From Acidobacteriota bacterium (GTDB lineage Bacteria > Acidobacteriota > Terriglobia > Terriglobales > Acidobacteriaceae), in the NCBI GenBank assembly GCA_016196065.1, contig JACPYL010000001.1:124001-188000 (forward strand): DNA of 64,000 nt, written 5' to 3'. The notes beneath the pieces were generated by a model. It worked only from the letters and a program-made list of their open reading frames with translations, had not been told where the DNA came from and did not search any database. Positions within the stretch are counted from its first letter, which is position 1. Every line of letters starts with the position of its first letter. Shown in pieces: positions 1 to 64,000 of this stretch. The position numbers and the translations under genes were made by a program.

Positions 1-1
1 T

Positions 2-1318
2 CCAGCGGAGGCGGTTCGCAGTTTCGTCGCCGCTGACCACGGCCTCGGAATCGCCAGCGTCATGACCGTTCAACTGCAGGGCCTGGTATCGGCCGATGAG
101 AGTGGTCCGGTCGACATCAGCAACCCGCCCGACTTGTCGCGTTTCAAACAGGTGGTCGACAAGAAGAGCACCGTCACACCCGCTCCTTTCACAATCAGCC
201 CCGACAACACGGACGCTAACGTCTACATGGACGAATTTGTCTGGGCAATGGACCAGAAGTTGCCGGGAATCTTTGCCGCCAATGCTTCCCTACCGACATT
301 TGTGAGTCTCGACAACGAGCCCGAACTTTGGAACTCCACCCACCTGGAAGTGCAGGGGCATAACCCAGTCACGTCGGACAACTACATCGCAAAGACGATC
401 ACGCTCACGAAAGCCTTGAAAGACCAATTCCCGAACCTGATGATTTTCGGGCCCGTGCACTACGGATTCCTCGGCATCTACAACTGGCAGGGCGAACTCG
501 CGGCCACGCCGAATGGGGCCAACTGGTTCCCCGATAAATATCTGGCGGCCCTCAAGACCGCGTCCAATACCTATGGCAAGCGACTGGTGGATGTCTACGA
601 CTTCCACTGGTATTCGGAAGCAACCGACGGCACCACGCGCGTGACCAACATGACCGGATCGAATCTGACTGCGGCCCAGGTGCAGGCCATTGTGCAGAGC
701 CCACGCAGCCTGTGGGATCCGTCATTTACGGAAACATCCTGGATTACCCATGATGTGCTGGGCGGACCCATCAATCTGCTGCCCAGACTGCAGACAAAAA
801 TCGCGGCTGGATATCCGGGCACAAAAATCTCAATCACCGAATATGAAAACGGCGGCGACAACCACATTGCCGGAACCATCGCTCAGGCAGATAACCTCGG
901 CATCTTCGGCAGCCAGGGGATCTATGCGGCAACCCTATGGCCGCTCGGCAACGTCCCCTACATTTTCGCGGGATTCCGTGCCTATCGCGGCTTTGACGGA
1001 GCCAACTCCCACTTCGGCGATACCTCGTTGCAAGCGACATCAAGCAACGTGCAAAACGTGATGGTCTATGCCAGTTCCGATACGACCCATCCCGGACGCA
1101 TCGTATTCGTCGCCATCAACCGGGCTACAACCCAGCAGGTCACTGCAATCAACGGTGCGACCCTGTCAGGGACCGCTTCCGTGTATCAGATGACAGCGAC
1201 TTCGGCGCAGGGGCAGAATCCGATTCATCCGGTGCTGGTGCAGACGACGCCGGTGAGTGGGACGTCGATGACGATTACGCTGCCGGCCTTGAGTGTGTCA
1301 ACAATTGAGGTGAAGTAG
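2..1318 (+). CDS. Glycoside hydrolase family 44 (endoglucanase/mannanase-type), 5' end outside window
   Basis: Open from the first bases of the window; 438 residues are visible and the true start lies upstream. The visible part matches the GH44 catalytic (beta/alpha)8 domain. The stretch LDNEPELW carries the Glu expected as acid/base, and ITEYENGGDNHIAGTIAQAD holds the Glu expected as nucleophile, in the order and spacing known for the family. The C-terminal ~100 residues form a beta-rich region (VFVAINRAT, TITLPALSVSTIEVK) typical of the small all-beta domain that follows GH44 barrels. GH44 enzymes cleave internal beta-1,4 links in cellulose, xyloglucan or mannan, normally outside the cell; the signal peptide would be in the missing part. 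No other polysaccharide-degradation gene adjoins it here. Family call is firm; substrate is not resolved. Confidence 0.88.
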   Translation, partial: PAEAVRSFVAADHGLGIASVMTVQLQGLVSADESGPVDISNPPDLSRFKQVVDKKSTVTPAPFTISPDNTDANVYMDEFVWAMDQKLPGIFAANASLPTFVSLDNEPELWNSTHLEVQGHNPVTSDNYIAKTITLTKALKDQFPNLMIFGPVHYGFLGIYNWQGELAATPNGANWFPDKYLAALKTASNTYGKRLVDVYDFHWYSEATDGTTRVTNMTGSNLTAAQVQAIVQSPRSLWDPSFTETSWITHDVLGGPINLLPRLQTKIAAGYPGTKISITEYENGGDNHIAGTIAQADNLGIFGSQGIYAATLWPLGNVPYIFAGFRAYRGFDGANSHFGDTSLQATSSNVQNVMVYASSDTTHPGRIVFVAINRATTQQVTAINGATLSGTASVYQMTATSAQGQNPIHPVLVQTTPVSGTSMTITLPALSVSTIEVK

Positions 1319-1381
1319 CACCGCAGCGATACTCGCTTTTGGGCGGTGCGGCGTTCCAATGCTGCGCCACCCAAGAGCAAC
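1319..1381. repeat. Degenerate copy of the CCGCAGCG...GCTGCGCCACCC intergenic repeat
   Basis: Directly after the GH44 stop lies CCGCAGCGAT (1321-1330) and then GCTGCGCCACCCAAGAGCAA (1361-1380). The right part matches the conserved tail of the better copies at 2991-3026 and 10195-10230; the left palindrome arm is diverged and contains extra sequence. Confidence 0.6.
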
Positions 1382-1589
1382 TTCAACATCCGTCACCGGA
1401 TTCTTCTTCTCCACCCGACCAACAGATGTTTGCACATCACAGCCTCCTCCTTACTCCGAGCGTATGATTTTCAGGTCGAACCGCAGCGCACATGAGGCCG
1501 GTTGTGCACGCATCTTTGGTGATGATGATGCGCACCCGACCGAGGTACGCGCGGCGACAATTTGTAATCATAAATACAAGGTGGATAAC

Positions 1590-2789
1590 GTGAAGACGAA
1601 GAAAGGCGTTATTGGAATCCTAACTGGTGGCGGCGACGTACCTGGCTTGAACCCCGCCATCCGGGCTGTAACAATCCGCGCACTGCGCGAGGGCTGCGAA
1701 GTGATTGGCATTCGCCGGGGATGGGGCGGGCTGGTCGACATCGTCCGCGAAAAAGACTACGACAATAGCGAGAACTACCAGACGCTTTCGGAGGACTTGG
1801 TCAACCGCACAGGACGCACAGGAGGCACGTTCCTGCATACGTCCCGTACCAACCCCAGCCGGGTCAGCAAGGCCAGCGTGCCGGCGCATCTGCAGTCGAC
1901 TTACAACGCCGAGAAGAACGACCTGACCGCAGAAGTTCTGAAGAATCTGGACTGGCTCGGCATCGATTACCTCATCCCGATCGGCGGAGATGACACGCTG
2001 AGCTACGGCGTGCGCCTGTATCAGGAGGGCGTGAAGGTCGTCGCCATCCCCAAGACAATGGACAACGATGTCCCCGGCACCGACTACTGCATCGGCTTCA
2101 GCACCTGCGTGACCCGCACCATCTCCATGACCAACAGCCTTCGCACGAGCGCGGGCTCCCATGAGCGATTCATGGTGCTCGAGGTCTTCGGCCGTTATGC
2201 CGGATTCACAGCCATGCTCCCCACTATGGCCGGAGCCGCGAATCGGTGCGTGATCCCGGAGCACAAGTTCGACATCGAGCGACTCGCCGAATTACTCGCT
2301 TATGACCGTCAGAAAAATCCCAGCCATTATTCCGTCGTTCTGGTTTCCGAGGGAGCGATGTTTCAAGGCGGAGAGATGATCTTCGAAGCCGAGACCACGG
2401 ACGCCTTTGGCCACAAGAAACTGGGCGGTATCGGAGACCTGGTATCCGAGAAACTGAAAGAGATTTCGCCGAAGTACAACAAGGGAAAAACCATCGACAT
2501 CATCAATCAGAAACTTGGCTACCTGGTACGGTGCGGCGATCCGGATGCGATCGATTCCATTGTCCCCATGGCCTATGGCAACCTGGCCCTCGACCTGCTT
2601 CTCGGCAAGATTCACGGACGGCTGGTCGTTCTCAGAAACGGCCGATACGATAACATGCCGATCGACACGGTCACGTCCATGAAGAAAGTCGTGAACGTTA
2701 AGGAGCAGTACAACATTGACCGCCTGCGCCCGCACTACAAGAGCTTCGAGATGAAGCCGTTGTTCATTATGACTAGCGAGATGGGATAA
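1590..2789 (+). CDS. 6-phosphofructokinase, pyrophosphate-dependent type by signature residues
   Basis: Phosphorylates fructose 6-phosphate to the 1,6-bisphosphate in glycolysis. 399 residues from a GTG at 1590 preceded by AAGGTGG (1578-1584); the frame is open further upstream to 1359, but that extension has no family similarity and the core begins immediately after GTG with GVIGILTGGGDVPGLN. Two positions separate ATP- from PPi-dependent enzymes. E. coli PfkA has Gly in GGDGS and Gly in PGTIDND; this protein has GGDDT (residues 132-136) and PKTMDND (from 154), that is Asp and Lys, the PPi-type combination. The PFK family is certain; phosphoryl donor is inferred from these residues. It is monocistronic and convergent with the UbiD-family gene, with repeats in between. 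Confidence 0.9.
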   Translation: MKTKKGVIGILTGGGDVPGLNPAIRAVTIRALREGCEVIGIRRGWGGLVDIVREKDYDNSENYQTLSEDLVNRTGRTGGTFLHTSRTNPSRVSKASVPAHLQSTYNAEKNDLTAEVLKNLDWLGIDYLIPIGGDDTLSYGVRLYQEGVKVVAIPKTMDNDVPGTDYCIGFSTCVTRTISMTNSLRTSAGSHERFMVLEVFGRYAGFTAMLPTMAGAANRCVIPEHKFDIERLAELLAYDRQKNPSHYSVVLVSEGAMFQGGEMIFEAETTDAFGHKKLGGIGDLVSEKLKEISPKYNKGKTIDIINQKLGYLVRCGDPDAIDSIVPMAYGNLALDLLLGKIHGRLVVLRNGRYDNMPIDTVTSMKKVVNVKEQYNIDRLRPHYKSFEMKPLFIMTSEMG

Positions 2790-2848
2790 CGGCATCACCG
2801 GGCGAGTGGCTCTAGCGATTGATGATGGGACGGAGGAATCCGTTTTTT

Positions 2849-2874
2849 GGGTGGCGCAGCGGTTTACCGCTGCG
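2849..2874 (-). repeat. Palindromic intergenic repeat, inverted copy
   Basis: The plus strand reads GGGTGGCGCAGCGG then TTTACCGCTGCG; on the minus strand this is CGCAGCGG-TAAA-CCGCTGCG followed by CCACCC and an A-tract. It is an inverted partner of the copy at 2991-3026, placing two oppositely oriented palindromes between convergent genes, as in REP/BIME elements. Confidence 0.7.
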
Positions 2875-2958
2875 ATCAGATGCTATTTCATGATGGGGTT
2901 TAGCCCCTGCGGTTTGGCTCGTGACTCTCAGCGGTGATTGCGACTGCGGACAGTCCCC

Positions 2959-3026
2959 CAGCGGCTGAAGCCGTCGAGTTCAGTCTTGGACCGCAGCGCT
3001 GAAGCGCTGCGCCACCCAAAAGCAAG
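2959..3026 (+). repeat. Composite palindromic repeat (CAGCGGCTGAAGCCG plus CGCAGCGC...GCGCTGCGCCACCC)
   Basis: CAGCGGCTGAAGCCG at 2959-2973 is followed 17 nt later by the palindrome CCGCAGCGCTGAAGCGCTGC (from 2991) and the tail GCCACCCAAAAGCAAG. The same two-part arrangement with small changes recurs at 10160-10230. It lies in the convergent gap between the phosphofructokinase and UbiD-family genes and does not encode protein. Confidence 0.75.
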
Positions 3027-3066
3027 TGGAACATCTCCGGGAGTTTGACCCTTTGCTATTGGAGGC

Positions 3067-4650
3067 TTATTCCAATCCCAACTCTTTCGCCAGCGACTTC
3101 CACTTCCCGTCCACCGCCGCGCGCGTGTCCGCATCCATCAAAATCTCATCCGGCCACGGACGCGCAAATCCTTCTGTCGACCACTTTCGCGTTGCGTCGA
3201 TGCCCATCTTTGATCCGTAGTTGGCGAGGCGGGACGCGTGGTCGAGAGAATCGACTGGTCCCATCGTGAACTGGATGTCGCGCTCCGGATCAATGTTGTT
3301 CAACGCTTTCAGCGTGACGTCGGCAACGTCCTGGACGTTAACGTCTTCGTCCACCACGATGATGCACTTCGTGAACATGGCCTGCCCGAGCGACCAGATG
3401 GCATTCATAACTTTGCGGGCCTGTCCGGGATAGGACTTGCGGATGGAGACGATCATCAGATTATGGAAGACGCCTTCGATGGGCAGATTGACGTCGACGA
3501 TCTCGGGGATAGTCAACTTCATCAGCGGGAGGAAGATGCGTTCGACGGCTTTGCCCATCCATGCATCTTCCTGCGGAGGCTTGCCCACTACCGTGGTCGC
3601 ATAGATCGGATCTTTCCGGTGGGTGATGCAGGTAACGTGAAATACCGGGTACAGATCTTCGAGTGAATAGAATCCCGTGTGGTCGCCGAACGGACCTTCC
3701 ATCTTCAGTTCGTCGAGTTTCACGTAGCCTTCGAGAACGATCTCAGCATCGGCGGGAACTTCCAGGTCGATCGTTTCGCACTTCACGAGTTCGACCGGTT
3801 TCTGGCGGAGGAATCCGGCAATGATGAATTCTTCGACATCCGGTGGTGCGGGAACGATGGCGGAGAAGGTCAGAGCTGGGTCGGTACCAATCACAACCGC
3901 GACATCCATCCTGCCTTCGGGACGATCTCCAGCGGCGAGCATGGTCGCGCCGGCCGAGCGAGCCATCAAGTCGACGGCGGCGCGAGCCTGTGCTCCAGCA
4001 CTTCCGTCATGTTCGATGGACTGCCGCATGCGGTCGCGATAATGTTCCGCAGCTACTTTCTGGCGTTGCCAGTGCATGCCGGTCGATTGCTCGTCGTGAA
4101 CCTGCATGCGATACATGCCGACGTTGCGCTTCCCGGTTTTCGGATCGCGGGTGATCACGCACGGCAAAGTGATAAATCGCCCGGCATCTTTCGGCCAACA
4201 TTGCAGAATGGGAAAATCAAGCAATGAAAACCCGTCCCGCTTGATCACTTCCTTACAAGGGCCGGTGGGAACTGTCTTCGGAAAGAATTTGCCCATTTCG
4301 GCCAGCATCGGCAGCATCTTTACTTTGTCGAGAAAGCCTTGCGGAGACTTCACGTCCATGAAGGCGCGAATGCGATCGGCAACTTCATCCAGCGAATCGA
4401 CCTCGAGCGCCATCCGCATGCGCCGCGCGGATCCAAACTGGTTGATGAGCAGCTTTCCGCCAGGATAGCCCTTGATGTTTTCGAACAGCAGCGCCTTTCC
4501 GCCAACAATGCCCTGCTTGTCGCGGCTCTTGGAGACGCGGTCGGCGATTTCGGCAATTTCCAATATCGGGTCTACTTCCGTGCGGATGCGTTTCAGTTCC
4601 CCAGCGCGGTCGAGCGCCTTGATCCAATCTCGCAGATCGTCGTAGGCCAA
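3067..4650 (-). CDS. UbiD-family prenylated-FMN decarboxylase
   Basis: 527 residues, full length for the UbiD family (E. coli UbiD is just under 500). N-terminus YDDLRDWIKALDRAGELKRI, the central block GRFITLPCVITRDPKTGKRNVGMYRMQVHD and the conserved EGPFGDHTGFYS segment containing the catalytic-site Glu are all present. Family members use prenylated FMN, made by UbiX, to add or remove carboxylate on aromatic or alpha,beta-unsaturated acids; quinone biosynthesis (4-hydroxybenzoate or futalosine-route substrates) is the commonest role in bacteria. No ubiX or quinone gene is nearby, so the substrate cannot be assigned. A segment near residues 200-235 (AEHYRDRMRQSIEHDG) looks longer than in E. 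coli UbiD. Divergent from iorA across a ~190 bp gap. Confidence 0.88.
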   Translation of the reverse strand: MAYDDLRDWIKALDRAGELKRIRTEVDPILEIAEIADRVSKSRDKQGIVGGKALLFENIKGYPGGKLLINQFGSARRMRMALEVDSLDEVADRIRAFMDVKSPQGFLDKVKMLPMLAEMGKFFPKTVPTGPCKEVIKRDGFSLLDFPILQCWPKDAGRFITLPCVITRDPKTGKRNVGMYRMQVHDEQSTGMHWQRQKVAAEHYRDRMRQSIEHDGSAGAQARAAVDLMARSAGATMLAAGDRPEGRMDVAVVIGTDPALTFSAIVPAPPDVEEFIIAGFLRQKPVELVKCETIDLEVPADAEIVLEGYVKLDELKMEGPFGDHTGFYSLEDLYPVFHVTCITHRKDPIYATTVVGKPPQEDAWMGKAVERIFLPLMKLTIPEIVDVNLPIEGVFHNLMIVSIRKSYPGQARKVMNAIWSLGQAMFTKCIIVVDEDVNVQDVADVTLKALNNIDPERDIQFTMGPVDSLDHASRLANYGSKMGIDATRKWSTEGFARPWPDEILMDADTRAAVDGKWKSLAKELGLE

Positions 4651-4699
4651 AATTCCTCCCGGGATGACAGACGATTATATGACGGGCCGCCAAAACACA

Positions 4700-4752
4700 T
4701 TCACCACAGGGCCACAGAGAAAATCCAGTTTGGTTTGTGTCTCTGCGGTGAA
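4700..4752. repeat. Imperfect inverted repeat in the ubiD-like/iorA divergent gap
   Basis: TTCACCACAGGGCCACAGAGA (4700-4720) faces TCTCTGCGGTGAA (4740-4752); the outer arms pair with one mismatch. It sits between two divergent start regions. It may be a mobile palindromic repeat or an operator; nothing here decides. Confidence 0.5.
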
Positions 4753-4838
4753 CACGACTGGACCCTCTTCCACATTTCCCGCTCTGCGACTAGGATATGG
4801 ATGCGAATTCTGTACTCATCTGTCTTGCTGGAGGAAAA

Positions 4839-5288
4839 ATGATCCGCCTGAAGGTGAATGGGCAAGAAAAGACGTTTGACGGCGATCCGGACATGCCGCT
4901 GCTGTGGTATCTGCGCGACGTTGCCGGACTCACAGGCACGAAATTTGGGTGCGGGATGTCCCTGTGCGGAGCGTGCACGGTGCATCAGAATGGCGAGGCC
5001 ATTCGGTCCTGCACGACGGCGATGAAGGAAGTGAGCGGCGCGGAGATCACTACCATCGAAGGCATCGCGCCCATGCATCCCGTGCAGAAGGCGTGGATGG
5101 AGATTCGCGTCCCCCAGTGCGGCTACTGCCAGACGGGACAGATCATGCAAGCGATCGCATTACTGAAGGACAACAAGAATCCGACTGACCAGGATATCGA
5201 CACGGTGATGTCCGGCAACCTGTGCCGCTGTGGAACGTATTCGCGCATCCGGGCGGCCATTCATCAGGCTGCGAAGGAGACGGTATGA
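4839..5288 (+). CDS. iorA: Isoquinoline 1-oxidoreductase-type small subunit, two [2Fe-2S] clusters
   Basis: 149-residue electron-transfer subunit of a molybdenum hydroxylase of the xanthine oxidase family. The plant-type [2Fe-2S] ligands are Cys38, Cys43, Cys46 and Cys58; the second cluster, in the four-helix domain, uses Cys94, Cys97, Cys129 and Cys131 (CGYCQTGQ and CRCGTY). The ATG at 4839 is chosen over the upstream in-frame ATG at 4797 because GGAGG (4830-4834) stands 4 nt before it and the family begins here. It overlaps iorB by ATGA. The physiological substrate is unknown; relatives oxidise N-heterocycles or aldehydes. Confidence 0.9.
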
Positions 5289-7522
5289 AGCGTATCGAGA
5301 ATGTTTCCCGTCGCGGATTTATCCAGGGAGCGCTGGTCGGCGGAGCATTTGTGCTCAGCGCGCGCTATATTCCTCAACCGCTTTGGGCCGCTGAGGGCGA
5401 AGCTGCTCCGGCGTTCGACCCGAGTCTGTGGGTGACAATTTCTCCGGACGGCGCGGTGACGATCGTCGCGGGCCGATCCGAGATGGGATGCGGCAGCCGC
5501 ACTGCACTGCCTTTGGTCGTTGCTGATGAGCTCGATGCGGATTGGTCCAAGGTGAAGATTGACCAGGCGGTCGGCGACCCAAAATACGGTGATCAGGACA
5601 CGGATGGATCTCATTCCGTCCGCAGCTTTTTTGATCAGATGCGACAGGTCGGAGCCGCGGGAAGAGCGATGCTGATCAGCGCCGCCGCCGCGCAATGGAA
5701 TGTTTCGGCCAAAGACTGCACCACAGAACCTCACTTCGTCGTGCATCGTGCTAGCGGTCGCAAACTCGGATACGGTGAACTGGCTGGCGCCGCCGCCAAG
5801 TTGCCAGTTCCAAAAGTCGACGACTTGCAGCTCAAGCCGCGCTCGGAATGGCGATACATCGGCAAGGAAACGAATGCGCTGTTCGACCTTTCCGATATCG
5901 TCACCGGGAAAGCGACCTTCGGCATGGACGCAACCATGCCGGGCATGGTCTTCGCGTCGATCGAGCATCCGCCAGTACTCGGCCAGAAGATCAAATCCTA
6001 TGACGACAAGGCGGCTCTGAAAGTCCCGGGAGTCAAGCAAACACTGACTCTCGAAACCGTCCAGCCACCGCACAAGTTTCTGCCTCTGGGTGGCGTCGCC
6101 GTAATCGCCGACAGCACGTGGGCGGCGTTCCAGGGACGCAAGAGCCTGAAAATCGAATGGGGCAGCAGCCCGCATTCGTCCTACAACTCAGCGGCCTATC
6201 GCAAGTCGCTCGAAGCAACATCCAAGAAGCCTTGCAAAGTTGCTCGCAACATCGGCGACGTGGACGCGGTGTTCGCAAAGGGTGGAAAGATCATCGAAGC
6301 CGAATACTACGCACCCCATCTGGCGCATGCTTCGATGGAACCGCCCGTCGCAGTGGCTGAGTATCGTGATGGCAAGGTTTTGGCGTGGGCGCCGACGCAG
6401 AATCCTCAGGCGGTGCAGGACACAGTGGCCTCGGCGCTCGGCATCAAGAAGGAAGATGTAACCTGCCATGTCACGCTGCTGGGCGGCGGTTTTGGACGCA
6501 AGTCAAAACCAGACCAGGTCGCGGAAGCGGCCGTTCTCTCGAAGCAACTTGGCAAGCCCGTCAAAGTTGTCTGGACTCGCGAAGACGATATTCGCTTTGG
6601 CTTTTTTCACTCGGTTGCAGCCATGTACATGAAAGCGGCGATCGGGTCGGACGGCAAGCCGACAGCGTGGCTCCAGCGCAGTGTGTTTCCTCCGATCAAT
6701 TCGACTTTCGAAGCGGGCGCCACCTATGGCGACGACGAAATGGGTCTGGGGTGGAACAACGTGCCCTTCGACATCCCCAATCATCGCGCAGAAAACGGGC
6801 CAGCCGACTATCACGTTCGCATCGGATGGCTGCGCAGTGTCGCGAATATTTATCACGCATTCGCAGTCCATTGCTTTGCCGACGAACTGGCAAAATCCGC
6901 AGGTAAAGATTCGGTGCAATATCTGCTGGACCTGATTGGGCCGGCGCGAATCATTGACCTGGGCGCCAAGGGCGACGACGCGGAAGAAGCTAAGGCTTAT
7001 CCGCTCGATACTGGACGCATGCGCCGCGTGCTCGAGATTGCCGCTGAAAAATCAGGTTGGGGCAAGCGCCCCATGGGCAAAGGGCGCGGCATGGGCGTCG
7101 CCGTCCACCGCAGCTTTTTGACTTACGTTGCCACGGTGGTTGAAGTCGAGGTGGATGCCAAGGGTCAAGTACATATTCCCGGAGTCTGGACTGCGGTAGA
7201 TGCGGGAACCATCGTCAGCCCCGACAATATCCGCAATCAATTCGAAGGCGCAGCGGTATTTGGAACGAGTCTCGCGCTCTATAGTGAAATAACAGCCACC
7301 AATGGAGTGATCAATCAGGGCAATTTCAACGACTATCAGCTGGCACGCATGAACCACTCTCCTCGCAAGATCGACGTCACGATTGTCGCGAGTGATGCGC
7401 CGCCGGCAGGCGTTGGGGAACCTGGGGTTCCGCCAGTTGCGCCAGCATTGTGTAACGCGATCTTTGCGGCGACGGGAAAACGCGTGCGCGAATTGCCGGT
7501 GTCGAAGACGAAACTGGTGTAG
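5285..7522 (+). CDS. iorB: Molybdopterin-binding large subunit of an isoquinoline/aldehyde-type oxidoreductase
   Basis: 745 residues beginning at ATG 5285, which overlaps the iorA stop. The N-terminus [20 protein letters not shown] is a twin-arginine signal, so the folded cofactor-loaded dimer is expected to be exported or membrane-tethered. GGGFGRKS near residue 400 is the molybdopterin-contact loop, and [13 protein letters not shown] near the C-terminus contains the Glu that acts as base at the molybdenum site in this family. Its length agrees with single-chain IorB proteins that contain two tandem molybdopterin-binding halves. It is followed after ~40 nt by modA, so the enzyme and uptake of its metal are probably co-expressed. 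The electron acceptor is not visible. Confidence 0.9.
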
Positions 7523-7563
7523 AGCAACCGGCTTTGATCAAGAACGATCGAAAGGAAGCACGC

Positions 7564-8328
7564 GTGTTCCAGCGAATTCCATTGATTGCCCTCTTGCTGT
7601 CGTTGTGCGCGTCTGCGCAAGAGATCACTGTCGCCGCCGCTGCCGACCTCTCCACGGCGCTCCCCGAAATCGCGGCTGCCTACGCCAAACAATCGGGGCA
7701 AGTGGTCAAATTGTCGTTCGGTTCTTCCGGCAACCTTACGACACAGATTCAGAACGGCGCGCCTTTTGACGTTTTCTTTTCGGCCGACGAGAGTTATCCG
7801 ACGCAACTCATCGAAGGAGGCCTCGCCGAAAAGGACTCGCTCTATCGTTACGCAGTTGGACGACTGGTTCTGTGGGTACCGAACGATGTTCCCGTCGACG
7901 TGCAAAAGCTGGAAATTAAGTCGCTGCTCGATCCTGCTGTAAAGAAGATCGCCATCGCGAACCCTGCCCACGCTCCCTACGGACGCGCCGCAGAGTCCGC
8001 ATTGAAGAACCTTGGTGTCTACGATCAGATTTCGTCCAAGCTCGTGTTGGGCGAGAGCATTTCGCAAACCGCGCAGTTTGTGGAATCGGGCAACGCACAG
8101 GCCGGCATGCTGGCGTTGTCGCACGCTCTATCCCCGAATCTGAAAGACAACGGCCACTACTGGACCGTGCCACTCAATGCCTATCCCACGCTGAACCAGG
8201 CTGCAGTCGTGCTTTCCAAGTCGAAACAGCAGGCCGCGGCTCGCAAGTTCCTGGATTTTGTGCGCGGACCTGATGGCTCTTCCCTCCTGAAGAAATACGG
8301 CTTCAGCCTGCCCGAGGAGAAGCACTAA
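7564..8328 (+). CDS. modA: Molybdate ABC transporter substrate-binding protein
   Basis: 254-residue periplasmic binding protein. GTG at 7564 is taken as start because AAAGGA lies ~8 nt upstream and the product then opens with a signal peptide ([18 protein letters not shown]); an in-frame TTG at 7534 is less likely. The mature part begins [26 protein letters not shown], with [25 protein letters not shown], both typical ModA oxyanion-binding segments. It probably binds molybdate (or tungstate) and delivers it to ModB. First gene of modABC and immediately downstream of a molybdenum enzyme, which supports the substrate assignment. Confidence 0.92.
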
Positions 8329-8329
8329 C

Positions 8330-9004
8330 GTGAATTGGGAGGCGTTCTGGCTTACGGTTCGCCTCGCCGCCATTGTCTCCGCATTGTTGCTGGCGATTGG
8401 CGTTCCGATCGCCTACTGGCTGACGTATTCACGCTGGCGCGGAAAGTTCCTGATCGAAGCTCTGATTGCCCTGCCGATTGTCTTACCTCCCACGGTATTG
8501 GGCCTTTACGTACTCATGGCTCTAGGGTCGCGCAGTCCGATAGGGCGGTATTGGGAGTCGTGGACTGGGCATCCGCTCGCGTTTACGTTTGAAGGATTGA
8601 TCATCGGCAGCGTGCTCTATAGCCTGCCGTTTGCCGTGCAGCCATTCGCGGCATCTTTTTCGGGAGTTGATCTGAAATTGCTGCAGGCCTCGGCATCGCT
8701 GGGGCAATCGCCGATCCGCACGTTTCGACGTGTCGTGCTTCCCCTTTCCAAGGCCGGACTGGTCACAGGCTTCGTGCTCAGCTTCGCGCACACGCTCGGC
8801 GAATTCGGTGTGGTATTGATGATCGGCGGCAATATTCCTGGAGTGACTCGAACAATCTCGATCGATATCTACGATCAAGTGCAAGCAGGCAATTATTCTG
8901 CCGCGTATCAAACGGCATTGCTGCTGCTGATCATTTCTTTTGTTGTGCTGTCCGTCGTGTATGGCGTCAACCGCCGCGTTTGGACTATAGGTCCGTCGAA
9001 ATGA
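8330..9004 (+). CDS. modB: Molybdate ABC transporter permease
   Basis: 224-residue inner-membrane permease starting at GTG 8330, one base after the modA stop. It has about five hydrophobic segments and the cytoplasmic coupling loop SASLGQSPIRTFRRVVLPLSKAGL, the EAA-type motif that docks on the ATPase. HTLGEFGVVLMIGGNIPGVTRT is characteristic of ModB. Its last four bases overlap the modC start (ATGA), indicating translational coupling. Confidence 0.93.
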   Translation: MNWEAFWLTVRLAAIVSALLLAIGVPIAYWLTYSRWRGKFLIEALIALPIVLPPTVLGLYVLMALGSRSPIGRYWESWTGHPLAFTFEGLIIGSVLYSLPFAVQPFAASFSGVDLKLLQASASLGQSPIRTFRRVVLPLSKAGLVTGFVLSFAHTLGEFGVVLMIGGNIPGVTRTISIDIYDQVQAGNYSAAYQTALLLLIISFVVLSVVYGVNRRVWTIGPSK

Positions 9005-10146
9005 CAGCTGACGGCACACTCCCAAATAGCGGTGGCGGAGCATCGGATCTGGAAGTCCGCATCCGCAAAGCCTTCTCGAATGCTGAGTCCGCGTTCGACC
9101 TGGATCTTCATTTTCGAGCAGCGCCCGGATTCACCATTCTGTTTGGCGCGTCCGGCGCCGGAAAAACTACCGTCCTCGATTCCATTTCCGGCTTGGCGCG
9201 TCCGGATCATGGACGGATCTCTGTTGGCGGCGAAATCTTGTTTGATTCGGATTCGAAGCGAGATGTGCCTGCCTGGAAACGAGCGATTGGCTACGTTATT
9301 CAGGACTTGGCTCTGTTCCCGCACCTAACCGCTCAGGAAAACGTTGCATTCGGATTGCATGCGCTTGGAGCCTCCGAACAGCAGAATCGAAGTCGCGAAA
9401 TGCTTCGGGCATTTCACATTGAGCACCTCGGCGAACGGCGGCCTTCACAAATTTCCGGCGGCGAGCGCCAACGGGTGGCGCTGGCTCGCACTCTGGTTAC
9501 GCAGCCGCGCGCGTTGTTGCTCGACGAGCCGCTCGCTGCTCTTGATCGTCCAACGAAGACGCGGATTCTCGACGACCTGAGGCTGTGGAACCAATCGCAC
9601 CAAGTTCCCATTCTCTATGTCACACATAGCCATGAGGAGGTGTTCGCGCTCGGCGAGCACGTCATCGCACTTTCTGCGGGACGAATCGTCGCACAAGGCC
9701 TGCCGCACGAAGTCATGAGTGTGCCGCGACTGGAGACGGTTGCCCAACTACTGGGGTTCGAAAATATATTCGACGCTCGCGTGACATCGCTCCACGAAGA
9801 ACGAGGCACGATGACGTGCTGCCTGAGCGCGGGGACGGTAGAGTTGGAAACACCGCTGGTTCGCGCGGACATTGGAACGCAGTTGCGGGTTGGAATCCGC
9901 GCCGGCGACCTGCTGCTCGCCACCGAACAACCGCGCGGATTGAGTGCCCGCAATGTCATTGCCGGGACGATCCGAAACATCGAGCGGAGGGATGTCATCA
10001 TCTCGACGGTTGTGGAGTGCAGCGGCACTGACTTTGAAGTCCACCTCACATTGGCAGCGAGAGACTCGTTGCAGTTGGCACCGGGAAAGAGCGTATGGGT
10101 CGTAGTAAAGACGCACTCGTGTCACTTGATGGCTGGTGCTCGCTGA
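9001..10146 (+). CDS. modC: Molybdate ABC transporter ATP-binding protein
   Basis: 381 residues from ATG 9001. Walker A is GASGAGKTT, the ABC signature is ISGGERQRVALAR, Walker B is ALLLDEPLAALD and the switch His is in VTHSHEEV. After the nucleotide-binding domain, roughly residues 290-375 form a Mop/TOBE domain (ARNVIAGTIRNIERRDV...VWVVVKTHSCHLM), which in ModC can bind molybdate and limit uptake. It completes the modABC operon. A two-part repeat (10160-10230) separates it from the convergent GT39 gene. Confidence 0.92.
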   Translation: MTADGTLPNSGGGASDLEVRIRKAFSNAESAFDLDLHFRAAPGFTILFGASGAGKTTVLDSISGLARPDHGRISVGGEILFDSDSKRDVPAWKRAIGYVIQDLALFPHLTAQENVAFGLHALGASEQQNRSREMLRAFHIEHLGERRPSQISGGERQRVALARTLVTQPRALLLDEPLAALDRPTKTRILDDLRLWNQSHQVPILYVTHSHEEVFALGEHVIALSAGRIVAQGLPHEVMSVPRLETVAQLLGFENIFDARVTSLHEERGTMTCCLSAGTVELETPLVRADIGTQLRVGIRAGDLLLATEQPRGLSARNVIAGTIRNIERRDVIISTVVECSGTDFEVHLTLAARDSLQLAPGKSVWVVVKTHSCHLMAGAR

Positions 10147-10159
10147 CCAACGGATCCCT

Positions 10160-10230
10160 CAGCGGCTAAAGCCGTATCGAGTTGAATCGCCTAACCGCAG
10201 CGGTGAACCGCTGCGCCACCCAAAGGCAAC
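10160..10230 (+). repeat. Composite palindromic repeat, second good copy
   Basis: CAGCGGCTAAAGCCG (10160-10174) followed by the palindrome CCGCAGCGGTGAACCGCTGC (from 10195) and the tail GCCACCCAAAGGCAAC. Same order and similar spacing as at 2959-3026, again between convergent genes. Confidence 0.75.
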
Positions 10231-10244
10231 ACCGGATCGTTAAC

Positions 10245-11864
10245 TCAGCGGCTTTGCTTGGTCAGTTTCTGCAAGGCTGCGTCCTGTTCCCTCTCCAACG
10301 CGATCACCGCAACCCACTGCCCATCGCTATTCTTCTGAAAGACAACCTTCCCGCCTAGCTGCGCAGCAATATCTTCTGGCGGCAAATCCCGGTGGTAGCC
10401 GAAGAATTTCTCTTTGAGATTCTGCCAGGGTAGCCAGTCTTCCAGCAAAGGACGACTTGGCTGATACTTGGTCGAGAATACGAGAGCGACGTCGAACTGA
10501 TTGCTAGCCGCTGCGGCAATCGAGATTTGTCCGGGAGTGAAGTCTTCTATCCGTACGACTGGCAACGGCGGCGAGACATAGCCCAACCATGGCCGCGAGA
10601 GTTCATCCGACGCCGGCCACGCCGTCAATACGCGAGCTTTCGGATACCGCAAGGCGAGCAATCGTTCGGCCTCGGCGTGCATCACCACGTAGTCGCGATA
10701 GGCAAGGTTGTCTTCGATGGCGAATCCATAGGGTGGATTGGTGAACAGTCCCGCGACAAAGGCGATCGCAACCAGACCCACTACCAATCGCCAGTAGCGA
10801 ACGCGCCGCCAGATCGTAGAGACGAGCACTAAGATCACCAGGGGCACGACCGGCAACATGTAGCGAGCGAGTACGGCTCCTCCCACAACAGACATGAATG
10901 CGAGATATGCGAGGAGTACCACCAGAAAAATCAACTGAATCCAGAGGGCGATCCTCGCGCGTGGGACTCCCGCCGTAACCTGTGCGCCGCGGCGCATTGC
11001 CAGCACAGCGCCAGCGGTCAACAAGTACAAGCTGAAATATCCGAATACTTCCCAGATGCGCAAGCCCAGGGCCAATGGGATTCGGAGCGGATTGAGGGTC
11101 GCCGTCACGTTGTAGCGAAGGAATTCAGGATTGCCGAATAGGAACCCAGTCTTCGCGTAGTGATACGTGTACCAGCAAATCAGCAACAGCACTGGCGCCA
11201 GCAAGGTGTACGCACGCGAACGGCGTGCAACAGATGGAAAGAAATCCGGTCGACGCGAGCGCATAACGAGGGCGAGAAGTTCCCATCCAAACAAAGCCAT
11301 GGGAGCCACAATCGCCGTTTCCTTGGCGAGCACTGCCAGTGAAAACCAGAGCGCTGTGCTCCACGGACGATCTTCGAGATAGGCCAGCAGTCCCCAGAAT
11401 GTGAGCCCTGCCGCGGCCAGATCAACATGCGCGAGCGAACTCTGCGTAAAGAATACTGGATACAGCGCGGTCAGAAGCACTGTCGCTGATGCCACGGAGA
11501 GATTCGTGACCAGGCGCGACAACCGAAACAGTCCAAGCAGCGTGAACGCGGCTACGGCCAGCATCGCCGATCGCGTAACCAGCGAAGAATATCCGGCCAC
11601 TTTCCACGCGAGCGCCAACCAGGCCATCACCAGAGGCGGATGAGCATTGGAAGGTGTCGAGTGTGGGATCAGCGTGCCTGTGAGAAGCAGATCGCGGGCT
11701 GCGGGGATGTAGTATCCCGCTTCATCCCAAAAATACGGCAACCGCAGCAACGGCGCATGCAGCAGCATGAGCACGGCGAAGAACAATGCGAAGAGAAGCA
11801 GGTGCTGCGTCCACGGGGGCGATGCGGGTCGTGAACGCGCTCCGCCGGAAGGAATTGCCTTCAT
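10245..11864 (-). CDS. GT39/ArnT-like polyprenyl-phosphate-sugar transferase (membrane)
   Basis: 539-residue integral membrane protein. After a short cytosolic lead come about 10-12 hydrophobic segments; the first periplasmic loop PYFWDEAGYYIPAARDLLLTG carries the Asp-Glu pair that is catalytic in the PMT/ArnT fold (GT39/GT83). HPPLVMAWLALAWKV follows as in family members. The soluble C-terminal ~150 residues are predicted periplasmic. Such enzymes transfer a sugar from a polyprenyl-phosphate carrier to protein, lipid A or another envelope acceptor; which one is not shown. Its ATG overlaps by one base with the stop of the upstream DUF3467 gene, so the two are co-translated. Confidence 0.8.
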   Translation of the reverse strand: MKAIPSGGARSRPASPPWTQHLLLFALFFAVLMLLHAPLLRLPYFWDEAGYYIPAARDLLLTGTLIPHSTPSNAHPPLVMAWLALAWKVAGYSSLVTRSAMLAVAAFTLLGLFRLSRLVTNLSVASATVLLTALYPVFFTQSSLAHVDLAAAGLTFWGLLAYLEDRPWSTALWFSLAVLAKETAIVAPMALFGWELLALVMRSRRPDFFPSVARRSRAYTLLAPVLLLICWYTYHYAKTGFLFGNPEFLRYNVTATLNPLRIPLALGLRIWEVFGYFSLYLLTAGAVLAMRRGAQVTAGVPRARIALWIQLIFLVVLLAYLAFMSVVGGAVLARYMLPVVPLVILVLVSTIWRRVRYWRLVVGLVAIAFVAGLFTNPPYGFAIEDNLAYRDYVVMHAEAERLLALRYPKARVLTAWPASDELSRPWLGYVSPPLPVVRIEDFTPGQISIAAAASNQFDVALVFSTKYQPSRPLLEDWLPWQNLKEKFFGYHRDLPPEDIAAQLGGKVVFQKNSDGQWVAVIALEREQDAALQKLTKQSR

Positions 11865-12157
11865 TAGTGTACTGGACCGCCAGGCGCACGCGGATCAAGC
11901 TGAATCGGCCCGAAGGCAGCTTCATAGTTGGCGACATTCTGTTGCAGGAGCGCCATCAACGCTTTCGCTTGTTGCGGACTAAGATACACTCCCTGAAAAT
12001 TGCGCAGTTCCACTTGCGTTTCCGAACTCTGCTGCATGGTTCCAAAGACAAGAAAGAAATCCCACACATTGACCCGGATCTGCACACTGTTGGCATAGGC
12101 TTCGCGATAGTCCGCGGTGTTGGAGAATTTTACGTTCGGTTGTGGCTGCGTATTCAT
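11864..12157 (-). CDS. DUF3467 family protein
   Basis: 97 residues. The pattern YANSVQIRVNVWDFFLVFGTMQQ followed by GVYLSPQQAKALMALLQQNVANYEAAFG matches the small DUF3467 family, whose function is unknown. It has no signal peptide or membrane segment. Its TAA stop shares a base with the ATG of the glycosyltransferase gene. A role connected with that enzyme is possible but only suggested by the overlap. Confidence 0.75.
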   Translation of the reverse strand: MNTQPQPNVKFSNTADYREAYANSVQIRVNVWDFFLVFGTMQQSSETQVELRNFQGVYLSPQQAKALMALLQQNVANYEAAFGPIQLDPRAPGGPVH

Positions 12158-12216
12158 GACAGAAGTGTATCGTCTGGCAGTTCAGCAGGCAAAGATGAGC
12201 GATCGCAATTTCGGTG

Positions 12217-12238
12217 GAGACGGGGCAAGCCCCGTCTC
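12217..12238. repeat. Perfect 9-bp hairpin at the 3' end of the propeller gene
   Basis: GAGACGGGG-CAAG-CCCCGTCTC; the last base overlaps the stop codon of the minus-strand gene ending at 12238. It would form a stable stem in the 3' end of that transcript, but no U-tract follows on the minus strand, so it is listed as a palindromic repeat rather than a terminator. Confidence 0.6.
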
Positions 12239-13815
12239 TACGGCAATAGCTCGTAGCTCACGAACGCGAACTTCTTTGAGTCCGGCGACCACGAGTTGAC
12301 GTTGATCGAGCCCTGCCCTCCGAACAACTGCGTGAGAACAGGAATCCCGTCTTCGTCCTGAGGAATCTGCGCAGGCGCATCGCTCGCGGGCAGGGGGATC
12401 ATCCGCAACTGGACTGCTGTTTTAAAATCATGCCCTTTGGTGCCGGCCGGGAATGTTAGAAACGCGAGCCACTTGCTGTCCGGAGAGGGATGCGGGAACC
12501 AGTCCTCGCCAGCATCGCCGGTCACGCGCTGTGCCTGATTATCATTGGCGCCGGCGCCCTCTGATGGAAACCGCCAAATGTCCCATCCCCCCGACCGATC
12601 GGTGTTGATGTAGATCCATTTTCCGTCGGGCGAGTAATCGGGACCGTCATCAAAACCGGGGCTCGTAGTCAGCCTCTCCTCTTGGCCGCCTCGAGATGAA
12701 ATGCGGTAGATGTCAAAATTGCCGTTCCGCTCGCCAACAAACGCCAGCCAGCGGCCATCTGGCGACCATCCGTGAAAATAGCTTGGAATATTTGCGGTCA
12801 CGACTTGCGGACTGCTGCCATCGGCGTTGGCTACATACACCTGCGAGCCATCGGCGGGTTCGTGCGACGCGGAGAATGCCAACCGCTTACCATCCGGTGA
12901 AAGCGCCTTGTCGTTATTACATTCATAGCCCTTATCCAGTGCGAGTTTCTCCGGCTGCGGCTGTCCGGTCGCATCCAACGGGAAGCGGTAGATCACTCCA
13001 CCCGAGTTTGCGATGAGGTATTTTCCATCCGGCGACCAGTTCGGCGCCTCCCACAATGTGTCGGCGCTATACACGACTTGCACGCTCTTGCTCGTCAGGT
13101 CGTAAATCGAAATCCTGCTGCGCACGTTTTCTGGATTCGCGTGTGCCTCGGTCGCGGGCAGTTCCTGGATGCTTACGTTGGAGAACACAGCCGTCTCAAG
13201 CACTTTCGCATCGTGCGAGCAGACGCCGATCCCGACATAGACCGCGCCTTCCATGCCGACGGTTGCGGGAATTGCCGGGACCAATTGTTCTCCCGGCCTA
13301 CCTGCGGACATCAAGAACTGCGCTCCTCGCCGCTCCAGTCGAATTCGAACGGGAGCTGTCACACTCGATCGCACTTCGGAGGTCTCGGCACCGGGAATTG
13401 GCCGAAACTGGAGTGCGGTTAAGCCATCCCCGTGCAATGCGACATCGGCGTAGGCAGCATTTGGATCGAGGCTCTGGCGCACGACCAGCACGGCTTTGCG
13501 ATGATCCTCGACGCCTTTACCCACAAACTGGACATCGGCCGTGAGCGCGAAGTTTCCGGACATGCGCTTCCACAAGAAATGAAATGCGTCCAGCGACGCC
13601 CACATGTTGGCGCCGCCGCCCGTAACCCGATATTCGCCCTTCGCGGCGTCGTAGACAGCGGAACCAGCCCACGGATTGGCGCCGACGTCACCCTGCGCCT
13701 CGAATAGGCCGATGGATGCTGAACTTGGCTGCGCGTCGGCGGGAATCGAATACACCAATAGGAACAAAGCCAAAAGTGCGAACAGGTAACAACGAAGCTT
13801 CGACAAAGGGTTCAT
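12238..13815 (-). CDS. Secreted DUF1349-like plus TolB/PD40 beta-propeller protein
   Basis: 525 residues from ATG 13815, which is preceded by GGAAA and opens with a signal peptide (LRCYLFALLALFLLVYSIPADAQ); the frame continues upstream to 13872 but without export features. Residues ~30-200 resemble a DUF1349/laminin-G-like beta-sandwich (ANMWASLDAFHFLWKRMSGNFALTADVQFVG). From ~225 on there are repeated PD40/TolB blades with the motif WSPDGKYL, LSPDGKRLAF, WSPDGRWLAF, YSPDGKWI, PSPDSKWLAF and WSPDSKKFAF, enough for a six-bladed propeller. Probably periplasmic or extracellular, binding protein or carbohydrate; no enzymatic residues are recognised. Confidence 0.75.
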   Translation of the reverse strand: MNPLSKLRCYLFALLALFLLVYSIPADAQPSSASIGLFEAQGDVGANPWAGSAVYDAAKGEYRVTGGGANMWASLDAFHFLWKRMSGNFALTADVQFVGKGVEDHRKAVLVVRQSLDPNAAYADVALHGDGLTALQFRPIPGAETSEVRSSVTAPVRIRLERRGAQFLMSAGRPGEQLVPAIPATVGMEGAVYVGIGVCSHDAKVLETAVFSNVSIQELPATEAHANPENVRSRISIYDLTSKSVQVVYSADTLWEAPNWSPDGKYLIANSGGVIYRFPLDATGQPQPEKLALDKGYECNNDKALSPDGKRLAFSASHEPADGSQVYVANADGSSPQVVTANIPSYFHGWSPDGRWLAFVGERNGNFDIYRISSRGGQEERLTTSPGFDDGPDYSPDGKWIYINTDRSGGWDIWRFPSEGAGANDNQAQRVTGDAGEDWFPHPSPDSKWLAFLTFPAGTKGHDFKTAVQLRMIPLPASDAPAQIPQDEDGIPVLTQLFGGQGSINVNSWSPDSKKFAFVSYELLP

Positions 13816-14037
13816 AGAAGATTTCCGGTTCTGAACATTCTCAAACATTGCGATTCCACAGCACTTTACCACTTGGGATGAACTTTGCGGATTTGGAAAC
13901 TCCGATTATGCAGCGTCGCCGGTGATCCGATCCCCTTTCGCCAACGCACACACAATTTCCCGGTTACGAATCTGTATGGAGTTCCCCTACAATGCTGCCC
14001 ACGGGGTCTGCTGTACACTTCAAGAAACTGAGCAAGA

Positions 14038-15582
14038 ATGTATCCCATGGCAACTGCGGAAACAGGGAATCTGGAAAACGAATCGGACCAGGGCGGTCAG
14101 GCTGCCGGCGCTTGTGTAATGGTGCTTTTCGGCGCTGCTGGCGACCTGACCAAGCGCAAACTGGTTCCGGCATTGTTCAACCTCGTCAAAGCCAAGCTGC
14201 TACCCAAGGATTTCGCAGTCCTGGGTGTTTCCGTCGACGACCTGACTCTTGAACAATTTCGCACCCAAGTCACTGGATTTCTTCCCGCTGAAGATCGCGG
14301 CACGGAACACTGGCAGTGGTTCACGGAGCGGCTCTTCTACCAGCGTGGAGAGTTCTCCGATCCCAACATGTACACGGCGCTGGCAGCTCGCCTGGCCGGT
14401 ATAGACCAGGACCGCCAGACCGCCGCCAATTACATGTTCTATCTGGCGACGTCGCCGAAATTCTTTGGACCGATCGTGCAGCATCTGGGAGTAGCTGGTC
14501 TAGCCAAGCAAGAAGGCGGGAAATGGCGCCGAGTGATCATTGAAAAGCCTTTCGGCCATGATCTTGCGTCCGCAAAGGCTCTTAACCGCGAGATCAAAAG
14601 CGTACTGAACGAAAATCAGATTTACCGTATCGATCACTACCTGGGCAAAGAAACGGTTCAGAACATCATGGTGTTCCGGTTCGACAACGCTATCTTCGAA
14701 CCGATCTGGAACCGGCGCTACATCGATCATGTGCAGATTACGAATGCCGAAACGGTAGGCGTAGAACAGCGCGGCGGATACTTCGACACCGCTGGAACGT
14801 TGCGGGACATGGTTCCGAATCACCTGATGCAACTGCTCAGTTTGACCGCGATGGAATCCCCGGCCTCATTCCAGGCGGACGCCGTACGTAATGAGCAGGC
14901 GAAAGTTCTGCACGCGATTCAACCGCTGGATTCCGAGGACGTCTTGAATCGCACGGTGCGCGGGCAGTACGGCGAGGGCATCGTAAACGGCGAAAAAGTT
15001 CCGGGCTACCGGACAGAGACAGGTGTTTCTCCGGATTCGAGAACCGAGACCTACGTTGCGATGAAGCTAACGGTCGACAACTGGCGCTGGGCGGGAGTTC
15101 CCTTCTACCTCCGAACTGCCAAACGCATGGCGCAGCGGCATACCGAGATTGCCATCCAGTTCAAGAGCACTCCTTTTGACTTGTTCCACAGTTCCGCGTT
15201 TCACAAATTGCATACCAATACACTTGTGATCCGCATTCAGCCGGTCGAAGGAATTTCGCTGAGCTTCGGCGCGAAGATTCCGGGCGCAATTCTTAAAGTT
15301 GGCTCGGTAGACATGAGTTTCGAATATTCGAAATATTTTGGAGCGGACGCCCACACTGGCTACGAAGTACTTCTCTATGACTGCATGATCGGCGACGCAA
15401 CCTTGTTTCAACGAGCCGACATGGTGGAGGCAGGATGGAGCGTGGTCGATCCCGTGCTCGATGTGTGGACCGCCCTTCCGCCCCGCAAATTTCCTAATTA
15501 CGCCGCCGGTTCCTGGGGCCCAAAAGATGCCGACGAACTGTTGGAGCGCGACGAGCGCCGATGGAGGAAAATAGAGCCATGA
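14038..15582 (+). CDS. zwf: Glucose-6-phosphate 1-dehydrogenase
   Basis: 514 residues, usual length. It catalyses the first step of the oxidative pentose-phosphate or Entner-Doudoroff route, producing 6-phosphogluconolactone and NAD(P)H. The nucleotide-binding motif is [18 protein letters not shown] near residue 30, and the active-site block [13 protein letters not shown] follows near 195. The start could be ATG 14038 or ATG 14047; both lack a strong ribosome site and only three residues differ. The stop overlaps the glucokinase ATG (ATGA), so the two form a sugar-phosphate operon. Confidence 0.94.
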
Positions 15583-16583
15583 TTCTCGCTGGAGAAATTG
15601 GCGCAACGCGTACCCGTTTAGCCGCCTTCGAAACCGAAGCCAGCCGGCTGAAACTGATCGTAGAAAAACATTACCTGAGCCAGGAACATGCCGGACTGGC
15701 CGAGATCATCGCGGAGTTCATCAAGAGCGAAGGCATCGCCGTGCACCGCGCTTGTTTCGGCGTCGCTGGCCCTGTGCGTCGCGGCCGCAGCAAGATATCC
15801 AATCTGACATGGCTCATCGATTCGCGCGATCTCGCCAAACAACTCAAACTCGAATCGGTGGGAATGATCAACGACCTTGAAGCCTTTGCATATGGCATCG
15901 ACGGGCTCGACTCCAAAGATTTTGTCACCCTGAATGAAGGTTCCGAGGATGCGGAAGGCAATCGCGCTGTGATCTCCGCCCGCACTGGACTGGGAGTCGC
16001 GGGCCTTTACTGGGACGGTTTTCGGCATCATCCGTTCGGCTGCGAAGGAGGGCACTCCGACTTTGCACCGAGAACCGAACTGGAAATGACGCTATTGATG
16101 TACCTCCAGAAGAAATACGGGCGCATCAGTTGTGAACGGATTCTCTCCGGGCCTGGCATCAAGAACATCTACGACTTTCTCCGCGACACTCGCACGGCCG
16201 AGGAACCCGGTTGGTTGAAGGACCAGATGGCCGCTGCTGCCGATCCACCCGCGCTGATCTCCCAACTGGCGGCGGAAGGCAAGGCGCCCATCTGCGATCA
16301 GGCCATGTCGCTATTCGCGAGCATCTACGGGGCTGAGACGGGGAACGTCGCACTGAACTTCATGTCAACGGGCGGCATCTTCATCGGCGGCAGCGTGGCC
16401 GCAAAGAACGTGCCTCGAATGAAAGACCCAGTGTTCATGAAGTCGTTTCTCGACAAAGGCCGGATGGCGCCGCTCATGAAAGAAATCCCAGTGACGATTG
16501 TGCTGAACGACGATTCGGGACTCATCGGAGCGGCACGCTACACGCTGATCGAGAAGGCGTTCAAAAGCAAGAAGAGCACGTAG
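15579..16583 (+). CDS. glk: Glucokinase (ROK-independent Glk family)
   Basis: 334 residues from ATG 15579, with GGAGGA at 15563-15568; an earlier in-frame ATG at 15561 adds six residues but is itself within the ribosome site. It phosphorylates glucose using ATP and so feeds the preceding zwf step. The phosphate-binding loop reads [15 protein letters not shown] where most Glk proteins have DxGGTNxRLA; the substrate region [21 protein letters not shown] and the EGGHSDFAP block are present. The GGT-to-GAT change in loop 1 and ARTGLG for PGTGLG are deviations that may reflect lineage drift. Family assignment remains clear. Confidence 0.88.
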
Positions 16584-16625
16584 TCAGAACATTTGAGGGG
16601 CGACTGCTCGAAGGGCGTGGACGAC

Positions 16626-19331
16626 TCAGCGGCGCCACTCGTCGATGAGATTCGCTACTAGCCCCGTCCATCCGGTCTGATGGCTGGCTCCCAAGCCGAG
16701 GCCGCTGTCGCCGTGGTAGTACTCATTGAAGAGCAGGCAATCTTTCCAATGTGGATCTTCCTGGAATTTCGCGTACGTGCCGAAACAAGGGCGTTTGCCA
16801 TCGCGATCACGCTTAAAAATTGAAATCATACGATTGGCTGTTTCCTCTGCGATGGCGGAGGGCGTTACGGGTTTCCCATCGCCGCCCGGGATCGTCAGGG
16901 AAAATTGCGGCCCCAACGCGTCACTGAAGCGCAGGAACGAGTGGATCAACAAATACGATGTCGGGAACCACACCGGACCGCGCCAGTTCGAGTTCCCTCC
17001 CTTGAGTTTCACTTCCGCTTCACCCGCTTCGTAGCCGAGTACGCGGTCGCCAAATTTGAAGGGATGATCCCTGTGATATTTCGACAAACTGCGTATCCCA
17101 TAGGGCGACAGAAACTCTCCGGGATCCCAGATGCGCTCCAGTAAGCGTTTGAATTGGTTCGGATCCGCGATTGAGAGCACGTAGCGTTTGCCGCCGTCGT
17201 CGACCGCGTAACAGGCATCGCCAACGAGGTCGGGACGATTTTGAATGAACCATTCCACATCTCGCAGGAAACTCGGATAGGCTTTGAGTTCCTCGCGATC
17301 AAGCACTTCAATTCCGTAGAGCGGGATCAATCCCACCAGGGAACGCAGTCGGAATTTATGGAATTCTCCGTTCGGATAGCGCAGGACATCATAGAAGAAT
17401 CCCTCTTTTTCGTCCCACAGCTGATACTGGCGGCCACCCATCTTCTTCATCGCAGCGCCGATGTAGATGAAGTGCTCGAAGAATTTGGTCGCGACCCCTT
17501 CGTAGACCTTATTCTGCTTGGCCAACTCGAGCGCGATGCGCATCAGGTACAAGCAGAAGAAGCCCATCCAGCCGGTTGCATCGGCCTGTTCCAGAATTGC
17601 GCCGCCGGGGAATTTCTCGCCGCGATCGACGACTGCAATGTTGTCCAGACCGAGAAAGCCGCCTTCGAAAACGTTATTGCCCTGGCTGTCGACGCGATTG
17701 ACCCACCAGGCAAAGTTCATGAGTAGCTTGTGGAGACACTTCTCCAGAAATTCCGTGTCACCTTTGCCAGTACGCAATTTTTCCGTCTGGTAGACACGCC
17801 AAGCGGCCCACGCGTGCATCGGTGGATTCAGATCCGAGAATTCCCATTCGTAGGCGGGAATTTGCCCGTTGGGATGTTGGAATTGCTCAAACAACAGCAC
17901 CCACAAATTTTCCTTGGCGAAATCCGGATCGACGAGCGCCAGGCTGATGCACTGAAATGCCAGGTCCCACGCCGCGAACCACGGGAACTCCCACTTGTCA
18001 GGCATCGAAAGGATGCGCATCGAGTTCACGTGCCGCCAATGCACGTTGCGCATTCGCTTGCGCGATTCCGGCGGCGGCATTTTGGGATTGTCGCCCTCCA
18101 GCCACAGATTGACGTCCCACAAGTAAATCTGTTTGCTCCACAACATTCCTGCCAGCGCCTGGCGCTGAATCTCTTTCTCCTCTGCGGTGGCTTTAGGAGG
18201 ATGCACCGCGGCGTAGAACTGGTCCGCTTCCAGCTTTCGCTGCGCGACAATCTTGTCCACATCATCAAGTGGTCGATCAAGCTTCTCCGGCGTCAATCGC
18301 AACCGGAGTACCACCGACGATCCCGCAGGCACGGAATAGTTGTAGTGAACACACGCCTTCGTCCCAGACTGCGCCGGATTCACCGACTTTTCCCCATTCA
18401 CAACGTGACGATGAAATGCGTCTTTTACGTACGGCTTGCGATTACTCGCTCCGGGATAAATCCGCTCGGCGTTGCTTTCGTTGTCCGTGAACAGCGGCGT
18501 TCCGCCAGCAGGGGCGTAGAGGTAGCGTTCACCCAGGGAATATGGGAACTGAAGATTATGCAGAGCCGTCTTCTGAAAATCGTTCGCCTTGAACGTGATA
18601 TGGCCAGACGAGCGATCAAGTCCGATCAGCGGTTCGGTCCCTGCAGGATCGGTCCAGGCCCACGTGTTGCGGAACCAGAGGTGCGGCAGGAGGTGCAGGT
18701 CCGCGGCTTCGGGGCCGCGATTGAAGACCTCGATCCGGACACAAATATCTTCTGGTCCCGCCTTCGCGTATTCCACGAAGACGTCGAAATAGCGGTTGTC
18801 GTCAAAGATTCCGGTGTCGAGCAGTTCGTATTCGGCCGCTCCAACTTGTCCCCAGCGTCGGCGATTTTCTTCCAGCAATTGTGCGTAGGGAAATTCGCGC
18901 TGCGGATATTTGTAGAGCATCCGCATGTAGCTGTGCGTGGGAGTGTTGTCGAGGTAGAACCAGTATTCTTTGACGTCCTCGCCGTGATTACCCTCGTTGC
19001 CGGAGAGGCCAAACATGCGCTCTTTCAGGATTGGATCGCGCCCGTTCCAAAGTGCGAGCGCAAAAACGAGAAGCTGGTAACGATCACAAATTCCGGCGAT
19101 CCCATCTTCGCCCCAGCGATAGGCCTTGCTGCGCGCCATATCATGCGTCAGAAATTCCCACGCACAACCGTCGGCACTGTAATCTTCACGCACACTTCCC
19201 CATGAACGCTCACAGACGTACGGTCCCCATTTGCGCCAGGGCGCAACCATTCCCTGCGAGGGTTCGGCCAGGCGTTGATGTTCCGCGCTTAAGGGAGGAG
19301 TGCCGGGTTTCGAACTCGGTTGGTCAGGCAT
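16626..19331 (-). CDS. GH63-type glucosidase (MGH1-like (alpha/alpha)6 barrel)
   Basis: 901-residue protein related to bacterial GH63/mannosyl-oligosaccharide-glucosidase proteins. The N-terminal ~380 residues are beta-rich ([16 protein letters not shown]). The C-terminal half is an alpha-barrel with [29 protein letters not shown], in which the Asp of AWDLAFQ corresponds to a catalytic acid in the clan, and later [19 protein letters not shown] and [26 protein letters not shown]. There is no signal peptide, so it is probably cytosolic and may act on trehalose- or glucosylglycerate-like compounds or imported oligosaccharides. It lies four bases downstream of the pentaheme cytochrome gene on the same strand, but a functional link is not evident. 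Confidence 0.82.
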
Positions 19332-19335
19332 GAGA

Positions 19336-20676
19336 CTAGCGGCTTCCCTTTTCCGTGGATAAAAGCGCGCTCACCTTCTGCATCTGCGCGGCGAATCGAG
19401 GAGCGTTGTAGGCGGACGGATCGTCGAGTTGCTGGAACAGGCCGCTGATGGCAGCTTTTATTTCTGCTTCATCAGGATTCTTCGTGTTCTGTTTATAAAC
19501 TGTGAACAGCGAGTCCAGCGACATCGCGGCTTGTCCGGCCGCGCGCTGACCCTGCTGCGAGATGGCGCTCGCATCGCCAGCAATCTTGCGCATGATGCTT
19601 AAAGTGAATGCCTGGTCGTATCCGCGAGCGTTTAGTGAGCCCGCCAGAGAGTGTGCAACTTCTGCTGCCCGATCAGCCGACGTCGCAATCTGTTCGCGAT
19701 CGCCGCTGAGCTGTCCCATCAATCCGCGCAGCGTAGCAAGTTCGGATTCGAGCTTGGCGGCAGTGGCCGCGTCCGTTTCCGCCGCAGCATAGCGGAAGAC
19801 CACGAAACGAGATGAGTTCCATGCCGGTACGCCCGGCGTTCGGCCGGCATATCCAACATCCTGGCGCCAGCTATCTTTCGGAGCCGTCAGGCTGTGATGG
19901 CAGGCAAAGCAATCCAGTTCGGAATATTCCGGCCACGTAGAACTGCGGGCGCGCCGCGCGAGGCGCTGCAGGCTGTCACGCAACTGCATGCCTTGCCCCA
20001 CTGCCCATTCTTTGGTTCCTAGCCATGGAGTGTCGCCAGAGTCCTTCCAATGTCGCGGCATCACCGCACTAAACAGATTCAGTTCGAAGGTCAAGTCGGG
20101 ATGTCCCGCGGCGATCATCTGGTGATCGACGGATTGCTCCTCAGTGCCCACGTGGCAGTGCAGACAAGTGTGGCTGCGTATCGCGATATCGCGGAGATCG
20201 CGCATCCCCAGTTGTGCTTTCTGGTCGCCAGTGCGCGCCTCCCACTCTTTCACAGTATGGGGTCCAAGCCAACCGGCAGCCGGACCATGGCAATGCTCAC
20301 AGCTCACGCCGTCGCTGATGTCGAAACTTTGTGCGCGCATGTCTGCAGCAACGGAGAGAGCATGACACGCCAGGCACTTGGGATTCTTGTCGGGAGCCGT
20401 CTTTAAGTTGAGGATTTTTCCGATGCGAACGGAAACATCGTTGGACAGCACCTGATAGGCGCGCGCATGCTTGTCCTGCCCAGCCCAGATGCTGTATTCG
20501 TTCTGCGCAACGTGAGTGATCTGCTTCGGCAAAATGCTGCCATGACAACTGCTGGAGGCGCATCCACCCGGGCCGTTGTATTTGCCCACGACGGAGTTTT
20601 GTGCGGATGCTGACACCGCAACGGCAAACGCTAACCATGCCGCAGATCGCCACGCCGCTTGTCTCTGGTTGCGCAT
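19336..20676 (-). CDS. Cytochrome c554-like multiheme cytochrome (five heme sites)
   Basis: 446 residues with a signal peptide ([15 protein letters not shown]). Heme attachment sites are CASSSCH at 39, which has four residues between the cysteines, then CLACH at 101, CEHCH at 126, CLHCH at 171 and CFACH at 256, followed by a His-rich end. Spacing and [14 protein letters not shown] resemble the cytochrome c554/NrfA-partner family. The C-terminal third (residues 300-446) is helical and heme-free. Predicted periplasmic electron carrier. It is divergent from the NuoEF fusion across ~200 bp and the flanking genes are electron carriers, so it is counted as part of that locus. Confidence 0.82.
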
Positions 20677-20879
20677 GCGAATTTTTATAGCAATGGTCTG
20701 CTTATACCCACTCTGCTGCTCGAAATCAATTGACGCCGTGGTTCGTCGCCGAACTGACGTCCAGCGTCTCTCGTAAGCCCAACGCCCCTAGTTCGCCAAT
20801 CCCCAGCGTGAGCGCTTAACGCTAAAATTTCTAGCAACCTTGTCACTATCTCTATGCAGAACCAAGGGGACCCTGGCGC
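20677..20879. other. Divergent intergenic region between pentaheme cytochrome and NuoEF fusion
   Basis: 203 bp separating two divergently read halves of the electron-transfer locus; promoters for both directions should lie here. AAGGGGAC about 9 nt before the GTG at 20880 is a good ribosome site. I do not see a convincing -35/-10 pair or a clear operator palindrome. Confidence 0.4.
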
Positions 20880-22553
20880 GTGATCGACGAACTCAGGTCC
20901 ATTCAGCATCAGTTCGGCTATTTGCCTGCTGATCGATTGCAGGAACTCGCCGCCAGGATTCACGTTCCGCTCAGCCAGATTCATGCGGTCGCGAGTTTCT
21001 ATCCCCACTTTCACCTCACGCCGCCCGCGCAAGCGGAAGTACGCGTGTGCGCGGATATGTCGTGCCATCTGCGCGGCGCTTCCGAACTGAAACGCGGCTT
21101 GGAGCAGGCGTTCCGGTCGGTCGGAACAGAGACAGTCGCGGTGCGAAACGTGTCCTGTCTGGGCCGGTGCGATCAGGCGCCGGCGCTTTCCATCAACGAT
21201 CAGATCTACTGCAATCTCGATGAAACACGTGCCCTGACACTGGTGCGCGACGCTCTCTCTGGCCGCGAACTGCCGGTCGAACCGCACGTCCACCGTTCCG
21301 TGCCGGTGGCGTCCGATCCCTACAACGGCGATCCCAAATATTCCCTGGTCAAGCAGTTCGTCGAAAATCCGGACTGGGCGGGTGTGATTGCCACTCTCAA
21401 AGCCGCTGGCCTGCGCGGCATGGGCGGCGCCGGCTTCCCGACGGGTAGCAAGTGGGAAATCGTTCGCAATGCCACTGGCAAAGAGAAATACATCGTCTGC
21501 AACGCCGATGAAAGCGAACCCGGCACGATCAAAGACCGCTTCATCATGGAGAACGTTCCGTATCTCGTGATCGAAGGCATGATCATGGCCGGACTGGTTA
21601 CCGGCGCGCGCCGTGGGATTCTTTACATCCGGCACGAGTACGAGCGTCCAAAAGACATTCTGCAGGAAGAGATCAATCGTTGTTATGGCGAAGGGCTGCT
21701 CGGGCAAAGCATCCTAGGTAGCGCACACGCGTTCGATCTCGAAATCTTTGTCAGCCCCGGCGGCTACATCTGCGGCGAAGAGAGTGCCCTGCTCGAAGCC
21801 ATCGAAGGGAAACGCGCCGAACCGCGCAACAAGCCGCCCTTCCCAGGCACGAACGGCTTATGGAATCAGCCGACCGCCATCAACAATGTTGAGACGTTTA
21901 CATTCGCGACCGTGATCCTCGCGCATGGCGCGGACTGGTTCAAGGCGCAAGGAGTGAACGGCGCGGCCGGAATGAAGTTCGTTGGCATCAGCGGGGATGT
22001 GAACCGTCCGGGAATCTTCGAAGTTCCGATGGGGACTAAGTATTCTCAGCTCATTCACGAATACGCCGGCGGGATCCTCGGTGGACGCAATCTGCTCGCC
22101 TACGCGCCGTCGGGGCCGTCCTCGGGATACTTGCCCGCGTCGATGGTCGATCTTCCTCTCGACTGGAACGCAGTGGCAGCCGCCGGGTCGATGGTAGGGT
22201 CGGGCGCAATCGTGGTGTGTGCTGAAGGGCGTTGCATGCTCGACATGGCGCTCAACGCCGTGCGTTTCTATCGCAACGAATCGTGCGGCAAATGCGTCCC
22301 CTGTCGCGTGGGTTCGCAAAAGCTCGTTGAAATGCTGACGGGATGGACCGAAGGCCGAGCCGCAAGCGGCGATCTGCCGTTGCTCGACGAACTCACCCAC
22401 GCCCTCAAACTGACCTCTATCTGCGGATTGGGGCAGGTTGTTCCCGTGCCCATTCAGTCGGTGTTGAAACATTTTCGCGAAGTTATCGACGATCACATCA
22501 CCAATCGCCGATGCCCTGCCGGAGTGTGCTTCCCGGCGCGAGGGACTGCATGA
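20880..22553 (+). CDS. NuoE-NuoF fusion: NADH-oxidising flavo-iron-sulfur protein
   Basis: 557 residues. Residues 1-~125 are a complete thioredoxin-like NuoE domain with [2Fe-2S] ligands in CADMSC (Cys57, Cys62) and CLGRC. The rest is NuoF: GLRGMGGAGFPTGSKW for NADH/FMN, CNADESEPGTIKDR, an SLBB region around residues 360-400, and the C-terminal [4Fe-4S] site ESCGKCVPCRVG with SICGLGQ. It should oxidise NAD(P)H and pass electrons through FMN to iron-sulfur clusters. No other complex I genes are nearby; instead its stop overlaps (ATGA) the gene for a NuoG-like/cNMP fusion, its likely partner. Related fusions occur in NADH-dependent hydrogenases and formate dehydrogenases, neither of which is encoded here. 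Confidence 0.9.
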   Translation: MIDELRSIQHQFGYLPADRLQELAARIHVPLSQIHAVASFYPHFHLTPPAQAEVRVCADMSCHLRGASELKRGLEQAFRSVGTETVAVRNVSCLGRCDQAPALSINDQIYCNLDETRALTLVRDALSGRELPVEPHVHRSVPVASDPYNGDPKYSLVKQFVENPDWAGVIATLKAAGLRGMGGAGFPTGSKWEIVRNATGKEKYIVCNADESEPGTIKDRFIMENVPYLVIEGMIMAGLVTGARRGILYIRHEYERPKDILQEEINRCYGEGLLGQSILGSAHAFDLEIFVSPGGYICGEESALLEAIEGKRAEPRNKPPFPGTNGLWNQPTAINNVETFTFATVILAHGADWFKAQGVNGAAGMKFVGISGDVNRPGIFEVPMGTKYSQLIHEYAGGILGGRNLLAYAPSGPSSGYLPASMVDLPLDWNAVAAAGSMVGSGAIVVCAEGRCMLDMALNAVRFYRNESCGKCVPCRVGSQKLVEMLTGWTEGRAASGDLPLLDELTHALKLTSICGLGQVVPVPIQSVLKHFREVIDDHITNRRCPAGVCFPARGTA

Positions 22554-24718
22554 GTTCGAAGCCCGCGGCCGAAATTCAACTTACGATTGATGGTCAGGCG
22601 ATCACCGTCCCGGCGGGAACTACCATCTTCGACGCCGCACGCCTCAACGGAATTCCTATCCCGACGCTGTGCCACCAGCAGAACGAAAATCCAGTAGGCG
22701 TTTGCCGCGTGTGCGTGGTGGATGTCGGCCAGCGAGTCTATGCCGCATCGTGTATCCGCCAGGTTGAAGCGGGCATGACGGTGAAGACGTCGACGGATCC
22801 GGTACGAGCCGCGCGCAATACGCTGGTGGAACTCCTGATGTCGGATCATCCTGCGCCTTGCGCCCGCCAGCAACAATCCGGAGACTGCGAACTGGAACGC
22901 CTCGCTGGAGCCGCCGGAATCAAGGAGCCACGCTATCCGCATCGCAGCACGCCGCGCGGCAAAGATGATTCTTCGGCAGTCATCGCGGTCGATCACGAGG
23001 CCTGCATCCTGTGCGACCGCTGTGTTCGCGGCTGCGACGATATCCGCAGTAACTGGGTTCTGGCACGTCGCGGCAAGGGATATCAGGCCGGAATTGCCTT
23101 CGACAACAACTTGCCCATGAGCGCTTCCTCCTGTGTCTCGTGCGGCGAATGTATGGTTTCTTGCCCCACCGGCGCTCTGACGAACAAGCGCGTGGTCGGA
23201 ACCCAACTCGGAGAAGGAGAAGTACTCGACCCAGCCGAGTTGTTGCACCTGCCAATTTTCCAGAATGTCTCTGGAACGTTCCTGGAGTTAAACCAGAAAG
23301 CCGTGGTAAAGCGGCACTACAAGGCAGGAGAGATTGTCTGCCGCGAAGGCGAATTCGGATCGACCGCCTTTTATATCCTGGAAGGCAAGGCGGAAGTTTT
23401 CCTCGCCAGCCCGATCGCACACGTTAAAACCGAAGGCAGCAGCAAAGGCTTCTTCAGCAAACTGCAAAGCCTGCTCGCGCCTCGCGAGGGCGACCGCCGC
23501 AGCGAAGAGTCGGATCGCCCGTTTATCCCCATCGATGCTTCGGTCGACTTGCCGTATGACAGTCCGATCGCCGAACTGAACCCTGGCGACATGTTCGGCG
23601 AGATGACGTGCATGAGCTACTACCCGCGCTCGGCGACGGTACGCGCCCAAACCGATTGCGTGATGCTCGAAATGTTGCGCAACGTGCTCGACATCCTGCA
23701 GCGCAATAAGACTTTCCGCGCACAACTCGAACGCAACTACCGCTCCCGCGCACTCGACTCCCATCTGCGCAGCGTGCCTGTCTTTGCCTCTCTGACGCAG
23801 GACTTTATCGATCACCTGCGCGATCGCGTGGAACTCATGCGATTCAATCCTGGACAAATCATTTGCCGCCAGGGTGATCCCGCAGACAGTTTCTATCTGG
23901 TCAGGATCGGTTTCGTAAAAGTGTCCGAGCATCGTCCGGGCGGGGAACTTGTGCTGGCGTATCTTGCGCGCGGCGGCTACTTCGGCGAGATCGCGCTTCT
24001 GAGCGGCAGTCCACGCTCGGCTACCTGCACGGCTCTCGACCATGTCGAGGTGGTGCGCATTTCCGGCGAGGATTTCCGCCTGATGCTCGACCGCTTCCCC
24101 GAAGTCAGACAGAAACTGGAAGTTATCGCCCACGAACGCATCGAAGAAAACCTGCGCCACACAGTGCAGGCGCAGAACGTTCCCGTCGATCAATTTCTCG
24201 CCCAGGGACTCATGGAAGCGCAGAGCCTGCTCGTCCTTGATCTGGAAAAATGCACGCGCTGTGATCAATGCGTGCGCGCCTGCGCAGACGCTCATCAGGG
24301 CGTCAGCCGGTTGGTCCGCGAGGGTTTGCGTTTTGACAAATACCTAGTGGCGACATCATGCCGCCAGTGTCGTGATCCACTCTGCATGGTGGGATGCCCC
24401 GTCGGTTCCATCCGACGCCGCAACACTCTCGAGGTAATCATCGAAGACTGGTGTATTGGCTGCGGCCTATGCGCCACCAATTGCCCGTACGGAAATATCA
24501 ATCTGCATCCATTTCCAGCGGAGTTGGATGATCCGGATCATCCGGGAAACAAGATTGCCGGTGTGCGGGTGAAAGCGACGTCGTGCGACTTGTGCCACGA
24601 TCACGCCGAGCCAAGCTGCGTATACGCGTGTCCACACGACGCCGCGCACCGCGTGAATCCACCCGAGTTCTTTGCGGGATTGCTGGCGCCGGCCGCGCCC
24701 AGCAAGGCCAGGAGTTGA
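22550..24718 (+). CDS. Fusion: NuoG-like ferredoxin domain, two cyclic-nucleotide-binding domains, four-cluster ferredoxin
   Basis: 722 residues from ATG 22550, overlapping the previous stop. Order: plant-type [2Fe-2S] domain (Cys41, 52, 55, 68); NuoG-like His-ligated motif (His100, Cys104, Cys113, but Gln107 where the third Cys is expected); two [4Fe-4S] sites (Cys152/155/158/162 and 195/198/201/205); cNMP domain 1 (~235-385) with FGEM...PRSATVRA and a charged insert ~290-335; cNMP domain 2 (~405-535) with FGEIALLSGSPRSAT, a near-perfect phosphate-binding cassette for cAMP; then a DmsB/HybA/NrfC-type module with 16 Cys in four groups (568-578, 604-616, 635-645, 679-694). No signal peptide or membrane segment is seen, so it is likely cytoplasmic, accepting electrons from the NuoEF fusion and handing them to the b-type cytochrome. 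Regulation by cyclic nucleotide is inferred from the cassettes. Confidence 0.88.
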   Translation: MSSKPAAEIQLTIDGQAITVPAGTTIFDAARLNGIPIPTLCHQQNENPVGVCRVCVVDVGQRVYAASCIRQVEAGMTVKTSTDPVRAARNTLVELLMSDHPAPCARQQQSGDCELERLAGAAGIKEPRYPHRSTPRGKDDSSAVIAVDHEACILCDRCVRGCDDIRSNWVLARRGKGYQAGIAFDNNLPMSASSCVSCGECMVSCPTGALTNKRVVGTQLGEGEVLDPAELLHLPIFQNVSGTFLELNQKAVVKRHYKAGEIVCREGEFGSTAFYILEGKAEVFLASPIAHVKTEGSSKGFFSKLQSLLAPREGDRRSEESDRPFIPIDASVDLPYDSPIAELNPGDMFGEMTCMSYYPRSATVRAQTDCVMLEMLRNVLDILQRNKTFRAQLERNYRSRALDSHLRSVPVFASLTQDFIDHLRDRVELMRFNPGQIICRQGDPADSFYLVRIGFVKVSEHRPGGELVLAYLARGGYFGEIALLSGSPRSATCTALDHVEVVRISGEDFRLMLDRFPEVRQKLEVIAHERIEENLRHTVQAQNVPVDQFLAQGLMEAQSLLVLDLEKCTRCDQCVRACADAHQGVSRLVREGLRFDKYLVATSCRQCRDPLCMVGCPVGSIRRRNTLEVIIEDWCIGCGLCATNCPYGNINLHPFPAELDDPDHPGNKIAGVRVKATSCDLCHDHAEPSCVYACPHDAAHRVNPPEFFAGLLAPAAPSKARS

Positions 24719-24725
24719 ATCCACA

Positions 24726-25643
24726 GTGTTGATCGATCACACACACCGCAAATGGTTGATCGGCAGCGCAATCGGACTTGCCGCCGCGACCGCGGTATAC
24801 GTTCCGTATAGCCTGCGCGCGCCGCAAGGTCCGCGTGGAGGGAGCGCGATTGGATTAACCTACGGAATCGTTGGCTTCCTGTTCATGCTGTTCGTAGGCA
24901 TGCTTGGCTTGCGCAAGAAGTTTCCAGTTTGGCGCGTAGGCCGGGCGCAATCGTGGATGCGAGGCCATTTGTGGCTTGGCCTGCTGAGTTTCCCGCTCAT
25001 TCTTTTCCACGGCGGGTTTCATTTCGGCGGCATGCTGACCAGGGTTCTGATGTGGCTGTTTGTTTTCGTTTGGATCAGCGGAATTCTGGGCGCCGCATTG
25101 CAACACTACATGCCCAGGTTCCAGACCACGCAACTTCCCATGGAGACCATCTACGAACAGATCGACCGGGTACGGGGACAGTTGGCGGAAGAAGCAGGGC
25201 AACTTGTGGAAGAAACGTGCTCTGCACTGGAAGGTGAAGTGTCCCGTGCCAGTGATCGGCAGCGCGCCATGTCGGCCAGTGCCGGGACGCAGGGCGGCCT
25301 TACGGTAGCGTCGGGACTGCAGGCCAACCAGCAAGTCAGTACCCAACTGCGCTCGTTTCTGAATGACGAATTGCTTCCCTACCTCGAACGTTCCGGTTAT
25401 GCGACGAGTCTCGCGCAAGACGCGAAAGCAAAGAAGATGTTTCAGCAGTTTCGTGTATTGCTCCCACCCGAACTGCATTCGAATCTGGATGACCTGGAAA
25501 ACATCTGCGAGGAGAAGCGGCAACTCGACAAGCAAGGCCGCTTGCACCGAATTTTGCACTGCTGGTTGCTAGTTCATATTCCGCTCTCCTACGCGCTGTT
25601 GCTGTTGGGAGCGGTGCATGCGGTTGTGGCTTTGAAGTTCTAG
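24726..25643 (+). CDS. b-type membrane cytochrome-like protein
   Basis: 305 residues. GTG 24726 is used, with AGGAG at ~24709 and 7 nt after the previous stop. About five hydrophobic segments: ~11-29, 42-61, 82-100, 106-125 and 279-303. His81, His95, His99 and, in the last segment, His278, His284 and His298 are placed like axial heme b ligands of ferric-reductase or NarI-like proteins. Residues ~130-270 form a soluble helical insert with several amphipathic stretches. I infer a quinone- or heme-mediated step across the membrane between the cytosolic iron-sulfur protein and the periplasmic cytochrome encoded next. No named family is recognised with certainty. Confidence 0.65.
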   Translation: MLIDHTHRKWLIGSAIGLAAATAVYVPYSLRAPQGPRGGSAIGLTYGIVGFLFMLFVGMLGLRKKFPVWRVGRAQSWMRGHLWLGLLSFPLILFHGGFHFGGMLTRVLMWLFVFVWISGILGAALQHYMPRFQTTQLPMETIYEQIDRVRGQLAEEAGQLVEETCSALEGEVSRASDRQRAMSASAGTQGGLTVASGLQANQQVSTQLRSFLNDELLPYLERSGYATSLAQDAKAKKMFQQFRVLLPPELHSNLDDLENICEEKRQLDKQGRLHRILHCWLLVHIPLSYALLLLGAVHAVVALKF

Positions 25644-25660
25644 GATTCTGAGATTTAGCA

Positions 25661-27016
25661 ATGCTGCGACGGACTCGCACCACCAAGAAACTCGCGAAGC
25701 GCATCGACATGCAGTACTTTGCGCGTCCGCATCCGTTCCGGCGCTGGCGATTCTGGCTGTCCGTGGCTGTGCCGTTGGTCGCCATGGCGTGGTTCCTTAC
25801 GCAGCGCGTACAGGGTGGACAGAAACTGTATGCGAGTGGCCCACTCTCCCATGCTCATGCCGTATTCACGCAGCAATGCGCCCTCTGCCACCTCACTCAG
25901 GCTGGAGCCTTCAGCGCCCAGGTAACCGATCAGGCTTGCCTGGCCTGCCATGATGCCCCGCTGCACCAGGCGGCCCAAACTTCTACTCCCGCCTGCTCGA
26001 CTTGTCACGTGGAGCACAAAGGTTCGTCGCTCCTGCTGGCAACATCGGACGCAGCGTGCACGCAGTGCCACAGCAACCTTCGAACGCGCGAAGGACAGCC
26101 GCACTACGTGGCATCCATTGCGAGTTTTGATCGCAAGCATCCAGAATTTGCGCCCCTTCGTTCTGGCGCACTGGATCCCGGCGGCTTGCGACTGAACCAC
26201 TACCTTCATTTGCAATCTAATTTGATCGGGCCGAATAACACGCGCGTGCAGATGACCTGTGACGACTGCCATCGATCGGAGTCATCCGGGAATTGGCCGT
26301 ACGCGGCGCCGGACGTTCATCCAGTCTCCGCAGAGATCGTTTCCGGGCATCGGCGTGCTCCGGCATACATGACCGTCCCCGAATTCGCCAGGCACTGTGC
26401 TGCCTGTCACACGCTGCAATTCGACAAACGATTCGGGAACGAGCAAGTACCGCACGGCAAACCGGAGGTAGTACGCTCGTTTCTACTCCAGAAATTCAGT
26501 TCCTATATTGCAGCGAATCCGGGCGCAGTTCATGAAGTCACTCCACCGATGCGGGAAATCCCGGAGAGGGCCCGAACACCGCGCGTAGCACGCAATGCCG
26601 CCGAGTGGGTGCAATTCCGCGTGGATGACGCGGAGTGGCTGCTTTATGCCAAGACTTGCAAGCAGTGCCACACGATCAAGTTCGCGGATGCTCCGCTGCC
26701 GGAGATCGCCAAGTCGAACCTCACAGCACGATGGCTGGAGCATGCACAATTCGGACATCGCGCGCACCGCATGATGTCCTGTACGACCTGCCACACTCGA
26801 ACAGCAGATAGCCGCGAAACTTCTGACGTACTCTTACCGGGAATTCAAACCTGCCAGCAATGCCACCGCCCCGAGGGCCCCGCCAAGGAATCGGCAGAAG
26901 GCCGGTGCTTCGAGTGCCATCAGTATCATGATTGGACAAAGGCTAAACCCACGAAGGGCGGATTCACGATTCAGCAACTGCGCGGCAACTCCGCAACACC
27001 GGTCCCGCAAGGGTAG
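25661..27016 (+). CDS. Membrane-anchored decaheme c-type cytochrome
   Basis: 451 residues; ATG 25661 lies 17 nt after the previous stop. One N-terminal membrane anchor (RRWRFWLSVAVPLVAMAWFLTQ) is followed by a periplasmic domain with ten CxxCH sites: CALCH, CLACH, CSTCH, CTQCH, CDDCH, CAACH, CKQCH, CTTCH, CQQCH and CFECH. Numerous additional His residues can supply distal ligands. It ends the plus-strand operon NuoEF-fusion protein-cytochrome b-decaheme, so it probably takes electrons from the membrane cytochrome. It is convergent with the second decaheme gene, only 28 bp apart. Confidence 0.88.
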   Translation: MLRRTRTTKKLAKRIDMQYFARPHPFRRWRFWLSVAVPLVAMAWFLTQRVQGGQKLYASGPLSHAHAVFTQQCALCHLTQAGAFSAQVTDQACLACHDAPLHQAAQTSTPACSTCHVEHKGSSLLLATSDAACTQCHSNLRTREGQPHYVASIASFDRKHPEFAPLRSGALDPGGLRLNHYLHLQSNLIGPNNTRVQMTCDDCHRSESSGNWPYAAPDVHPVSAEIVSGHRRAPAYMTVPEFARHCAACHTLQFDKRFGNEQVPHGKPEVVRSFLLQKFSSYIAANPGAVHEVTPPMREIPERARTPRVARNAAEWVQFRVDDAEWLLYAKTCKQCHTIKFADAPLPEIAKSNLTARWLEHAQFGHRAHRMMSCTTCHTRTADSRETSDVLLPGIQTCQQCHRPEGPAKESAEGRCFECHQYHDWTKAKPTKGGFTIQQLRGNSATPVPQG

Positions 27017-27044
27017 TACCGCTGCGCAAGCGTTTCCGTGCGAC

Positions 27045-30000
27045 CTACTGCTTGGCAGAAGAGGTAGCAGGCGGGTCATCCGTCACGGTGAACACCTCGC
27101 CATCGCGCAAATACATCTTTTCCATCTCTTGACGATTGAACGGCCGTGCGCCGCGTCGTCCAAACACGGCGAGTTGGTTGCCGTTTTCGTCGACTGCCCG
27201 ATCACGATCGATCCCCTTCGACACGGCCAAGGCCGGACCATGCGTGTGATACGTCGCAATCAGCTTCGGCGTGGGCCGCGGGCTGAAGCCTCCGAACGAA
27301 GGATTGTCAGGCGGCGAGAACAGTTGGACGACACGCAGTCCATTCTTTCCGTCTGCGACATAAGCGAACAGACTCGAACTCACCATGCCGAGTTTCACGT
27401 CATTGGCGTCGCCGATTTCACCGCCGGCGTTGAACATCTGATCCAGGCGAGGCTGTTCGGGATGTTCGACATCGACAATGGCTATCCCGTTCTTCCCGTT
27501 CGCGACATAAGCGTACGTGCGAGCCACATAGATATTGCGAGCATCGTCCAGGGCAATTGCGGCGCTGGACAAGGGTGTCGGCTGTGAGAGATGCGTGACA
27601 TCTAACACCTTCAATCCATTGCGGTCGACCACAAATGCATAGCGGAATTGGACAGCCATACCTCGCGGTTCGTTCAGGAATGGTGGGCCCAACTCCGCGG
27701 TGATTTTGGGCTGGAGCGGATTGTCGAGGTCCACGACGACGAGTCCGCGATCGCAAAGGATGTAAGCGAACGTTCCCGCAATCGTGAGGCGGCGTGCGCC
27801 ATTCAACTTCCCTTCCGGATTAAAGGCCAGCGCACGTTTGAGGAAATTGTTGGCAGGATTACCGTCGAGCAACGTGCCCACACCCGGACTCTTACTCTTG
27901 AGATCCGGATTGCCGACGATCACCAAACCTTCGTACTTGTCCGCAACATAAAGGAAGCCGTACATCAGATGGACGGACTGTTCTTCGTTCTCCTTGCGAT
28001 GAGACCGCAACGGATCCACGCCCAGCGTCGTGGGAGTCGCGACGGCCATCGCATATTTGGTCGGCAAGTAGAAGCGCTGCCCTAGAGGCGAAACCGGGGC
28101 CGTCACCATGCGCTCGGAAATATCTTTGTTGTCAAGATTCGCGATGTCGAAAATGCGAAGTCCGCCCTTACCCATGGCGGCATAGAGATACTCGCCGCGC
28201 GCCTGCAAATCGAGAACTTCTGATCCCGGATGAGGGTGCGATTCCTCCAGCGTCCGGTGGTTGGCGACATGCTTCTTAAAGTTGTCGGGATAAGCAAGCT
28301 TCTGGAAATCGCTTCCGATCACTGCAGGAGGCTCATCATGTTCGGTAACGGCCACGGCTTCGTATCCCTTGTCACCGGTGGCAACAAACACGTAACGTCC
28401 CATGAAATTCATGAAGTTCGTGCCCTGCAAAAGGAGTTGCGCCATCCAGGCGTTATTGTCGTTAGCACGCGAAACGTGGCAGTCCGTGCAGCCTTTCGTC
28501 TCCTTCCCGCGCACGGTATGCGGAACGAAGGTGCTGAAGGCCTGTCCGCTGAAGCCTTCAGCGGAGATGGTCTGCTGCTGGTAGTAGAGCCAGTCGCGGT
28601 CGTTGTTCTGCGAACTGACGAGCACTGCGCAGGCTGAGCGCACGGGCGCCACGCGGTTGCCGGTTACGGTGCCGTCGATGCCCAGGGTATAAATGTCGTC
28701 CCGAAGGACTTGAAAGTTGTAAGAAGTCCAGTTGCGCGTGGTGAGGCCTTCGTTGTGCAGCATGGGCGTCTTTTGGTTGGCGGTCATCGAAAGATGGCAG
28801 CCATAGCAGGTGGGCGCCCACGAGGAATGGCAGGTGTAACAAGTCATTCGGCTGTTCTGATGGGCGAGCTTGGATTCGTCTTGTGCTGAGTCGCCCCAGG
28901 TCTGTCCGTCCTGCTGAATTGTTTTCGCGAGGCGCGACTTCTCGCTGTAGTGCTCGTTGCCGGGAGTGATCGTGTCGCGCACCTGCACGACTTCCCATTC
29001 TTTTTCTTTCTCGAGCATCGAGCGCTGGAAGAGACGGTCGTCTTTCCAGTAGAAGCGACGCTCCTGCCACGGCGTGCGCAGGCCCGCAAGGTTGGTTCCG
29101 CCGGAGGGCGCGGCTGTCCCGGAGGTCGTTAGCGCGGCTTTTTGTTGAATTGTGCCGTGGCAATCGACGCAATCAATTTCAATCGCGTTGCGCGTCTCGC
29201 CGTAGAGTTTGCCGTTGCCGTGGCTGTCCTGCTCGAAATGGCAGTCAACGCAATGCATCCCTTTTTCGAGATGGATGTCTTTCAGGTGGACAGCTTTCTT
29301 CAGTTTGTCCGGGTCATCAAACGAAACTGCCTTGTCTTCCGAATCGAGCAGCGTACCTTTGCGGTCGTGTTTGAAGACGGCGCGGAAGATCCAGCCGTGG
29401 CTGTGGAAGTCGGCGAACTGCGTGTGTTGCAGTTTCTCGTTGAATTCGGGCGTGCCGGTTTTTTCGAGGAAATTGGTGTCGGACCACAAACCGCGAATTG
29501 CCGACCGCTCTGGATTCCGCGCCTGGACTTCGCTCTGCTCTTTCGCGCTCGGATGGCGTTGCTCGGCTGGCCACATGTGTTCGCCATCCATTTCGTTGTC
29601 CCACCATGTGTATCCGAAATAGGTGGAGACCATGTTCGTGCCGGGATGAATGTGGCAGACAATGCATTGGCTCGACGGAATCGAACGCGTGAATTGATGG
29701 CGGATCGGATGTCCAGACTCGTTGTGCGGAATCGCGGGATCGGTTGTGGCTGACTGACCCAGGTTGCCGTGGACCGCGTATCCGCCGGAATGTTCGGGCG
29801 AACGATCGTTAGCGTAGACAACGTGGCACGCACTGCATCCGCTCGCGCGATAGTCGCCGGGCTGATCGTTGGTGCCGGGAAACGACAGCAGCGGATCGAG
29901 CAGGCGAGTTTTTTGTAATCCTAGAAATACGGGATCAGTGCGCAACTCAGTTCCGAAACCGCGCGTGCTCAGCTTGATCTCCGGCTTTCCCGGATCTTCT

Positions 30001-30791
30001 TCCAGGCTTGGATTGCCAATCTCCGGCTTCCCTTTGCTGCCTCGCTCAAATACCCGCAACACGTTACCAGGCTGAGAAATTTCCCAGCGCTGGATCGGAT
30101 CGAGATACGGCAGGATTCCCTTCTTGCTCATTTCTTCGGGAGTCGGTGGCGGGAAGGTCATCAGGCGTTGCGGCGTGCCGTCGGCGGCGTAGCTCTCGCC
30201 GAAGTGCGGAGTTTTGAACGGGACAGCTCCGTTGTTGTAGAGCGCCGCGCCCCACAGCATGGCGCCGTGGGTCATCATGCTGGTTTGAACTTTGCGGACT
30301 TCGGCGGTGTGGCAGCCGGAAGTGCCGCAGGTTCTTTCCGCGACGCGCAGGTCGCCGGGGTTGACGAAGCGGACGTAGTCCCAGTTTTCGCGCAGCCACG
30401 CGGCGTAGGTGCGCTCGGGGTTGGCGGAAGAATGCGCGTCTTTGTTCTTGTCTTTGGGATCGCGGGGCTGGGGATGTGCCTGACTCTTTACTTGCGCATA
30501 CTCGGCGGAATTTTGTGGCGTGCCTGCGTTGATGCGGGCTTCGCTGTTTCCTCCGTGACAATCGGTACAGCCCAAGCGGACGGTTCCGGTTGCGTGCATC
30601 GTCGGGCTGTCGGTCGCGGTGTGGCACGTCAGGCAACCGGCGGATTTGCGGTCAGCGTCGGCTTGCGATTGCAGGAGTAGAACGTCGTTGCTTTGGGCCG
30701 AGGCGGAACTCTGGGTGCGAATGGCAATCGCCAGGCACACCGATGCGGTCGCGGCGAGCACGAACAACGCATTGTGACGAGTGCCTCTCAC
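27045..30791 (-). CDS. Decaheme cytochrome fused to an LVIVD beta-propeller
   Basis: 1248 residues from GTG 30791 (GAGGGA just upstream), with a signal peptide ([25 protein letters not shown]). The N-terminal ~760 residues contain nine CxxCH sites (CLTCH, CTDCH, CSACH, CIVCH, two CVDCH, CYTCH, CYGCH, CTDCH) plus CGTSGCH with four intervening residues, giving ten hemes. Residues ~770-1190 are LVIVD-type blades with recurring [55 protein letters not shown] and GLRVVQL. The combination suggests a secreted redox protein with a protein- or surface-binding propeller. It follows the outer-membrane barrel gene by 16 nt in the same direction. Confidence 0.88.
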
Positions 30792-30807
30792 ATTCCCTCA
30801 ACATGAT

Positions 30808-32988
30808 TCAAAACTGAAATTTCACTTTTGCGAATAGCGAGAACAGCACTCTGCCGTTATAGATGTCCTGCAATCCCTGTCCCGGCACCAGCGCCGAAGC
30901 GCCGCCACGGATGACAATGTTCTCGCTCAGCGGCGGACGGTACTCTACGCCCGCGCCGAAATCGGTTCCGATACTGTGACGGATTGGTTGCTGAAACAGC
31001 AGCAGCTGGAGCGGCTCTGTGCGATCGAAGCGCAGGTAGTTTGTGTTTGCGAAGGCGCGCAGTTTGGGCGTGACGTCGAAGTCTGCGCCGAGATTGAAAA
31101 CGTAGATGCCTGGGTTGACGAAGTTCGACTGGCCTTCTTCTTTGTTCGAGCGCAGATCGGGCAGCAGGCTCATTGGAGTGACTAAGGCCACGCCGGTGGA
31201 GGTCAGGCGGATGCCTTCGTGATCCCAGAAGCTGTTCTCGCTGCCGGCGAAGTGCATATCATCCACAATCGAGTCGAAGCCGTGGGCGGTGCCGTCTGTG
31301 CGGGACGCGCCGGAGCGATTGCTGGAATCACCCGATGCGTAAAAGAAGGAAGCCCGGTAGCGCATCCAGTCTTTGTCGATGGAGAGTTCCAGCGCGCCCA
31401 TGCGGGCGTTGATCTCGACACGTCGGCCGGCGATGGTGTTGAAGTCGTCGTGGCCGAGTGCCTGGTAGAAGGCGTTGCTGACATTGATGCGACCAATGTG
31501 GCCGTTGCCGGTCCATCCCAGATAGTAGGCGCGGATGTTATGCGGGCGCGGCGTGCCGTTGACTACGGCTCCGACGGGCGCGGGGCGGACGAGGAATCCA
31601 TTGTCGTCGTAGTGGATGCTGGCGTCGTCGCGGTTGTAGTGGAAACTGAATTCGGTGGTGTAGCCTTTGGCCAGAAAATCTTGTACGTATAGGTTCGCGA
31701 CATAGACCTGCTGTCCGCGACGGTGGGGCGAGTTCAGGCCGCTGTTGGTGTTTTTTTCGAGAAGGTCGAACCAGGCGACGTTGTAGGCAAGGCGGTTGGA
31801 ACGCAGATTTCCAAAGACGCGAACGCCGGGCTGCTCCTCCGAGAAAATAAATCCGCGGAAGTCGCTAGTGAATTGCTGGATTCCGGCGCGCACGGACACG
31901 AAGTCGTAGTTCGGGCTCAGGTCGCGGATTTTGGCTTCAACGAAGGCTTCCTGCAATCCTATATGCGTGTCGAAACGGTTCGTGCCTTTGCGGGTGTCGA
32001 CGTTGACGATGCCGCGTTCGCGGGTTTGCAGGAAGTTGAGATTGATCTCAGGCGTGATGCGGACGCGGAAATCCACGGGGCGAAAACTAGTATCGCCGCG
32101 GAAGAGGTCGAACGACAGGCGCAGATTCTCCGACATGAATGCCTGCTCGCCTCGTCCGAAGAATCCGGTGTCGCCGGGATCGGAACTCAGGCCGCTGGGG
32201 GTGGGAAGGCGGCGGGCGTCGAATCCGGTTTCGCTGGTGCCGGTGAAGTGAAAGAACCATTGCTGTCCGCCACCAGAAGAAAAAACCGGGTAGTCGCCCT
32301 TGAGCCGGTTGCGGTTGAAGGGATCGTACCAGTGGCCTTTCACGTAGGGCACGTCCGGCTGCGTTTCGTAGCGACGCCATTCGGGCATGGCGATGTCCCA
32401 GCGGTCGGGGTTGGGGGAGAAATTGGCGGACGCGGGCGGAATTTGTTCGGGCGTCGCTGGCGTCGTTTCGGTCTGGCTTCTCAGGCCGGGATAGGGATTC
32501 GTTGGACCTGTCGGCGCGGCCACGCAGGGCGTCCCCGGCACGCCAGAGGGGCAATGGGCGGCGGGAATCGCTTCGCTGGAGGCTTTCAGCGCAAGCTCGA
32601 GAACGCTGACGGGACGGACGACCTGGAAGCCGGAAATCGTCTGGGCTTCGAATCCTTCGCGCGTGAGCTTCACTTCATAGACGCCAAGGCGTACATCGCG
32701 CAAGCGGAAGATGCCTTCGACATTCGTCGTGACGGAGTAATGCTGGCCGCTAGCCGTACCGCTACTTGTACTCTGCAAGTCGAGCTGGACGCCGGGAATG
32801 CCGCGTCCCTGCGAATCGCGAATTACTCCCTGCACCGTCGCCGTCGTGGCGGGAGAACGTTCTGGAATGCGGCGATCCGATTGAGGCCGCCGCGCTGACA
32901 GAGGCGTCGTCAAAAAAAACAGCAGAAAAAGTCCGAAGCACGGCAGACGCAAAACGGACCACCGGAGCGCGCCTCCGCCTGTCTGCAC
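30808..32988 (-). CDS. Outer-membrane beta-barrel protein with carboxypeptidase-regulatory N-domain
   Basis: 726 residues; the start is taken as GTG 32988, before a hydrophobic signal-like segment (LPCFGLFLLFFLTTPLSA), but is uncertain. Residues ~50-125 form a CarboxypepD_reg/transthyretin-like domain (VQGVIRDSQGRGIPGVQLDLQS ... YEVKLTREGFEAQTISGFQV). After a Pro-rich linker, the remaining ~500 residues alternate polar and aromatic positions as in transmembrane strands and end with FAKVKFQF, a C-terminal aromatic as recognised by BAM. No TonB plug is apparent. Upstream of the LVIVD decaheme gene in one operon, it could be the pore of a porin-cytochrome conduit; this role is inferred from context only. 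Confidence 0.75.
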   Translation of the reverse strand: MQTGGGALRWSVLRLPCFGLFLLFFLTTPLSARRPQSDRRIPERSPATTATVQGVIRDSQGRGIPGVQLDLQSTSSGTASGQHYSVTTNVEGIFRLRDVRLGVYEVKLTREGFEAQTISGFQVVRPVSVLELALKASSEAIPAAHCPSGVPGTPCVAAPTGPTNPYPGLRSQTETTPATPEQIPPASANFSPNPDRWDIAMPEWRRYETQPDVPYVKGHWYDPFNRNRLKGDYPVFSSGGGQQWFFHFTGTSETGFDARRLPTPSGLSSDPGDTGFFGRGEQAFMSENLRLSFDLFRGDTSFRPVDFRVRITPEINLNFLQTRERGIVNVDTRKGTNRFDTHIGLQEAFVEAKIRDLSPNYDFVSVRAGIQQFTSDFRGFIFSEEQPGVRVFGNLRSNRLAYNVAWFDLLEKNTNSGLNSPHRRGQQVYVANLYVQDFLAKGYTTEFSFHYNRDDASIHYDDNGFLVRPAPVGAVVNGTPRPHNIRAYYLGWTGNGHIGRINVSNAFYQALGHDDFNTIAGRRVEINARMGALELSIDKDWMRYRASFFYASGDSSNRSGASRTDGTAHGFDSIVDDMHFAGSENSFWDHEGIRLTSTGVALVTPMSLLPDLRSNKEEGQSNFVNPGIYVFNLGADFDVTPKLRAFANTNYLRFDRTEPLQLLLFQQPIRHSIGTDFGAGVEYRPPLSENIVIRGGASALVPGQGLQDIYNGRVLFSLFAKVKFQF

Positions 32989-33116
32989 CCGTCAGCACCA
33001 TCCCAAGGAGAGTCAGTTCCCTTGGTACCATAGCGACGGCGCGGGAGCAAAGGAAACTGCGGAGTGGGACTACTGTTGGTCACTAGAAGTATCCACATGG
33101 AAAGGGTCACGTCGCT

Positions 33117-33899
33117 CTAAATGTTGGGGAGAAATTCTCGCAAACTCAACCCATCACGCGTTGACTGGTCGTGGTCAAGGACGCGCTCAAACGGAATCGC
33201 ACCGATCGCGATCAGGTGCTTACGCAAACGCTCCGCGTAGCGATGAGCGAAATGCTCCTTCTCGGCGTCCGGCCGACTATGGTATCGATTGAGCAAACCT
33301 GCGTAGGCGTCATTTTCTAAGTTCCCATCAGCCCGCGTCGACGGACGTTCGACCTTCTCAAGAAAATCGACCCAATGTCCGATTTCGTGGAGCACAGTGC
33401 GATACAGTTGTGTCGCCCGACAGCTCTCTAGAGTCGGATCGAGGGTGTGATTTCGGTCCCCGGAGCGCAGTTTGTGTCCATCCAACTTCAAACGTTCCAA
33501 CTCAGCAGTATCGTCAGGAGACAGGGACTTTCCTAACTTCAGGGACTCCGCTGGATTCACCGCTTCGATGACTATTGCCGGTCCACTGTAGAGGACACTT
33601 CCACGCTCGTTCACCAAGTCCGCGACATACGCCAATCTGCCCCATACCGACGCTAGAGTTTGCTCTTTCCGTCGTGGCTGCCTGAGCACGACCGCGTCAA
33701 GTCCTTCCCAGTCGATCAGAGGAACATGGGATATTAATCGTGCAATGTCGTCGACCGTGCAAGCGTGGATACAATCGGATCTAGTAGGTTGAATGAAGAA
33801 CTTCAGCAATCGATCCGAAACAATTCTGCGCACTTCCGTAGCGTTGTCAATTCTTTCCCAAAAAACATGATGTCCATGAGCAATCGCGGGAATGGTCAT
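33117..33899 (-). CDS. Uncharacterised protein with HEIGH zinc-protease-like motif
   Basis: 260 residues if started at ATG 33899; the frame extends to ATG 33974, adding 25 Arg/Asn-rich residues, and neither start has a good ribosome site. I do not recognise a family. The segment LYRTVLHEIGHWVDFLEKVERP contains HExxH, the metal-binding motif of many metallopeptidases, with acidic and His residues downstream (ENDAYAGLLNRYHSRPDAEKEHFAHRYAERL) where a third ligand could lie, as in ImmA/IrrE-like or anthrax-type proteases. There is no signal peptide. It is isolated, and its coding sequence seems less GC-rich than its neighbours, consistent with recent acquisition but not proof of it. Confidence 0.6.
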   Translation of the reverse strand: MTIPAIAHGHHVFWERIDNATEVRRIVSDRLLKFFIQPTRSDCIHACTVDDIARLISHVPLIDWEGLDAVVLRQPRRKEQTLASVWGRLAYVADLVNERGSVLYSGPAIVIEAVNPAESLKLGKSLSPDDTAELERLKLDGHKLRSGDRNHTLDPTLESCRATQLYRTVLHEIGHWVDFLEKVERPSTRADGNLENDAYAGLLNRYHSRPDAEKEHFAHRYAERLRKHLIAIGAIPFERVLDHDQSTRDGLSLREFLPNI

Positions 33900-34056
33900 C
33901 TTGTTGTTCTGACCATAACCGCTCTTCGGGGTGCCAATGTTCCGGTTGCGTCTTGTTGGATTCCGTGCCCGCATCTCGTGTTAACAACATTACACTCAGC
34001 TAAGTTGGCGAGCCATCAATTCCGGGTGTCGTCTTGTCATGGCGCCGAGGCAACCC

Positions 34057-36423
34057 CTACTTCGTCTTCATCACGTAAACCCCATCCCAATCCGCCTCGG
34101 GCGCGTGTTGCATGAATTCCAGCACGCGGTCCATAAATATCTGCGTCGGACCATCATCGGGAAAGTGTGTCAGCATTTCTCCCAGACGGCTGGCAGCTTC
34201 CTGCCAGTTCTGGGCTCGGTAGGCTTCCATGGCGTGGTTGTAGCGGGTTAGCAGAGGTTCGTATTTCTGTTTGTTTTCGGCGAAGTCCAGTAGTTCGTAG
34301 ATCGTTACCGGCAGGTTCTTGCCCTTGACGCGAATTTTGTCGAGATCGCGGCAGACGAATTTGTCGGCGACTTCGCGGTAGGTGCCTTCGCTGATCACGA
34401 TGCGTCCGCGGTATTCCTTGGTGATGCCCTCCAGGCGGGACGCGAGGTTGACGTTGTCGCCCATCACGGTCCAGGCCAGGCGCTTGGCGGAGCCCATGTT
34501 GCCGACGTTGACCGGACCGGTGTTCAGGCCGACGCCGATGGCAATTTGCTTGCGGCCTTCGGCCTTCCACTTGGCGTTGAGTTTGTCGAGGGCCTGGATC
34601 ATCTGTAGAGAGCAGGCGCAGGCGCGGTAGGCGTGGTCGGTTTGCGGATAGGGCGATCCCCAGAAGGCCATGATGGCGTCGCCGATGTATTTGTCGAGCG
34701 TGCCGAGGTTGTGAAAAATCACTTCGGTCATTTCGCCAAGATATTCGTTCAGTAGCAGGACTAGTTCGTCGGCGGTGAGGCCTTCGGACATCGTCGTGAA
34801 GCCGCGGATATCGCTGAACATCACGGTGAGGTTTTTGGTCTCTCCGCCGGGACGGATGTATTTCTGCGGATCTTTTTCGATGAGTCCAATCACGCCCGGG
34901 GACAGATACTGACCGAACGTCTTGCGGATCTTTCGTTTCTCGCCTTCTTCGAAAATCATGCGGAAACTGGTGATGACGGCGTAGTTGATGACCAGCGTTC
35001 CGGCGGGAATCACGCAGCTCAGCCACAATCCCCAGCGCGCGAAGCTGAAGTAGATGAACCAGGCGAAGAGTCCCAGAGTCAGGAAGAGCGATAACGTCGA
35101 ATACAGCGGCTTGATGCGGCTGAACCAGAATCCGAAGACCAGGCCGAAGATCAGGATCGTCGCTATGTCGATCATTTCTTCGTTCAGGCCGCGGGTTAAG
35201 AAGGTGCGGCCTTTTTCGTCGCTGTGCAGGAGGTTGTCGATGATGTTGGCGTGGACCTCTACACCCATGTAGCCGGAGTCCTGCTTCTGGAACGGCGTGT
35301 TGCGGAGGTCACCGATGCCGAGGGCGGTTCCGCCCATGATCACGATCTTGTCTTTGAAGGTTTCGGGCGGCACTGTGCCGTTGAGCACGTCCCACATTGA
35401 GTAGTGCTTGTAGGTATGGAAGGGGCCGGTGAAGTTGATGAGGACACTGCCGTCCTGCCAGGGTTTGAGTTGGTGGCGGCCAAATTGGATACGCTCCAGG
35501 CCGTTCTCGGAGATATAAGCCGCAATCTCCTGATCAGGAATTTTTTCGTACTCGAGGACCGCTTGCATGGCGAGCGAGGGAAAGAAATCCTGGTCCTGAT
35601 AGCGGACGATCAGCAGTCCGCGGCGGAGGGTGCCGTCGGGATCGGGGCTGATGTTGAGATAGCCGTAGGACGCGGCCGCCTCGGCTAACTGGGCCAGGTT
35701 CGCCTCAGCTCCGGGATACGCGTTGCCGCCGTGCTCCAGCCAGGCGCGGCTCATATCGAAGTCGCGGCCCTTCGACTTAGCCTTCAGCACCTGCGGAAAC
35801 GCTTTGGCCCAGACGATGTTGAAATATTCCTCGGCGCGCTTCGGATCGGAAGACTGGGCGCGGTCTTTGTCGAGAAACAGGTGGCCGAGAACGACCTTAC
35901 CGGATTGCTGCAACGCGGCCGCGAGGATCGCATCGTGGTCGCCGGCAGATTCCAGAGCTTTGATTTTTGCAGCTACGCTGGCTGGGGCCGAGGTCCCCAG
36001 CTCGCGCTGTAGTTGCGCCAGTGCCTGTCCAGCGGAATTGTTTTCGGGCGTGGGGAATGTGGCGTCAAAGGCGATTACTCCCGCGCCGCCTGCACTAAGC
36101 TTCTGCACCAGCGATGCGTAAGCCGTGCGGGGCAGGGGAAAAGCGCCGATATTCTGGAGCGTTTTCTCGTCGATACCGACGATCACAATGCGATCGTCAT
36201 GCGGGCGTTCCCCGCGCGCTGCAAATCGCATGTCGAGCGAACGCTGTTCGATGTTTTGCAAGAAGAGGAAACCGGCCTGGGTACTGCCGGCGATGCCCGC
36301 GAAGGCGAACAAGACGAGGCCCGCCAGTGTGACCAGTACAGCTAGAGCCAGGTCAATCTGACGGGCCGAAAATCTACCCAGCCATCGAGTCCAGCGAGAC
36401 CACCTTTGTTCGCGCAGGGTCAT
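34057..36423 (-). CDS. CHASE2-domain class III adenylate cyclase
   Basis: 788 residues. An N-terminal membrane segment is followed by a periplasmic CHASE2 sensor (~60-400: RIVIVGIDEKTLQNIGAFPLPRTAYASLVQKL ... VLINFTGPFHTYKHYSMWDVL), three hydrophobic segments (~420-500) and a cytosolic class III cyclase domain (~530-720). Metal-binding Asp residues are in FSDIRGF and KYIGDAIMAFW; Lys of LDKYIGD and Asp of VMGDNVNLASRLEG fit adenine rather than guanine specificity. It should make cAMP in response to an unknown envelope signal. The FecR-like gene lies directly upstream on the same strand, a common pairing. It may supply the ligand for the cNMP domains encoded at 22550-24718. Confidence 0.9.
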   Translation of the reverse strand: MTLREQRWSRWTRWLGRFSARQIDLALAVLVTLAGLVLFAFAGIAGSTQAGFLFLQNIEQRSLDMRFAARGERPHDDRIVIVGIDEKTLQNIGAFPLPRTAYASLVQKLSAGGAGVIAFDATFPTPENNSAGQALAQLQRELGTSAPASVAAKIKALESAGDHDAILAAALQQSGKVVLGHLFLDKDRAQSSDPKRAEEYFNIVWAKAFPQVLKAKSKGRDFDMSRAWLEHGGNAYPGAEANLAQLAEAAASYGYLNISPDPDGTLRRGLLIVRYQDQDFFPSLAMQAVLEYEKIPDQEIAAYISENGLERIQFGRHQLKPWQDGSVLINFTGPFHTYKHYSMWDVLNGTVPPETFKDKIVIMGGTALGIGDLRNTPFQKQDSGYMGVEVHANIIDNLLHSDEKGRTFLTRGLNEEMIDIATILIFGLVFGFWFSRIKPLYSTLSLFLTLGLFAWFIYFSFARWGLWLSCVIPAGTLVINYAVITSFRMIFEEGEKRKIRKTFGQYLSPGVIGLIEKDPQKYIRPGGETKNLTVMFSDIRGFTTMSEGLTADELVLLLNEYLGEMTEVIFHNLGTLDKYIGDAIMAFWGSPYPQTDHAYRACACSLQMIQALDKLNAKWKAEGRKQIAIGVGLNTGPVNVGNMGSAKRLAWTVMGDNVNLASRLEGITKEYRGRIVISEGTYREVADKFVCRDLDKIRVKGKNLPVTIYELLDFAENKQKYEPLLTRYNHAMEAYRAQNWQEAASRLGEMLTHFPDDGPTQIFMDRVLEFMQHAPEADWDGVYVMKTK

Positions 36424-36456
36424 AGGGATCGCGCTTCCAGGTGATGAAACAGTTCC

Positions 36457-37266
36457 TTACTTGCACTTCGGGTTCTGCGGATCGCATTGTCCCCGCGGAG
36501 CCGCCGGGCTGGTATTGAGTTGCGTGATGCCCACCGCGAACCCGGCCGCTGCCACGCTCGCTCCAATCAGCACGTCGCGCACAAAATGGGCGCGGTGAAG
36601 GGGCGGTGCAACATCCGACACAGAGGTTTCTGACGCGCTCGCCCGTTGCACTTCGGCGGGCGTGGACTGAGGCTGGAAACCAGCCGGAGGTATCACTGAA
36701 CTGATTACCACCATCTGTCCCGCTGCCACTATGATCTGGTTCTCCGCGGACTGGCCAGAGTTTTTCACCACCTTGGCATCTCCAACCGGAGTGACCCAGA
36801 CCTTGCCGGTATAGCAGATAACAGTCGTCTTGTTGGTCTCGTAGCTGACGTAGAAGTCAGTGCCAATGACACCGATGACCGCGTTCGGCGTCTTCATTTC
36901 GAACTTGCCATTCGGCTGCGTGACTTTGACGACCTTGCTGCGCACTTTGCCGAAATCCATTTCCAGTGAAGTCTGCTGCGACGCGGCATCGTGCTGCACG
37001 ACGCGCAATTCGCTATTCGAGCCCAGGCTCAGGATGGATCCATCCGTCAAACCAGCTCGCAGACGCCCTTTCTGCTCCGTCTTGAGCAGGTCGTTCCACA
37101 CCAGGTCGTCTTTCACCCTGGCAGGCTTGTCATTGCGTGTAGCGGACGGAATAAGCGCGCTGATCTGTCCAGCGGTTTGTGCACTCGGAGCGGGCGCACA
37201 GAGCGCCGGCAATGGCGACAGCATCAGGCACAATAGTCCTGCAACGATGCGTTTGAAAGAAGTCAA
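36457..37266 (-). CDS. FecR-domain periplasmic protein
   Basis: 269 residues with a signal peptide (FKRIVAGLLCLMLSPLPALC). Residues ~55-190 are a FecR domain: GRLRAGLTDGSILSLGSNSELRVVQ, then TPNAVIGVIGTDFYVSYE, the family hallmark. A hydrophobic segment near 235-250 (VLIGASVAAAGFAVGIT) may anchor the C-terminus. In the FecIRA system such domains transmit signals across the periplasm; FecR domains beside CHASE2 cyclases are frequent and probably form the sensory part. No sigma factor gene is close, so an anti-sigma role is unlikely. It is 33 nt upstream of the cyclase. Confidence 0.85.
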   Translation of the reverse strand: MTSFKRIVAGLLCLMLSPLPALCAPAPSAQTAGQISALIPSATRNDKPARVKDDLVWNDLLKTEQKGRLRAGLTDGSILSLGSNSELRVVQHDAASQQTSLEMDFGKVRSKVVKVTQPNGKFEMKTPNAVIGVIGTDFYVSYETNKTTVICYTGKVWVTPVGDAKVVKNSGQSAENQIIVAAGQMVVISSVIPPAGFQPQSTPAEVQRASASETSVSDVAPPLHRAHFVRDVLIGASVAAAGFAVGITQLNTSPAAPRGQCDPQNPKCK

Positions 37267-37491
37267 GCTAGTCCCCTTACCCGATTCCCACTATTTTTTC
37301 TGGAAGATAACCGAATTGTTGCACAGGCAAAGGGATTGTCAACGTTACCACCCTCGGGGAGTGTCGATTGTGGTTACTCGAAAGTATCAGCCCCCTCGTT
37401 TCTGCTGAAATCCCGTATTACCATCGCGGCTGGGTCGGAGTTCGCGATACTGGACACCACTCGTTAGCGCCGACGCGTGTCTTGAGGTGGA

Positions 37492-39036
37492 ATGAAGCAT
37501 TGCATTTGGGATCGGTACGGACGGGTCGCCGCAGGAGCGTTGGTGTTGCTGATGGTGGCAATGCTGGCTACTTCGTGCGGCAGTGCCAGTTCGGTAGTAC
37601 CCACTCCTCCGCCGCCGCCCCCAGTGCCGCTCACTGCCACCGAGGTACAAACTGTCGTTGAAGATGCCGCACAGTCGCTGAACGTCCCGATGGTGATTGC
37701 GGTCGCGGATCGCTCCGGGAAAATTCTCGCCGTATTTCAAAATGCCGGAGCGCCCGCTACCTCTCCCGGCAATTTCGGGGCGCTCGTCGACAGTAAAGAA
37801 CTGGCCGTAGCCTTGGCTCGCACCGCCGCCCTGTTCAGCAACAACCAGGCTCCGCTTTCGAGTCGCACCGTGCGCTTCATCAGCGGTGTTCATTTTCCGC
37901 CCGGCATCGATAACGCTGGGAACGGAGACTTGTATGGAATTGAAAACACGAATCGCGGTTGTTCGCTGAACGCAACCTTCCTGCCCGCAAAGAATATTGA
38001 TCCCTCGCGATCGATCGACGGCCTGAGCCTGGGGCTCGGTATCATCACGGGCAAAGCCGACATCAACGATAGCGATTCAGCCGCAGTGAATCCGGGCGGA
38101 GTACCGCTTTTCAAGAATGGCTACGCGGTCGGAGGAGTGGGCGTCGTCACCGCAAGAACCGATGCGGCAGAGTTTGCGGCCTATACGGGAGCTCATCAGT
38201 CAGGACTGCTTCCCGACCCATCGCAATTGCCGCCGCCCGGTGTTGTGATTGTGGGCGGGATTGCCTTGCCCTTTGTAAATCAGACCACGCCGCCCCAGGG
38301 AATCGATCCCGGTACCACAGCCGGAACGTACTTCGTGGGACCAATACCGGGCAGTCTGCCTCCTGAAGGAGATCTGGTTGGGCCCAATGCTGGAACATCT
38401 GGGCTCACACAAGCGGATGTAACGACCATCATCAATCAGGCCGTGGCGACCGCGAATCTGACGCGCGCCGTGATCCGCCTGCCGCAGAGTTCTCGAACGA
38501 AAATGACGATCGCGGTTACGGATCTCGACGGCACCGTACTCGGCCTCCACCGAATGCCGGATGCCACCGTGTTCAGCGTCGATGTAGCCGTCGCGAAAGC
38601 GCGCAACGTGATCTATTTCAGTAATCCTGCGGGAACGCCCGACCTGCCTGGAGTTCCCGCCGGCACAGCCGTTTCGAATCGCACCATCGGATTCGGTGCC
38701 CAGCCCTTTTTCCCTCCCGGCATCAACGACTCCGCGCCGGGACCATTCTTCAATCTCTATACTTTTGACATTGCTCATCCCTGCACGAATGGTTCGCAAA
38801 CGGCGAATCCTGATCAGAATGGAGTAGTGTTCTTCCCCGGCAGCGTGCCGCTCTACAAAAACGGAGTGTTAGTGGGCGGACTGGGCGTAAGCGGAGACGG
38901 CGTCGATCAGGACGACTATGTAACCAATGCCGGAGCCAAAGGATTCGATGCGCCCGATAACATCCGTGCCGACCAGATAATCATCGACAGCGTACGTTTA
39001 CCCTACCTGAAGTTTCCAAGAAACCCTACTCAATAG
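37492..39036 (+). CDS. Lipoprotein with two GlcG/HbpS-type domains
   Basis: 514 residues; ATG 37492 follows GAGGTGG closely. The N-terminus VLLMVAMLATSCGSAS is a lipoprotein signal with lipobox Cys, followed by a Pro-rich linker. Two related domains follow: ~48-235 (VETAAQ-like VVEDAAQSLNVPMVIAVADRSGKILAVFQNAG ... LFKNGYAVGGVGV) and ~300-500 (TIINQAVATANLTRAVIRLPQ ... SRTKMTIAVTDLDGTVLGLHRMPD ... LYKNGVLVGGLGVSGDGVDQDDYV). These match the GlcG/HbpS family, some members of which bind heme or cobalamin. Each repeat carries the GGxGV loop. Next to a diheme oxidoreductase gene on the same strand, a heme- or redox-related role is plausible. Confidence 0.8.
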   Translation: MKHCIWDRYGRVAAGALVLLMVAMLATSCGSASSVVPTPPPPPPVPLTATEVQTVVEDAAQSLNVPMVIAVADRSGKILAVFQNAGAPATSPGNFGALVDSKELAVALARTAALFSNNQAPLSSRTVRFISGVHFPPGIDNAGNGDLYGIENTNRGCSLNATFLPAKNIDPSRSIDGLSLGLGIITGKADINDSDSAAVNPGGVPLFKNGYAVGGVGVVTARTDAAEFAAYTGAHQSGLLPDPSQLPPPGVVIVGGIALPFVNQTTPPQGIDPGTTAGTYFVGPIPGSLPPEGDLVGPNAGTSGLTQADVTTIINQAVATANLTRAVIRLPQSSRTKMTIAVTDLDGTVLGLHRMPDATVFSVDVAVAKARNVIYFSNPAGTPDLPGVPAGTAVSNRTIGFGAQPFFPPGINDSAPGPFFNLYTFDIAHPCTNGSQTANPDQNGVVFFPGSVPLYKNGVLVGGLGVSGDGVDQDDYVTNAGAKGFDAPDNIRADQIIIDSVRLPYLKFPRNPTQ

Positions 39037-39272
39037 CCCGAACGCAGCCGCAGTGCTCGGGACAAGGCCAAAAACTGCCCGGCACCGTAACAGTCCCTGG
39101 GACTGCATTTTGGACCGTTGCAATCGCCACCCTCAACATTTCGGAACAGGCGTGTCGTCTTTTCCCGTTACCTTCCGTTTGTCAGAGTAGAGCGCGATCC
39201 GGGGTTCGACCGGAATCGACTCTTCGCGGCATTCAAGATTCCGCAGCACGGGAAAATGTGGAGGGAGAGATC

Positions 39273-40835
39273 ATGAGACATTTGGGGAAAGCATACACGT
39301 TCACTTGTTTGGCCATGCTCCTGTGGAGTCTCGCGGGGCAAGCGCAGATGATCGACAACACACAGGCGCCGAACACAGCCAAGGCTGGAATCAACAAATC
39401 TCTGCTTGATGAAATCGGCGCGGGGCGTGGAGACGTCATGGTGGAGGGATCTTCCATGTACATCATCAACCGCGATCCGTTCCGCGCCATTCGCCGGGGA
39501 CGGCAGCTCTTCCAGCGCAAATTCACCCGCTTGCAAGGACAGGGGGCCAACGAAAAAGACGGCGTGGGCGACATCAACAATGACATTGGCATCGGAGCCG
39601 GTTTGTCGGACAGTTGCGCCTTGTGCCATGGTCGCCCGCGCGGATCAGCGGGGACAGGTGGCAACGTCGTCACTCGTCCAGACAGTCGGGATGCGGGACA
39701 TCTGTTCGGCCTGGGCCTGAAAGAAATGCTGGCTGACGAAATTACGACCGACTTGCGCTCGACCCGTGACCTGGCCGTCACCCTGGCGAAGCAGATGAAA
39801 CGTCCTATGACGCTGAAGCTGACAAGCAAAGGCGTAAAGTACGGGACCATCACCGGCAATCCAGACGGCTCGGTCGATACGACGAAGGTGCAAGGCGTCG
39901 ATGCCGATCTGCGAGTGAAGCCATTTTTTGCCGAAGGAAGCACAATTTCCCTGCGGGAATTTATCGTGGGCGCGCTGCACAACGAAATGGGTCTGGAAGC
40001 CTCAGCCGACCCGGACCTGCTCGCAGCAAGTGCCGGCGGGCGCGTGGTCACTCCGTCGGGCATGGTTCTGGACGGGTCCAAAGACAGGATCAGTGCGCCT
40101 CCTGCACCTGATCCGGACAATGGAAACGAGATCGATCCCGCGATCGTGGATCATCTGGAGTTTTACCTGCTCAATTATTTCAAGCCCGGACACGGCGAAC
40201 CGAACTCAGTTGCGGACAAGGGGCGAAAAGTGTTTCAACAGTTGGGCTGCTCTTCCTGTCACGTATCCGACATGACCATTAACCACGACCGCCGCGTGGC
40301 GGATCTGGAGACGGTCTACGATCCGGCGCGGGGAATCTTCAACAGCATGTTTGCGACAGCGACGCCACTCTTTCACGAAGTGGACGACGGTTCAGGTCTC
40401 CCGCTCCTGAAGCTTCCCTTGGGAAATTCGTTTGTCGTGAACGACATCTTCTCCGATTTTAAGCGGCATGATGTCGGAGCGAAGTTCTACGAGCGCAACT
40501 GGGATGGAACGATACAAGCCCAATTTCTAACACGTCCGTTGTGGGGAATCGGTTCGACTGGTCCGTACGGACACGATGGACGCAGCATGACCTTGAACGA
40601 TGTAATCCTCCGCCACGGTGGAGAAGCGCAAAAGTCACGCGACAAGTATGCGGGACTCGGGAGCAGTGGAAAAGTTGCTCTCCAGACATTCCTGAATTCT
40701 CTGGTGCTGTTCCCGCCGGATGATACTGCTTCGAATCTGGATCCGGGCGATCCGACAAAAACAGGATTCCCTCAATTCGGTCACGGCAGCATCAAGTTGA
40801 CGGTGCTGTTTAACAATCCAGCGGATCCGGAGTAA
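39273..40835 (+). CDS. Diheme c-type oxidoreductase, DHOR/thiol-oxidoreductase-like family
   Basis: 520 residues from ATG 39273, behind GAGGGAGAGA; the upstream GTG at 39258 is part of the frame but lacks a site. Signal peptide LAMLLWSLAGQAQ. Two heme sites: CALCHG at 115 and CSSCH at 326. The layout (N-terminal heme within a large module, second heme followed by GRSMTLNDVILRHGGEAQKSRDKYAGL) matches the periplasmic DHOR family, distantly related to cytochrome c peroxidases. Reaction unknown; peroxidase or electron-transfer function is possible. It lies ~240 bp after the GlcG-type lipoprotein gene. Confidence 0.82.
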   Translation: MRHLGKAYTFTCLAMLLWSLAGQAQMIDNTQAPNTAKAGINKSLLDEIGAGRGDVMVEGSSMYIINRDPFRAIRRGRQLFQRKFTRLQGQGANEKDGVGDINNDIGIGAGLSDSCALCHGRPRGSAGTGGNVVTRPDSRDAGHLFGLGLKEMLADEITTDLRSTRDLAVTLAKQMKRPMTLKLTSKGVKYGTITGNPDGSVDTTKVQGVDADLRVKPFFAEGSTISLREFIVGALHNEMGLEASADPDLLAASAGGRVVTPSGMVLDGSKDRISAPPAPDPDNGNEIDPAIVDHLEFYLLNYFKPGHGEPNSVADKGRKVFQQLGCSSCHVSDMTINHDRRVADLETVYDPARGIFNSMFATATPLFHEVDDGSGLPLLKLPLGNSFVVNDIFSDFKRHDVGAKFYERNWDGTIQAQFLTRPLWGIGSTGPYGHDGRSMTLNDVILRHGGEAQKSRDKYAGLGSSGKVALQTFLNSLVLFPPDDTASNLDPGDPTKTGFPQFGHGSIKLTVLFNNPADPE

Positions 40836-40874
40836 GCGAGCCGGCACCGGGTTAATCTGGGTTCCAAAACCAAT

Positions 40875-40904
40875 GTGCTCCAGCGAATCTTTGCGCTGGG
40901 GCAC
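40875..40904. other. Stem-loop downstream of the diheme oxidoreductase gene
   Basis: GTGCTCCAGCG (40875-40885) and CGCTGGGGCAC (40894-40904) form an 11-bp stem with one G-U pair and an 8-nt loop. No T-run follows on either strand, so termination would have to be factor-dependent. Confidence 0.45.
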
Positions 40905-41013
40905 CGGGGACTGGGGTTACGCATACAAGGAGAAGTTACTTTCTGGCAGGCGTTTCAGGTTGAACGCAACCAGTTTCTCAGAGCACGAAAGAACTCTCAC
41001 CGGCCCGAAATAG

Positions 41014-41099
41014 TTGGTGCGAAAGGGGGGACTCGAACCCCCACGGTTTTACCCGCCAGATCCTAAGTCTGGTGCGTCTGCCAATTCCGCCACTTTCGC
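41014..41099 (-). tRNA. tRNA-Leu (anticodon UAG)
   Basis: On the minus strand the acceptor arms GCGAAAG (41093-41099) and CTTTCGC (41018-41024) pair perfectly, and the discriminator A and CCA are encoded (41014-41017). The anticodon stem CCAGA/TCTGG encloses CTTAGGA, giving TAG, which reads CUA/CUN leucine codons. A long variable arm (CGGGTAAAACCGT region) and the T-loop GGTTCGAGTCC are present, as expected for a class II tRNA. The 86-nt size fits tRNA-Leu. Confidence 0.95.
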
Positions 41100-41160
41100 A
41101 AGGTAAAGCAGGACTGCCAGGAAAATTGTAGCATCCGGTTTCGCGTGGAATTGAAGAAGA

Positions 41161-41187
41161 AAGGGGCGGTCGCTGGGACCGCCCCTT
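41161..41187 (-). terminator. Hairpin terminator of the TIG-domain protease gene
   Basis: AAGGGGCGGTC (41161-41171) and GACCGCCCCTT (41177-41187) form a perfect 11-bp stem with loop GCTGG. On the minus strand it is followed by TTCTTCTTC, a pyrimidine-rich though interrupted U-tract, and lies 4 nt after the stop codon at 41192. Confidence 0.7.
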
Positions 41188-41191
41188 CGCA

Positions 41192-44100
41192 CTAGTTCAC
41201 GTTGAGTTTGAAGGTTGCCGAGTGCGTGGTCGGACTCGACGTTGCCTTCATGGTGATGGTGTAGGAGCCCGGAGGCGTCCCCGGTGTGGTGGTGTGCGAA
41301 CTGCCGCCGCCACCGCAACTGACGATGGCCAGCAGTACCGGCACCGCAATCATCGTGCCGAGCATGGCCAGCGCTTTGCGGCGCCGCTTGCTCGATCCCA
41401 TTCCAGCCAGCACCAGACCCATCCCGCCCAACGGCAGCCACAGCCCGAACATGCCGGGCCGGACGCCGGTGGTGATCGCCGCCGTGGTGGAAACCTTCAT
41501 GGTGACGGTGGTTGTGGTGTTCGCGCCCGGCGTGATGCTGGCGGGCGTAAAGGCGCAGGACGATTTGTCCGGCAGCCCCGTGCAGGAGAACGTGATCGTC
41601 CCGGTGAAGCCGTCAGGCGTATTGACTGTGAAATCTTCCGACGCCGACAGGCCTGCGGTGACTGTGATGTCCGTCAGCGCCGCTTGAAACGCGAAGTCCT
41701 GCACGGTAAATGCGAGGCCGTTGCTGGCCGTGCTGTTCACCGTGACCACTACGTTGCCAGTCGTAGCGCCTGCAGGAACGGTGGTTGTGAGCGAGGTATC
41801 GCTCCATGTGGTTACAGTCGCGGCCGTGCCGTTGAATTTCACCGTGCTCGCGCCCTGAGCAGGGCCGAAGCTGGTACCGGTGATGGTGACCGCCGTCCCG
41901 GCGGGTCCCAAATTCGTGCTCAGGCTGGTGATGGCCGGTGGCACGAACGTGAAAAGGACGCCATTCGAAGCAATCCCATTGATCGTAACCACCACATTGC
42001 CGGTGCTTACGCCATTTGGAACCGGAACCACAATCGAGGTAGAACTCCAGGTTGTCGGCGCGGCAGTTGTCCCGTTGAACTTCACGGTGTTCGATCCTTG
42101 CGTGTTGCCGAAATTTGTCCCTGTGATCGTGACTGGTAAGCCTACGGTTCCAGAATTGGGATTGACGCTGGTGATGTGAGGCGTCAGGGTAAACAACACG
42201 CCGTTGCTGGCCACACCGCCAACTGTCACCACAACATTCCCATTCGCCGCCCCAACGGGTACGGGGACCACGATGGAAGTGTCGCTCCAGGTGGTGGGAG
42301 TCGCGGCCGTCCCGTTGAAGGTGACTGTGTCCGCGGTGGCGCCGAAATTCTTGCCGGAGATTGTTACCGGCGTTCCGACGTCTCCCGAAAGCGGAGAGAG
42401 CGTAGTGATCCGAGGTGCGGTCGCGGCCTTGACGGCTTGGAAGGCCATGACGATGCCGACCCCCGAATTGCGATCGGTACCTGCTCCCATGATGTCAATC
42501 GCGCTGTTCGTCATGAACCCGGCGATCTCGTTGCTCGTAAGAGTCGGGTCCAACGACTTCACGAGTCCCGCGATCGCAGCGGCATGAGGCGCAGCTGCCG
42601 AAGTACCGTAGAAGGGATTTGGGAAACCACCTGCGCCTGTAACCGCGACGCCGTCGGCAGCAGTAAATTCAGGCTTCGCCAGGACTACGCCACCCGTGGA
42701 AGTAAAATTTCCCGGAGTAATTGGTGTTCCATCGCCCTGGAAAAAAATGTGCCGCGGGCCATCGGAACTGAATGGCTCAATGATGTTAGTCCCATCGAAT
42801 GGGTTGGGCCACGGACCGGTCGGGCACACCAGCGGGTTACCGCAGATCGGCAAATGCGCCGGGGTAGCAGCCACCGCAAAGGCTCCGGTAGATCCTGCGT
42901 GCCCAGCGATTGCTCCCTGTGTGGTCACCGCCAAGGAAGCCCCGAACCCGACCATGTGAAAGAACCTGGCGGCGGCGGCAGTGGCTTTAAAAACAACGAT
43001 GCGGTCGCCAGCGTTTGCCCCGCTCAACCCCTCAATTGGGTCTTGCGTTCCATCCTGAAGGTCAGTGGAAAAGTCCAGTACGGTGGTGCCGGTCGAATTG
43101 AAGCGAAAAAGATCATAGTCGTTATTGGAACCACCGAGCGGATCCGCCCAGTGCAATATGATCGGACCACCCGCAAACGTGATTGCGTCGTACGCTGTCG
43201 TTCCGAACTTCGCAACGGTTCCACCGGTGAGGTGCGAGTTGGCCCCGCCGTCCACAAAGTCTCCTTCGAACGTGCCGGACTCGCCGCCGTCCTTATTGAA
43301 TTCGTTCCCCGCCGAAGAAAAATACATTGCGCCATCCGCCGTTACATCGTTGATCGCCTGACTGACCACTCCACCGTCGAAGGTCGAAACGATGCTTGGA
43401 TCCTGCCCATCCTGAAATGGTGTCTCGACGAAATAGATGACGTCGTCCACGATGATGTCGCACCCGGCCGTACGCAGATCGCGGATGTTTTGCGCAAAGC
43501 TCTCAATGGAAGTGAAGGCAGTCGCGAAATAGAGATTGGCGCCCGGGGCCAGGTCATGAATGATCTCCATCATGGCTGTGCCTTCGTCGCAAGTTGGCGA
43601 ATTGTCGGCAATACAGGCAGCCACGCCATCATCTAGAACAGTGACGCAAGGTGGCCCGGCAGGACAGGTTGGAGGCAAATCACCTAGGGCTTGGCTCGCT
43701 GCGAGGTTGGCGACCCCATCTGACAGGACACCGATCTTCACTCCCGTTCCAGCGACCCCGAACGTCCCACACGCATCATTCACTCGATGAGTGTCGTAAC
43801 CTTCAGAAAACTGACTTCCCTGTCCGCCGGGGCAGACTATTCCCCCCTGAATGTTGGCGAGCTGGGCCGACAGCTGCTCCCGCACTCTATTGGCACGTTG
43901 AACAAAACCTGGGGACCTCCCACGGCTCATACGCTGCACGAGATCTGTCCGTTCCCCGACAGTCATCGCTTCACTCCTCGGCGATATGAACTTGACCTCC
44001 GGCAAACCGGCAACCGCTTCCAGTTGGTACGGTGAAACAAACGCACGAATACTCCGGTAGTTCGGTTCGGAGCGAATAATCCGGACTCCTAATTCACGAA

Positions 44101-44521
44101 GCTTCTGCAACAGGTTGTCGCTAACGACGGCCTTGATATCCACAAACAGATTGTTTTGCTCATCCAGTTCAAGGTTCGTGTAGAGGACAGGGATCCCCGG
44201 CGCGGCGGCCTCTCCACGAAGCATCCTTGCGGTATATATCAGGCGGGAACTGATCTTCTTCTGAATAGGAGTGCGGGACTGCTTTTCCTGCTCGAGTGTT
44301 TCAATCTGTTGCATCGCGGAGGAGCTAAGGCCGCCGGTATTTGCTGAGTCGGCGCGGGGAGTTGCTTCAGCCGAATTCGGCGGCACGGAGGGCTGGAACC
44401 TGTGGGTCTTCGGAATGGCCCCACCGCCCTGCGCGCCTGTCTGAGAAACTGCGGGAATCGCGCATGTGAGTAAAAAGAGAAATACAACAACCGTTGATCC
44501 GATAACTCGAAATGCCTTCAT
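41192..44521 (-). CDS. Secreted S8-like (subtilisin-fold) protease with three IPT/TIG domains
   Basis: 1109 residues with a signal peptide (IGSTVVVFLFLLTCAIPAVSQ); GAGG 7 nt before the ATG. A propeptide-like region precedes the catalytic domain (~255-690). The Asp site is in GTGVKIGVLSDG and the Ser site in YGTSAAAPHAAAIAGLVKSL. Where subtilases have HGTH, this protein has CDEGTAMMEIIHDLAPGANLYFATA, so Glu occupies the usual His position. Three ~80-residue IPT/TIG immunoglobulin-like domains follow (each with PxSGxxGTPVTITGxxFG and TTWSDTSIVVPVP), then a beta domain and a C-terminal segment with a hydrophobic stretch and RRR (GLWLPLGGMGLVLAGMGSSKRRRKALAMLG). Extracellular or surface-anchored; activity needs testing because of the Glu. 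Confidence 0.82.
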   Translation of the reverse strand: MKAFRVIGSTVVVFLFLLTCAIPAVSQTGAQGGGAIPKTHRFQPSVPPNSAEATPRADSANTGGLSSSAMQQIETLEQEKQSRTPIQKKISSRLIYTARMLRGEAAAPGIPVLYTNLELDEQNNLFVDIKAVVSDNLLQKLRELGVRIIRSEPNYRSIRAFVSPYQLEAVAGLPEVKFISPRSEAMTVGERTDLVQRMSRGRSPGFVQRANRVREQLSAQLANIQGGIVCPGGQGSQFSEGYDTHRVNDACGTFGVAGTGVKIGVLSDGVANLAASQALGDLPPTCPAGPPCVTVLDDGVAACIADNSPTCDEGTAMMEIIHDLAPGANLYFATAFTSIESFAQNIRDLRTAGCDIIVDDVIYFVETPFQDGQDPSIVSTFDGGVVSQAINDVTADGAMYFSSAGNEFNKDGGESGTFEGDFVDGGANSHLTGGTVAKFGTTAYDAITFAGGPIILHWADPLGGSNNDYDLFRFNSTGTTVLDFSTDLQDGTQDPIEGLSGANAGDRIVVFKATAAAARFFHMVGFGASLAVTTQGAIAGHAGSTGAFAVAATPAHLPICGNPLVCPTGPWPNPFDGTNIIEPFSSDGPRHIFFQGDGTPITPGNFTSTGGVVLAKPEFTAADGVAVTGAGGFPNPFYGTSAAAPHAAAIAGLVKSLDPTLTSNEIAGFMTNSAIDIMGAGTDRNSGVGIVMAFQAVKAATAPRITTLSPLSGDVGTPVTISGKNFGATADTVTFNGTAATPTTWSDTSIVVPVPVGAANGNVVVTVGGVASNGVLFTLTPHITSVNPNSGTVGLPVTITGTNFGNTQGSNTVKFNGTTAAPTTWSSTSIVVPVPNGVSTGNVVVTINGIASNGVLFTFVPPAITSLSTNLGPAGTAVTITGTSFGPAQGASTVKFNGTAATVTTWSDTSLTTTVPAGATTGNVVVTVNSTASNGLAFTVQDFAFQAALTDITVTAGLSASEDFTVNTPDGFTGTITFSCTGLPDKSSCAFTPASITPGANTTTTVTMKVSTTAAITTGVRPGMFGLWLPLGGMGLVLAGMGSSKRRRKALAMLGTMIAVPVLLAIVSCGGGGSSHTTTPGTPPGSYTITMKATSSPTTHSATFKLNVN

Positions 44522-44952
44522 GGGACGCCTCGTCGTAGTAACTCTAACGTCTGACTAGCAAGTTCTCGTTATTCTCGACCGCAACTCACAATCGCCCACG
44601 CAATCGAGCGAGAAGGTTTGTCTGCTGCGGAGCATACCGTCGAAAAGATCTGTCTCGAATTTGTGAGGCCTATGGAAAGAGTGGGGGAATTCCTGAACAA
44701 AACCCTGGGGCGCGAGAGTCCGCAACCAACACACAGTCTGGGTTCCTAACTTTCGTCAGCCCGTCTCGACAGTCTTGAGCAAACCGTCATAGGCTGATTA
44801 CTTCAGTAGGCATGATACGAAAGAGACAGGCCAGTGGCAACAGGCAAACATTGTTCGGTCCGGCTCATGGCTCTTCACACGTACAATGCTCTACAAGTAG
44901 GCCGCCGGTTCTGCCAAGTCGACGGCTTTCTTTCTTCATTCTTGAGGGACCT
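44522..44952. other. Intergenic region between divergent protease and GGT genes
   Basis: 431 bp. The plus frame is open from an ATG at 44812 into GGT, but the encoded extension is not protein-like. The region must contain two divergent promoters; TACAAT at 44882-44887 is a possible -10 without a matching -35. I see no repeat or RNA gene. Confidence 0.4.
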
Positions 44953-46632
44953 ATGCGCCGCCACTTCCTCGTGCTAACTCTCTTGCTCTTGACCTCTGGC
45001 CTGGCTCTAGCCCAGGACCGCTCTTACGGCCGTTCCATGGTTGTCACGAGTGGCGGAATCGCGGCCACCAGCCAGTATCTGGCCTCGCAAGCAGGAGCCG
45101 ACATACTCCGGCGGGGCGGTTCTGCCATTGACGCAGCGATTGCCGCGAATGCAGTCCTCGGCGTGACTGAGCCGATGATGAACGGAATCGGCGGGGACCT
45201 CTTCCTCATTTATTGGGACGCCAAGACTGGTAAGGTCTATGGCCTGAACGCCAGCGGGTGGGCTCCACGCCAGCTTTCCATCGACTTCCTGAAGAAGAAG
45301 GGCCTGCTTTCCATGCCCGAGGAGGGGATTCACAGCGTGACCGTCCCCGGCGCGGTGGATGGATGGAGCAACGCCCACAAACGCTTCGGGCGTCTCCCGT
45401 GGAAAGATCTGTTCGGCCCCGCGATTTTCTATGCTGAACATGGTTATGCGGTTCCGGAGGTAGTTCATGATTACTGGGGAGGCGCGCTTGATCAACTCAA
45501 AGAAACTCCGGAAGCGACTCGCCTCTTTTTGCCCCAAGGCAAAGTCCCCGAGGTTGGCGAAACTTTTAGGAATCCCGATCTAGCGAAGACGCTCACACTG
45601 ATCGCCAACCAGGGCCGCGACGCTTTTTATCGTGGAGAGATCGCCCAAGCCATTCTCAAGAGTTCTTCGGCGCTTGGTGGAACCATGCAGGCCGATGACC
45701 TCGCTGAATTTTCTTCGGAGTGGGTGGAACCGATTTCAATCGACTATCGCGGCTGGAAAGTCTACGAACTGCCTCCTAACGGACAAGGGATGGCCGCGCT
45801 GGAAATGCTGAACATCATGGGCACGTTCACTCCCGACCAAGCTGGTCCGCAGGGAGCGTCCGAACTCCATAAGAAAATTGAAGCGATGAAGCTCGCCTAT
45901 ACCGATCTTTACCGTTACAACGCCGACCCGAAATTCGCCAAAGTACCCGTTCCGGGGCTGCTCTCGAAAACCTATACCGCAGAACGCGCCGCTTCGATTC
46001 GTGCCGACAAGGCGACTTGTACGACTTCCAGCGGGAGCCCGGCACGCAGCGACACCACTTACCTGGCGGTGGTCGACAAGGATGGAAACATCGCTTCCGT
46101 TATTCAGAGTCTCTACGAAGCGTTCGGTTCGGGAGTGGCAGTCAACGGAATGGGGTTCATTCTGCAAAATCGTGGCGGATTGTTTACCCTCGATGCGAAT
46201 CATCCCAATGCGCTCGCGCCCCGTAAGCGGCCATTCCACACGATTATTCCCGCCTTCATGGAACGCGGCGACACGCACATCGGGTTCGGCATCATGGGCG
46301 GAGCCAATCAACCGCTGGCGCACGCGCAGTTCGTGTCTAACGTTGTCGACTATGGAATGAATATCCAGGCAGCACTCGAAGCGCCCCGGTTCACAATCGC
46401 CGGAACCGCGGAGCCGATCGGCTGCCGTTTGCTGATCGAATCGCGAGTGAATGCTGATGTAGTCGACGAATTGCGCAAGAAGGGCCACAACATTACTGTG
46501 CGCAAAGAATATTCGACAACCATGGGACGTGGACAGGTCGTGCTGCACAATTCCACAACCGGCAAGAACTTTGGAGCATCCGATCCACGCGCAGACGGAG
46601 TCGCCGAGCCCGAGCCGATCTCGCCGCACTAA
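44953..46632 (+). CDS. ggt: Gamma-glutamyltransferase
   Basis: 559 residues from ATG 44953, with GAGGG just upstream and a signal peptide (RRHFLVLTLLLLTSGLALAQ). This N-terminal nucleophile hydrolase hydrolyses glutathione and other gamma-glutamyl compounds in the periplasm. The proenzyme should self-cleave before the Thr of SDTTYLAVVDKDGNIASVIQS, with the substrate-binding GSGVAVNGMGFILQNR and a C-terminal NVVDYGMNIQAALEAPRF typical of the family. The glycine pair in GGANQP corresponds to the oxyanion region. Monocistronic; the next gene starts 80 nt later. Confidence 0.9.
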   Translation: MRRHFLVLTLLLLTSGLALAQDRSYGRSMVVTSGGIAATSQYLASQAGADILRRGGSAIDAAIAANAVLGVTEPMMNGIGGDLFLIYWDAKTGKVYGLNASGWAPRQLSIDFLKKKGLLSMPEEGIHSVTVPGAVDGWSNAHKRFGRLPWKDLFGPAIFYAEHGYAVPEVVHDYWGGALDQLKETPEATRLFLPQGKVPEVGETFRNPDLAKTLTLIANQGRDAFYRGEIAQAILKSSSALGGTMQADDLAEFSSEWVEPISIDYRGWKVYELPPNGQGMAALEMLNIMGTFTPDQAGPQGASELHKKIEAMKLAYTDLYRYNADPKFAKVPVPGLLSKTYTAERAASIRADKATCTTSSGSPARSDTTYLAVVDKDGNIASVIQSLYEAFGSGVAVNGMGFILQNRGGLFTLDANHPNALAPRKRPFHTIIPAFMERGDTHIGFGIMGGANQPLAHAQFVSNVVDYGMNIQAALEAPRFTIAGTAEPIGCRLLIESRVNADVVDELRKKGHNITVRKEYSTTMGRGQVVLHNSTTGKNFGASDPRADGVAEPEPISPH

Positions 46633-46712
46633 AGCGATCAGTCGGCTTGCTGTTCGCCGCCTTTGGCAACTTTCTGGTAACCTCACCAGAACAGTCAGCA
46701 TCTCATTCATCC

Positions 46713-47972
46713 ATGGGCAAGCAGCGACGAGTCGTGATCACCGGTATGGGCGTCGTTAGCCCCAATGGCATCGGACGACCAGCCTTCACGGAAGCCGTCC
46801 TCGAAGGACGGAGCGGCGTTCGCCGCATCACCCGTTTCGATCCCAGCGAACTCAACGTACAGATTGCCGGCGAAGTAGTCGGCTTCGACGAGCTTGCCTG
46901 GATGGATAAGAAAGAGCGTCGGAACGTGTCGCGAGTGCTCCCACTCGCGATCGCGGCCGCCAGTGAGGCTTTCGCCAGTTCCGGACTTGACCCTGCTCAA
47001 CTGTCGGTCGAAGAACTTCGCCGCTTCGGAGTGATTATTGGATCGGGCGGCGGCTCACAGGAATTTACCGAGCAGCAATACGAATTGTTCTTTCACGACA
47101 AGCATCGCCAGATGAGCGTCCATTGTGTTCCGACCACCGTGATGGGAACGCTCGCAAGCGATCTCAGCATCCGCTTCGGCATGCGCGGGCCGAGTCACGT
47201 CGTCACAACTGGCTGCACGTCTTCCACAGACGCGCTCAACTACGCCACGCAGCACATTCGCCTTGGCCGCGCGGACTACGTCCTGAGCGGCGGCGCCGAT
47301 TCTCCGATCGCGCTCGGCATTCTCAAGGGATTCATCCTGATGAAGATCATGACGAGTTCGTGGAATCACGCGCCCGAAAAGGGTTCGCGCCCTTTCTCGG
47401 TGGACCGCGACGGATTCGTCGTTGCCGAAGGCTCGTGGATGTATGTTCTCGAAGAGTACGAGCACGCGAAAGCTCGCGGCGCACAGATGCTGGCGGAGAT
47501 CGTGGGCTATGGATCAACCTGCGAAGCATTTCATCGCGTTCGCCTGCAGGAGTGCGGCGAGGAGCCGGCCCGCGCCATCGGACTTGCCATGCAGCAAGCG
47601 GGCGTCGGCCCGCAGGACATCAATTATGTGAATCTGCACGGCACTTCGACGGACCTCAACGATCGCATCGAAACCCGAGCGCTGAAACTTGCTCTCGGTG
47701 ATGAGCGCGCGCACCAGGTTCCGATGTCAGCGCTGAAATCGCAGATCGGACATCCGCAGGGTGCATGCGGCGCCGCTGGGGTTGCCGCCACGATCATCGC
47801 GATGCAGACCGGGCAAATTCCGCCAACGCTCAACCTCGTCACACCCGATCCCATGTGCGACTTGGACTATGTGCCCCAACCCGGCCGCCGCGTCGCGATC
47901 GAACATGCCGTGTGCAACTGCATCGCATTCGGCAGCAAGAATTCCGCCCTGGTCCTGCGCCGCGCAGGATAG
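46713..47972 (+). CDS. Beta-ketoacyl-ACP synthase II-like protein
   Basis: 419 residues from ATG 46713; no clear ribosome site. It matches the FabF/KASII thiolase fold: catalytic Cys168 in [10 protein letters not shown], His309 in [11 protein letters not shown] and His347 in [14 protein letters not shown]. FabF extends acyl-ACP chains with malonyl-ACP in fatty-acid synthesis. Several usual residues differ (NLHGTST for [19 protein letters not shown] for KSMTGHLLGAAG), and no fab or acpP gene adjoins, so this may be a specialised synthase, for example for an unusual lipid or a polyketide-like product, rather than the housekeeping FabF. Confidence 0.85.
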
Positions 47973-48054
47973 CCAAGCCCCCTCCGACAGCATTCCCCTG
48001 CGCCCTCCATTGACTCAAACAACGGCACGGCCTACCATTACGACTCTCTTAACC

Positions 48055-50517
48055 ATGATCGGCCAAACTATCTCTCACTACCGCATCCTGACCAAGCTTG
48101 GGGGTGGAGGCATGGGAGTGGTTTACGAAGCAGAAGATCTCAAGCTCGGCCGCCACGTCGCACTCAAGTTTCTTCCACCGGAATTTTCCGGCGATCCGCA
48201 GGCCTTGGAGCGTTTTCAGCGGGAAGCCCGCGCAGCATCGGCGCTCAATCATCCTCACATCTGCACGATTTACGAGATCGACGACCATGACAGCCAGCCC
48301 TTCCTGTGCATGGAATACCTGGAGGGTGAGACCCTCAAGCATTTAATTAACAATCGCCCGGTAGAGATTGATAAAGCATTATCGATTGCGGTACAGATTG
48401 CCGAAGGCTTGACCGCCGCCCATGCTAAGGGCATTGTCCATCGCGACATCAAGCCGGCCAATATTTTCATCACGACATCAGGGCAGGTAAAGATTCTCGA
48501 CTTCGGATTGGCCAAACAGACCGAGCAGACCGGCAGCACGGGGTCGTCACCGACACTCTCGCAAAAGCAACTCACCAGCCCCGGCACCAGCATCGGAACC
48601 GTGGCCTACATGTCGCCTGAACAGGCGCGCGGCAAAGAGCTGGACGCTCGCACGGATCTGTTTTCTTTCGGCGCTGTCCTCTATGAGATGGTCACCGGCT
48701 TCGTGCCCTTCCGGGGCACCGGCACCGCTGAGATTTTCGACGGACTATTGAATCGCGATCCCACGCCGCCGGTTCGTCTGAATCCTGCAACGCCGAACGA
48801 TCTCGAGCGCATCATCTCCAAAGCGTTGGAGAAAGATCGCGACGTCCGTTACCAGCACGCGTCGGAAATGCGGGCGGACCTGAAACGTCTGATGCGCGAC
48901 ACCGAGTCCGGCCGAATCCCTTCCGCCGGTCCATCCTCGGCGGCTACGCGAAGCTCGCTGATGAAATGGGGCATCGCAGCCCTGGCGCTGGTGGTGATCG
49001 GTGGCGCCACTTACTTTGCATATACCAGTTCCCGTTCGGAGAACTCGCACGAAGCGGTTTCGGAGCACCCGCATGAGGCTCCTGCCAAAGCGGGAGTTCG
49101 TACCGTCGCGGTCCTTCCCTTCCGCTCCCTTTCAGGAGACACGGCTGACGAAGCATGGGGCATCGGCATGACGGACGCCATCATCACGCGTCTGGCGACT
49201 CTGCAAAATCTGGCGGTGCGGCCGACCAGTTCGGTCCTGAAATACGTGAAGACTCCAACTGACCCTTCGCAGGCGGCAGAGGAACTTCAGGTCGATTCAG
49301 TGGTCGATGGAACGTATCAACGCGCGGGCGCAGTGATTCGCGTCTCCGTGCAACTGATTGACAAGCAGGACAAGTCGGCGCGCTGGGCGGAACACTATGA
49401 CTTGCGCGCCAACGACATGCTGAAGTTCCAGGACGATATTTCGAAGAAAGTCGTGGACGGCCTGCAAGTACAGGTTTCCGGTAATGAACAGCAAGCGATG
49501 GAAGCACCGATGACCTCATCGCCGCAGGCTTACAACCTGTATCTACAGGCCCGCTTCTTCCGCAACGATTACTTCATGCACACACAGGTGGAGAGCCTGC
49601 ACAAGGGCCAGCAACTCGCCAAGGACGCGATCGCGAAGGACCCGAAGTTTGCGGAAGCATATGCTCTCCTGGCCACACTGTATGTGATCGAAAGCGCAAA
49701 TATTTCCGAGAACGCTGCCGAGAATCTCGCGGCCAGCGAAAAAGCGGCGCGGCGGGGATTCGATTTGAAACCGAACTCTCCCGACACTCTAACGGCGCTG
49801 GGCGGATCTCTAACCGAGCAAGGCCGCAACCTGGAGGCCTTGAAAGCACTGCGACAGGCCGTGGCGATCGCTCCGAATTCTGAGACCGCATGGGATCTTC
49901 TGGGCTATCTCTACCACTACACCGGGCTGCTCGACCTGGCGGAAACCGCCTACGATCGCAGCGTAGACCTGAACCCCACCACCGCGCGCATTCACTGGAT
50001 GCACGCCCGTATGCATCTGTATCAGGGTCGTCCGGAAGAATCCGAACAAGAATTGCGCAAGCTCCTGGCGGCGAATCCCGATCAGTTCAAGGCCCTCGCG
50101 TACTTTGGTGAATTTCAATATTACGAAGGCAAGTACGATGAAGCCGAAAAGAACCTTAATCGAGCCGTGGAACTCAGCCGCGGTAGTGGAGACGATTCCG
50201 CTACTATCCTGGCCGCTTTCCTGTACGCGTCGCGTGGCCAACGAGAAAAAATCGATCCCGGAGTCTTCGCCCACAAGCCCGATCGATACGTCGATGGAGA
50301 CGGTGCCTACTGGCTCGGAGGTGTCTACGCAATGCTAGGCGAGAAAAAGCAGGCTCTGACGTGGCTGCGCCGCGCCGTCGTACTCGGGAACCACAATTAT
50401 CCCTGGTTCCAGCGCGACAAGAACTACAACAGCCTGCGCAGTGATCCCGAATATCAAAAGATCATGGAAGGTGTGCGCGATCATTTGGAACAGTACCGCA
50501 AGGCCGTCGCCGAATAA
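48055..50517 (+). CDS. Membrane Ser/Thr protein kinase with TolB-like domain and TPR repeats
   Basis: 820 residues from ATG 48055. An N-terminal Hanks-type kinase (~9-275) has the glycine loop [14 protein letters not shown], Lys38, the catalytic HRD at 129-131 with [11 protein letters not shown] at 149-151 and the APE-equivalent SPE in [10 protein letters not shown] single membrane helix lies at ~304-324 ([17 protein letters not shown]). The outside part begins with a TolB-N/adenylate-cyclase-associated domain ([33 protein letters not shown]) and continues with about six TPR repeats. This architecture is abundant in Acidobacteriota. A sensor-kinase role is expected; the ligand and targets are unknown. 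Confidence 0.92.
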
Positions 50518-50582
50518 CCCCTACCGCAACATAACAACCCTTTTCTCCCAATGGAAGATTGCAAGATTCTCCGTTCTCCTGA

Positions 50583-50611
50583 TGGACAGCCATAGGGTCC
50601 AGATGTACTAT
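50583..50611 (+). promoter_or_regulatory. Sigma70-type promoter candidate for the secreted protein gene
   Basis: TGGACA (50583-50588), a 17-nt spacer and TACTAT (50606-50611). It is followed by CGCTAGTAG (50615-50623) and CTCCCCC, which recur in similar order upstream of the paralogous gene at 62962. Start codon is 80 nt after the -10. Confidence 0.5.
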
Positions 50612-50691
50612 CGCCGCTAGTAGTTCACTCCCCCAGCACTGGCAAGACTCCATATGCTGATTGAAAACATCTCCACGGAGGACATTTGCAG

Positions 50692-52449
50692 ATGCGAAAA
50701 ATACTCACCCTGGCTCTTATCGTTGCGCTAGTCAGCCTCACCGGATTGTTCGGGGCCGCTAACGCCCAAGTCTCTCCCAAACAGAAATTCGCGTCGCCCG
50801 CCCCGCATTTCTCCAAGGCGGTCGCATTCGATAGGTCGGCACCCGCCCGGAACATGGCACAAGGCCTCCCACACTTCCCTGAACTCTTCGATGGCGACTT
50901 CCGCCCTGAGCGTGGAATCACTCAGCATGACAAAGGATTCTCCGGGGATAGGGCGAGGCAGCTTGCTCGCAAGACCGGCACGGGCCCAAATATTCCCAGC
51001 CCACAGCTCACCTTTGAAGGAGTATCCAACCAGGACAACTTCAACATCTTCGGCGGCCTCGTCGCTCCGCCCGATCCGGTTGGCGCGGTTGGTCCCAATC
51101 ACTACGTCGAGATGGTTAACCTGGCTTTCTCGGTCTACGACAAACAGGGCAACCTGCTGCTCGGACCGGTGGATACGGGAACGCTGTGGGCCGGCTTTTC
51201 GGTTCCGGACTGCACCGATCCTTCCGGGGACCCCGTCGTGCTCTACGATCACCTGACCGACCACTGGCTCCTCTCGCAATTCACAACTCGTGGACTGTCC
51301 GATCCGTCTCTGCCTTTCTACAATTGCGTCGCGATTTCCGTAACTGGCGATCCGACCGGCGATTACTACCGGTATGCATTCAACACGACACAGGATGGCC
51401 TGTTCTATTTCCCCGACTATCCCAAATACGGATCATGGCCCAAGTCTTTCGTTTTGACCTCACGTGACTTCGGTCCGACCGTCGAGTACGGCATCAGCGT
51501 GTACGCGCTGGAAAAAGACAAGATGATCGTTGGCGATCCGAATGCGCGCGCGGTGAAGTTCTTCCTGGACTCCAACGTCGTGGGGTTGAACCTGGTCGGT
51601 GACGGATTGCTCCCCGGCGACATGGACGGCCATCACCTGCCTGCCTCCAATTCTCCGATTCCTATCATCGGTTCCCAGGACGACGGGGCCGGATATGGCG
51701 GAACGTCCGATGCGCTCAACATTTGGGAGATGTCGGTCAAGTGGCGCAAGAACCCAATCGCGTCGATCACGTTCGCCGCGCAGCTCCCGATTGAGCCCTT
51801 CGACACTATCTTCCCTTGCGGCGTGGTCGTCGGTTCTCAGCCACCCAGCGCGCGCGACTGCCTCCCTGAACCTGGCGTCACTGACGGCAGCCGTTTTCTG
51901 GATATCCTCTCCTACCGGCAGCGTCCGACGTTCCGGGCGGCATTTCGCAAGTTCTCCGGGTACGCCTCGATCGTCACTAACCAATCCGTGGAGGCTGCCC
52001 CTGGCATCGCCGGCGTCCGCTGGTGGGAAATTCGCAAGATCGATGGCGAGTATTCCTTGTACCAGGAAGGCACCTATGCGCCAGATGATGGCGTCCATCG
52101 GTGGATGGGCAGCATTGCCATGGACCGCAAAGGAAATATGGCTCTTGGATACAGCGTAGTGAACGGCACCGATGTCTGGCCGGGAATCCGCTACACCGGC
52201 CGCATGCGGAAGGACCCTCTCGGGGAAATGTCGCTGGGCGAGGGCACGATCATCGACGGCACTGGCGTGCAGCTGACAACCGGCTCCCGCTGGGGTGACT
52301 ACACATCGATGAACGTTGATCCTTCCGATGACTGCACGTTCTGGTATGTCAACGAGTATTACCAGATCGACGGGATCATCGGCGTCAACACAGCACCGTG
52401 GCAAACCAGGATCGGCAGCTTCCGACTGCCGGGCTGCGGCGGCGATTAG
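50692..52449 (+). CDS. Large secreted protein of unknown function, paralogue of the gene at 62962
   Basis: 585 residues; ATG 50692 follows GGAGGA at 50677-50682, and the N-terminus (ILTLALIVALVSLTGLFGAANA) is a signal peptide. I do not recognise a named family. The conserved core includes PPDPVGAVGPNHYVEMVNLAFSVYDKQGN, GDPVVLYDHLTDHWLLSQF and YPKYGSWPKSFVLTSRDF, and the same sequence elements occur in the partial protein at 62962. Several Cys may form disulfides. These proteins read like extracellular beta-propeller or lectin-like scaffolds, but there is no direct evidence. A strong terminator follows at 52467-52514. Confidence 0.7.
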   Translation: MRKILTLALIVALVSLTGLFGAANAQVSPKQKFASPAPHFSKAVAFDRSAPARNMAQGLPHFPELFDGDFRPERGITQHDKGFSGDRARQLARKTGTGPNIPSPQLTFEGVSNQDNFNIFGGLVAPPDPVGAVGPNHYVEMVNLAFSVYDKQGNLLLGPVDTGTLWAGFSVPDCTDPSGDPVVLYDHLTDHWLLSQFTTRGLSDPSLPFYNCVAISVTGDPTGDYYRYAFNTTQDGLFYFPDYPKYGSWPKSFVLTSRDFGPTVEYGISVYALEKDKMIVGDPNARAVKFFLDSNVVGLNLVGDGLLPGDMDGHHLPASNSPIPIIGSQDDGAGYGGTSDALNIWEMSVKWRKNPIASITFAAQLPIEPFDTIFPCGVVVGSQPPSARDCLPEPGVTDGSRFLDILSYRQRPTFRAAFRKFSGYASIVTNQSVEAAPGIAGVRWWEIRKIDGEYSLYQEGTYAPDDGVHRWMGSIAMDRKGNMALGYSVVNGTDVWPGIRYTGRMRKDPLGEMSLGEGTIIDGTGVQLTTGSRWGDYTSMNVDPSDDCTFWYVNEYYQIDGIIGVNTAPWQTRIGSFRLPGCGGD

Positions 52450-52466
52450 TACCTTGGCAGATGGCC

Positions 52467-52514
52467 AAATCCCTTTCCCTGCACGATACGTTGCGGGGAA
52501 AGGGATTTCTTTTT
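52467..52514 (+). terminator. Rho-independent terminator
   Basis: AAATCCCTTTCCC (52467-52479) and GGGAAAGGGATTT (52496-52508) pair over 13 bp with a 16-nt loop, followed by CTTTTT. It lies 18 nt after the stop of the secreted protein gene. Confidence 0.88.
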
Positions 52515-52671
52515 CACGGTAATATCAAACCTCCGTCGCTATGTCGTAGAAACAGTCCCCTCTCAAATACGCTCGCCTTTGCCAAGACCCAGGGCCAGTG
52601 AGATTATCTAGCCACTTTTCCCCTTGACGCAAAACTCTCTTGGGCTTTTGATCATCTCAAGGGCTGACTGC

Positions 52672-53418
52672 ATGGCACGATCGACTCCCGTCGCGAATCG
52701 CCCCAACGGATACAACGGCAATTCTCTCCCTCCTCACAGCGGCGGCGGCGATAGTGGCCGCAACGATCGCGGCAGCGGCGACAGCATGCCGAATTACGGA
52801 CAGCGCCTGCGCCGCGCAAGGCAGGCGTTGGCCGTCTTCATGGCGCCGATCTCGATGCTCTTCGTTTCTTTTTCGGCCGTCTATCTCGCCCGCCGCGGCT
52901 ACATCTCCGACATGTCGGGCGAGATATATCGACATTCATGGGTTCCGGTGCGTCTCCCGTGGAACATCCTGCTTGTGAATACGGTCATTCTGATTCTGAG
53001 TACGATCACGATCGAACTCGCACGCCGCGCTATCACGCGCGAATCGGCGCTCGCTCCCATCAAGACGATTCCAGGCGTTTCGCTGGGAGACGAACGCTCG
53101 TACCCATGGTTGGGTTTCACCACGCTGCTGGGGATACTCTTTCTTGCAGGTCAGCTGCTTGCGTGGAAACATCTCTCCGCCGGCGGATTCCACATGCTGG
53201 GCGGAACCAGCAGTTCCTTCATCTACATGCTCACGGCCATGCATGGACTGCATCTAGCCGTCGGAACAATCGCGCTCGGATTCGCAAACGTCGCCACGCT
53301 ACAGGGTCGCCCTGTCGAATCGCGTCGCATCCTCGTCGACGTCACCGCCTGGTATTGGCATTGCATGACGGCACTCTGGATTTACATCGTCGTGCTGTTT
53401 TCGTTCGCAGCCCGGTGA
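52672..53418 (+). CDS. Heme-copper oxidase subunit III-like protein (orphan)
   Basis: 248 residues from ATG 52672 with AAGGG ~9 nt upstream; the frame is open to 52624. After a polar, Gly/Asn-rich N-terminus come five hydrophobic segments (LAVFMAPISMLFVSFSAVYLARR, WNILLVNTVILILSTITIEL, YPWLGFTTLLGILFLAGQLLAW, SFIYMLTAMHGLHLAVGTIALG, AWYWHCMTALWIYIVVLFSF) that match CoxC/CtaE-type subunit III, including HGLHLAVG and WYWHCM. Subunit III stabilises the catalytic subunit and proton uptake. No subunit I, II or assembly gene is nearby, so its partner must be encoded elsewhere. Confidence 0.85.
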   Translation: MARSTPVANRPNGYNGNSLPPHSGGGDSGRNDRGSGDSMPNYGQRLRRARQALAVFMAPISMLFVSFSAVYLARRGYISDMSGEIYRHSWVPVRLPWNILLVNTVILILSTITIELARRAITRESALAPIKTIPGVSLGDERSYPWLGFTTLLGILFLAGQLLAWKHLSAGGFHMLGGTSSSFIYMLTAMHGLHLAVGTIALGFANVATLQGRPVESRRILVDVTAWYWHCMTALWIYIVVLFSFAAR

Positions 53419-53485
53419 CGGGGATCGTCGTTCGCTGGTCGTTCGTCGCCAGGCTCTGGTCGCCGTGATTTGGGCCTTAGTGGCA

Positions 53486-54103
53486 TCACTTCTCCGCGCG
53501 CTCCAGGCACCCTGCCCGGAACGAGCGGCCATCCAGCCGATGCAACCGTTTCGCCTGCGCCCGAGAAATCAATCGCGTGTGTGAAATCGTCAACAGATAT
53601 TCCGCGACAAACCAGACGGGATCTTCCGATGTCATCCAGTCGAGATGATCGAAACGCTTCATATCGACCGGGCGCGAGAATGTGCGGAGCGTCCGTTCTC
53701 CGCGCAGATTGAAGTACACCTCGAAATAACTGAGCGCCAACTCGCGTAACGTCCGATACACCGGCTCGCGATAACGGCATCCCGTGTAGTTCGACTTGGC
53801 GACCGATCCCCAGCATCCGTCGACGCGGTAGACGGCAATCACGTGATCCGTATCATGCTCGGCTTCCAGATCCAGCAGCAGCGGCGGAAACCCATTCACT
53901 CGCAACGCGGCGGCCGCGAACAGCGCGCCTTCGTAGCAATGCGAAGTGTTCTCGCGCAGGACGCGCCGCGGAGACCACGCCGAGTCCGCGAGATGGTATG
54001 GCATGTCATTGAGCAGGCGCTGAATGCCATGCGGAGTTTTCAAGCTGCGCAGCTTGCGCAGCTCGGAGGGAGTAAAAGTACTTGTGACGACGTTCTTTTT
54101 CAT
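53486..54103 (-). CDS. Transglutaminase-like cysteine-protease-fold protein
   Basis: 205 residues. ENTSHCYEGALFAAAALRVNGFPPLLLDL has the Cys of a papain/transglutaminase fold, and EAEHDTDHVIAVYRVDGCWGSVAKSN provides the His and a nearby Asp/Asn expected in the triad. There is no signal peptide. The enzymatic type (amidase, peptidase or inactive) cannot be decided. Its ATG overlaps the stop of the phosphatase gene by 4 nt, so it is co-translated with it. Confidence 0.65.
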   Translation of the reverse strand: MKKNVVTSTFTPSELRKLRSLKTPHGIQRLLNDMPYHLADSAWSPRRVLRENTSHCYEGALFAAAALRVNGFPPLLLDLEAEHDTDHVIAVYRVDGCWGSVAKSNYTGCRYREPVYRTLRELALSYFEVYFNLRGERTLRTFSRPVDMKRFDHLDWMTSEDPVWFVAEYLLTISHTRLISRAQAKRLHRLDGRSFRAGCLERAEK

Positions 54104-54819
54104 GTCGCGGAATGGATCGTATCATTCGCAATCGAAAACAGGTTCCCTAATTCGCGAGGATTGTCCACCAGAACATCCGGGGGCACTTCCTCCAGCGTAT
54201 GCGGAGCAAAGCCGTACCTCACGCCGCACGTCCACAAGCCTGCGTTGCGCCCAGTCAGGACATCAATCGACGAATCGCCAATCATGATTGCCGCAGACGC
54301 ATCCACTTCCATCTCCCGCAAAATGGTCTGCACGCCGAGGGGATCCGGTTTCTTGGTGGAAAAACTATTGCCGCCATAAATGCGCACGAAGAAATCGCCC
54401 ATTCCCAACGCCTGCGTGATGTCGCGCGACGGGTTGACAGGCTTGTTGGAGAGTATGGCCATCAGGCGCCGAACGCCATTCGAAGGAGAGGCAAGCAAGT
54501 TCAGTGTTTCCGGAATTCCGGCGTACACCGTGGTGTGATCCAGTTTGTGAATGCGGTAATAACTCAAAAAATAGTTGAGAGCCGATTCAAAGGTCGGCTC
54601 ATGGTCCAGATCGCCCAGCGCACGGCGTACCAGCGCCGGGGCACCGTCGCCCACATAAGATGCGATGAGTTCTCCTGGCAACTCAGGCCGTTCGAAGTGC
54701 CTCAACATGGCATTGATCGAGTGGATCAAATCAAGCCGCGAGTCAATCAGGGTTCCATCCAGGTCAAACACCAACAAACGAATAGCCTGGGGATCAAACG
54801 TACGCAGGAATCGAATCAT
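54100..54819 (-). CDS. gph: HAD-family phosphatase, phosphoglycolate phosphatase-like
   Basis: 239 residues. Motif I is [11 protein letters not shown] with the nucleophile Asp and the acid/base Asp; a helical cap follows ([38 protein letters not shown]); motif II is AILSNK, motif III the Lys of KKPDPLGVQ, and motif [16 protein letters not shown]. This is the standard Gph arrangement for removing 2-phosphoglycolate formed in DNA repair or by oxygenase side reactions, although other small phosphomonoesters are possible. First of a two-gene unit with the transglutaminase-like gene. Confidence 0.82.
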
Positions 54820-54960
54820 GGACAGTTCAGAATAAATGAAAAGGGCAGGTTACAGGTGTCAGGCGCCGGACCTCTTATTTCCGTCACCGATTTCTTTTCT
54901 CATTTGTCGCTCCCCATTTACAATAAAATGCGGTTTGACTGCGCGGGGTATAGGACCGAA

Positions 54961-57183
54961 ATGGCTACGACAAAAGTCGATCCCAAGCTCAACGACAGCG
55001 ATGTCAAGAAGAAATCCAAAACCTACCAGGGCATTACCGGCCGTCAACTGATCGACTGGTACCGCGTGATGTACACGTCGCGCCGCGTGGACGACCGCGA
55101 GATCCTCCTGAAGCGCCAGCAAAAAGTTTTCTTTCAGATTTCAGGCGCTGGCCACGAGGCAATCGGAGTCGCGGCCGCGCTCGCCCTCAAGAGCAACTAC
55201 GACTGGTTCTTCCCTTATTACCGCGATCGAGCTCTCTGCCTGGCGTTGGGTGCGACTCCTTACGAAATGCTGTTGGGAGCAGTGGGCGCCGCCGACGATC
55301 CCAGTTCTGGTGGACGTCAGATGCCGTCCCACTGGGCTTTCAAGCGACTGAATGTGGTGACACAATCCTCGGCAACCGGAACCCAGATTCTGCATGCCGT
55401 GGGATGCTCAGAAGCGGGGCGCTACTTTAGCCGGCGCCCGAATGCTGCGCGCAAAGCGGATGGAGACTACCGGCAGTTTAAAGACATCCAGTTTCAGGGC
55501 GATGAGATCACCTACGTTTCGCTGGGCGATGGCACGACCAGTGAAGGCGAGTTCTGGGAAGCGCTGAACACGGCGTCCAACCGCCGCCTGCCGGTTTTGT
55601 TCTGCGTCGAAGACAACGGATATGCGATTTCAGTCCCCGTCGAAGTGCAGACTTCGGGTGGAAATATTTCGCGTCTGGTTTCCAACTTTCCAAATTTTCA
55701 TTTTGAAGAGATTGACGGCACCGACCCGATCGTCGCCTATGCGGCCTTAAAACGCGCTGCCGACTATTGCCGTGCCGGACACGGTCCTGCATTCGTGCAC
55801 GCACATGTGATTCGTCCTTATTCCCACTCACTGTCGGACGACGAGCGGCTCTACCGTCCAGACAGCGAGCGCCAGCGGGATGCGGCTCGCGATCCGATTT
55901 CTTGCCTGCAAATGTTCCTGCTGCGGGAAGGGATTCTCGACGAAAAGTCGATCAACAAGATTGAAAAGGAAGTAGACGAAGAAGTACAGGCAGCCGCTGA
56001 CCAGGCACTGGCCGCTGCGATCCCGCAGCCGGATTCAATTTACAACTTCGTTTATTCGCCGGACCTTGATCCCACGTCAGCGGCTTTCTCCACGCAGCCG
56101 GGCTTTGCTTCCAGCGAGGCGGGCAGCGACGGCAAGAAGTCCGCAGCCTCCCAACCGAAGACGATGGCCGACCTGATCAACGCCACGTTGCGCGACGAAA
56201 TGCGGCGCGATGAGCGTGTCCTGATCTTCGGCGAAGATGTGGCTGACGCCAGCCGCGAAGAATATCTCAAACAGAAGTTGATCAAGGGCAAGGGCGGTGT
56301 GTTCAAGCTGACCTCCGGCCTGCAGATCGAATTCGGAGCCGACCGCGTATTCAATTCCCCGCTGGCCGAAGCCAACATCGTGGGACGCGCCACGGGAATG
56401 GCAGTCCGCGGACTGAAGCCGGTCGTCGAGATTCAATTCTTCGACTACATCTGGCCGGCGATGATGCAGCTGCGCGACGAATTGCCGATCGTCCGCTGGA
56501 GATCGAACAATGCATTTTCCGCGCCCGCAGTCATCCGCGTTGCCATTGGCGGATATCTGACGGGCGGAGCAATCTATCACTCCCAGTGCGGCGAGAGCAT
56601 CTTCACGCACACCCCGGGAATGCGAGTCGTCTTCCCATCCAACGCGCTGGATGCGGCCGGCCTGCTGCGCACCGCGATCCGTTGCGACGATCCGGTCCTG
56701 TTTCTCGAGCACAAACGCCTCTATCGCGAAACCTACGGACGCGCGCCCTATCCTGGCCCGGACTACATGGTTCCGTTCGGTAAAGCGAAGACGGTCCAGG
56801 CGGGAACGGATTTGACGGTCATCACCTACGGAGCAGTCGTTCCGCGCGCGTTACAAGCGGCGCAGAAGCTGGAACGTGAGCATCAGATCAGCGTAGAACT
56901 GATCGACCTGCGCACGCTAAGCCCGTTCGACTGGGACGCAATCGCCGCTTCGGTTAAGAAGACTAATCGCGCACTCATCGCTTACGAGGATTCCCTCAGC
57001 TGGGGATACGGCGCGGAAATCGCGGCCCGTATCGCCGACCAGCTCTTCCATCATCTTGACGCGCCCGTAAAACGCATCGCCGCGACCGACACGTTTGTCG
57101 CCTATCAGCCGATCCTCGAAGATGCGATCCTGCCGCAGGTAAGCGATTTGTTCCGTGCTATGAAGGAGTTAGCGGAGTTTTGA
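54961..57183 (+). CDS. 2-oxoacid dehydrogenase E1 component, alpha and beta subunits fused
   Basis: 740 residues from ATG 54961; the frame is open to 54199 but that region lies opposite gph. Residues ~20-380 are the alpha subunit with the thiamine-diphosphate motif [15 protein letters not shown] ... EDNGYAIS and the phosphorylation-loop-like [12 protein letters not shown]. After a linker ([17 protein letters not shown]) residues ~400-740 are the beta subunit: [13 protein letters not shown] with the TPP-activating Glu, [41 protein letters not shown] and [11 protein letters not shown]. The sequence looks closest to branched-chain (BCKDH) E1, which decarboxylates 2-oxoisovalerate and relatives. 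E2 and E3 genes are not in the window. Confidence 0.9.
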
Positions 57184-57237
57184 GGGTTGGGCCGAAAAGG
57201 CCTAAAGTTTGCACCCAGTTGTGCCGATATAACGGAA

Positions 57238-57477
57238 ATGGACCTTTCCGCCATCGCTCTTCAGGGATTGCAGCAGGCCGACGTACAACTGGAAAAGGCC
57301 GCCGCCCGGATCGCCAGCGCGGCCACCCTGTCTGCCGACGGAAGCAACGTCGATGCCGTCGATCTCAGCGCAGAAATAGTTGCACTCCTGTCAGCCAAGA
57401 ATCAGTTTTCGGTGGAACTCGCGACCCTGAAAGTTGCCGCCCAGGTTCAGAAAAACTCCATCGACCTGATTGCCTGA
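57238..57477 (+). CDS. Small protein resembling flagellar rod/hook terminal helices
   Basis: 79 residues from ATG 57238 (GGAAATG context; a longer in-frame start at 57187 is unlikely). N-terminal SAIALQGLQQADVQLEKAAARIAS and C-terminal DLSAEIVALLSAKNQFSVELATLKVAAQVQKNSIDLIA have the heptad pattern and order of the terminal helices of FlgB/FlgC/FlgK-type proteins (cf. DLxxEMVxLLxAxxxFxANxxVxxTxDxM), joined by a short linker and without the usual central domain. No flagellar gene adjoins. The resemblance is by eye only. Confidence 0.5.
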   Translation: MDLSAIALQGLQQADVQLEKAAARIASAATLSADGSNVDAVDLSAEIVALLSAKNQFSVELATLKVAAQVQKNSIDLIA

Positions 57478-57505
57478 AATCGTCTGGTCGTCCTTGCTCT
57501 GAAAC

Positions 57506-57931
57506 CTATCTTGATTTCTTCGGCGCACGAGTCCCGCCTGAGCCCTTACCAAAATTGAAGCCGTAGGGACCGCCGCCGAAGCAGACCAGCGCGAAAGCAA
57601 TCGTCACCAACGCCAGCGGAAATTCGTATCCGCCTTGCGCAGTGAATCCATTTTTCCAATGAACCTTCACGATGGCGACCGCCATTTCGATCAGAAACGC
57701 GAACGCGGCGAAGCGCGTGCACAGACCGAGGACAATCACAATGCCACCCACAAATTCGGTCGCCGCTGAGAGATAGGCCAACCATGCAGGGATTCCCAGA
57801 GCACCGATGAACTGCTGGTGCCCGTGAAATCCACCAAAGACTTTCTTGTATCCATGCGCGATCATGATCGCGCCCAGCGCAAGACGCATCACCAGCAACG
57901 CGAACGGCTGCAATCGATTGAGAGAGTTCAA
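57506..57931 (-). CDS. DoxX-family membrane protein
   Basis: 141 residues from TTG 57931, which has GGAGG 5 nt upstream; an upstream TTG at 57955 is less likely. Four hydrophobic segments (ALLVMRLALGAIMIAHGYKKV, LAYLSAATEFVGGIVIVLGL, AAFAFLIEMAVAIVKVHW, FPLALVTIAFALVCFGG) and the family pattern RLALGAIMIAHGYKKVFGG with ATEFVGG fit DoxX/DoxD-like proteins, which include quinol-oxidase-linked and detoxification-associated members. The precise role is unknown. The C-terminus is Lys/Arg-rich and cytosolic. Confidence 0.85.
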   Translation of the reverse strand: MNSLNRLQPFALLVMRLALGAIMIAHGYKKVFGGFHGHQQFIGALGIPAWLAYLSAATEFVGGIVIVLGLCTRFAAFAFLIEMAVAIVKVHWKNGFTAQGGYEFPLALVTIAFALVCFGGGPYGFNFGKGSGGTRAPKKSR

Positions 57932-57976
57932 AACTACCTCCAGAGTTGGGAACAAATAAGGTAGCAGAAGGCGAGG

Positions 57977-58110
57977 GTCAGGTGTCAGGTGTCAGGTCTT
58001 AGGAAAACCGACACTCTCGGGGTGTGCGATCGCCCCCTTGCAAAACGACAAGCCCGAGCGATCGGTCCTACGATTTTCCTGACACCTAAAACCTAAGACC
58101 TGACACCTGC
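57977..58110. repeat. Long palindromic intergenic element with 18-bp perfect arms
   Basis: CAGGTGTCAGGTCTTAGG (57986-58003) is exactly complementary to CCTAAGACCTGACACCTG (58092-58109), with extra GTCAGGT units tandemly repeated on the left and a second CCTGACACC on the right. The element separates the 3' end of the pseudopilin cluster from the doxX promoter region. A diverged relative occurs at 62049-62140 and a fragment (ACAGGTGTCAGG) near 54852. Confidence 0.75.
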
Positions 58111-58114
58111 TCCA

Positions 58115-58522
58115 CTACCACTCTGAGTACACGGTCCCATCACTGGCGACGCGACTCGAACCGCTGTGGACGCCAAAGATGCCGGGGTCGGTTTGCTCCA
58201 GCGACATGATGGAATCGTCTTCGTCTGGAACCCAGGTGTCTTCGCGTCCGGTGATGTCATCGGGAATAGTCCGGATATATCCGGCCTGCTTGAGGTCTTG
58301 CAGTGAAGTGGGCGCCTTGTGCTTGTCCAGCGTGTACTGGACAATCGAGTCGTTGAGTGTCCGCAGGTTCTGCCGCAGGTTGTCTTCGCGCGCGCGATTG
58401 ATACTGGCGCTGTAATTCGGTATCGCAATCGCCAGCAGGATCAGGATGATGGTCATCACCACCATCATCTCCAGCAGCGTAACGCCGCGCTCCCCTTGCT
58501 TCGGCAGTAATCGTATTTCCAC
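58115..58522 (-). CDS. Type II secretion/type IV pilus-like pseudopilin, third of three
   Basis: 135 residues from GTG 58522, one nt after the preceding stop; a longer frame exists upstream but overlaps the second pseudopilin. The class III leader is short (VEIRLLPKQGERG) followed by VTLLEMMVVMTIILILLAIAIPNY, cleaved before Val by prepilin peptidase. The C-terminal domain (DITGREDTWVPDEDDS ... DPGIFGVHSGSSRVASDGTVYSEW) is GspG-like and clearly related to the second pseudopilin, including the motif in which GspG binds calcium. Confidence 0.85.
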   Translation of the reverse strand: MEIRLLPKQGERGVTLLEMMVVMTIILILLAIAIPNYSASINRAREDNLRQNLRTLNDSIVQYTLDKHKAPTSLQDLKQAGYIRTIPDDITGREDTWVPDEDDSIMSLEQTDPGIFGVHSGSSRVASDGTVYSEW

Positions 58523-58523
58523 G

Positions 58524-58931
58524 TTAGTGCGTCCAGGTTGAATAAACGGTCCCATCCGTCGCGGTGTCATTCGAACCGCTATGCACGGACCCAATGCCGG
58601 GTTCGTCCGGATTCCAGGCGTGCTGCGGATCTTCCGGCTCCGTCACCCAGGTGTCGGGGCGTCCTGTGATGTCCTCGGGAATGTACTTCAGATACCCGGC
58701 CTGAACCACGTCATCGAGAGTCTGCGGGGCTTTCTTCTTGTCGAGCGAATACGTTTCGACCACCTTGTTGAGCGTCGCCACATTCGAGTGCAGTTTGGCT
58801 TCTCTTGCACGCACTATCGCTCCGCTAAACATCGGCAACGCAATCGACATCAGGATGAGCATCAGGGCGATGACCACCACCATCTCGATCAGCGTAAAAC
58901 CGCGCGCATGAGTTCTGGGTGTGATCTTCAT
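58524..58931 (-). CDS. GspG-like major pseudopilin, second of three
   Basis: 135 residues. Leader MKITPRTHARG followed by FTLIEMVVVIALMLILMSIALPMF. The periplasmic part contains DITGRPDTWVTEPEDPQHAW and PGIGSVHSGSNDTATDGTVYSTW, the GspG-type C-terminal loop. Its start codon abuts the stop of the first pseudopilin gene, so translation is coupled. Pseudopilins assemble a short periplasmic filament that pushes substrate through the secretin. It is closely similar to the third pseudopilin, indicating tandem duplication. Confidence 0.88.
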   Translation of the reverse strand: MKITPRTHARGFTLIEMVVVIALMLILMSIALPMFSGAIVRAREAKLHSNVATLNKVVETYSLDKKKAPQTLDDVVQAGYLKYIPEDITGRPDTWVTEPEDPQHAWNPDEPGIGSVHSGSNDTATDGTVYSTWTH

Positions 58932-59420
58932 CTACCAGTCCTTATATTTCGTGTCATCCAATGCCGTGCCCTGTGACTTGCTGTAGACGTCAAACACATT
59001 CTGACCTCCCCATGAATCGGAGGTCGGATCGTCTTGCGTAGAACGCATGCCCCATTCCGGCTTGCCAGTCATGGGATCAATCGGGATCTTGCGCAAGAAC
59101 TTTAGCTTCTTGCCGCCGACATCGACTCCCGTGACCAGGGTTTCAAGGTCCGGCGGATACTGGTCGCTTCCGACTTTGGTTTGAAATGCGCCCCGGGCAG
59201 CGGCGTCGTAGTAACGGTCAATCGCGTCCCGCAACATCCACAAGTCCGCGTGCAACTCGCGTTCGCGCTCCCGCTGAACCGAGGCCCGAAACAATGGAAC
59301 CGCCATGCCCGTCAGGATCAGCAGAATCGCAGTTGCAACGATCAACTCGATCAGCGTGAAGCCACGCTGCAGACGGGCATCGCGAACAACCGATTTATGC
59401 CGATGAGGGAATGAAGTCAT
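58932..59420 (-). CDS. GspG-like pseudopilin, first of three
   Basis: 162 residues from ATG 59420; an alternative ATG at 59444 adds eight residues. The leader ends DARLQRG, followed by FTLIELIVATAILLILTGMAVPLF. The C-terminal region (DQYPPDLETLVTGVDVGGKKLKFLRKIPIDPMTGKPEWG ... WGGQNVFDVYSKSQGTALDDTKYKDW) is longer than in the other two and has the GspG-like DPxTG...W and terminal loop. It is the first pseudopilin after the secretin gene. Confidence 0.85.
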   Translation of the reverse strand: MTSFPHRHKSVVRDARLQRGFTLIELIVATAILLILTGMAVPLFRASVQRERERELHADLWMLRDAIDRYYDAAARGAFQTKVGSDQYPPDLETLVTGVDVGGKKLKFLRKIPIDPMTGKPEWGMRSTQDDPTSDSWGGQNVFDVYSKSQGTALDDTKYKDW

Positions 59421-59508
59421 CGCCGAACTCGCATGGATCGACATCGTATTTAGCCAAACAGTTTCCCGGCAAGGCAGAGACCAGGGAACACAAGTTCGCT
59501 GCGATCGC

Positions 59509-61821
59509 TCATTGCACCGTAACGGCAGCCTGCGCTCCACTCATCGCAATGGCTTGCATCGCAGGATCGCGTGCACCACCCCGCGTGATGGTCAATTGAG
59601 ACTGTCCGGGCGCCTTGGCCATGAAGGTCAGCGTCACCACCGCGCCTTGACCCGAGACTCCGCCCGCCCCCGGTGGCCGGGTCGCCGTGACCTGCAACGT
59701 TCCCGTCGATGGATCGTCGCGATGGACGAGCGCGACCGCTTGTCCGTCTTGCGACAGGAACCCGCCGTTCGAAACGTTCACCACCTGCAACTGGTTGGCG
59801 TCGTAGTTGAGCTGAAGCGGAACGGAATACACGTTTTGCCCGCCCGACACCATCACATTCACCGTAAATGTGGCGCCTTTCGCTTGCGTCAACAGGGGCG
59901 GATCAAACAGGAATGAGCCCGCCGCTCCAGTTTCGGTAGAAGGCGTCTGTTGTGCCGGGGGCGCAGCCTGAGCGGTTGGCGCAGGAGCCTGCTGCATTGG
60001 TTGTTGCTGCGCCGGAGCACTGGGTGCTGGCGCTGGCACTGGCGCTGGCGATGCCACAGGCGCGGCCGGCTTGCTGCCACTGCGACGCAACTCCAAAGCA
60101 TTCGCCGTTCCCACATCGAGCATGTCGAGGTTGGAACGCGATGCCTCCGGTCCGCGAATGATATGCGGGATCAGCACAAACACGATCTCGTTCTCGCGAT
60201 GCTCGGTATTGGTCTGAGAAAAGAAATACTTCAGCAGGGGGATGTTCGCCAGTCCCGGAATCCCGCTCAACGACTTTGTCTGTTGATCTTCCAGGATGCC
60301 GCCCAGCAGGTTGACTTCGCCGTCCTTGAGCCGAATTTCGTGTTCGATCTTGCGCTGACCGATGACCGGCTGGTCGATGCCGCCAATGTTCACTCGCGAC
60401 GTTACGGCGGAAATATCAAGCGACATTTTCAACGTGACTTCCCGGCCCGCATGCACGCGCGGAGTGATGTCGATATTCACGCCGACGTCGAGGTACTGAA
60501 ACTGTGTATTGACCAGCGGATTGACGCCAACGCCGCCGATGCCCGGCTGGAACGAACCAGTTGCGACTGGGACGCGGTCGCCAATCTTCAACGTTGCCTT
60601 CTGCCCGTCCAATGCTCGAATCTGCGGATTCTGAATGAGTTTGGTGTTGCTGTCGCTCAGCAACGCCGTAGCCGTGGCCGCTGGAATCGTGACCTGAAAA
60701 TCAGTCGCATCCAGGTTAGCCAGCCGGTTTAAGTTAATCCCATTCGACGAACTGCTGCTCGTGCCCGTACCGGTCCCGGTACCGGTGCCCGTGTTGGTAC
60801 TGATGTTGGGTTGCAACTGCACCGTGGCGCTGGTCGGCGGACTGATGCCGAGATTGTGCATCTTGTCGCGACTGACTTGCATGACCGCGACTTCCACCAC
60901 CACTTCCGGTTTCGCCTTGTCGAGATCGTCAACGAGTTTCTGCGCCAACGCCATCTGGTCGGGAGTTCCGCGAACCACGATTGCGCCTTGCGAAGGCAAC
61001 TGCTGAATACGGCTCACCTCGAGGATGGTGCGCATCGCATTGACGACGTCCTGCAACTCGGTGGGCTGGGAAAGATTCGATAAGTAAAAAGTTTTGATTA
61101 CGTTTTGTTCCAGCTCTTTCCGCTTGGCAGGATTGTCTTGCGCTACAAATATCGTGTTGGGCGTTACGGGACGCCAGAAAGTCTTGGTTTCGAACGAGAC
61201 GACCTCGAGCGCATCTTCCAGCGTGACACCATTCAATTCAATGCGCACACGGCGTCCGGTGTAATCGGGATCAAACAGGACGTTGATGCCGGCCAGCTTC
61301 CCGATCGTCTCGTAAATCACCTTCGTATCTTCCGTGAGTTTTAGAGTGATCGGAACGTTCGCTATCGGAGTAAGTTCTACTGGCCCCTGGGCGGAATCCA
61401 GGCGGCGACGCAAAGCACTCGCTCCCGCCGACGCCTGCGGCTGGGGCCCCTGCGACTCGCGGAGCATCTGCTGGGTTCGGCGAAGTTCTTGTTGCGCGAT
61501 GAAAGATGAAGGGTCGATCTCAGCTGCCCTTTGAAACTCGGCCAGAGCTTCCTCAAGCTTGCCTGCGTCCCGCATCACTTGCCCGCGGTGCACGTGCGAT
61601 GCGGCAGACAGGAACTTCGTACGCTCATAGGACGCGCGGTATTTCAGGTCTTTCGGCTTGAGGTTGTAGGCTTGCTTGTAGAAGTCGTAAGCCTGTTCGT
61701 AATTCTGGCGGGCTTCCGCGTCGGAACCTTTTTCATACAGCGTCTTGGCCTGGTCGGCATAGGTGACGAGGCTGACGCACAGAAGCGTTACGAACAGAGC
61801 CGGACGTATGAGGCGTGTCAT
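59509..61821 (-). CDS. Secretin (GspD/PilQ-type) with N-terminal TPRs and C-terminal cohesin domain
   Basis: 770 residues from ATG 61821, with GAGGA ~9 nt upstream and a signal peptide (LIRPALFVTLLCVSLVTYA); the frame is open further upstream without a signal. Domains: TPR repeats (~25-120), STN/N-domains (~165-330: PITLKLTEDTKVIYETIGKLAGINVLFD, then VVRGTPDQMALAQKLVDDLDK), a low-complexity Gly-Thr/Ser stretch, the secretin barrel (~400-570: VNLLGGILEDQQTKSLSGIPGLANIPLLKYFF), a Pro/Ala-rich linker and a C-terminal cohesin-type domain (~635-770: GATFTVNVMVSGGQNVYSVPLQLNYDANQLQVVNV). It forms the outer-membrane channel for the pseudopilins encoded next. The cohesin domain is unusual for classical GspD. 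Confidence 0.9.
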   Translation of the reverse strand: MTRLIRPALFVTLLCVSLVTYADQAKTLYEKGSDAEARQNYEQAYDFYKQAYNLKPKDLKYRASYERTKFLSAASHVHRGQVMRDAGKLEEALAEFQRAAEIDPSSFIAQQELRRTQQMLRESQGPQPQASAGASALRRRLDSAQGPVELTPIANVPITLKLTEDTKVIYETIGKLAGINVLFDPDYTGRRVRIELNGVTLEDALEVVSFETKTFWRPVTPNTIFVAQDNPAKRKELEQNVIKTFYLSNLSQPTELQDVVNAMRTILEVSRIQQLPSQGAIVVRGTPDQMALAQKLVDDLDKAKPEVVVEVAVMQVSRDKMHNLGISPPTSATVQLQPNISTNTGTGTGTGTGTSSSSSNGINLNRLANLDATDFQVTIPAATATALLSDSNTKLIQNPQIRALDGQKATLKIGDRVPVATGSFQPGIGGVGVNPLVNTQFQYLDVGVNIDITPRVHAGREVTLKMSLDISAVTSRVNIGGIDQPVIGQRKIEHEIRLKDGEVNLLGGILEDQQTKSLSGIPGLANIPLLKYFFSQTNTEHRENEIVFVLIPHIIRGPEASRSNLDMLDVGTANALELRRSGSKPAAPVASPAPVPAPAPSAPAQQQPMQQAPAPTAQAAPPAQQTPSTETGAAGSFLFDPPLLTQAKGATFTVNVMVSGGQNVYSVPLQLNYDANQLQVVNVSNGGFLSQDGQAVALVHRDDPSTGTLQVTATRPPGAGGVSGQGAVVTLTFMAKAPGQSQLTITRGGARDPAMQAIAMSGAQAAVTVQ
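60755..60800. repeat. Low-complexity (Gly-Thr)n-coding repeat inside the secretin gene
   Basis: Imperfect hexamer repeat of ACCGGT/CCCGGT units on the plus strand; the minus-strand gene reads alternating Gly-Thr followed by five Ser. Slippage could vary the linker length. Confidence 0.6.
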
Positions 61822-62048
61822 TGAAAACGGTCCTCTGTAAAATCTTTCTCGCGGGTGACTACCGCCGCTCGTTGGGCTCCCAGCGGCGAGGAGCGGACTG
61901 GTGCTCCAGACGGCCGTCACGCGTGAAAAATACCGGAAAATCGGATTATAGCATCGCCTCAACTTAGTCCCGAAGTGATTGGTACGTCGATGTTTACACT
62001 CATTGGTCCCTGTCCTTTCAGGTACGGGTCGCCGGTCTTGAATCCAAC

Positions 62049-62150
62049 GTCACAGGTCGCGCGTCTCAGATGTGAGGAAACCCGGGCTTCGGCATCGGAA
62101 ACGGGTTGGCTTTTCCTGTCATCTAAGACCTGTGACCTGAGACCGAAAAC
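62049..62150. repeat. Palindromic intergenic element, diverged copy
   Basis: GTCACAGGTC (62049-62058) pairs with GACCTGTGAC (62127-62136). The right arm TCTAAGACCTGTGACCTG resembles CCTAAGACCTGACACCTG at 58092-58109. The 358-bp gap between the divergent secretin and smpB genes contains this element and otherwise nothing I can identify. Confidence 0.65.
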
Positions 62151-62179
62151 TGATTCTCTGATACTTTCTTTTCAGTAGT

Positions 62180-62707
62180 ATGACTCGACAGAACACTCAT
62201 CAAACGCGTCCCACCCCAGAGAAAAATCCCCGCCGCGAGCCCACCGCGTCTGGGGATCGCGATGCCGCTGTCAACAGGAACGCTAGCCACAACTATTTCT
62301 TGCTCGACAAATTTGAGGCAGGAATGGTTCTTACTGGCACCGAAGTCAAGGCCATCCGCGATGGCATGGCTAATTTGAAAGACTCCTACGGCCTGATCAA
62401 GGACAACGAACTCTGGTTGCTGAACTGCCACATCAACCCATACGAACACGGCAGTTACACCAACCACGCGGCCACGCGCACTCGCAAACTGCTGGTTCAT
62501 TCAGAAGAGATCAAGAAGCTGATTGGGAAGACCCAGCAGAAGGGTCTAACCCTGATTCCCACTCGCATGTACTTCAAGAACGGCCGCGTGAAAATCGAAC
62601 TGGCTCTGGCTCGCGGAAAACAGCAGTGGGACAAGCGTGAAACCGAACGCCGCCGAACGGCTGACAAAGAGGCGCGGGAAGCCATTGTACGAAGCCGGAA
62701 GAGCTGA
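62180..62707 (+). CDS. smpB: SsrA-binding protein
   Basis: 175 residues. It binds tmRNA and delivers it to stalled ribosomes for trans-translation. After a charged N-terminal extension (~30 residues), HNYFLLDKFEAGMVLTGTEVKAIRDGMANLKDSYGLIKDNELWLLNCHINPYEHGSYTNH is the conserved oligonucleotide-binding core, and the C-terminal basic tail (WDKRETERRRTADKEAREAIVRSRKS) includes the DKR motif that mimics the codon-anticodon contact. The ssrA gene itself was not found in the adjoining sequence. Confidence 0.95.
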   Translation: MTRQNTHQTRPTPEKNPRREPTASGDRDAAVNRNASHNYFLLDKFEAGMVLTGTEVKAIRDGMANLKDSYGLIKDNELWLLNCHINPYEHGSYTNHAATRTRKLLVHSEEIKKLIGKTQQKGLTLIPTRMYFKNGRVKIELALARGKQQWDKRETERRRTADKEAREAIVRSRKS

Positions 62708-62961
62708 CTAGGCCCACTGTTTTCGCCTGTACTGTGAAAACAATTGCGACGTTGCCGCACCTCTAAGTCACTCCAATTTCCAGTCCAACTCTTGTTATCA
62801 ATACTTTCAAGATATCCCTCGCAGGGTGCTGATTTTGCGTGCTATTTGGGCGGAAGCGATGTATATACTACAAACGCTAGTAGGTGGTCTCCCCGCACCC
62901 CGTGCAGCGCTAGATGAACAAAGCAATCTCACCCCCAGCATTTTTCAACTCGGAGCGCACT

Positions 62962-64000
62962 ATGAAGAAGAGGTTCTGCCAGGCCCATTGTGCGGTGCTC
63001 TGTCTCACCGCGATGTTGTTCCTAGTTGTATCGACCCTAGCCGTCGCTCAAGCCAGCAAGGTTCAGGTGTACAAAGAACTGAAACACGACACTTCGTTGC
63101 CCTTGTCGGAACTGGTGCGCATGACGCCTGAACAGGCGAATCCGTTTTCGCCGCGAGTTCTCGATATCCTGCCGACCGGTCACGATGCACCTGCCAATTT
63201 CACGCAAGCTCCGGATGCGGCCCTGCAGGATCAAGTACTTCCTCCTGTTTCCGCAACCGTAGGCCTGAATTTTGAGGGTTTGGGACTCGGCACCCCTGGT
63301 TTCGGGATCTGCTGTGCACCGCCTGACACCAACGGAGCGGTGGGCGCGACTCAATATGTGCAGTGGGTCAATCTCTCCTTCGCGGTTTACAACAAGGCGA
63401 CCGGTGCCAAGGTGGCTGGACCAACTCCCGGCAACGCTCTCTGGGCCGGTTTTGGCGGCACATGTCAGACGGCGAACAGCGGCGATCCGATTGTGCAGTA
63501 CGACAAGATCGCAAATCGCTGGGTTCTGACTCAGTTCCAGGTCAATTCCCAACCTTTCCTGCAGTGCGTTGCTGTATCGACTACTTCGGATGCGACCGGA
63601 ACCTATAACCGCTACTCATTTTCCTTCGCCAACCAGTTCAACGACTATCCGAAGATGGGTGTATGGCCTGACGCGTACTACATCTCGTTCAACAACTTTC
63701 TGAACGGCCAGACTTTCACCGGCCCGAATGCTTGCGCGATGGATCGCAGTGCGATGCTGGCAGGTACGGCGGCTACGATTCAGTGCTTCCAGCAAGGCCC
63801 CTCCTTCAGCACCTTGTTGCCTTCCGACATGGACGGCACGATACAGCCGACCGCTGGCGAACCTGGCTTCTTCGTCGACTTCGGAGCGAATCGTCTCAAC
63901 CTCTGGAAGTTCCACGTGGACTTCGCTCACCCCGCAAATTCCACCTTCACAGGTCCAGCCGCTCTGACAGTGGCCAACTTCACCGCCGGCTGCAACCGCA
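62962..64000 (+). CDS. Large secreted protein, paralogue of the 50692 gene; 3' end outside window
   Basis: 346 residues are visible and the frame is open at the window edge. ATG 62962 follows GGAG (62952-62955). The N-terminus KKRFCQAHCAVLCLTAMLFLVVSTLAVAQ is a signal peptide. FEGLGLGTPG, PPDTNGAVGATQYVQWVNLSFAVYNKATG, GDPIVQYDKIANRWVLTQF and NDYPKMGVWPDAYYISFN correspond in order to segments of the protein at 50692, although overall similarity is moderate. Function is unknown; probably extracellular. CGCTAGTAG and CTCCCC upstream (62875-62894) recur before the paralogue. Confidence 0.8.
   Translation, partial: MKKRFCQAHCAVLCLTAMLFLVVSTLAVAQASKVQVYKELKHDTSLPLSELVRMTPEQANPFSPRVLDILPTGHDAPANFTQAPDAALQDQVLPPVSATVGLNFEGLGLGTPGFGICCAPPDTNGAVGATQYVQWVNLSFAVYNKATGAKVAGPTPGNALWAGFGGTCQTANSGDPIVQYDKIANRWVLTQFQVNSQPFLQCVAVSTTSDATGTYNRYSFSFANQFNDYPKMGVWPDAYYISFNNFLNGQTFTGPNACAMDRSAMLAGTAATIQCFQQGPSFSTLLPSDMDGTIQPTAGEPGFFVDFGANRLNLWKFHVDFAHPANSTFTGPAALTVANFTAGCNR

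Follow-up and report, generated by a model that had tools for sequence, protein, structure and literature searches.

Seven adjacent genes in the genome of an acidobacterial soil bacterium probably encode an NADH oxidase that is gated by cyclic nucleotides and that exports electrons to haems in the periplasm and probably also at the outer membrane. This reading is drawn from the sequence of the window (the whole 64,000-nt stretch analysed) and from comparison with related loci. A literature search found no paper naming a system of this composition, in agreement with the original prediction, which knew of none.

The locus and its conserved core

All seven predicted open reading frames (ORFs) are present and were placed correctly. 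Two genes beyond the limits first drawn are also relevant, one for a nucleotide cyclase and one for an HbpS-like putative lipoprotein, and are included below.

19336..20676, minus strand: five-haem cytochrome; four CXXCH and one CX4CH motifs, Cytochrome_C554 domain, signal-like N-terminus
20880..22553, plus strand: NuoE-NuoF fusion (nuoEF), NADH/FMN diaphorase by domain matches
22550..24718, plus strand: NuoG-N/cNMP/4Fe-4S fusion of 722 aa, by domain matches and Cys motifs
24726..25643, plus strand: b-type membrane protein outside any named family, by model helices and invariant His
25661..27016, plus strand: decahaem cytochrome by haem motifs, with a probable N-terminal anchor
27045..30791, minus strand: LVIVD-repeat decahaem cytochrome (lvivd); nine CXXCH and one CX4CH motifs, signal-like N-terminus
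30808..32988, minus strand: outer-membrane barrel (omp) with N-terminal CarboxypepD_reg domain, by domain match and model
34057..36423, minus strand: CHASE2 and class III nucleotide cyclase, by PF00211 match
37492..39036, plus strand: HbpS-like (haem-binding family) putative lipoprotein, a frequent neighbour

The plus-strand genes nearly touch, as had been described. The nuoEF and fusion genes overlap in ATGA (22550-22553), the membrane gene follows the fusion gene after 7 or 10 nt (start at GTG 24726 or TTG 24729), and the decahaem gene starts 17 nt downstream of the membrane gene. The spacing of 16 nt between the minus-strand barrel and LVIVD genes was likewise given correctly. The term “one block” is apt for the gene set but not as a single operon, as by strand there are three transcription units (minus, plus, minus). 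The “pentaheme” and “decaheme-LVIVD” proteins do have five and ten haem motifs, but one motif in each is CX4CH. The N-terminal stretch of the other decahaem protein suggests the membrane anchor, which a hydropathy scan did not flag. Scans of the window for CRP-like and FNR-like sites gave 24 sites against 22.8 expected and 1 against 1.82 expected, respectively, i.e., chance level.

Judged by sequence comparison, the conserved core is nuoEF, the fusion, the b-type membrane protein and the decahaem protein, with the five-haem gene beside them. Core relatives are found in Acidobacteriota, Planctomycetota, Rokubacteria and Wallbacteria records, and of 396 genomes in the phylum, 32 bear a cNMP-ferredoxin gene; in 30 of these the membrane gene lies no more than 340 bp away. 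Synteny across lineages had been suggested as a check, and the outcome is positive: in addition to the spread over several phyla, eight of ten fetched relatives have all seven genes in identical order. The remaining two are L018, with six genes and a contig that ends inside lvivd, and L025, with five genes and no lvivd/omp next door. In fourteen loci the fetched stretch does not include the membrane gene; ten of their genomes were searched whole, and eight have a strong copy elsewhere, one has a weak match only and one has none. The core is split in part of Planctomycetota. It is also present in records of the cultured bacteria Granulicella aggregans, Tautonia sociabilis and Rhodopirellula sallentina.

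The locus counts given here refer to 104 unique loci, after removal of 4 duplicates, and take in the best 80 of 496 confirmed stretches from one search. Three stretches (L069, L070 and L071), out of 20 from one search, were omitted. In L070 and L071 the NuoG-like part alone was matched, and in L070 it is part of a molybdopterin enzyme. The HbpS-like putative lipoprotein gene is found in 30 of the 104 loci.

The domains of NuoE and NuoF are present in nuoEF (2Fe-2S_thioredx, Complex1_51K, SLBB and NADH_4Fe-4S), though the NuoE, NuoF and NuoG-N matches all lie below NCBIfam cut-offs. Elsewhere in the window genome there is one NuoF-domain match, at G000:C10. In other lineages, Pyr_redox-FHA proteins adjoin the core, a Pyr_redox domain is fused to the cNMP-ferredoxin, or NDH-2-like proteins carry a cNMP tail. 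That the core is joined by such varied pyridine-nucleotide flavoproteins speaks for an NAD(P)H electron source, and the NADH part is apparently one among several flavoprotein inputs. No flavoprotein was found among the ORFs examined in L056-L060. In 13 genomes with a NuoEF-less locus, NuoEF homologues have only 35-46% identity; thus an unlinked NuoEF orthologue is not shown. A complex I fragment was considered and rejected, as the seven genes include no quinone-binding or proton-pumping membrane arm. A hydrogenase or formate dehydrogenase partner was also rejected, as no hydrogenase or molybdopterin subunit domain is found in the seven genes.

The nucleotide-binding domains and the linked cyclase

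Pfam shows the fusion protein as Fer2_4, Fer4, cNMP_binding and Fer4. It consists of a NuoG-N part (a 2Fe-2S and two 4Fe-4S sites), two cNMP-binding domains and four more 4Fe-4S-type Cys motifs. The 2Fe-2S Cys are kept in 73/73 loci with letters at that site, and both NuoG-type 4Fe-4S motifs in 75/75 loci; the N5-type cluster site is without its middle Cys. The closest PDB matches are HydA1 and formate dehydrogenase alpha.

A Glu and an Arg of the phosphate-binding cassette are the motif of cNMP-binding pockets, and both residues are present in both cNMP domains of the window protein. The pocket Arg is changed in 11 of 104 loci, namely in one domain in 2 of the 75 fused proteins and in both domains in 9 of the 29 unfused ones (in three of these 29 loci, L115, L125 and L147, the start of the gene is cut off, so that the lack of a NuoG-N match is clear in 26). 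Thus gating would not be universal. The single PF00211 match in the window genome is the cyclase, about 1 kb from the barrel gene. The linkage of this cyclase makes a regulatory role of the cNMP domains likely, and the CHASE2 cyclase is proposed as the partner of the fusion's cNMP domains. It should be noted that the genome has 13 other cNMP-domain matches elsewhere (12 above cut-off), and the cyclase may serve those instead.

The cNMP domains could also be structural scaffolds only, with the cyclase a chance or hitch-hiking neighbour. The nine divergent loci that retain the domains without both pocket Arg fit this reading, as do the 57 of 74 NADH-type loci in which a cyclase is beyond reach. 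However, the pocket Glu and Arg are kept in both domains in 73/75 NADH-type loci, and a cyclase is found in 17 of 74 related NADH-type loci but in none of the 29 loci where no NuoG-N part was detected. In addition, the cyclase is within 15 kb in 9 of 13 NADH-type genomes from the initial searches, window genome included. The scaffold reading appears unlikely. In a larger set of 34 NADH-type genomes, 13 are without a cyclase within 15 kb, and the 21/34 that are linked (11/16 for single-cyclase genomes) are a biased count, as genomes were partly picked for known cyclase loci, and the Poisson figure for this set takes no account of kinship; the 13 initial-search genomes and the locus count were not picked in this way. 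Twelve core-only genomes were also searched in full, and in one of them, G074, a cyclase lies about 11 kb away from the locus.

Haem proteins, barrel and the proposed electron route

In the model of the membrane protein (pLDDT 91.5; input of the window row and 48 of 59 usable rows), helices 4-30, 40-64, 73-95, 102-135 and the end of 247-303 are read as transmembrane, and there is also a helical insert. His80, His94, His283 and His297 (numbered from TTG 24729) are invariant in 49/49 aligned rows, and in a wider set are kept in 90/90, 90/90, 87/87 and 86/87, respectively. The His pairs sit in model helices 73-95 and 247-303 with a spacing of 14 in each pair, a pattern as expected if the protein is a two-haem wire. 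The window protein has no Pfam family match at E <= 0.01, and against the PDB a Foldseek search with the model gave no match at E <= 0.001 and phmmer gave 3 hits at chance level. A divergent relative, L065, has a DUF4405 match below cut-off.

A relative of the five-haem protein is found in 78 of the 104 unique loci, and 68 of these 78 have the CX4CH motif. The decahaem family shows 10 CXXCH in 76 of 89 members, the window protein included. The lvivd and omp genes are adjacent and on the same strand in 33/33 loci that hold both. Pair and core occur together in records of all four phylum-level groups listed above. The barrel model has about 18 long strands, and its top fold match, among 305 chains at E <= 0.001, is AlgE, followed by many ordinary porins. 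An MtrB-type conduit was rejected, as the barrel is AlgE-like, the PF11854 (MtrB_PioB) profile has no match in the window genome, and MtrB is absent among the 50 fold matches listed. Thus the likeness to extracellular electron-transfer conduits that was originally drawn holds for the adjacency of decahaem and barrel genes, but not for the barrel type.

The proposed route would begin at NuoEF, where NADH donates a hydride to FMN. Electrons would then reach the membrane through the fusion, by way of its NuoG-N clusters and its C-terminal 4Fe-4S clusters, and two haems b, held on two helices by the His pairs, would take them across the inner membrane to the decahaem and five-haem proteins as periplasmic electron takers. 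Where present, the LVIVD-decahaem/barrel pair may be the end point of the chain, at the outer membrane. The two cNMP domains, placed between the cluster sets, would act as a switch supplied by the neighbouring CHASE2 cyclase. A possible role is disposal of excess NADH at low oxygen, and candidate acceptors, outside or periplasmic, are ferric iron, humics or an imported oxidant. The parts fit the predicted chain from NADH through Fe-S centres and haem b to periplasmic haems, and its core is conserved; its outer-membrane step is weakened, because the barrel is not MtrB-like and the pair is absent from most fetched flanks.

A periplasmic reductase rather than a conduit should also be considered, in which a soluble oxidant (an oxyanion or an organic compound) would enter through the barrel and receive NADH electrons from the LVIVD-decahaem protein in the periplasm. 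The match of the barrel to AlgE, an export pore, and to ordinary porins favours this reading, as does a weak and distant match of the LVIVD haem region to ExtM, from the selenite/tellurite operon of Geobacter (80.7 bits against a cut-off of 800). Matches to ExtN and ExtO are weaker (38.2 bits for ExtO, cut-off 200). In the available text of PMC5877670, multihaem cytochromes of the Ext operon are paired with a porin-like ExtI. However, all Ext matches are far under curated cut-offs and the barrel has none at E <= 0.01 (the library may lack an ExtI model), and the reductase reading appears somewhat unlikely. It may also be that the barrel/LVIVD pair has a function separate from that of the NADH/Fe-S/haem b operon and is not in one chain with it. 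This gains from the three transcription units, from L025, and from the count of just 33 among 104 loci whose fetched flank includes the pair; the fetched flanks of the cultured loci L099, L129 and L146 (Granulicella, Tautonia and Rhodopirellula) are without it. Against it stand the many flanks that are cut short, either where a contig ends or at the 10 kb limit, and the recurrence of the pair with the core across phyla, and separate functions appear unlikely. Inward flow, from an outside donor through the haems to NAD+ reduction, had been named as a possible direction. The sequence does not fix direction, and diaphorases are reversible in principle. However, inward electrons oppose the membrane potential and run uphill to NAD+, and no proton-pumping subunit is found among the seven genes, which disfavours this direction on energetic grounds. 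The window genome also has three COX1-type matches, so that the organism can respire oxygen. Inward flow is thus considered very unlikely, and gated export of NADH electrons is the preferred reading.

Comparison with known systems

NADPH oxidases, ferric reductases and cytochrome b561 have His pairs about 14 residues apart on two helices and pass electrons from a cytoplasmic reductant to the outside. The membrane protein likewise has two His pairs on two helices, but it shows no NADPH oxidase or ferric reductase domain by profile or fold, and here the Fe-S donor is separate and the acceptor appears to be multihaem. In Rnf with the multihaem cytochrome MmcA, a cytoplasmic low-potential donor is also linked to a multihaem protein, but no Rnf membrane subunit match is found among the seven genes. 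In MtrCAB and other porin-cytochrome conduits, multihaem cytochromes are likewise encoded beside an outer-membrane barrel, whereas the barrel here is AlgE-like. Electrons enter MtrCAB via a CymA-type quinol oxidase, and here apparently from NADH. The Geobacter extHIJKLMNOPQS operon has in common with the locus a porin, multihaem cytochromes, a b-type membrane protein, an Fe-S protein and the ExtM-like haem region. The Rieske protein ExtO has no counterpart by Rieske domain in this block, and no NADH or cNMP part appears among the ext products in the available text of PMC5877670. Verrucomicrobia porin-multihaem clusters, proposed for humus-rich anoxic settings, likewise have an unusual porin beside multihaem genes, but with an eight-haem periplasmic protein, and neither “NADH” nor “cyclic nucleotide” appears in the available main text (PMC5615132). 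The diaphorase modules HoxEFU, HydABC and FdsABG share the NuoE, NuoF and NuoG-N parts. In contrast, the present locus has no hydrogenase or formate dehydrogenase centre, and its output would be the cNMP-ferredoxin and the membrane protein.

Tentatively, the locus may belong to a phylum-crossing family of second-messenger-gated exporters, in which cAMP or cGMP would directly open an NADH-driven flow of electrons that leaves the cytoplasm and bypasses quinone. The cNMP-ferredoxin, the two-haem membrane protein, and the decahaem and five-haem proteins would be the family core. NAD(P)H flavoproteins would be exchangeable additions to it, and many NADH-type members would have their own cyclase. 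In the divergent branch without cNMP pockets, FHA-bearing flavoproteins suggest phosphorylation as a possible replacement switch.

Known extracellular electron routes mostly begin at the quinol pool, and cAMP control there is transcriptional. If the proposal is true, a direct NADH route with nucleotide control at the enzyme level would be a new way of setting redox balance, and the presence of the core in cultured bacteria makes the system testable. Iron reduction at low oxygen is reported for Acidobacterium capsulatum and Acidicapsa in the available text of PMC8790237. The locus might bear on this iron reduction by Acidobacteria at low oxygen.

Layout and recurrence of the locus

An ORF and domain check bore out the positions, domains and spacings of the seven open reading frames described in the original prediction. 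In a genome of 5.5 Mb in 29 contigs, they form three units by strand: the five-haem gene, a plus-strand series and a minus-strand pair of barrel and LVIVD-decahaem genes.

19336..20676, minus, five-haem cytochrome
20880..22553, plus, NuoEF
22550..24718, plus, NuoG-N/cNMP/4Fe-4S fusion
24726..25643, plus, membrane protein
25661..27016, plus, decahaem protein
27045..30791, minus, LVIVD-decahaem protein
30808..32988, minus, outer-membrane barrel

Sequence comparison argues that this is one module and not a chance cluster. The genes had been taken for one system, and a synteny check across lineages agrees, since the core recurs in relatives from several phyla. All ten fetched relatives compared gene by gene have the four plus-strand genes and the five-haem gene. 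The LVIVD-decahaem gene is found in nine (truncated by the end of the contig in L018; none next door in L025) and the barrel in eight. The cNMP-ferredoxin sequence of the same-genus genome G001 is identical to that of locus L074 (Terriglobia bacterium isolate SRVP_12). In a phylum-wide draw of 396 genomes, the C-terminal part of the fusion (cNMP and 4Fe-4S; E <= 1e-40, matches to the NuoG-like part alone excluded) was matched in 32, and the membrane gene lies within 340 bp in 30 of these. The exceptions are G372 and G178; in the latter the match is a fragment at the end of a contig. Among named genomes 496 stretches were confirmed, and the best 80 come from Acidobacteriota, Planctomycetota, Rokubacteria and Wallbacteria and from three records labelled Rhodanobacteraceae, Betaproteobacteria and Actinobacteria.

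These stretches were pooled with other relatives into 104 unique loci, window included. The fusion has a NuoG-N match in 75 (fused) and none in 29 (unfused), the gene start being cut off in 3 of the 29. Gene counts in the two classes, the lower figures being lower bounds as many flanks are cut, are: NuoF 70 and 0, membrane gene 62 and 28, decahaem 61 and 28, five-haem relative 56 and 22, LVIVD-decahaem 31 and 11, barrel 25 and 9. Barrel and LVIVD-decahaem genes are adjacent on the same strand in 33/33 loci that hold both. In some Planctomycetota the membrane and decahaem genes lie upstream of nuoEF, and in some the module parts are separated in the genome. Fourteen loci have no membrane gene in the fetched stretch; whole-genome searches for ten of them gave a strong match elsewhere in eight (some 12 kb off in G467), merely a weak match for L147, and none in G476. 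No description of the gene combination turned up in searches of an open full-text library.

An HbpS-like (haem-binding family) putative lipoprotein gene, 37492-39036, adjoined by a di-haem oxidoreductase (DHOR) gene at 39258-40835, has relatives as neighbours in 30/104 loci and may be a further module part. Genes for glucose-6-phosphate dehydrogenase, glucokinase and an MGH1-like glycosidase lie on the other side (14038-19331), and a relative of the glycosidase is near the module in two Isosphaeraceae records, L132 and L137. A link of these sugar-metabolism neighbours to sugar-derived NAD(P)H is possible.

Electron input and the membrane protein

NuoEF matches the NuoF and NuoE profiles strongly, yet below curated cut-offs. 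A second NuoF-domain match is present elsewhere in the genome; thus the module's copy is probably dedicated. Among solved structures, HydA1 and formate dehydrogenase alpha are nearest to the N-terminal part of the fusion; among profiles, A6 [FeFe] hydrogenase and HoxU come closest, both under cut-off. The 2Fe-2S ligands of this part are conserved in 73/73 rows with letters at those columns and both NuoG-type 4Fe-4S motifs in 75/75. At the N5-type cluster site (NuoG-like part, 22550-23200) the middle Cys is absent in the window and most of the family, and the two remaining Cys are each kept in 61 rows.

Other inputs are attached to the same core. In a divergent Acidobacteriota branch of nine loci (L061-L068 and L073, ORFs scanned in all but L067), a Pyr_redox-FHA protein is near five: L066, L068 and L073 with a Fer2 match, L063 with one below cut-off and L064 with none. 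L061 has an ORF with FHA only, and none showed in the scanned ORFs of L062 (one) and L065 (two). In L072 a Pyr_redox domain is fused onto the cNMP-ferredoxin. A further nucleotide-linked NADH enzyme, NDH-2-like with a C-terminal cNMP domain, was observed in L140, L141, L143 and L110 (14397-15998, beside L110's own NuoEF). This attachment of differing pyridine-nucleotide oxidoreductases to one core is, at the sequence level, the strongest indication that it would draw electrons from NAD(P)H. The ORFs examined in L056-L060 yielded no flavoprotein.

A quick tree of 101 rows requires 6 label changes for the NADH part against a shuffled mean of 24.0. Without the cut L147 and long-branched L072 (99 rows) there are 5 against 22.4, all 5 forced by well-supported branches. 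This suggests several gains or losses of the NADH part. The fusion proteins of L103, L112 and L145 (labelled Rhodanobacteraceae, Actinobacteria and Betaproteobacteria) are nested among Acidobacteriota or Rokubacteria, by either misbinning or transfer.

Pfam and NCBIfam searches gave no match for the window's membrane protein, and its model has no PDB fold match at E <= 0.001. His 80, 94, 283 and 297 are invariant in a 49-row alignment and kept in 90/90, 90/90, 87/87 and 86/87 rows of a wider set. The pairs 80/94 and 283/297 sit in model helices 73-95 and 247-303 (pLDDT 91.5). Cytochrome b of bc1 and the NADPH oxidases are examples of two-haem transmembrane proteins with this layout of His pairs 14 apart on two helices.

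The cNMP domains and the cyclase

Both cNMP domains of the window fusion keep the Glu and Arg of the phosphate cassette. The pocket Glu is kept in 104/104 loci, and both pocket Arg in 73/75 fused and 20/29 unfused loci; two fused loci have lost one Arg, and the nine divergent loci both. FHA-bearing flavoproteins occur in five of these nine, as though phosphorylation had replaced the nucleotide.

The only match to PF00211 (class III cyclase), the one cyclase family searched, in the window genome is at 34057-36423, separated from the barrel gene by one 285-aa ORF (33117-33974) with no Pfam match and no relative at E <= 1e-15 among 110 loci scanned. The catalytic domain is found in 17/74 fused loci (1.33 Mb, not counting the window) and 0/29 unfused loci (0.47 Mb). 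A cyclase lies within 15 kb in 21 of 34 whole-searched fused-type genomes versus 0.54 expected by density, a count biased by partial choice among loci with a cyclase already seen and by non-independent kin; among the 13 not so chosen it is 9, window's own included. In three of 12 core-only genomes searched, a cyclase is about 11 kb (G074) or 38 kb (G129) from the locus, or about 17 kb from a second locus copy (G293). Thirteen further cNMP-domain matches elsewhere in the window genome, 12 over cut-off, count against an exclusive pairing of cyclase and module.

The outer part and the direction of flow

The proposed likeness to extracellular conduits holds in part. The barrel gene does stand beside a decahaem gene, but the barrel, which models well from about residue 243 with 18 long strands (whole-protein pLDDT 66.6), has AlgE as its best fold match (E 8e-15, TM-score by target 0.66), and numerous ordinary porins rank next. 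The 50 fold matches listed do not include MtrB, and a family profile search of the window genome found no MtrB/PioB member. The pair is thus at best an analogue of a porin-cytochrome system. Alternatively, a soluble oxidant may enter through the barrel, with which the LVIVD protein's weak similarity to ExtM agrees, as does the porin of the ext cluster (PMC5877670). Three loci from cultured species (L099, L129, L146) have the core and the five-haem gene, with neither LVIVD-decahaem nor barrel in the fetched flank.

The window genome has three COX1-type matches. Micro-aerobic iron reduction is described for Acidobacterium capsulatum and Acidicapsa species (PMC8790237), and Paludibaculum fermentans is an Fe(III) reducer said to have many multihaem cytochrome genes (PMC8407742). 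Flow from NADH to the periplasm would be redox-downhill and along the membrane potential, and would by itself conserve no energy, properties that suit an overflow or regulated route better than main respiration.
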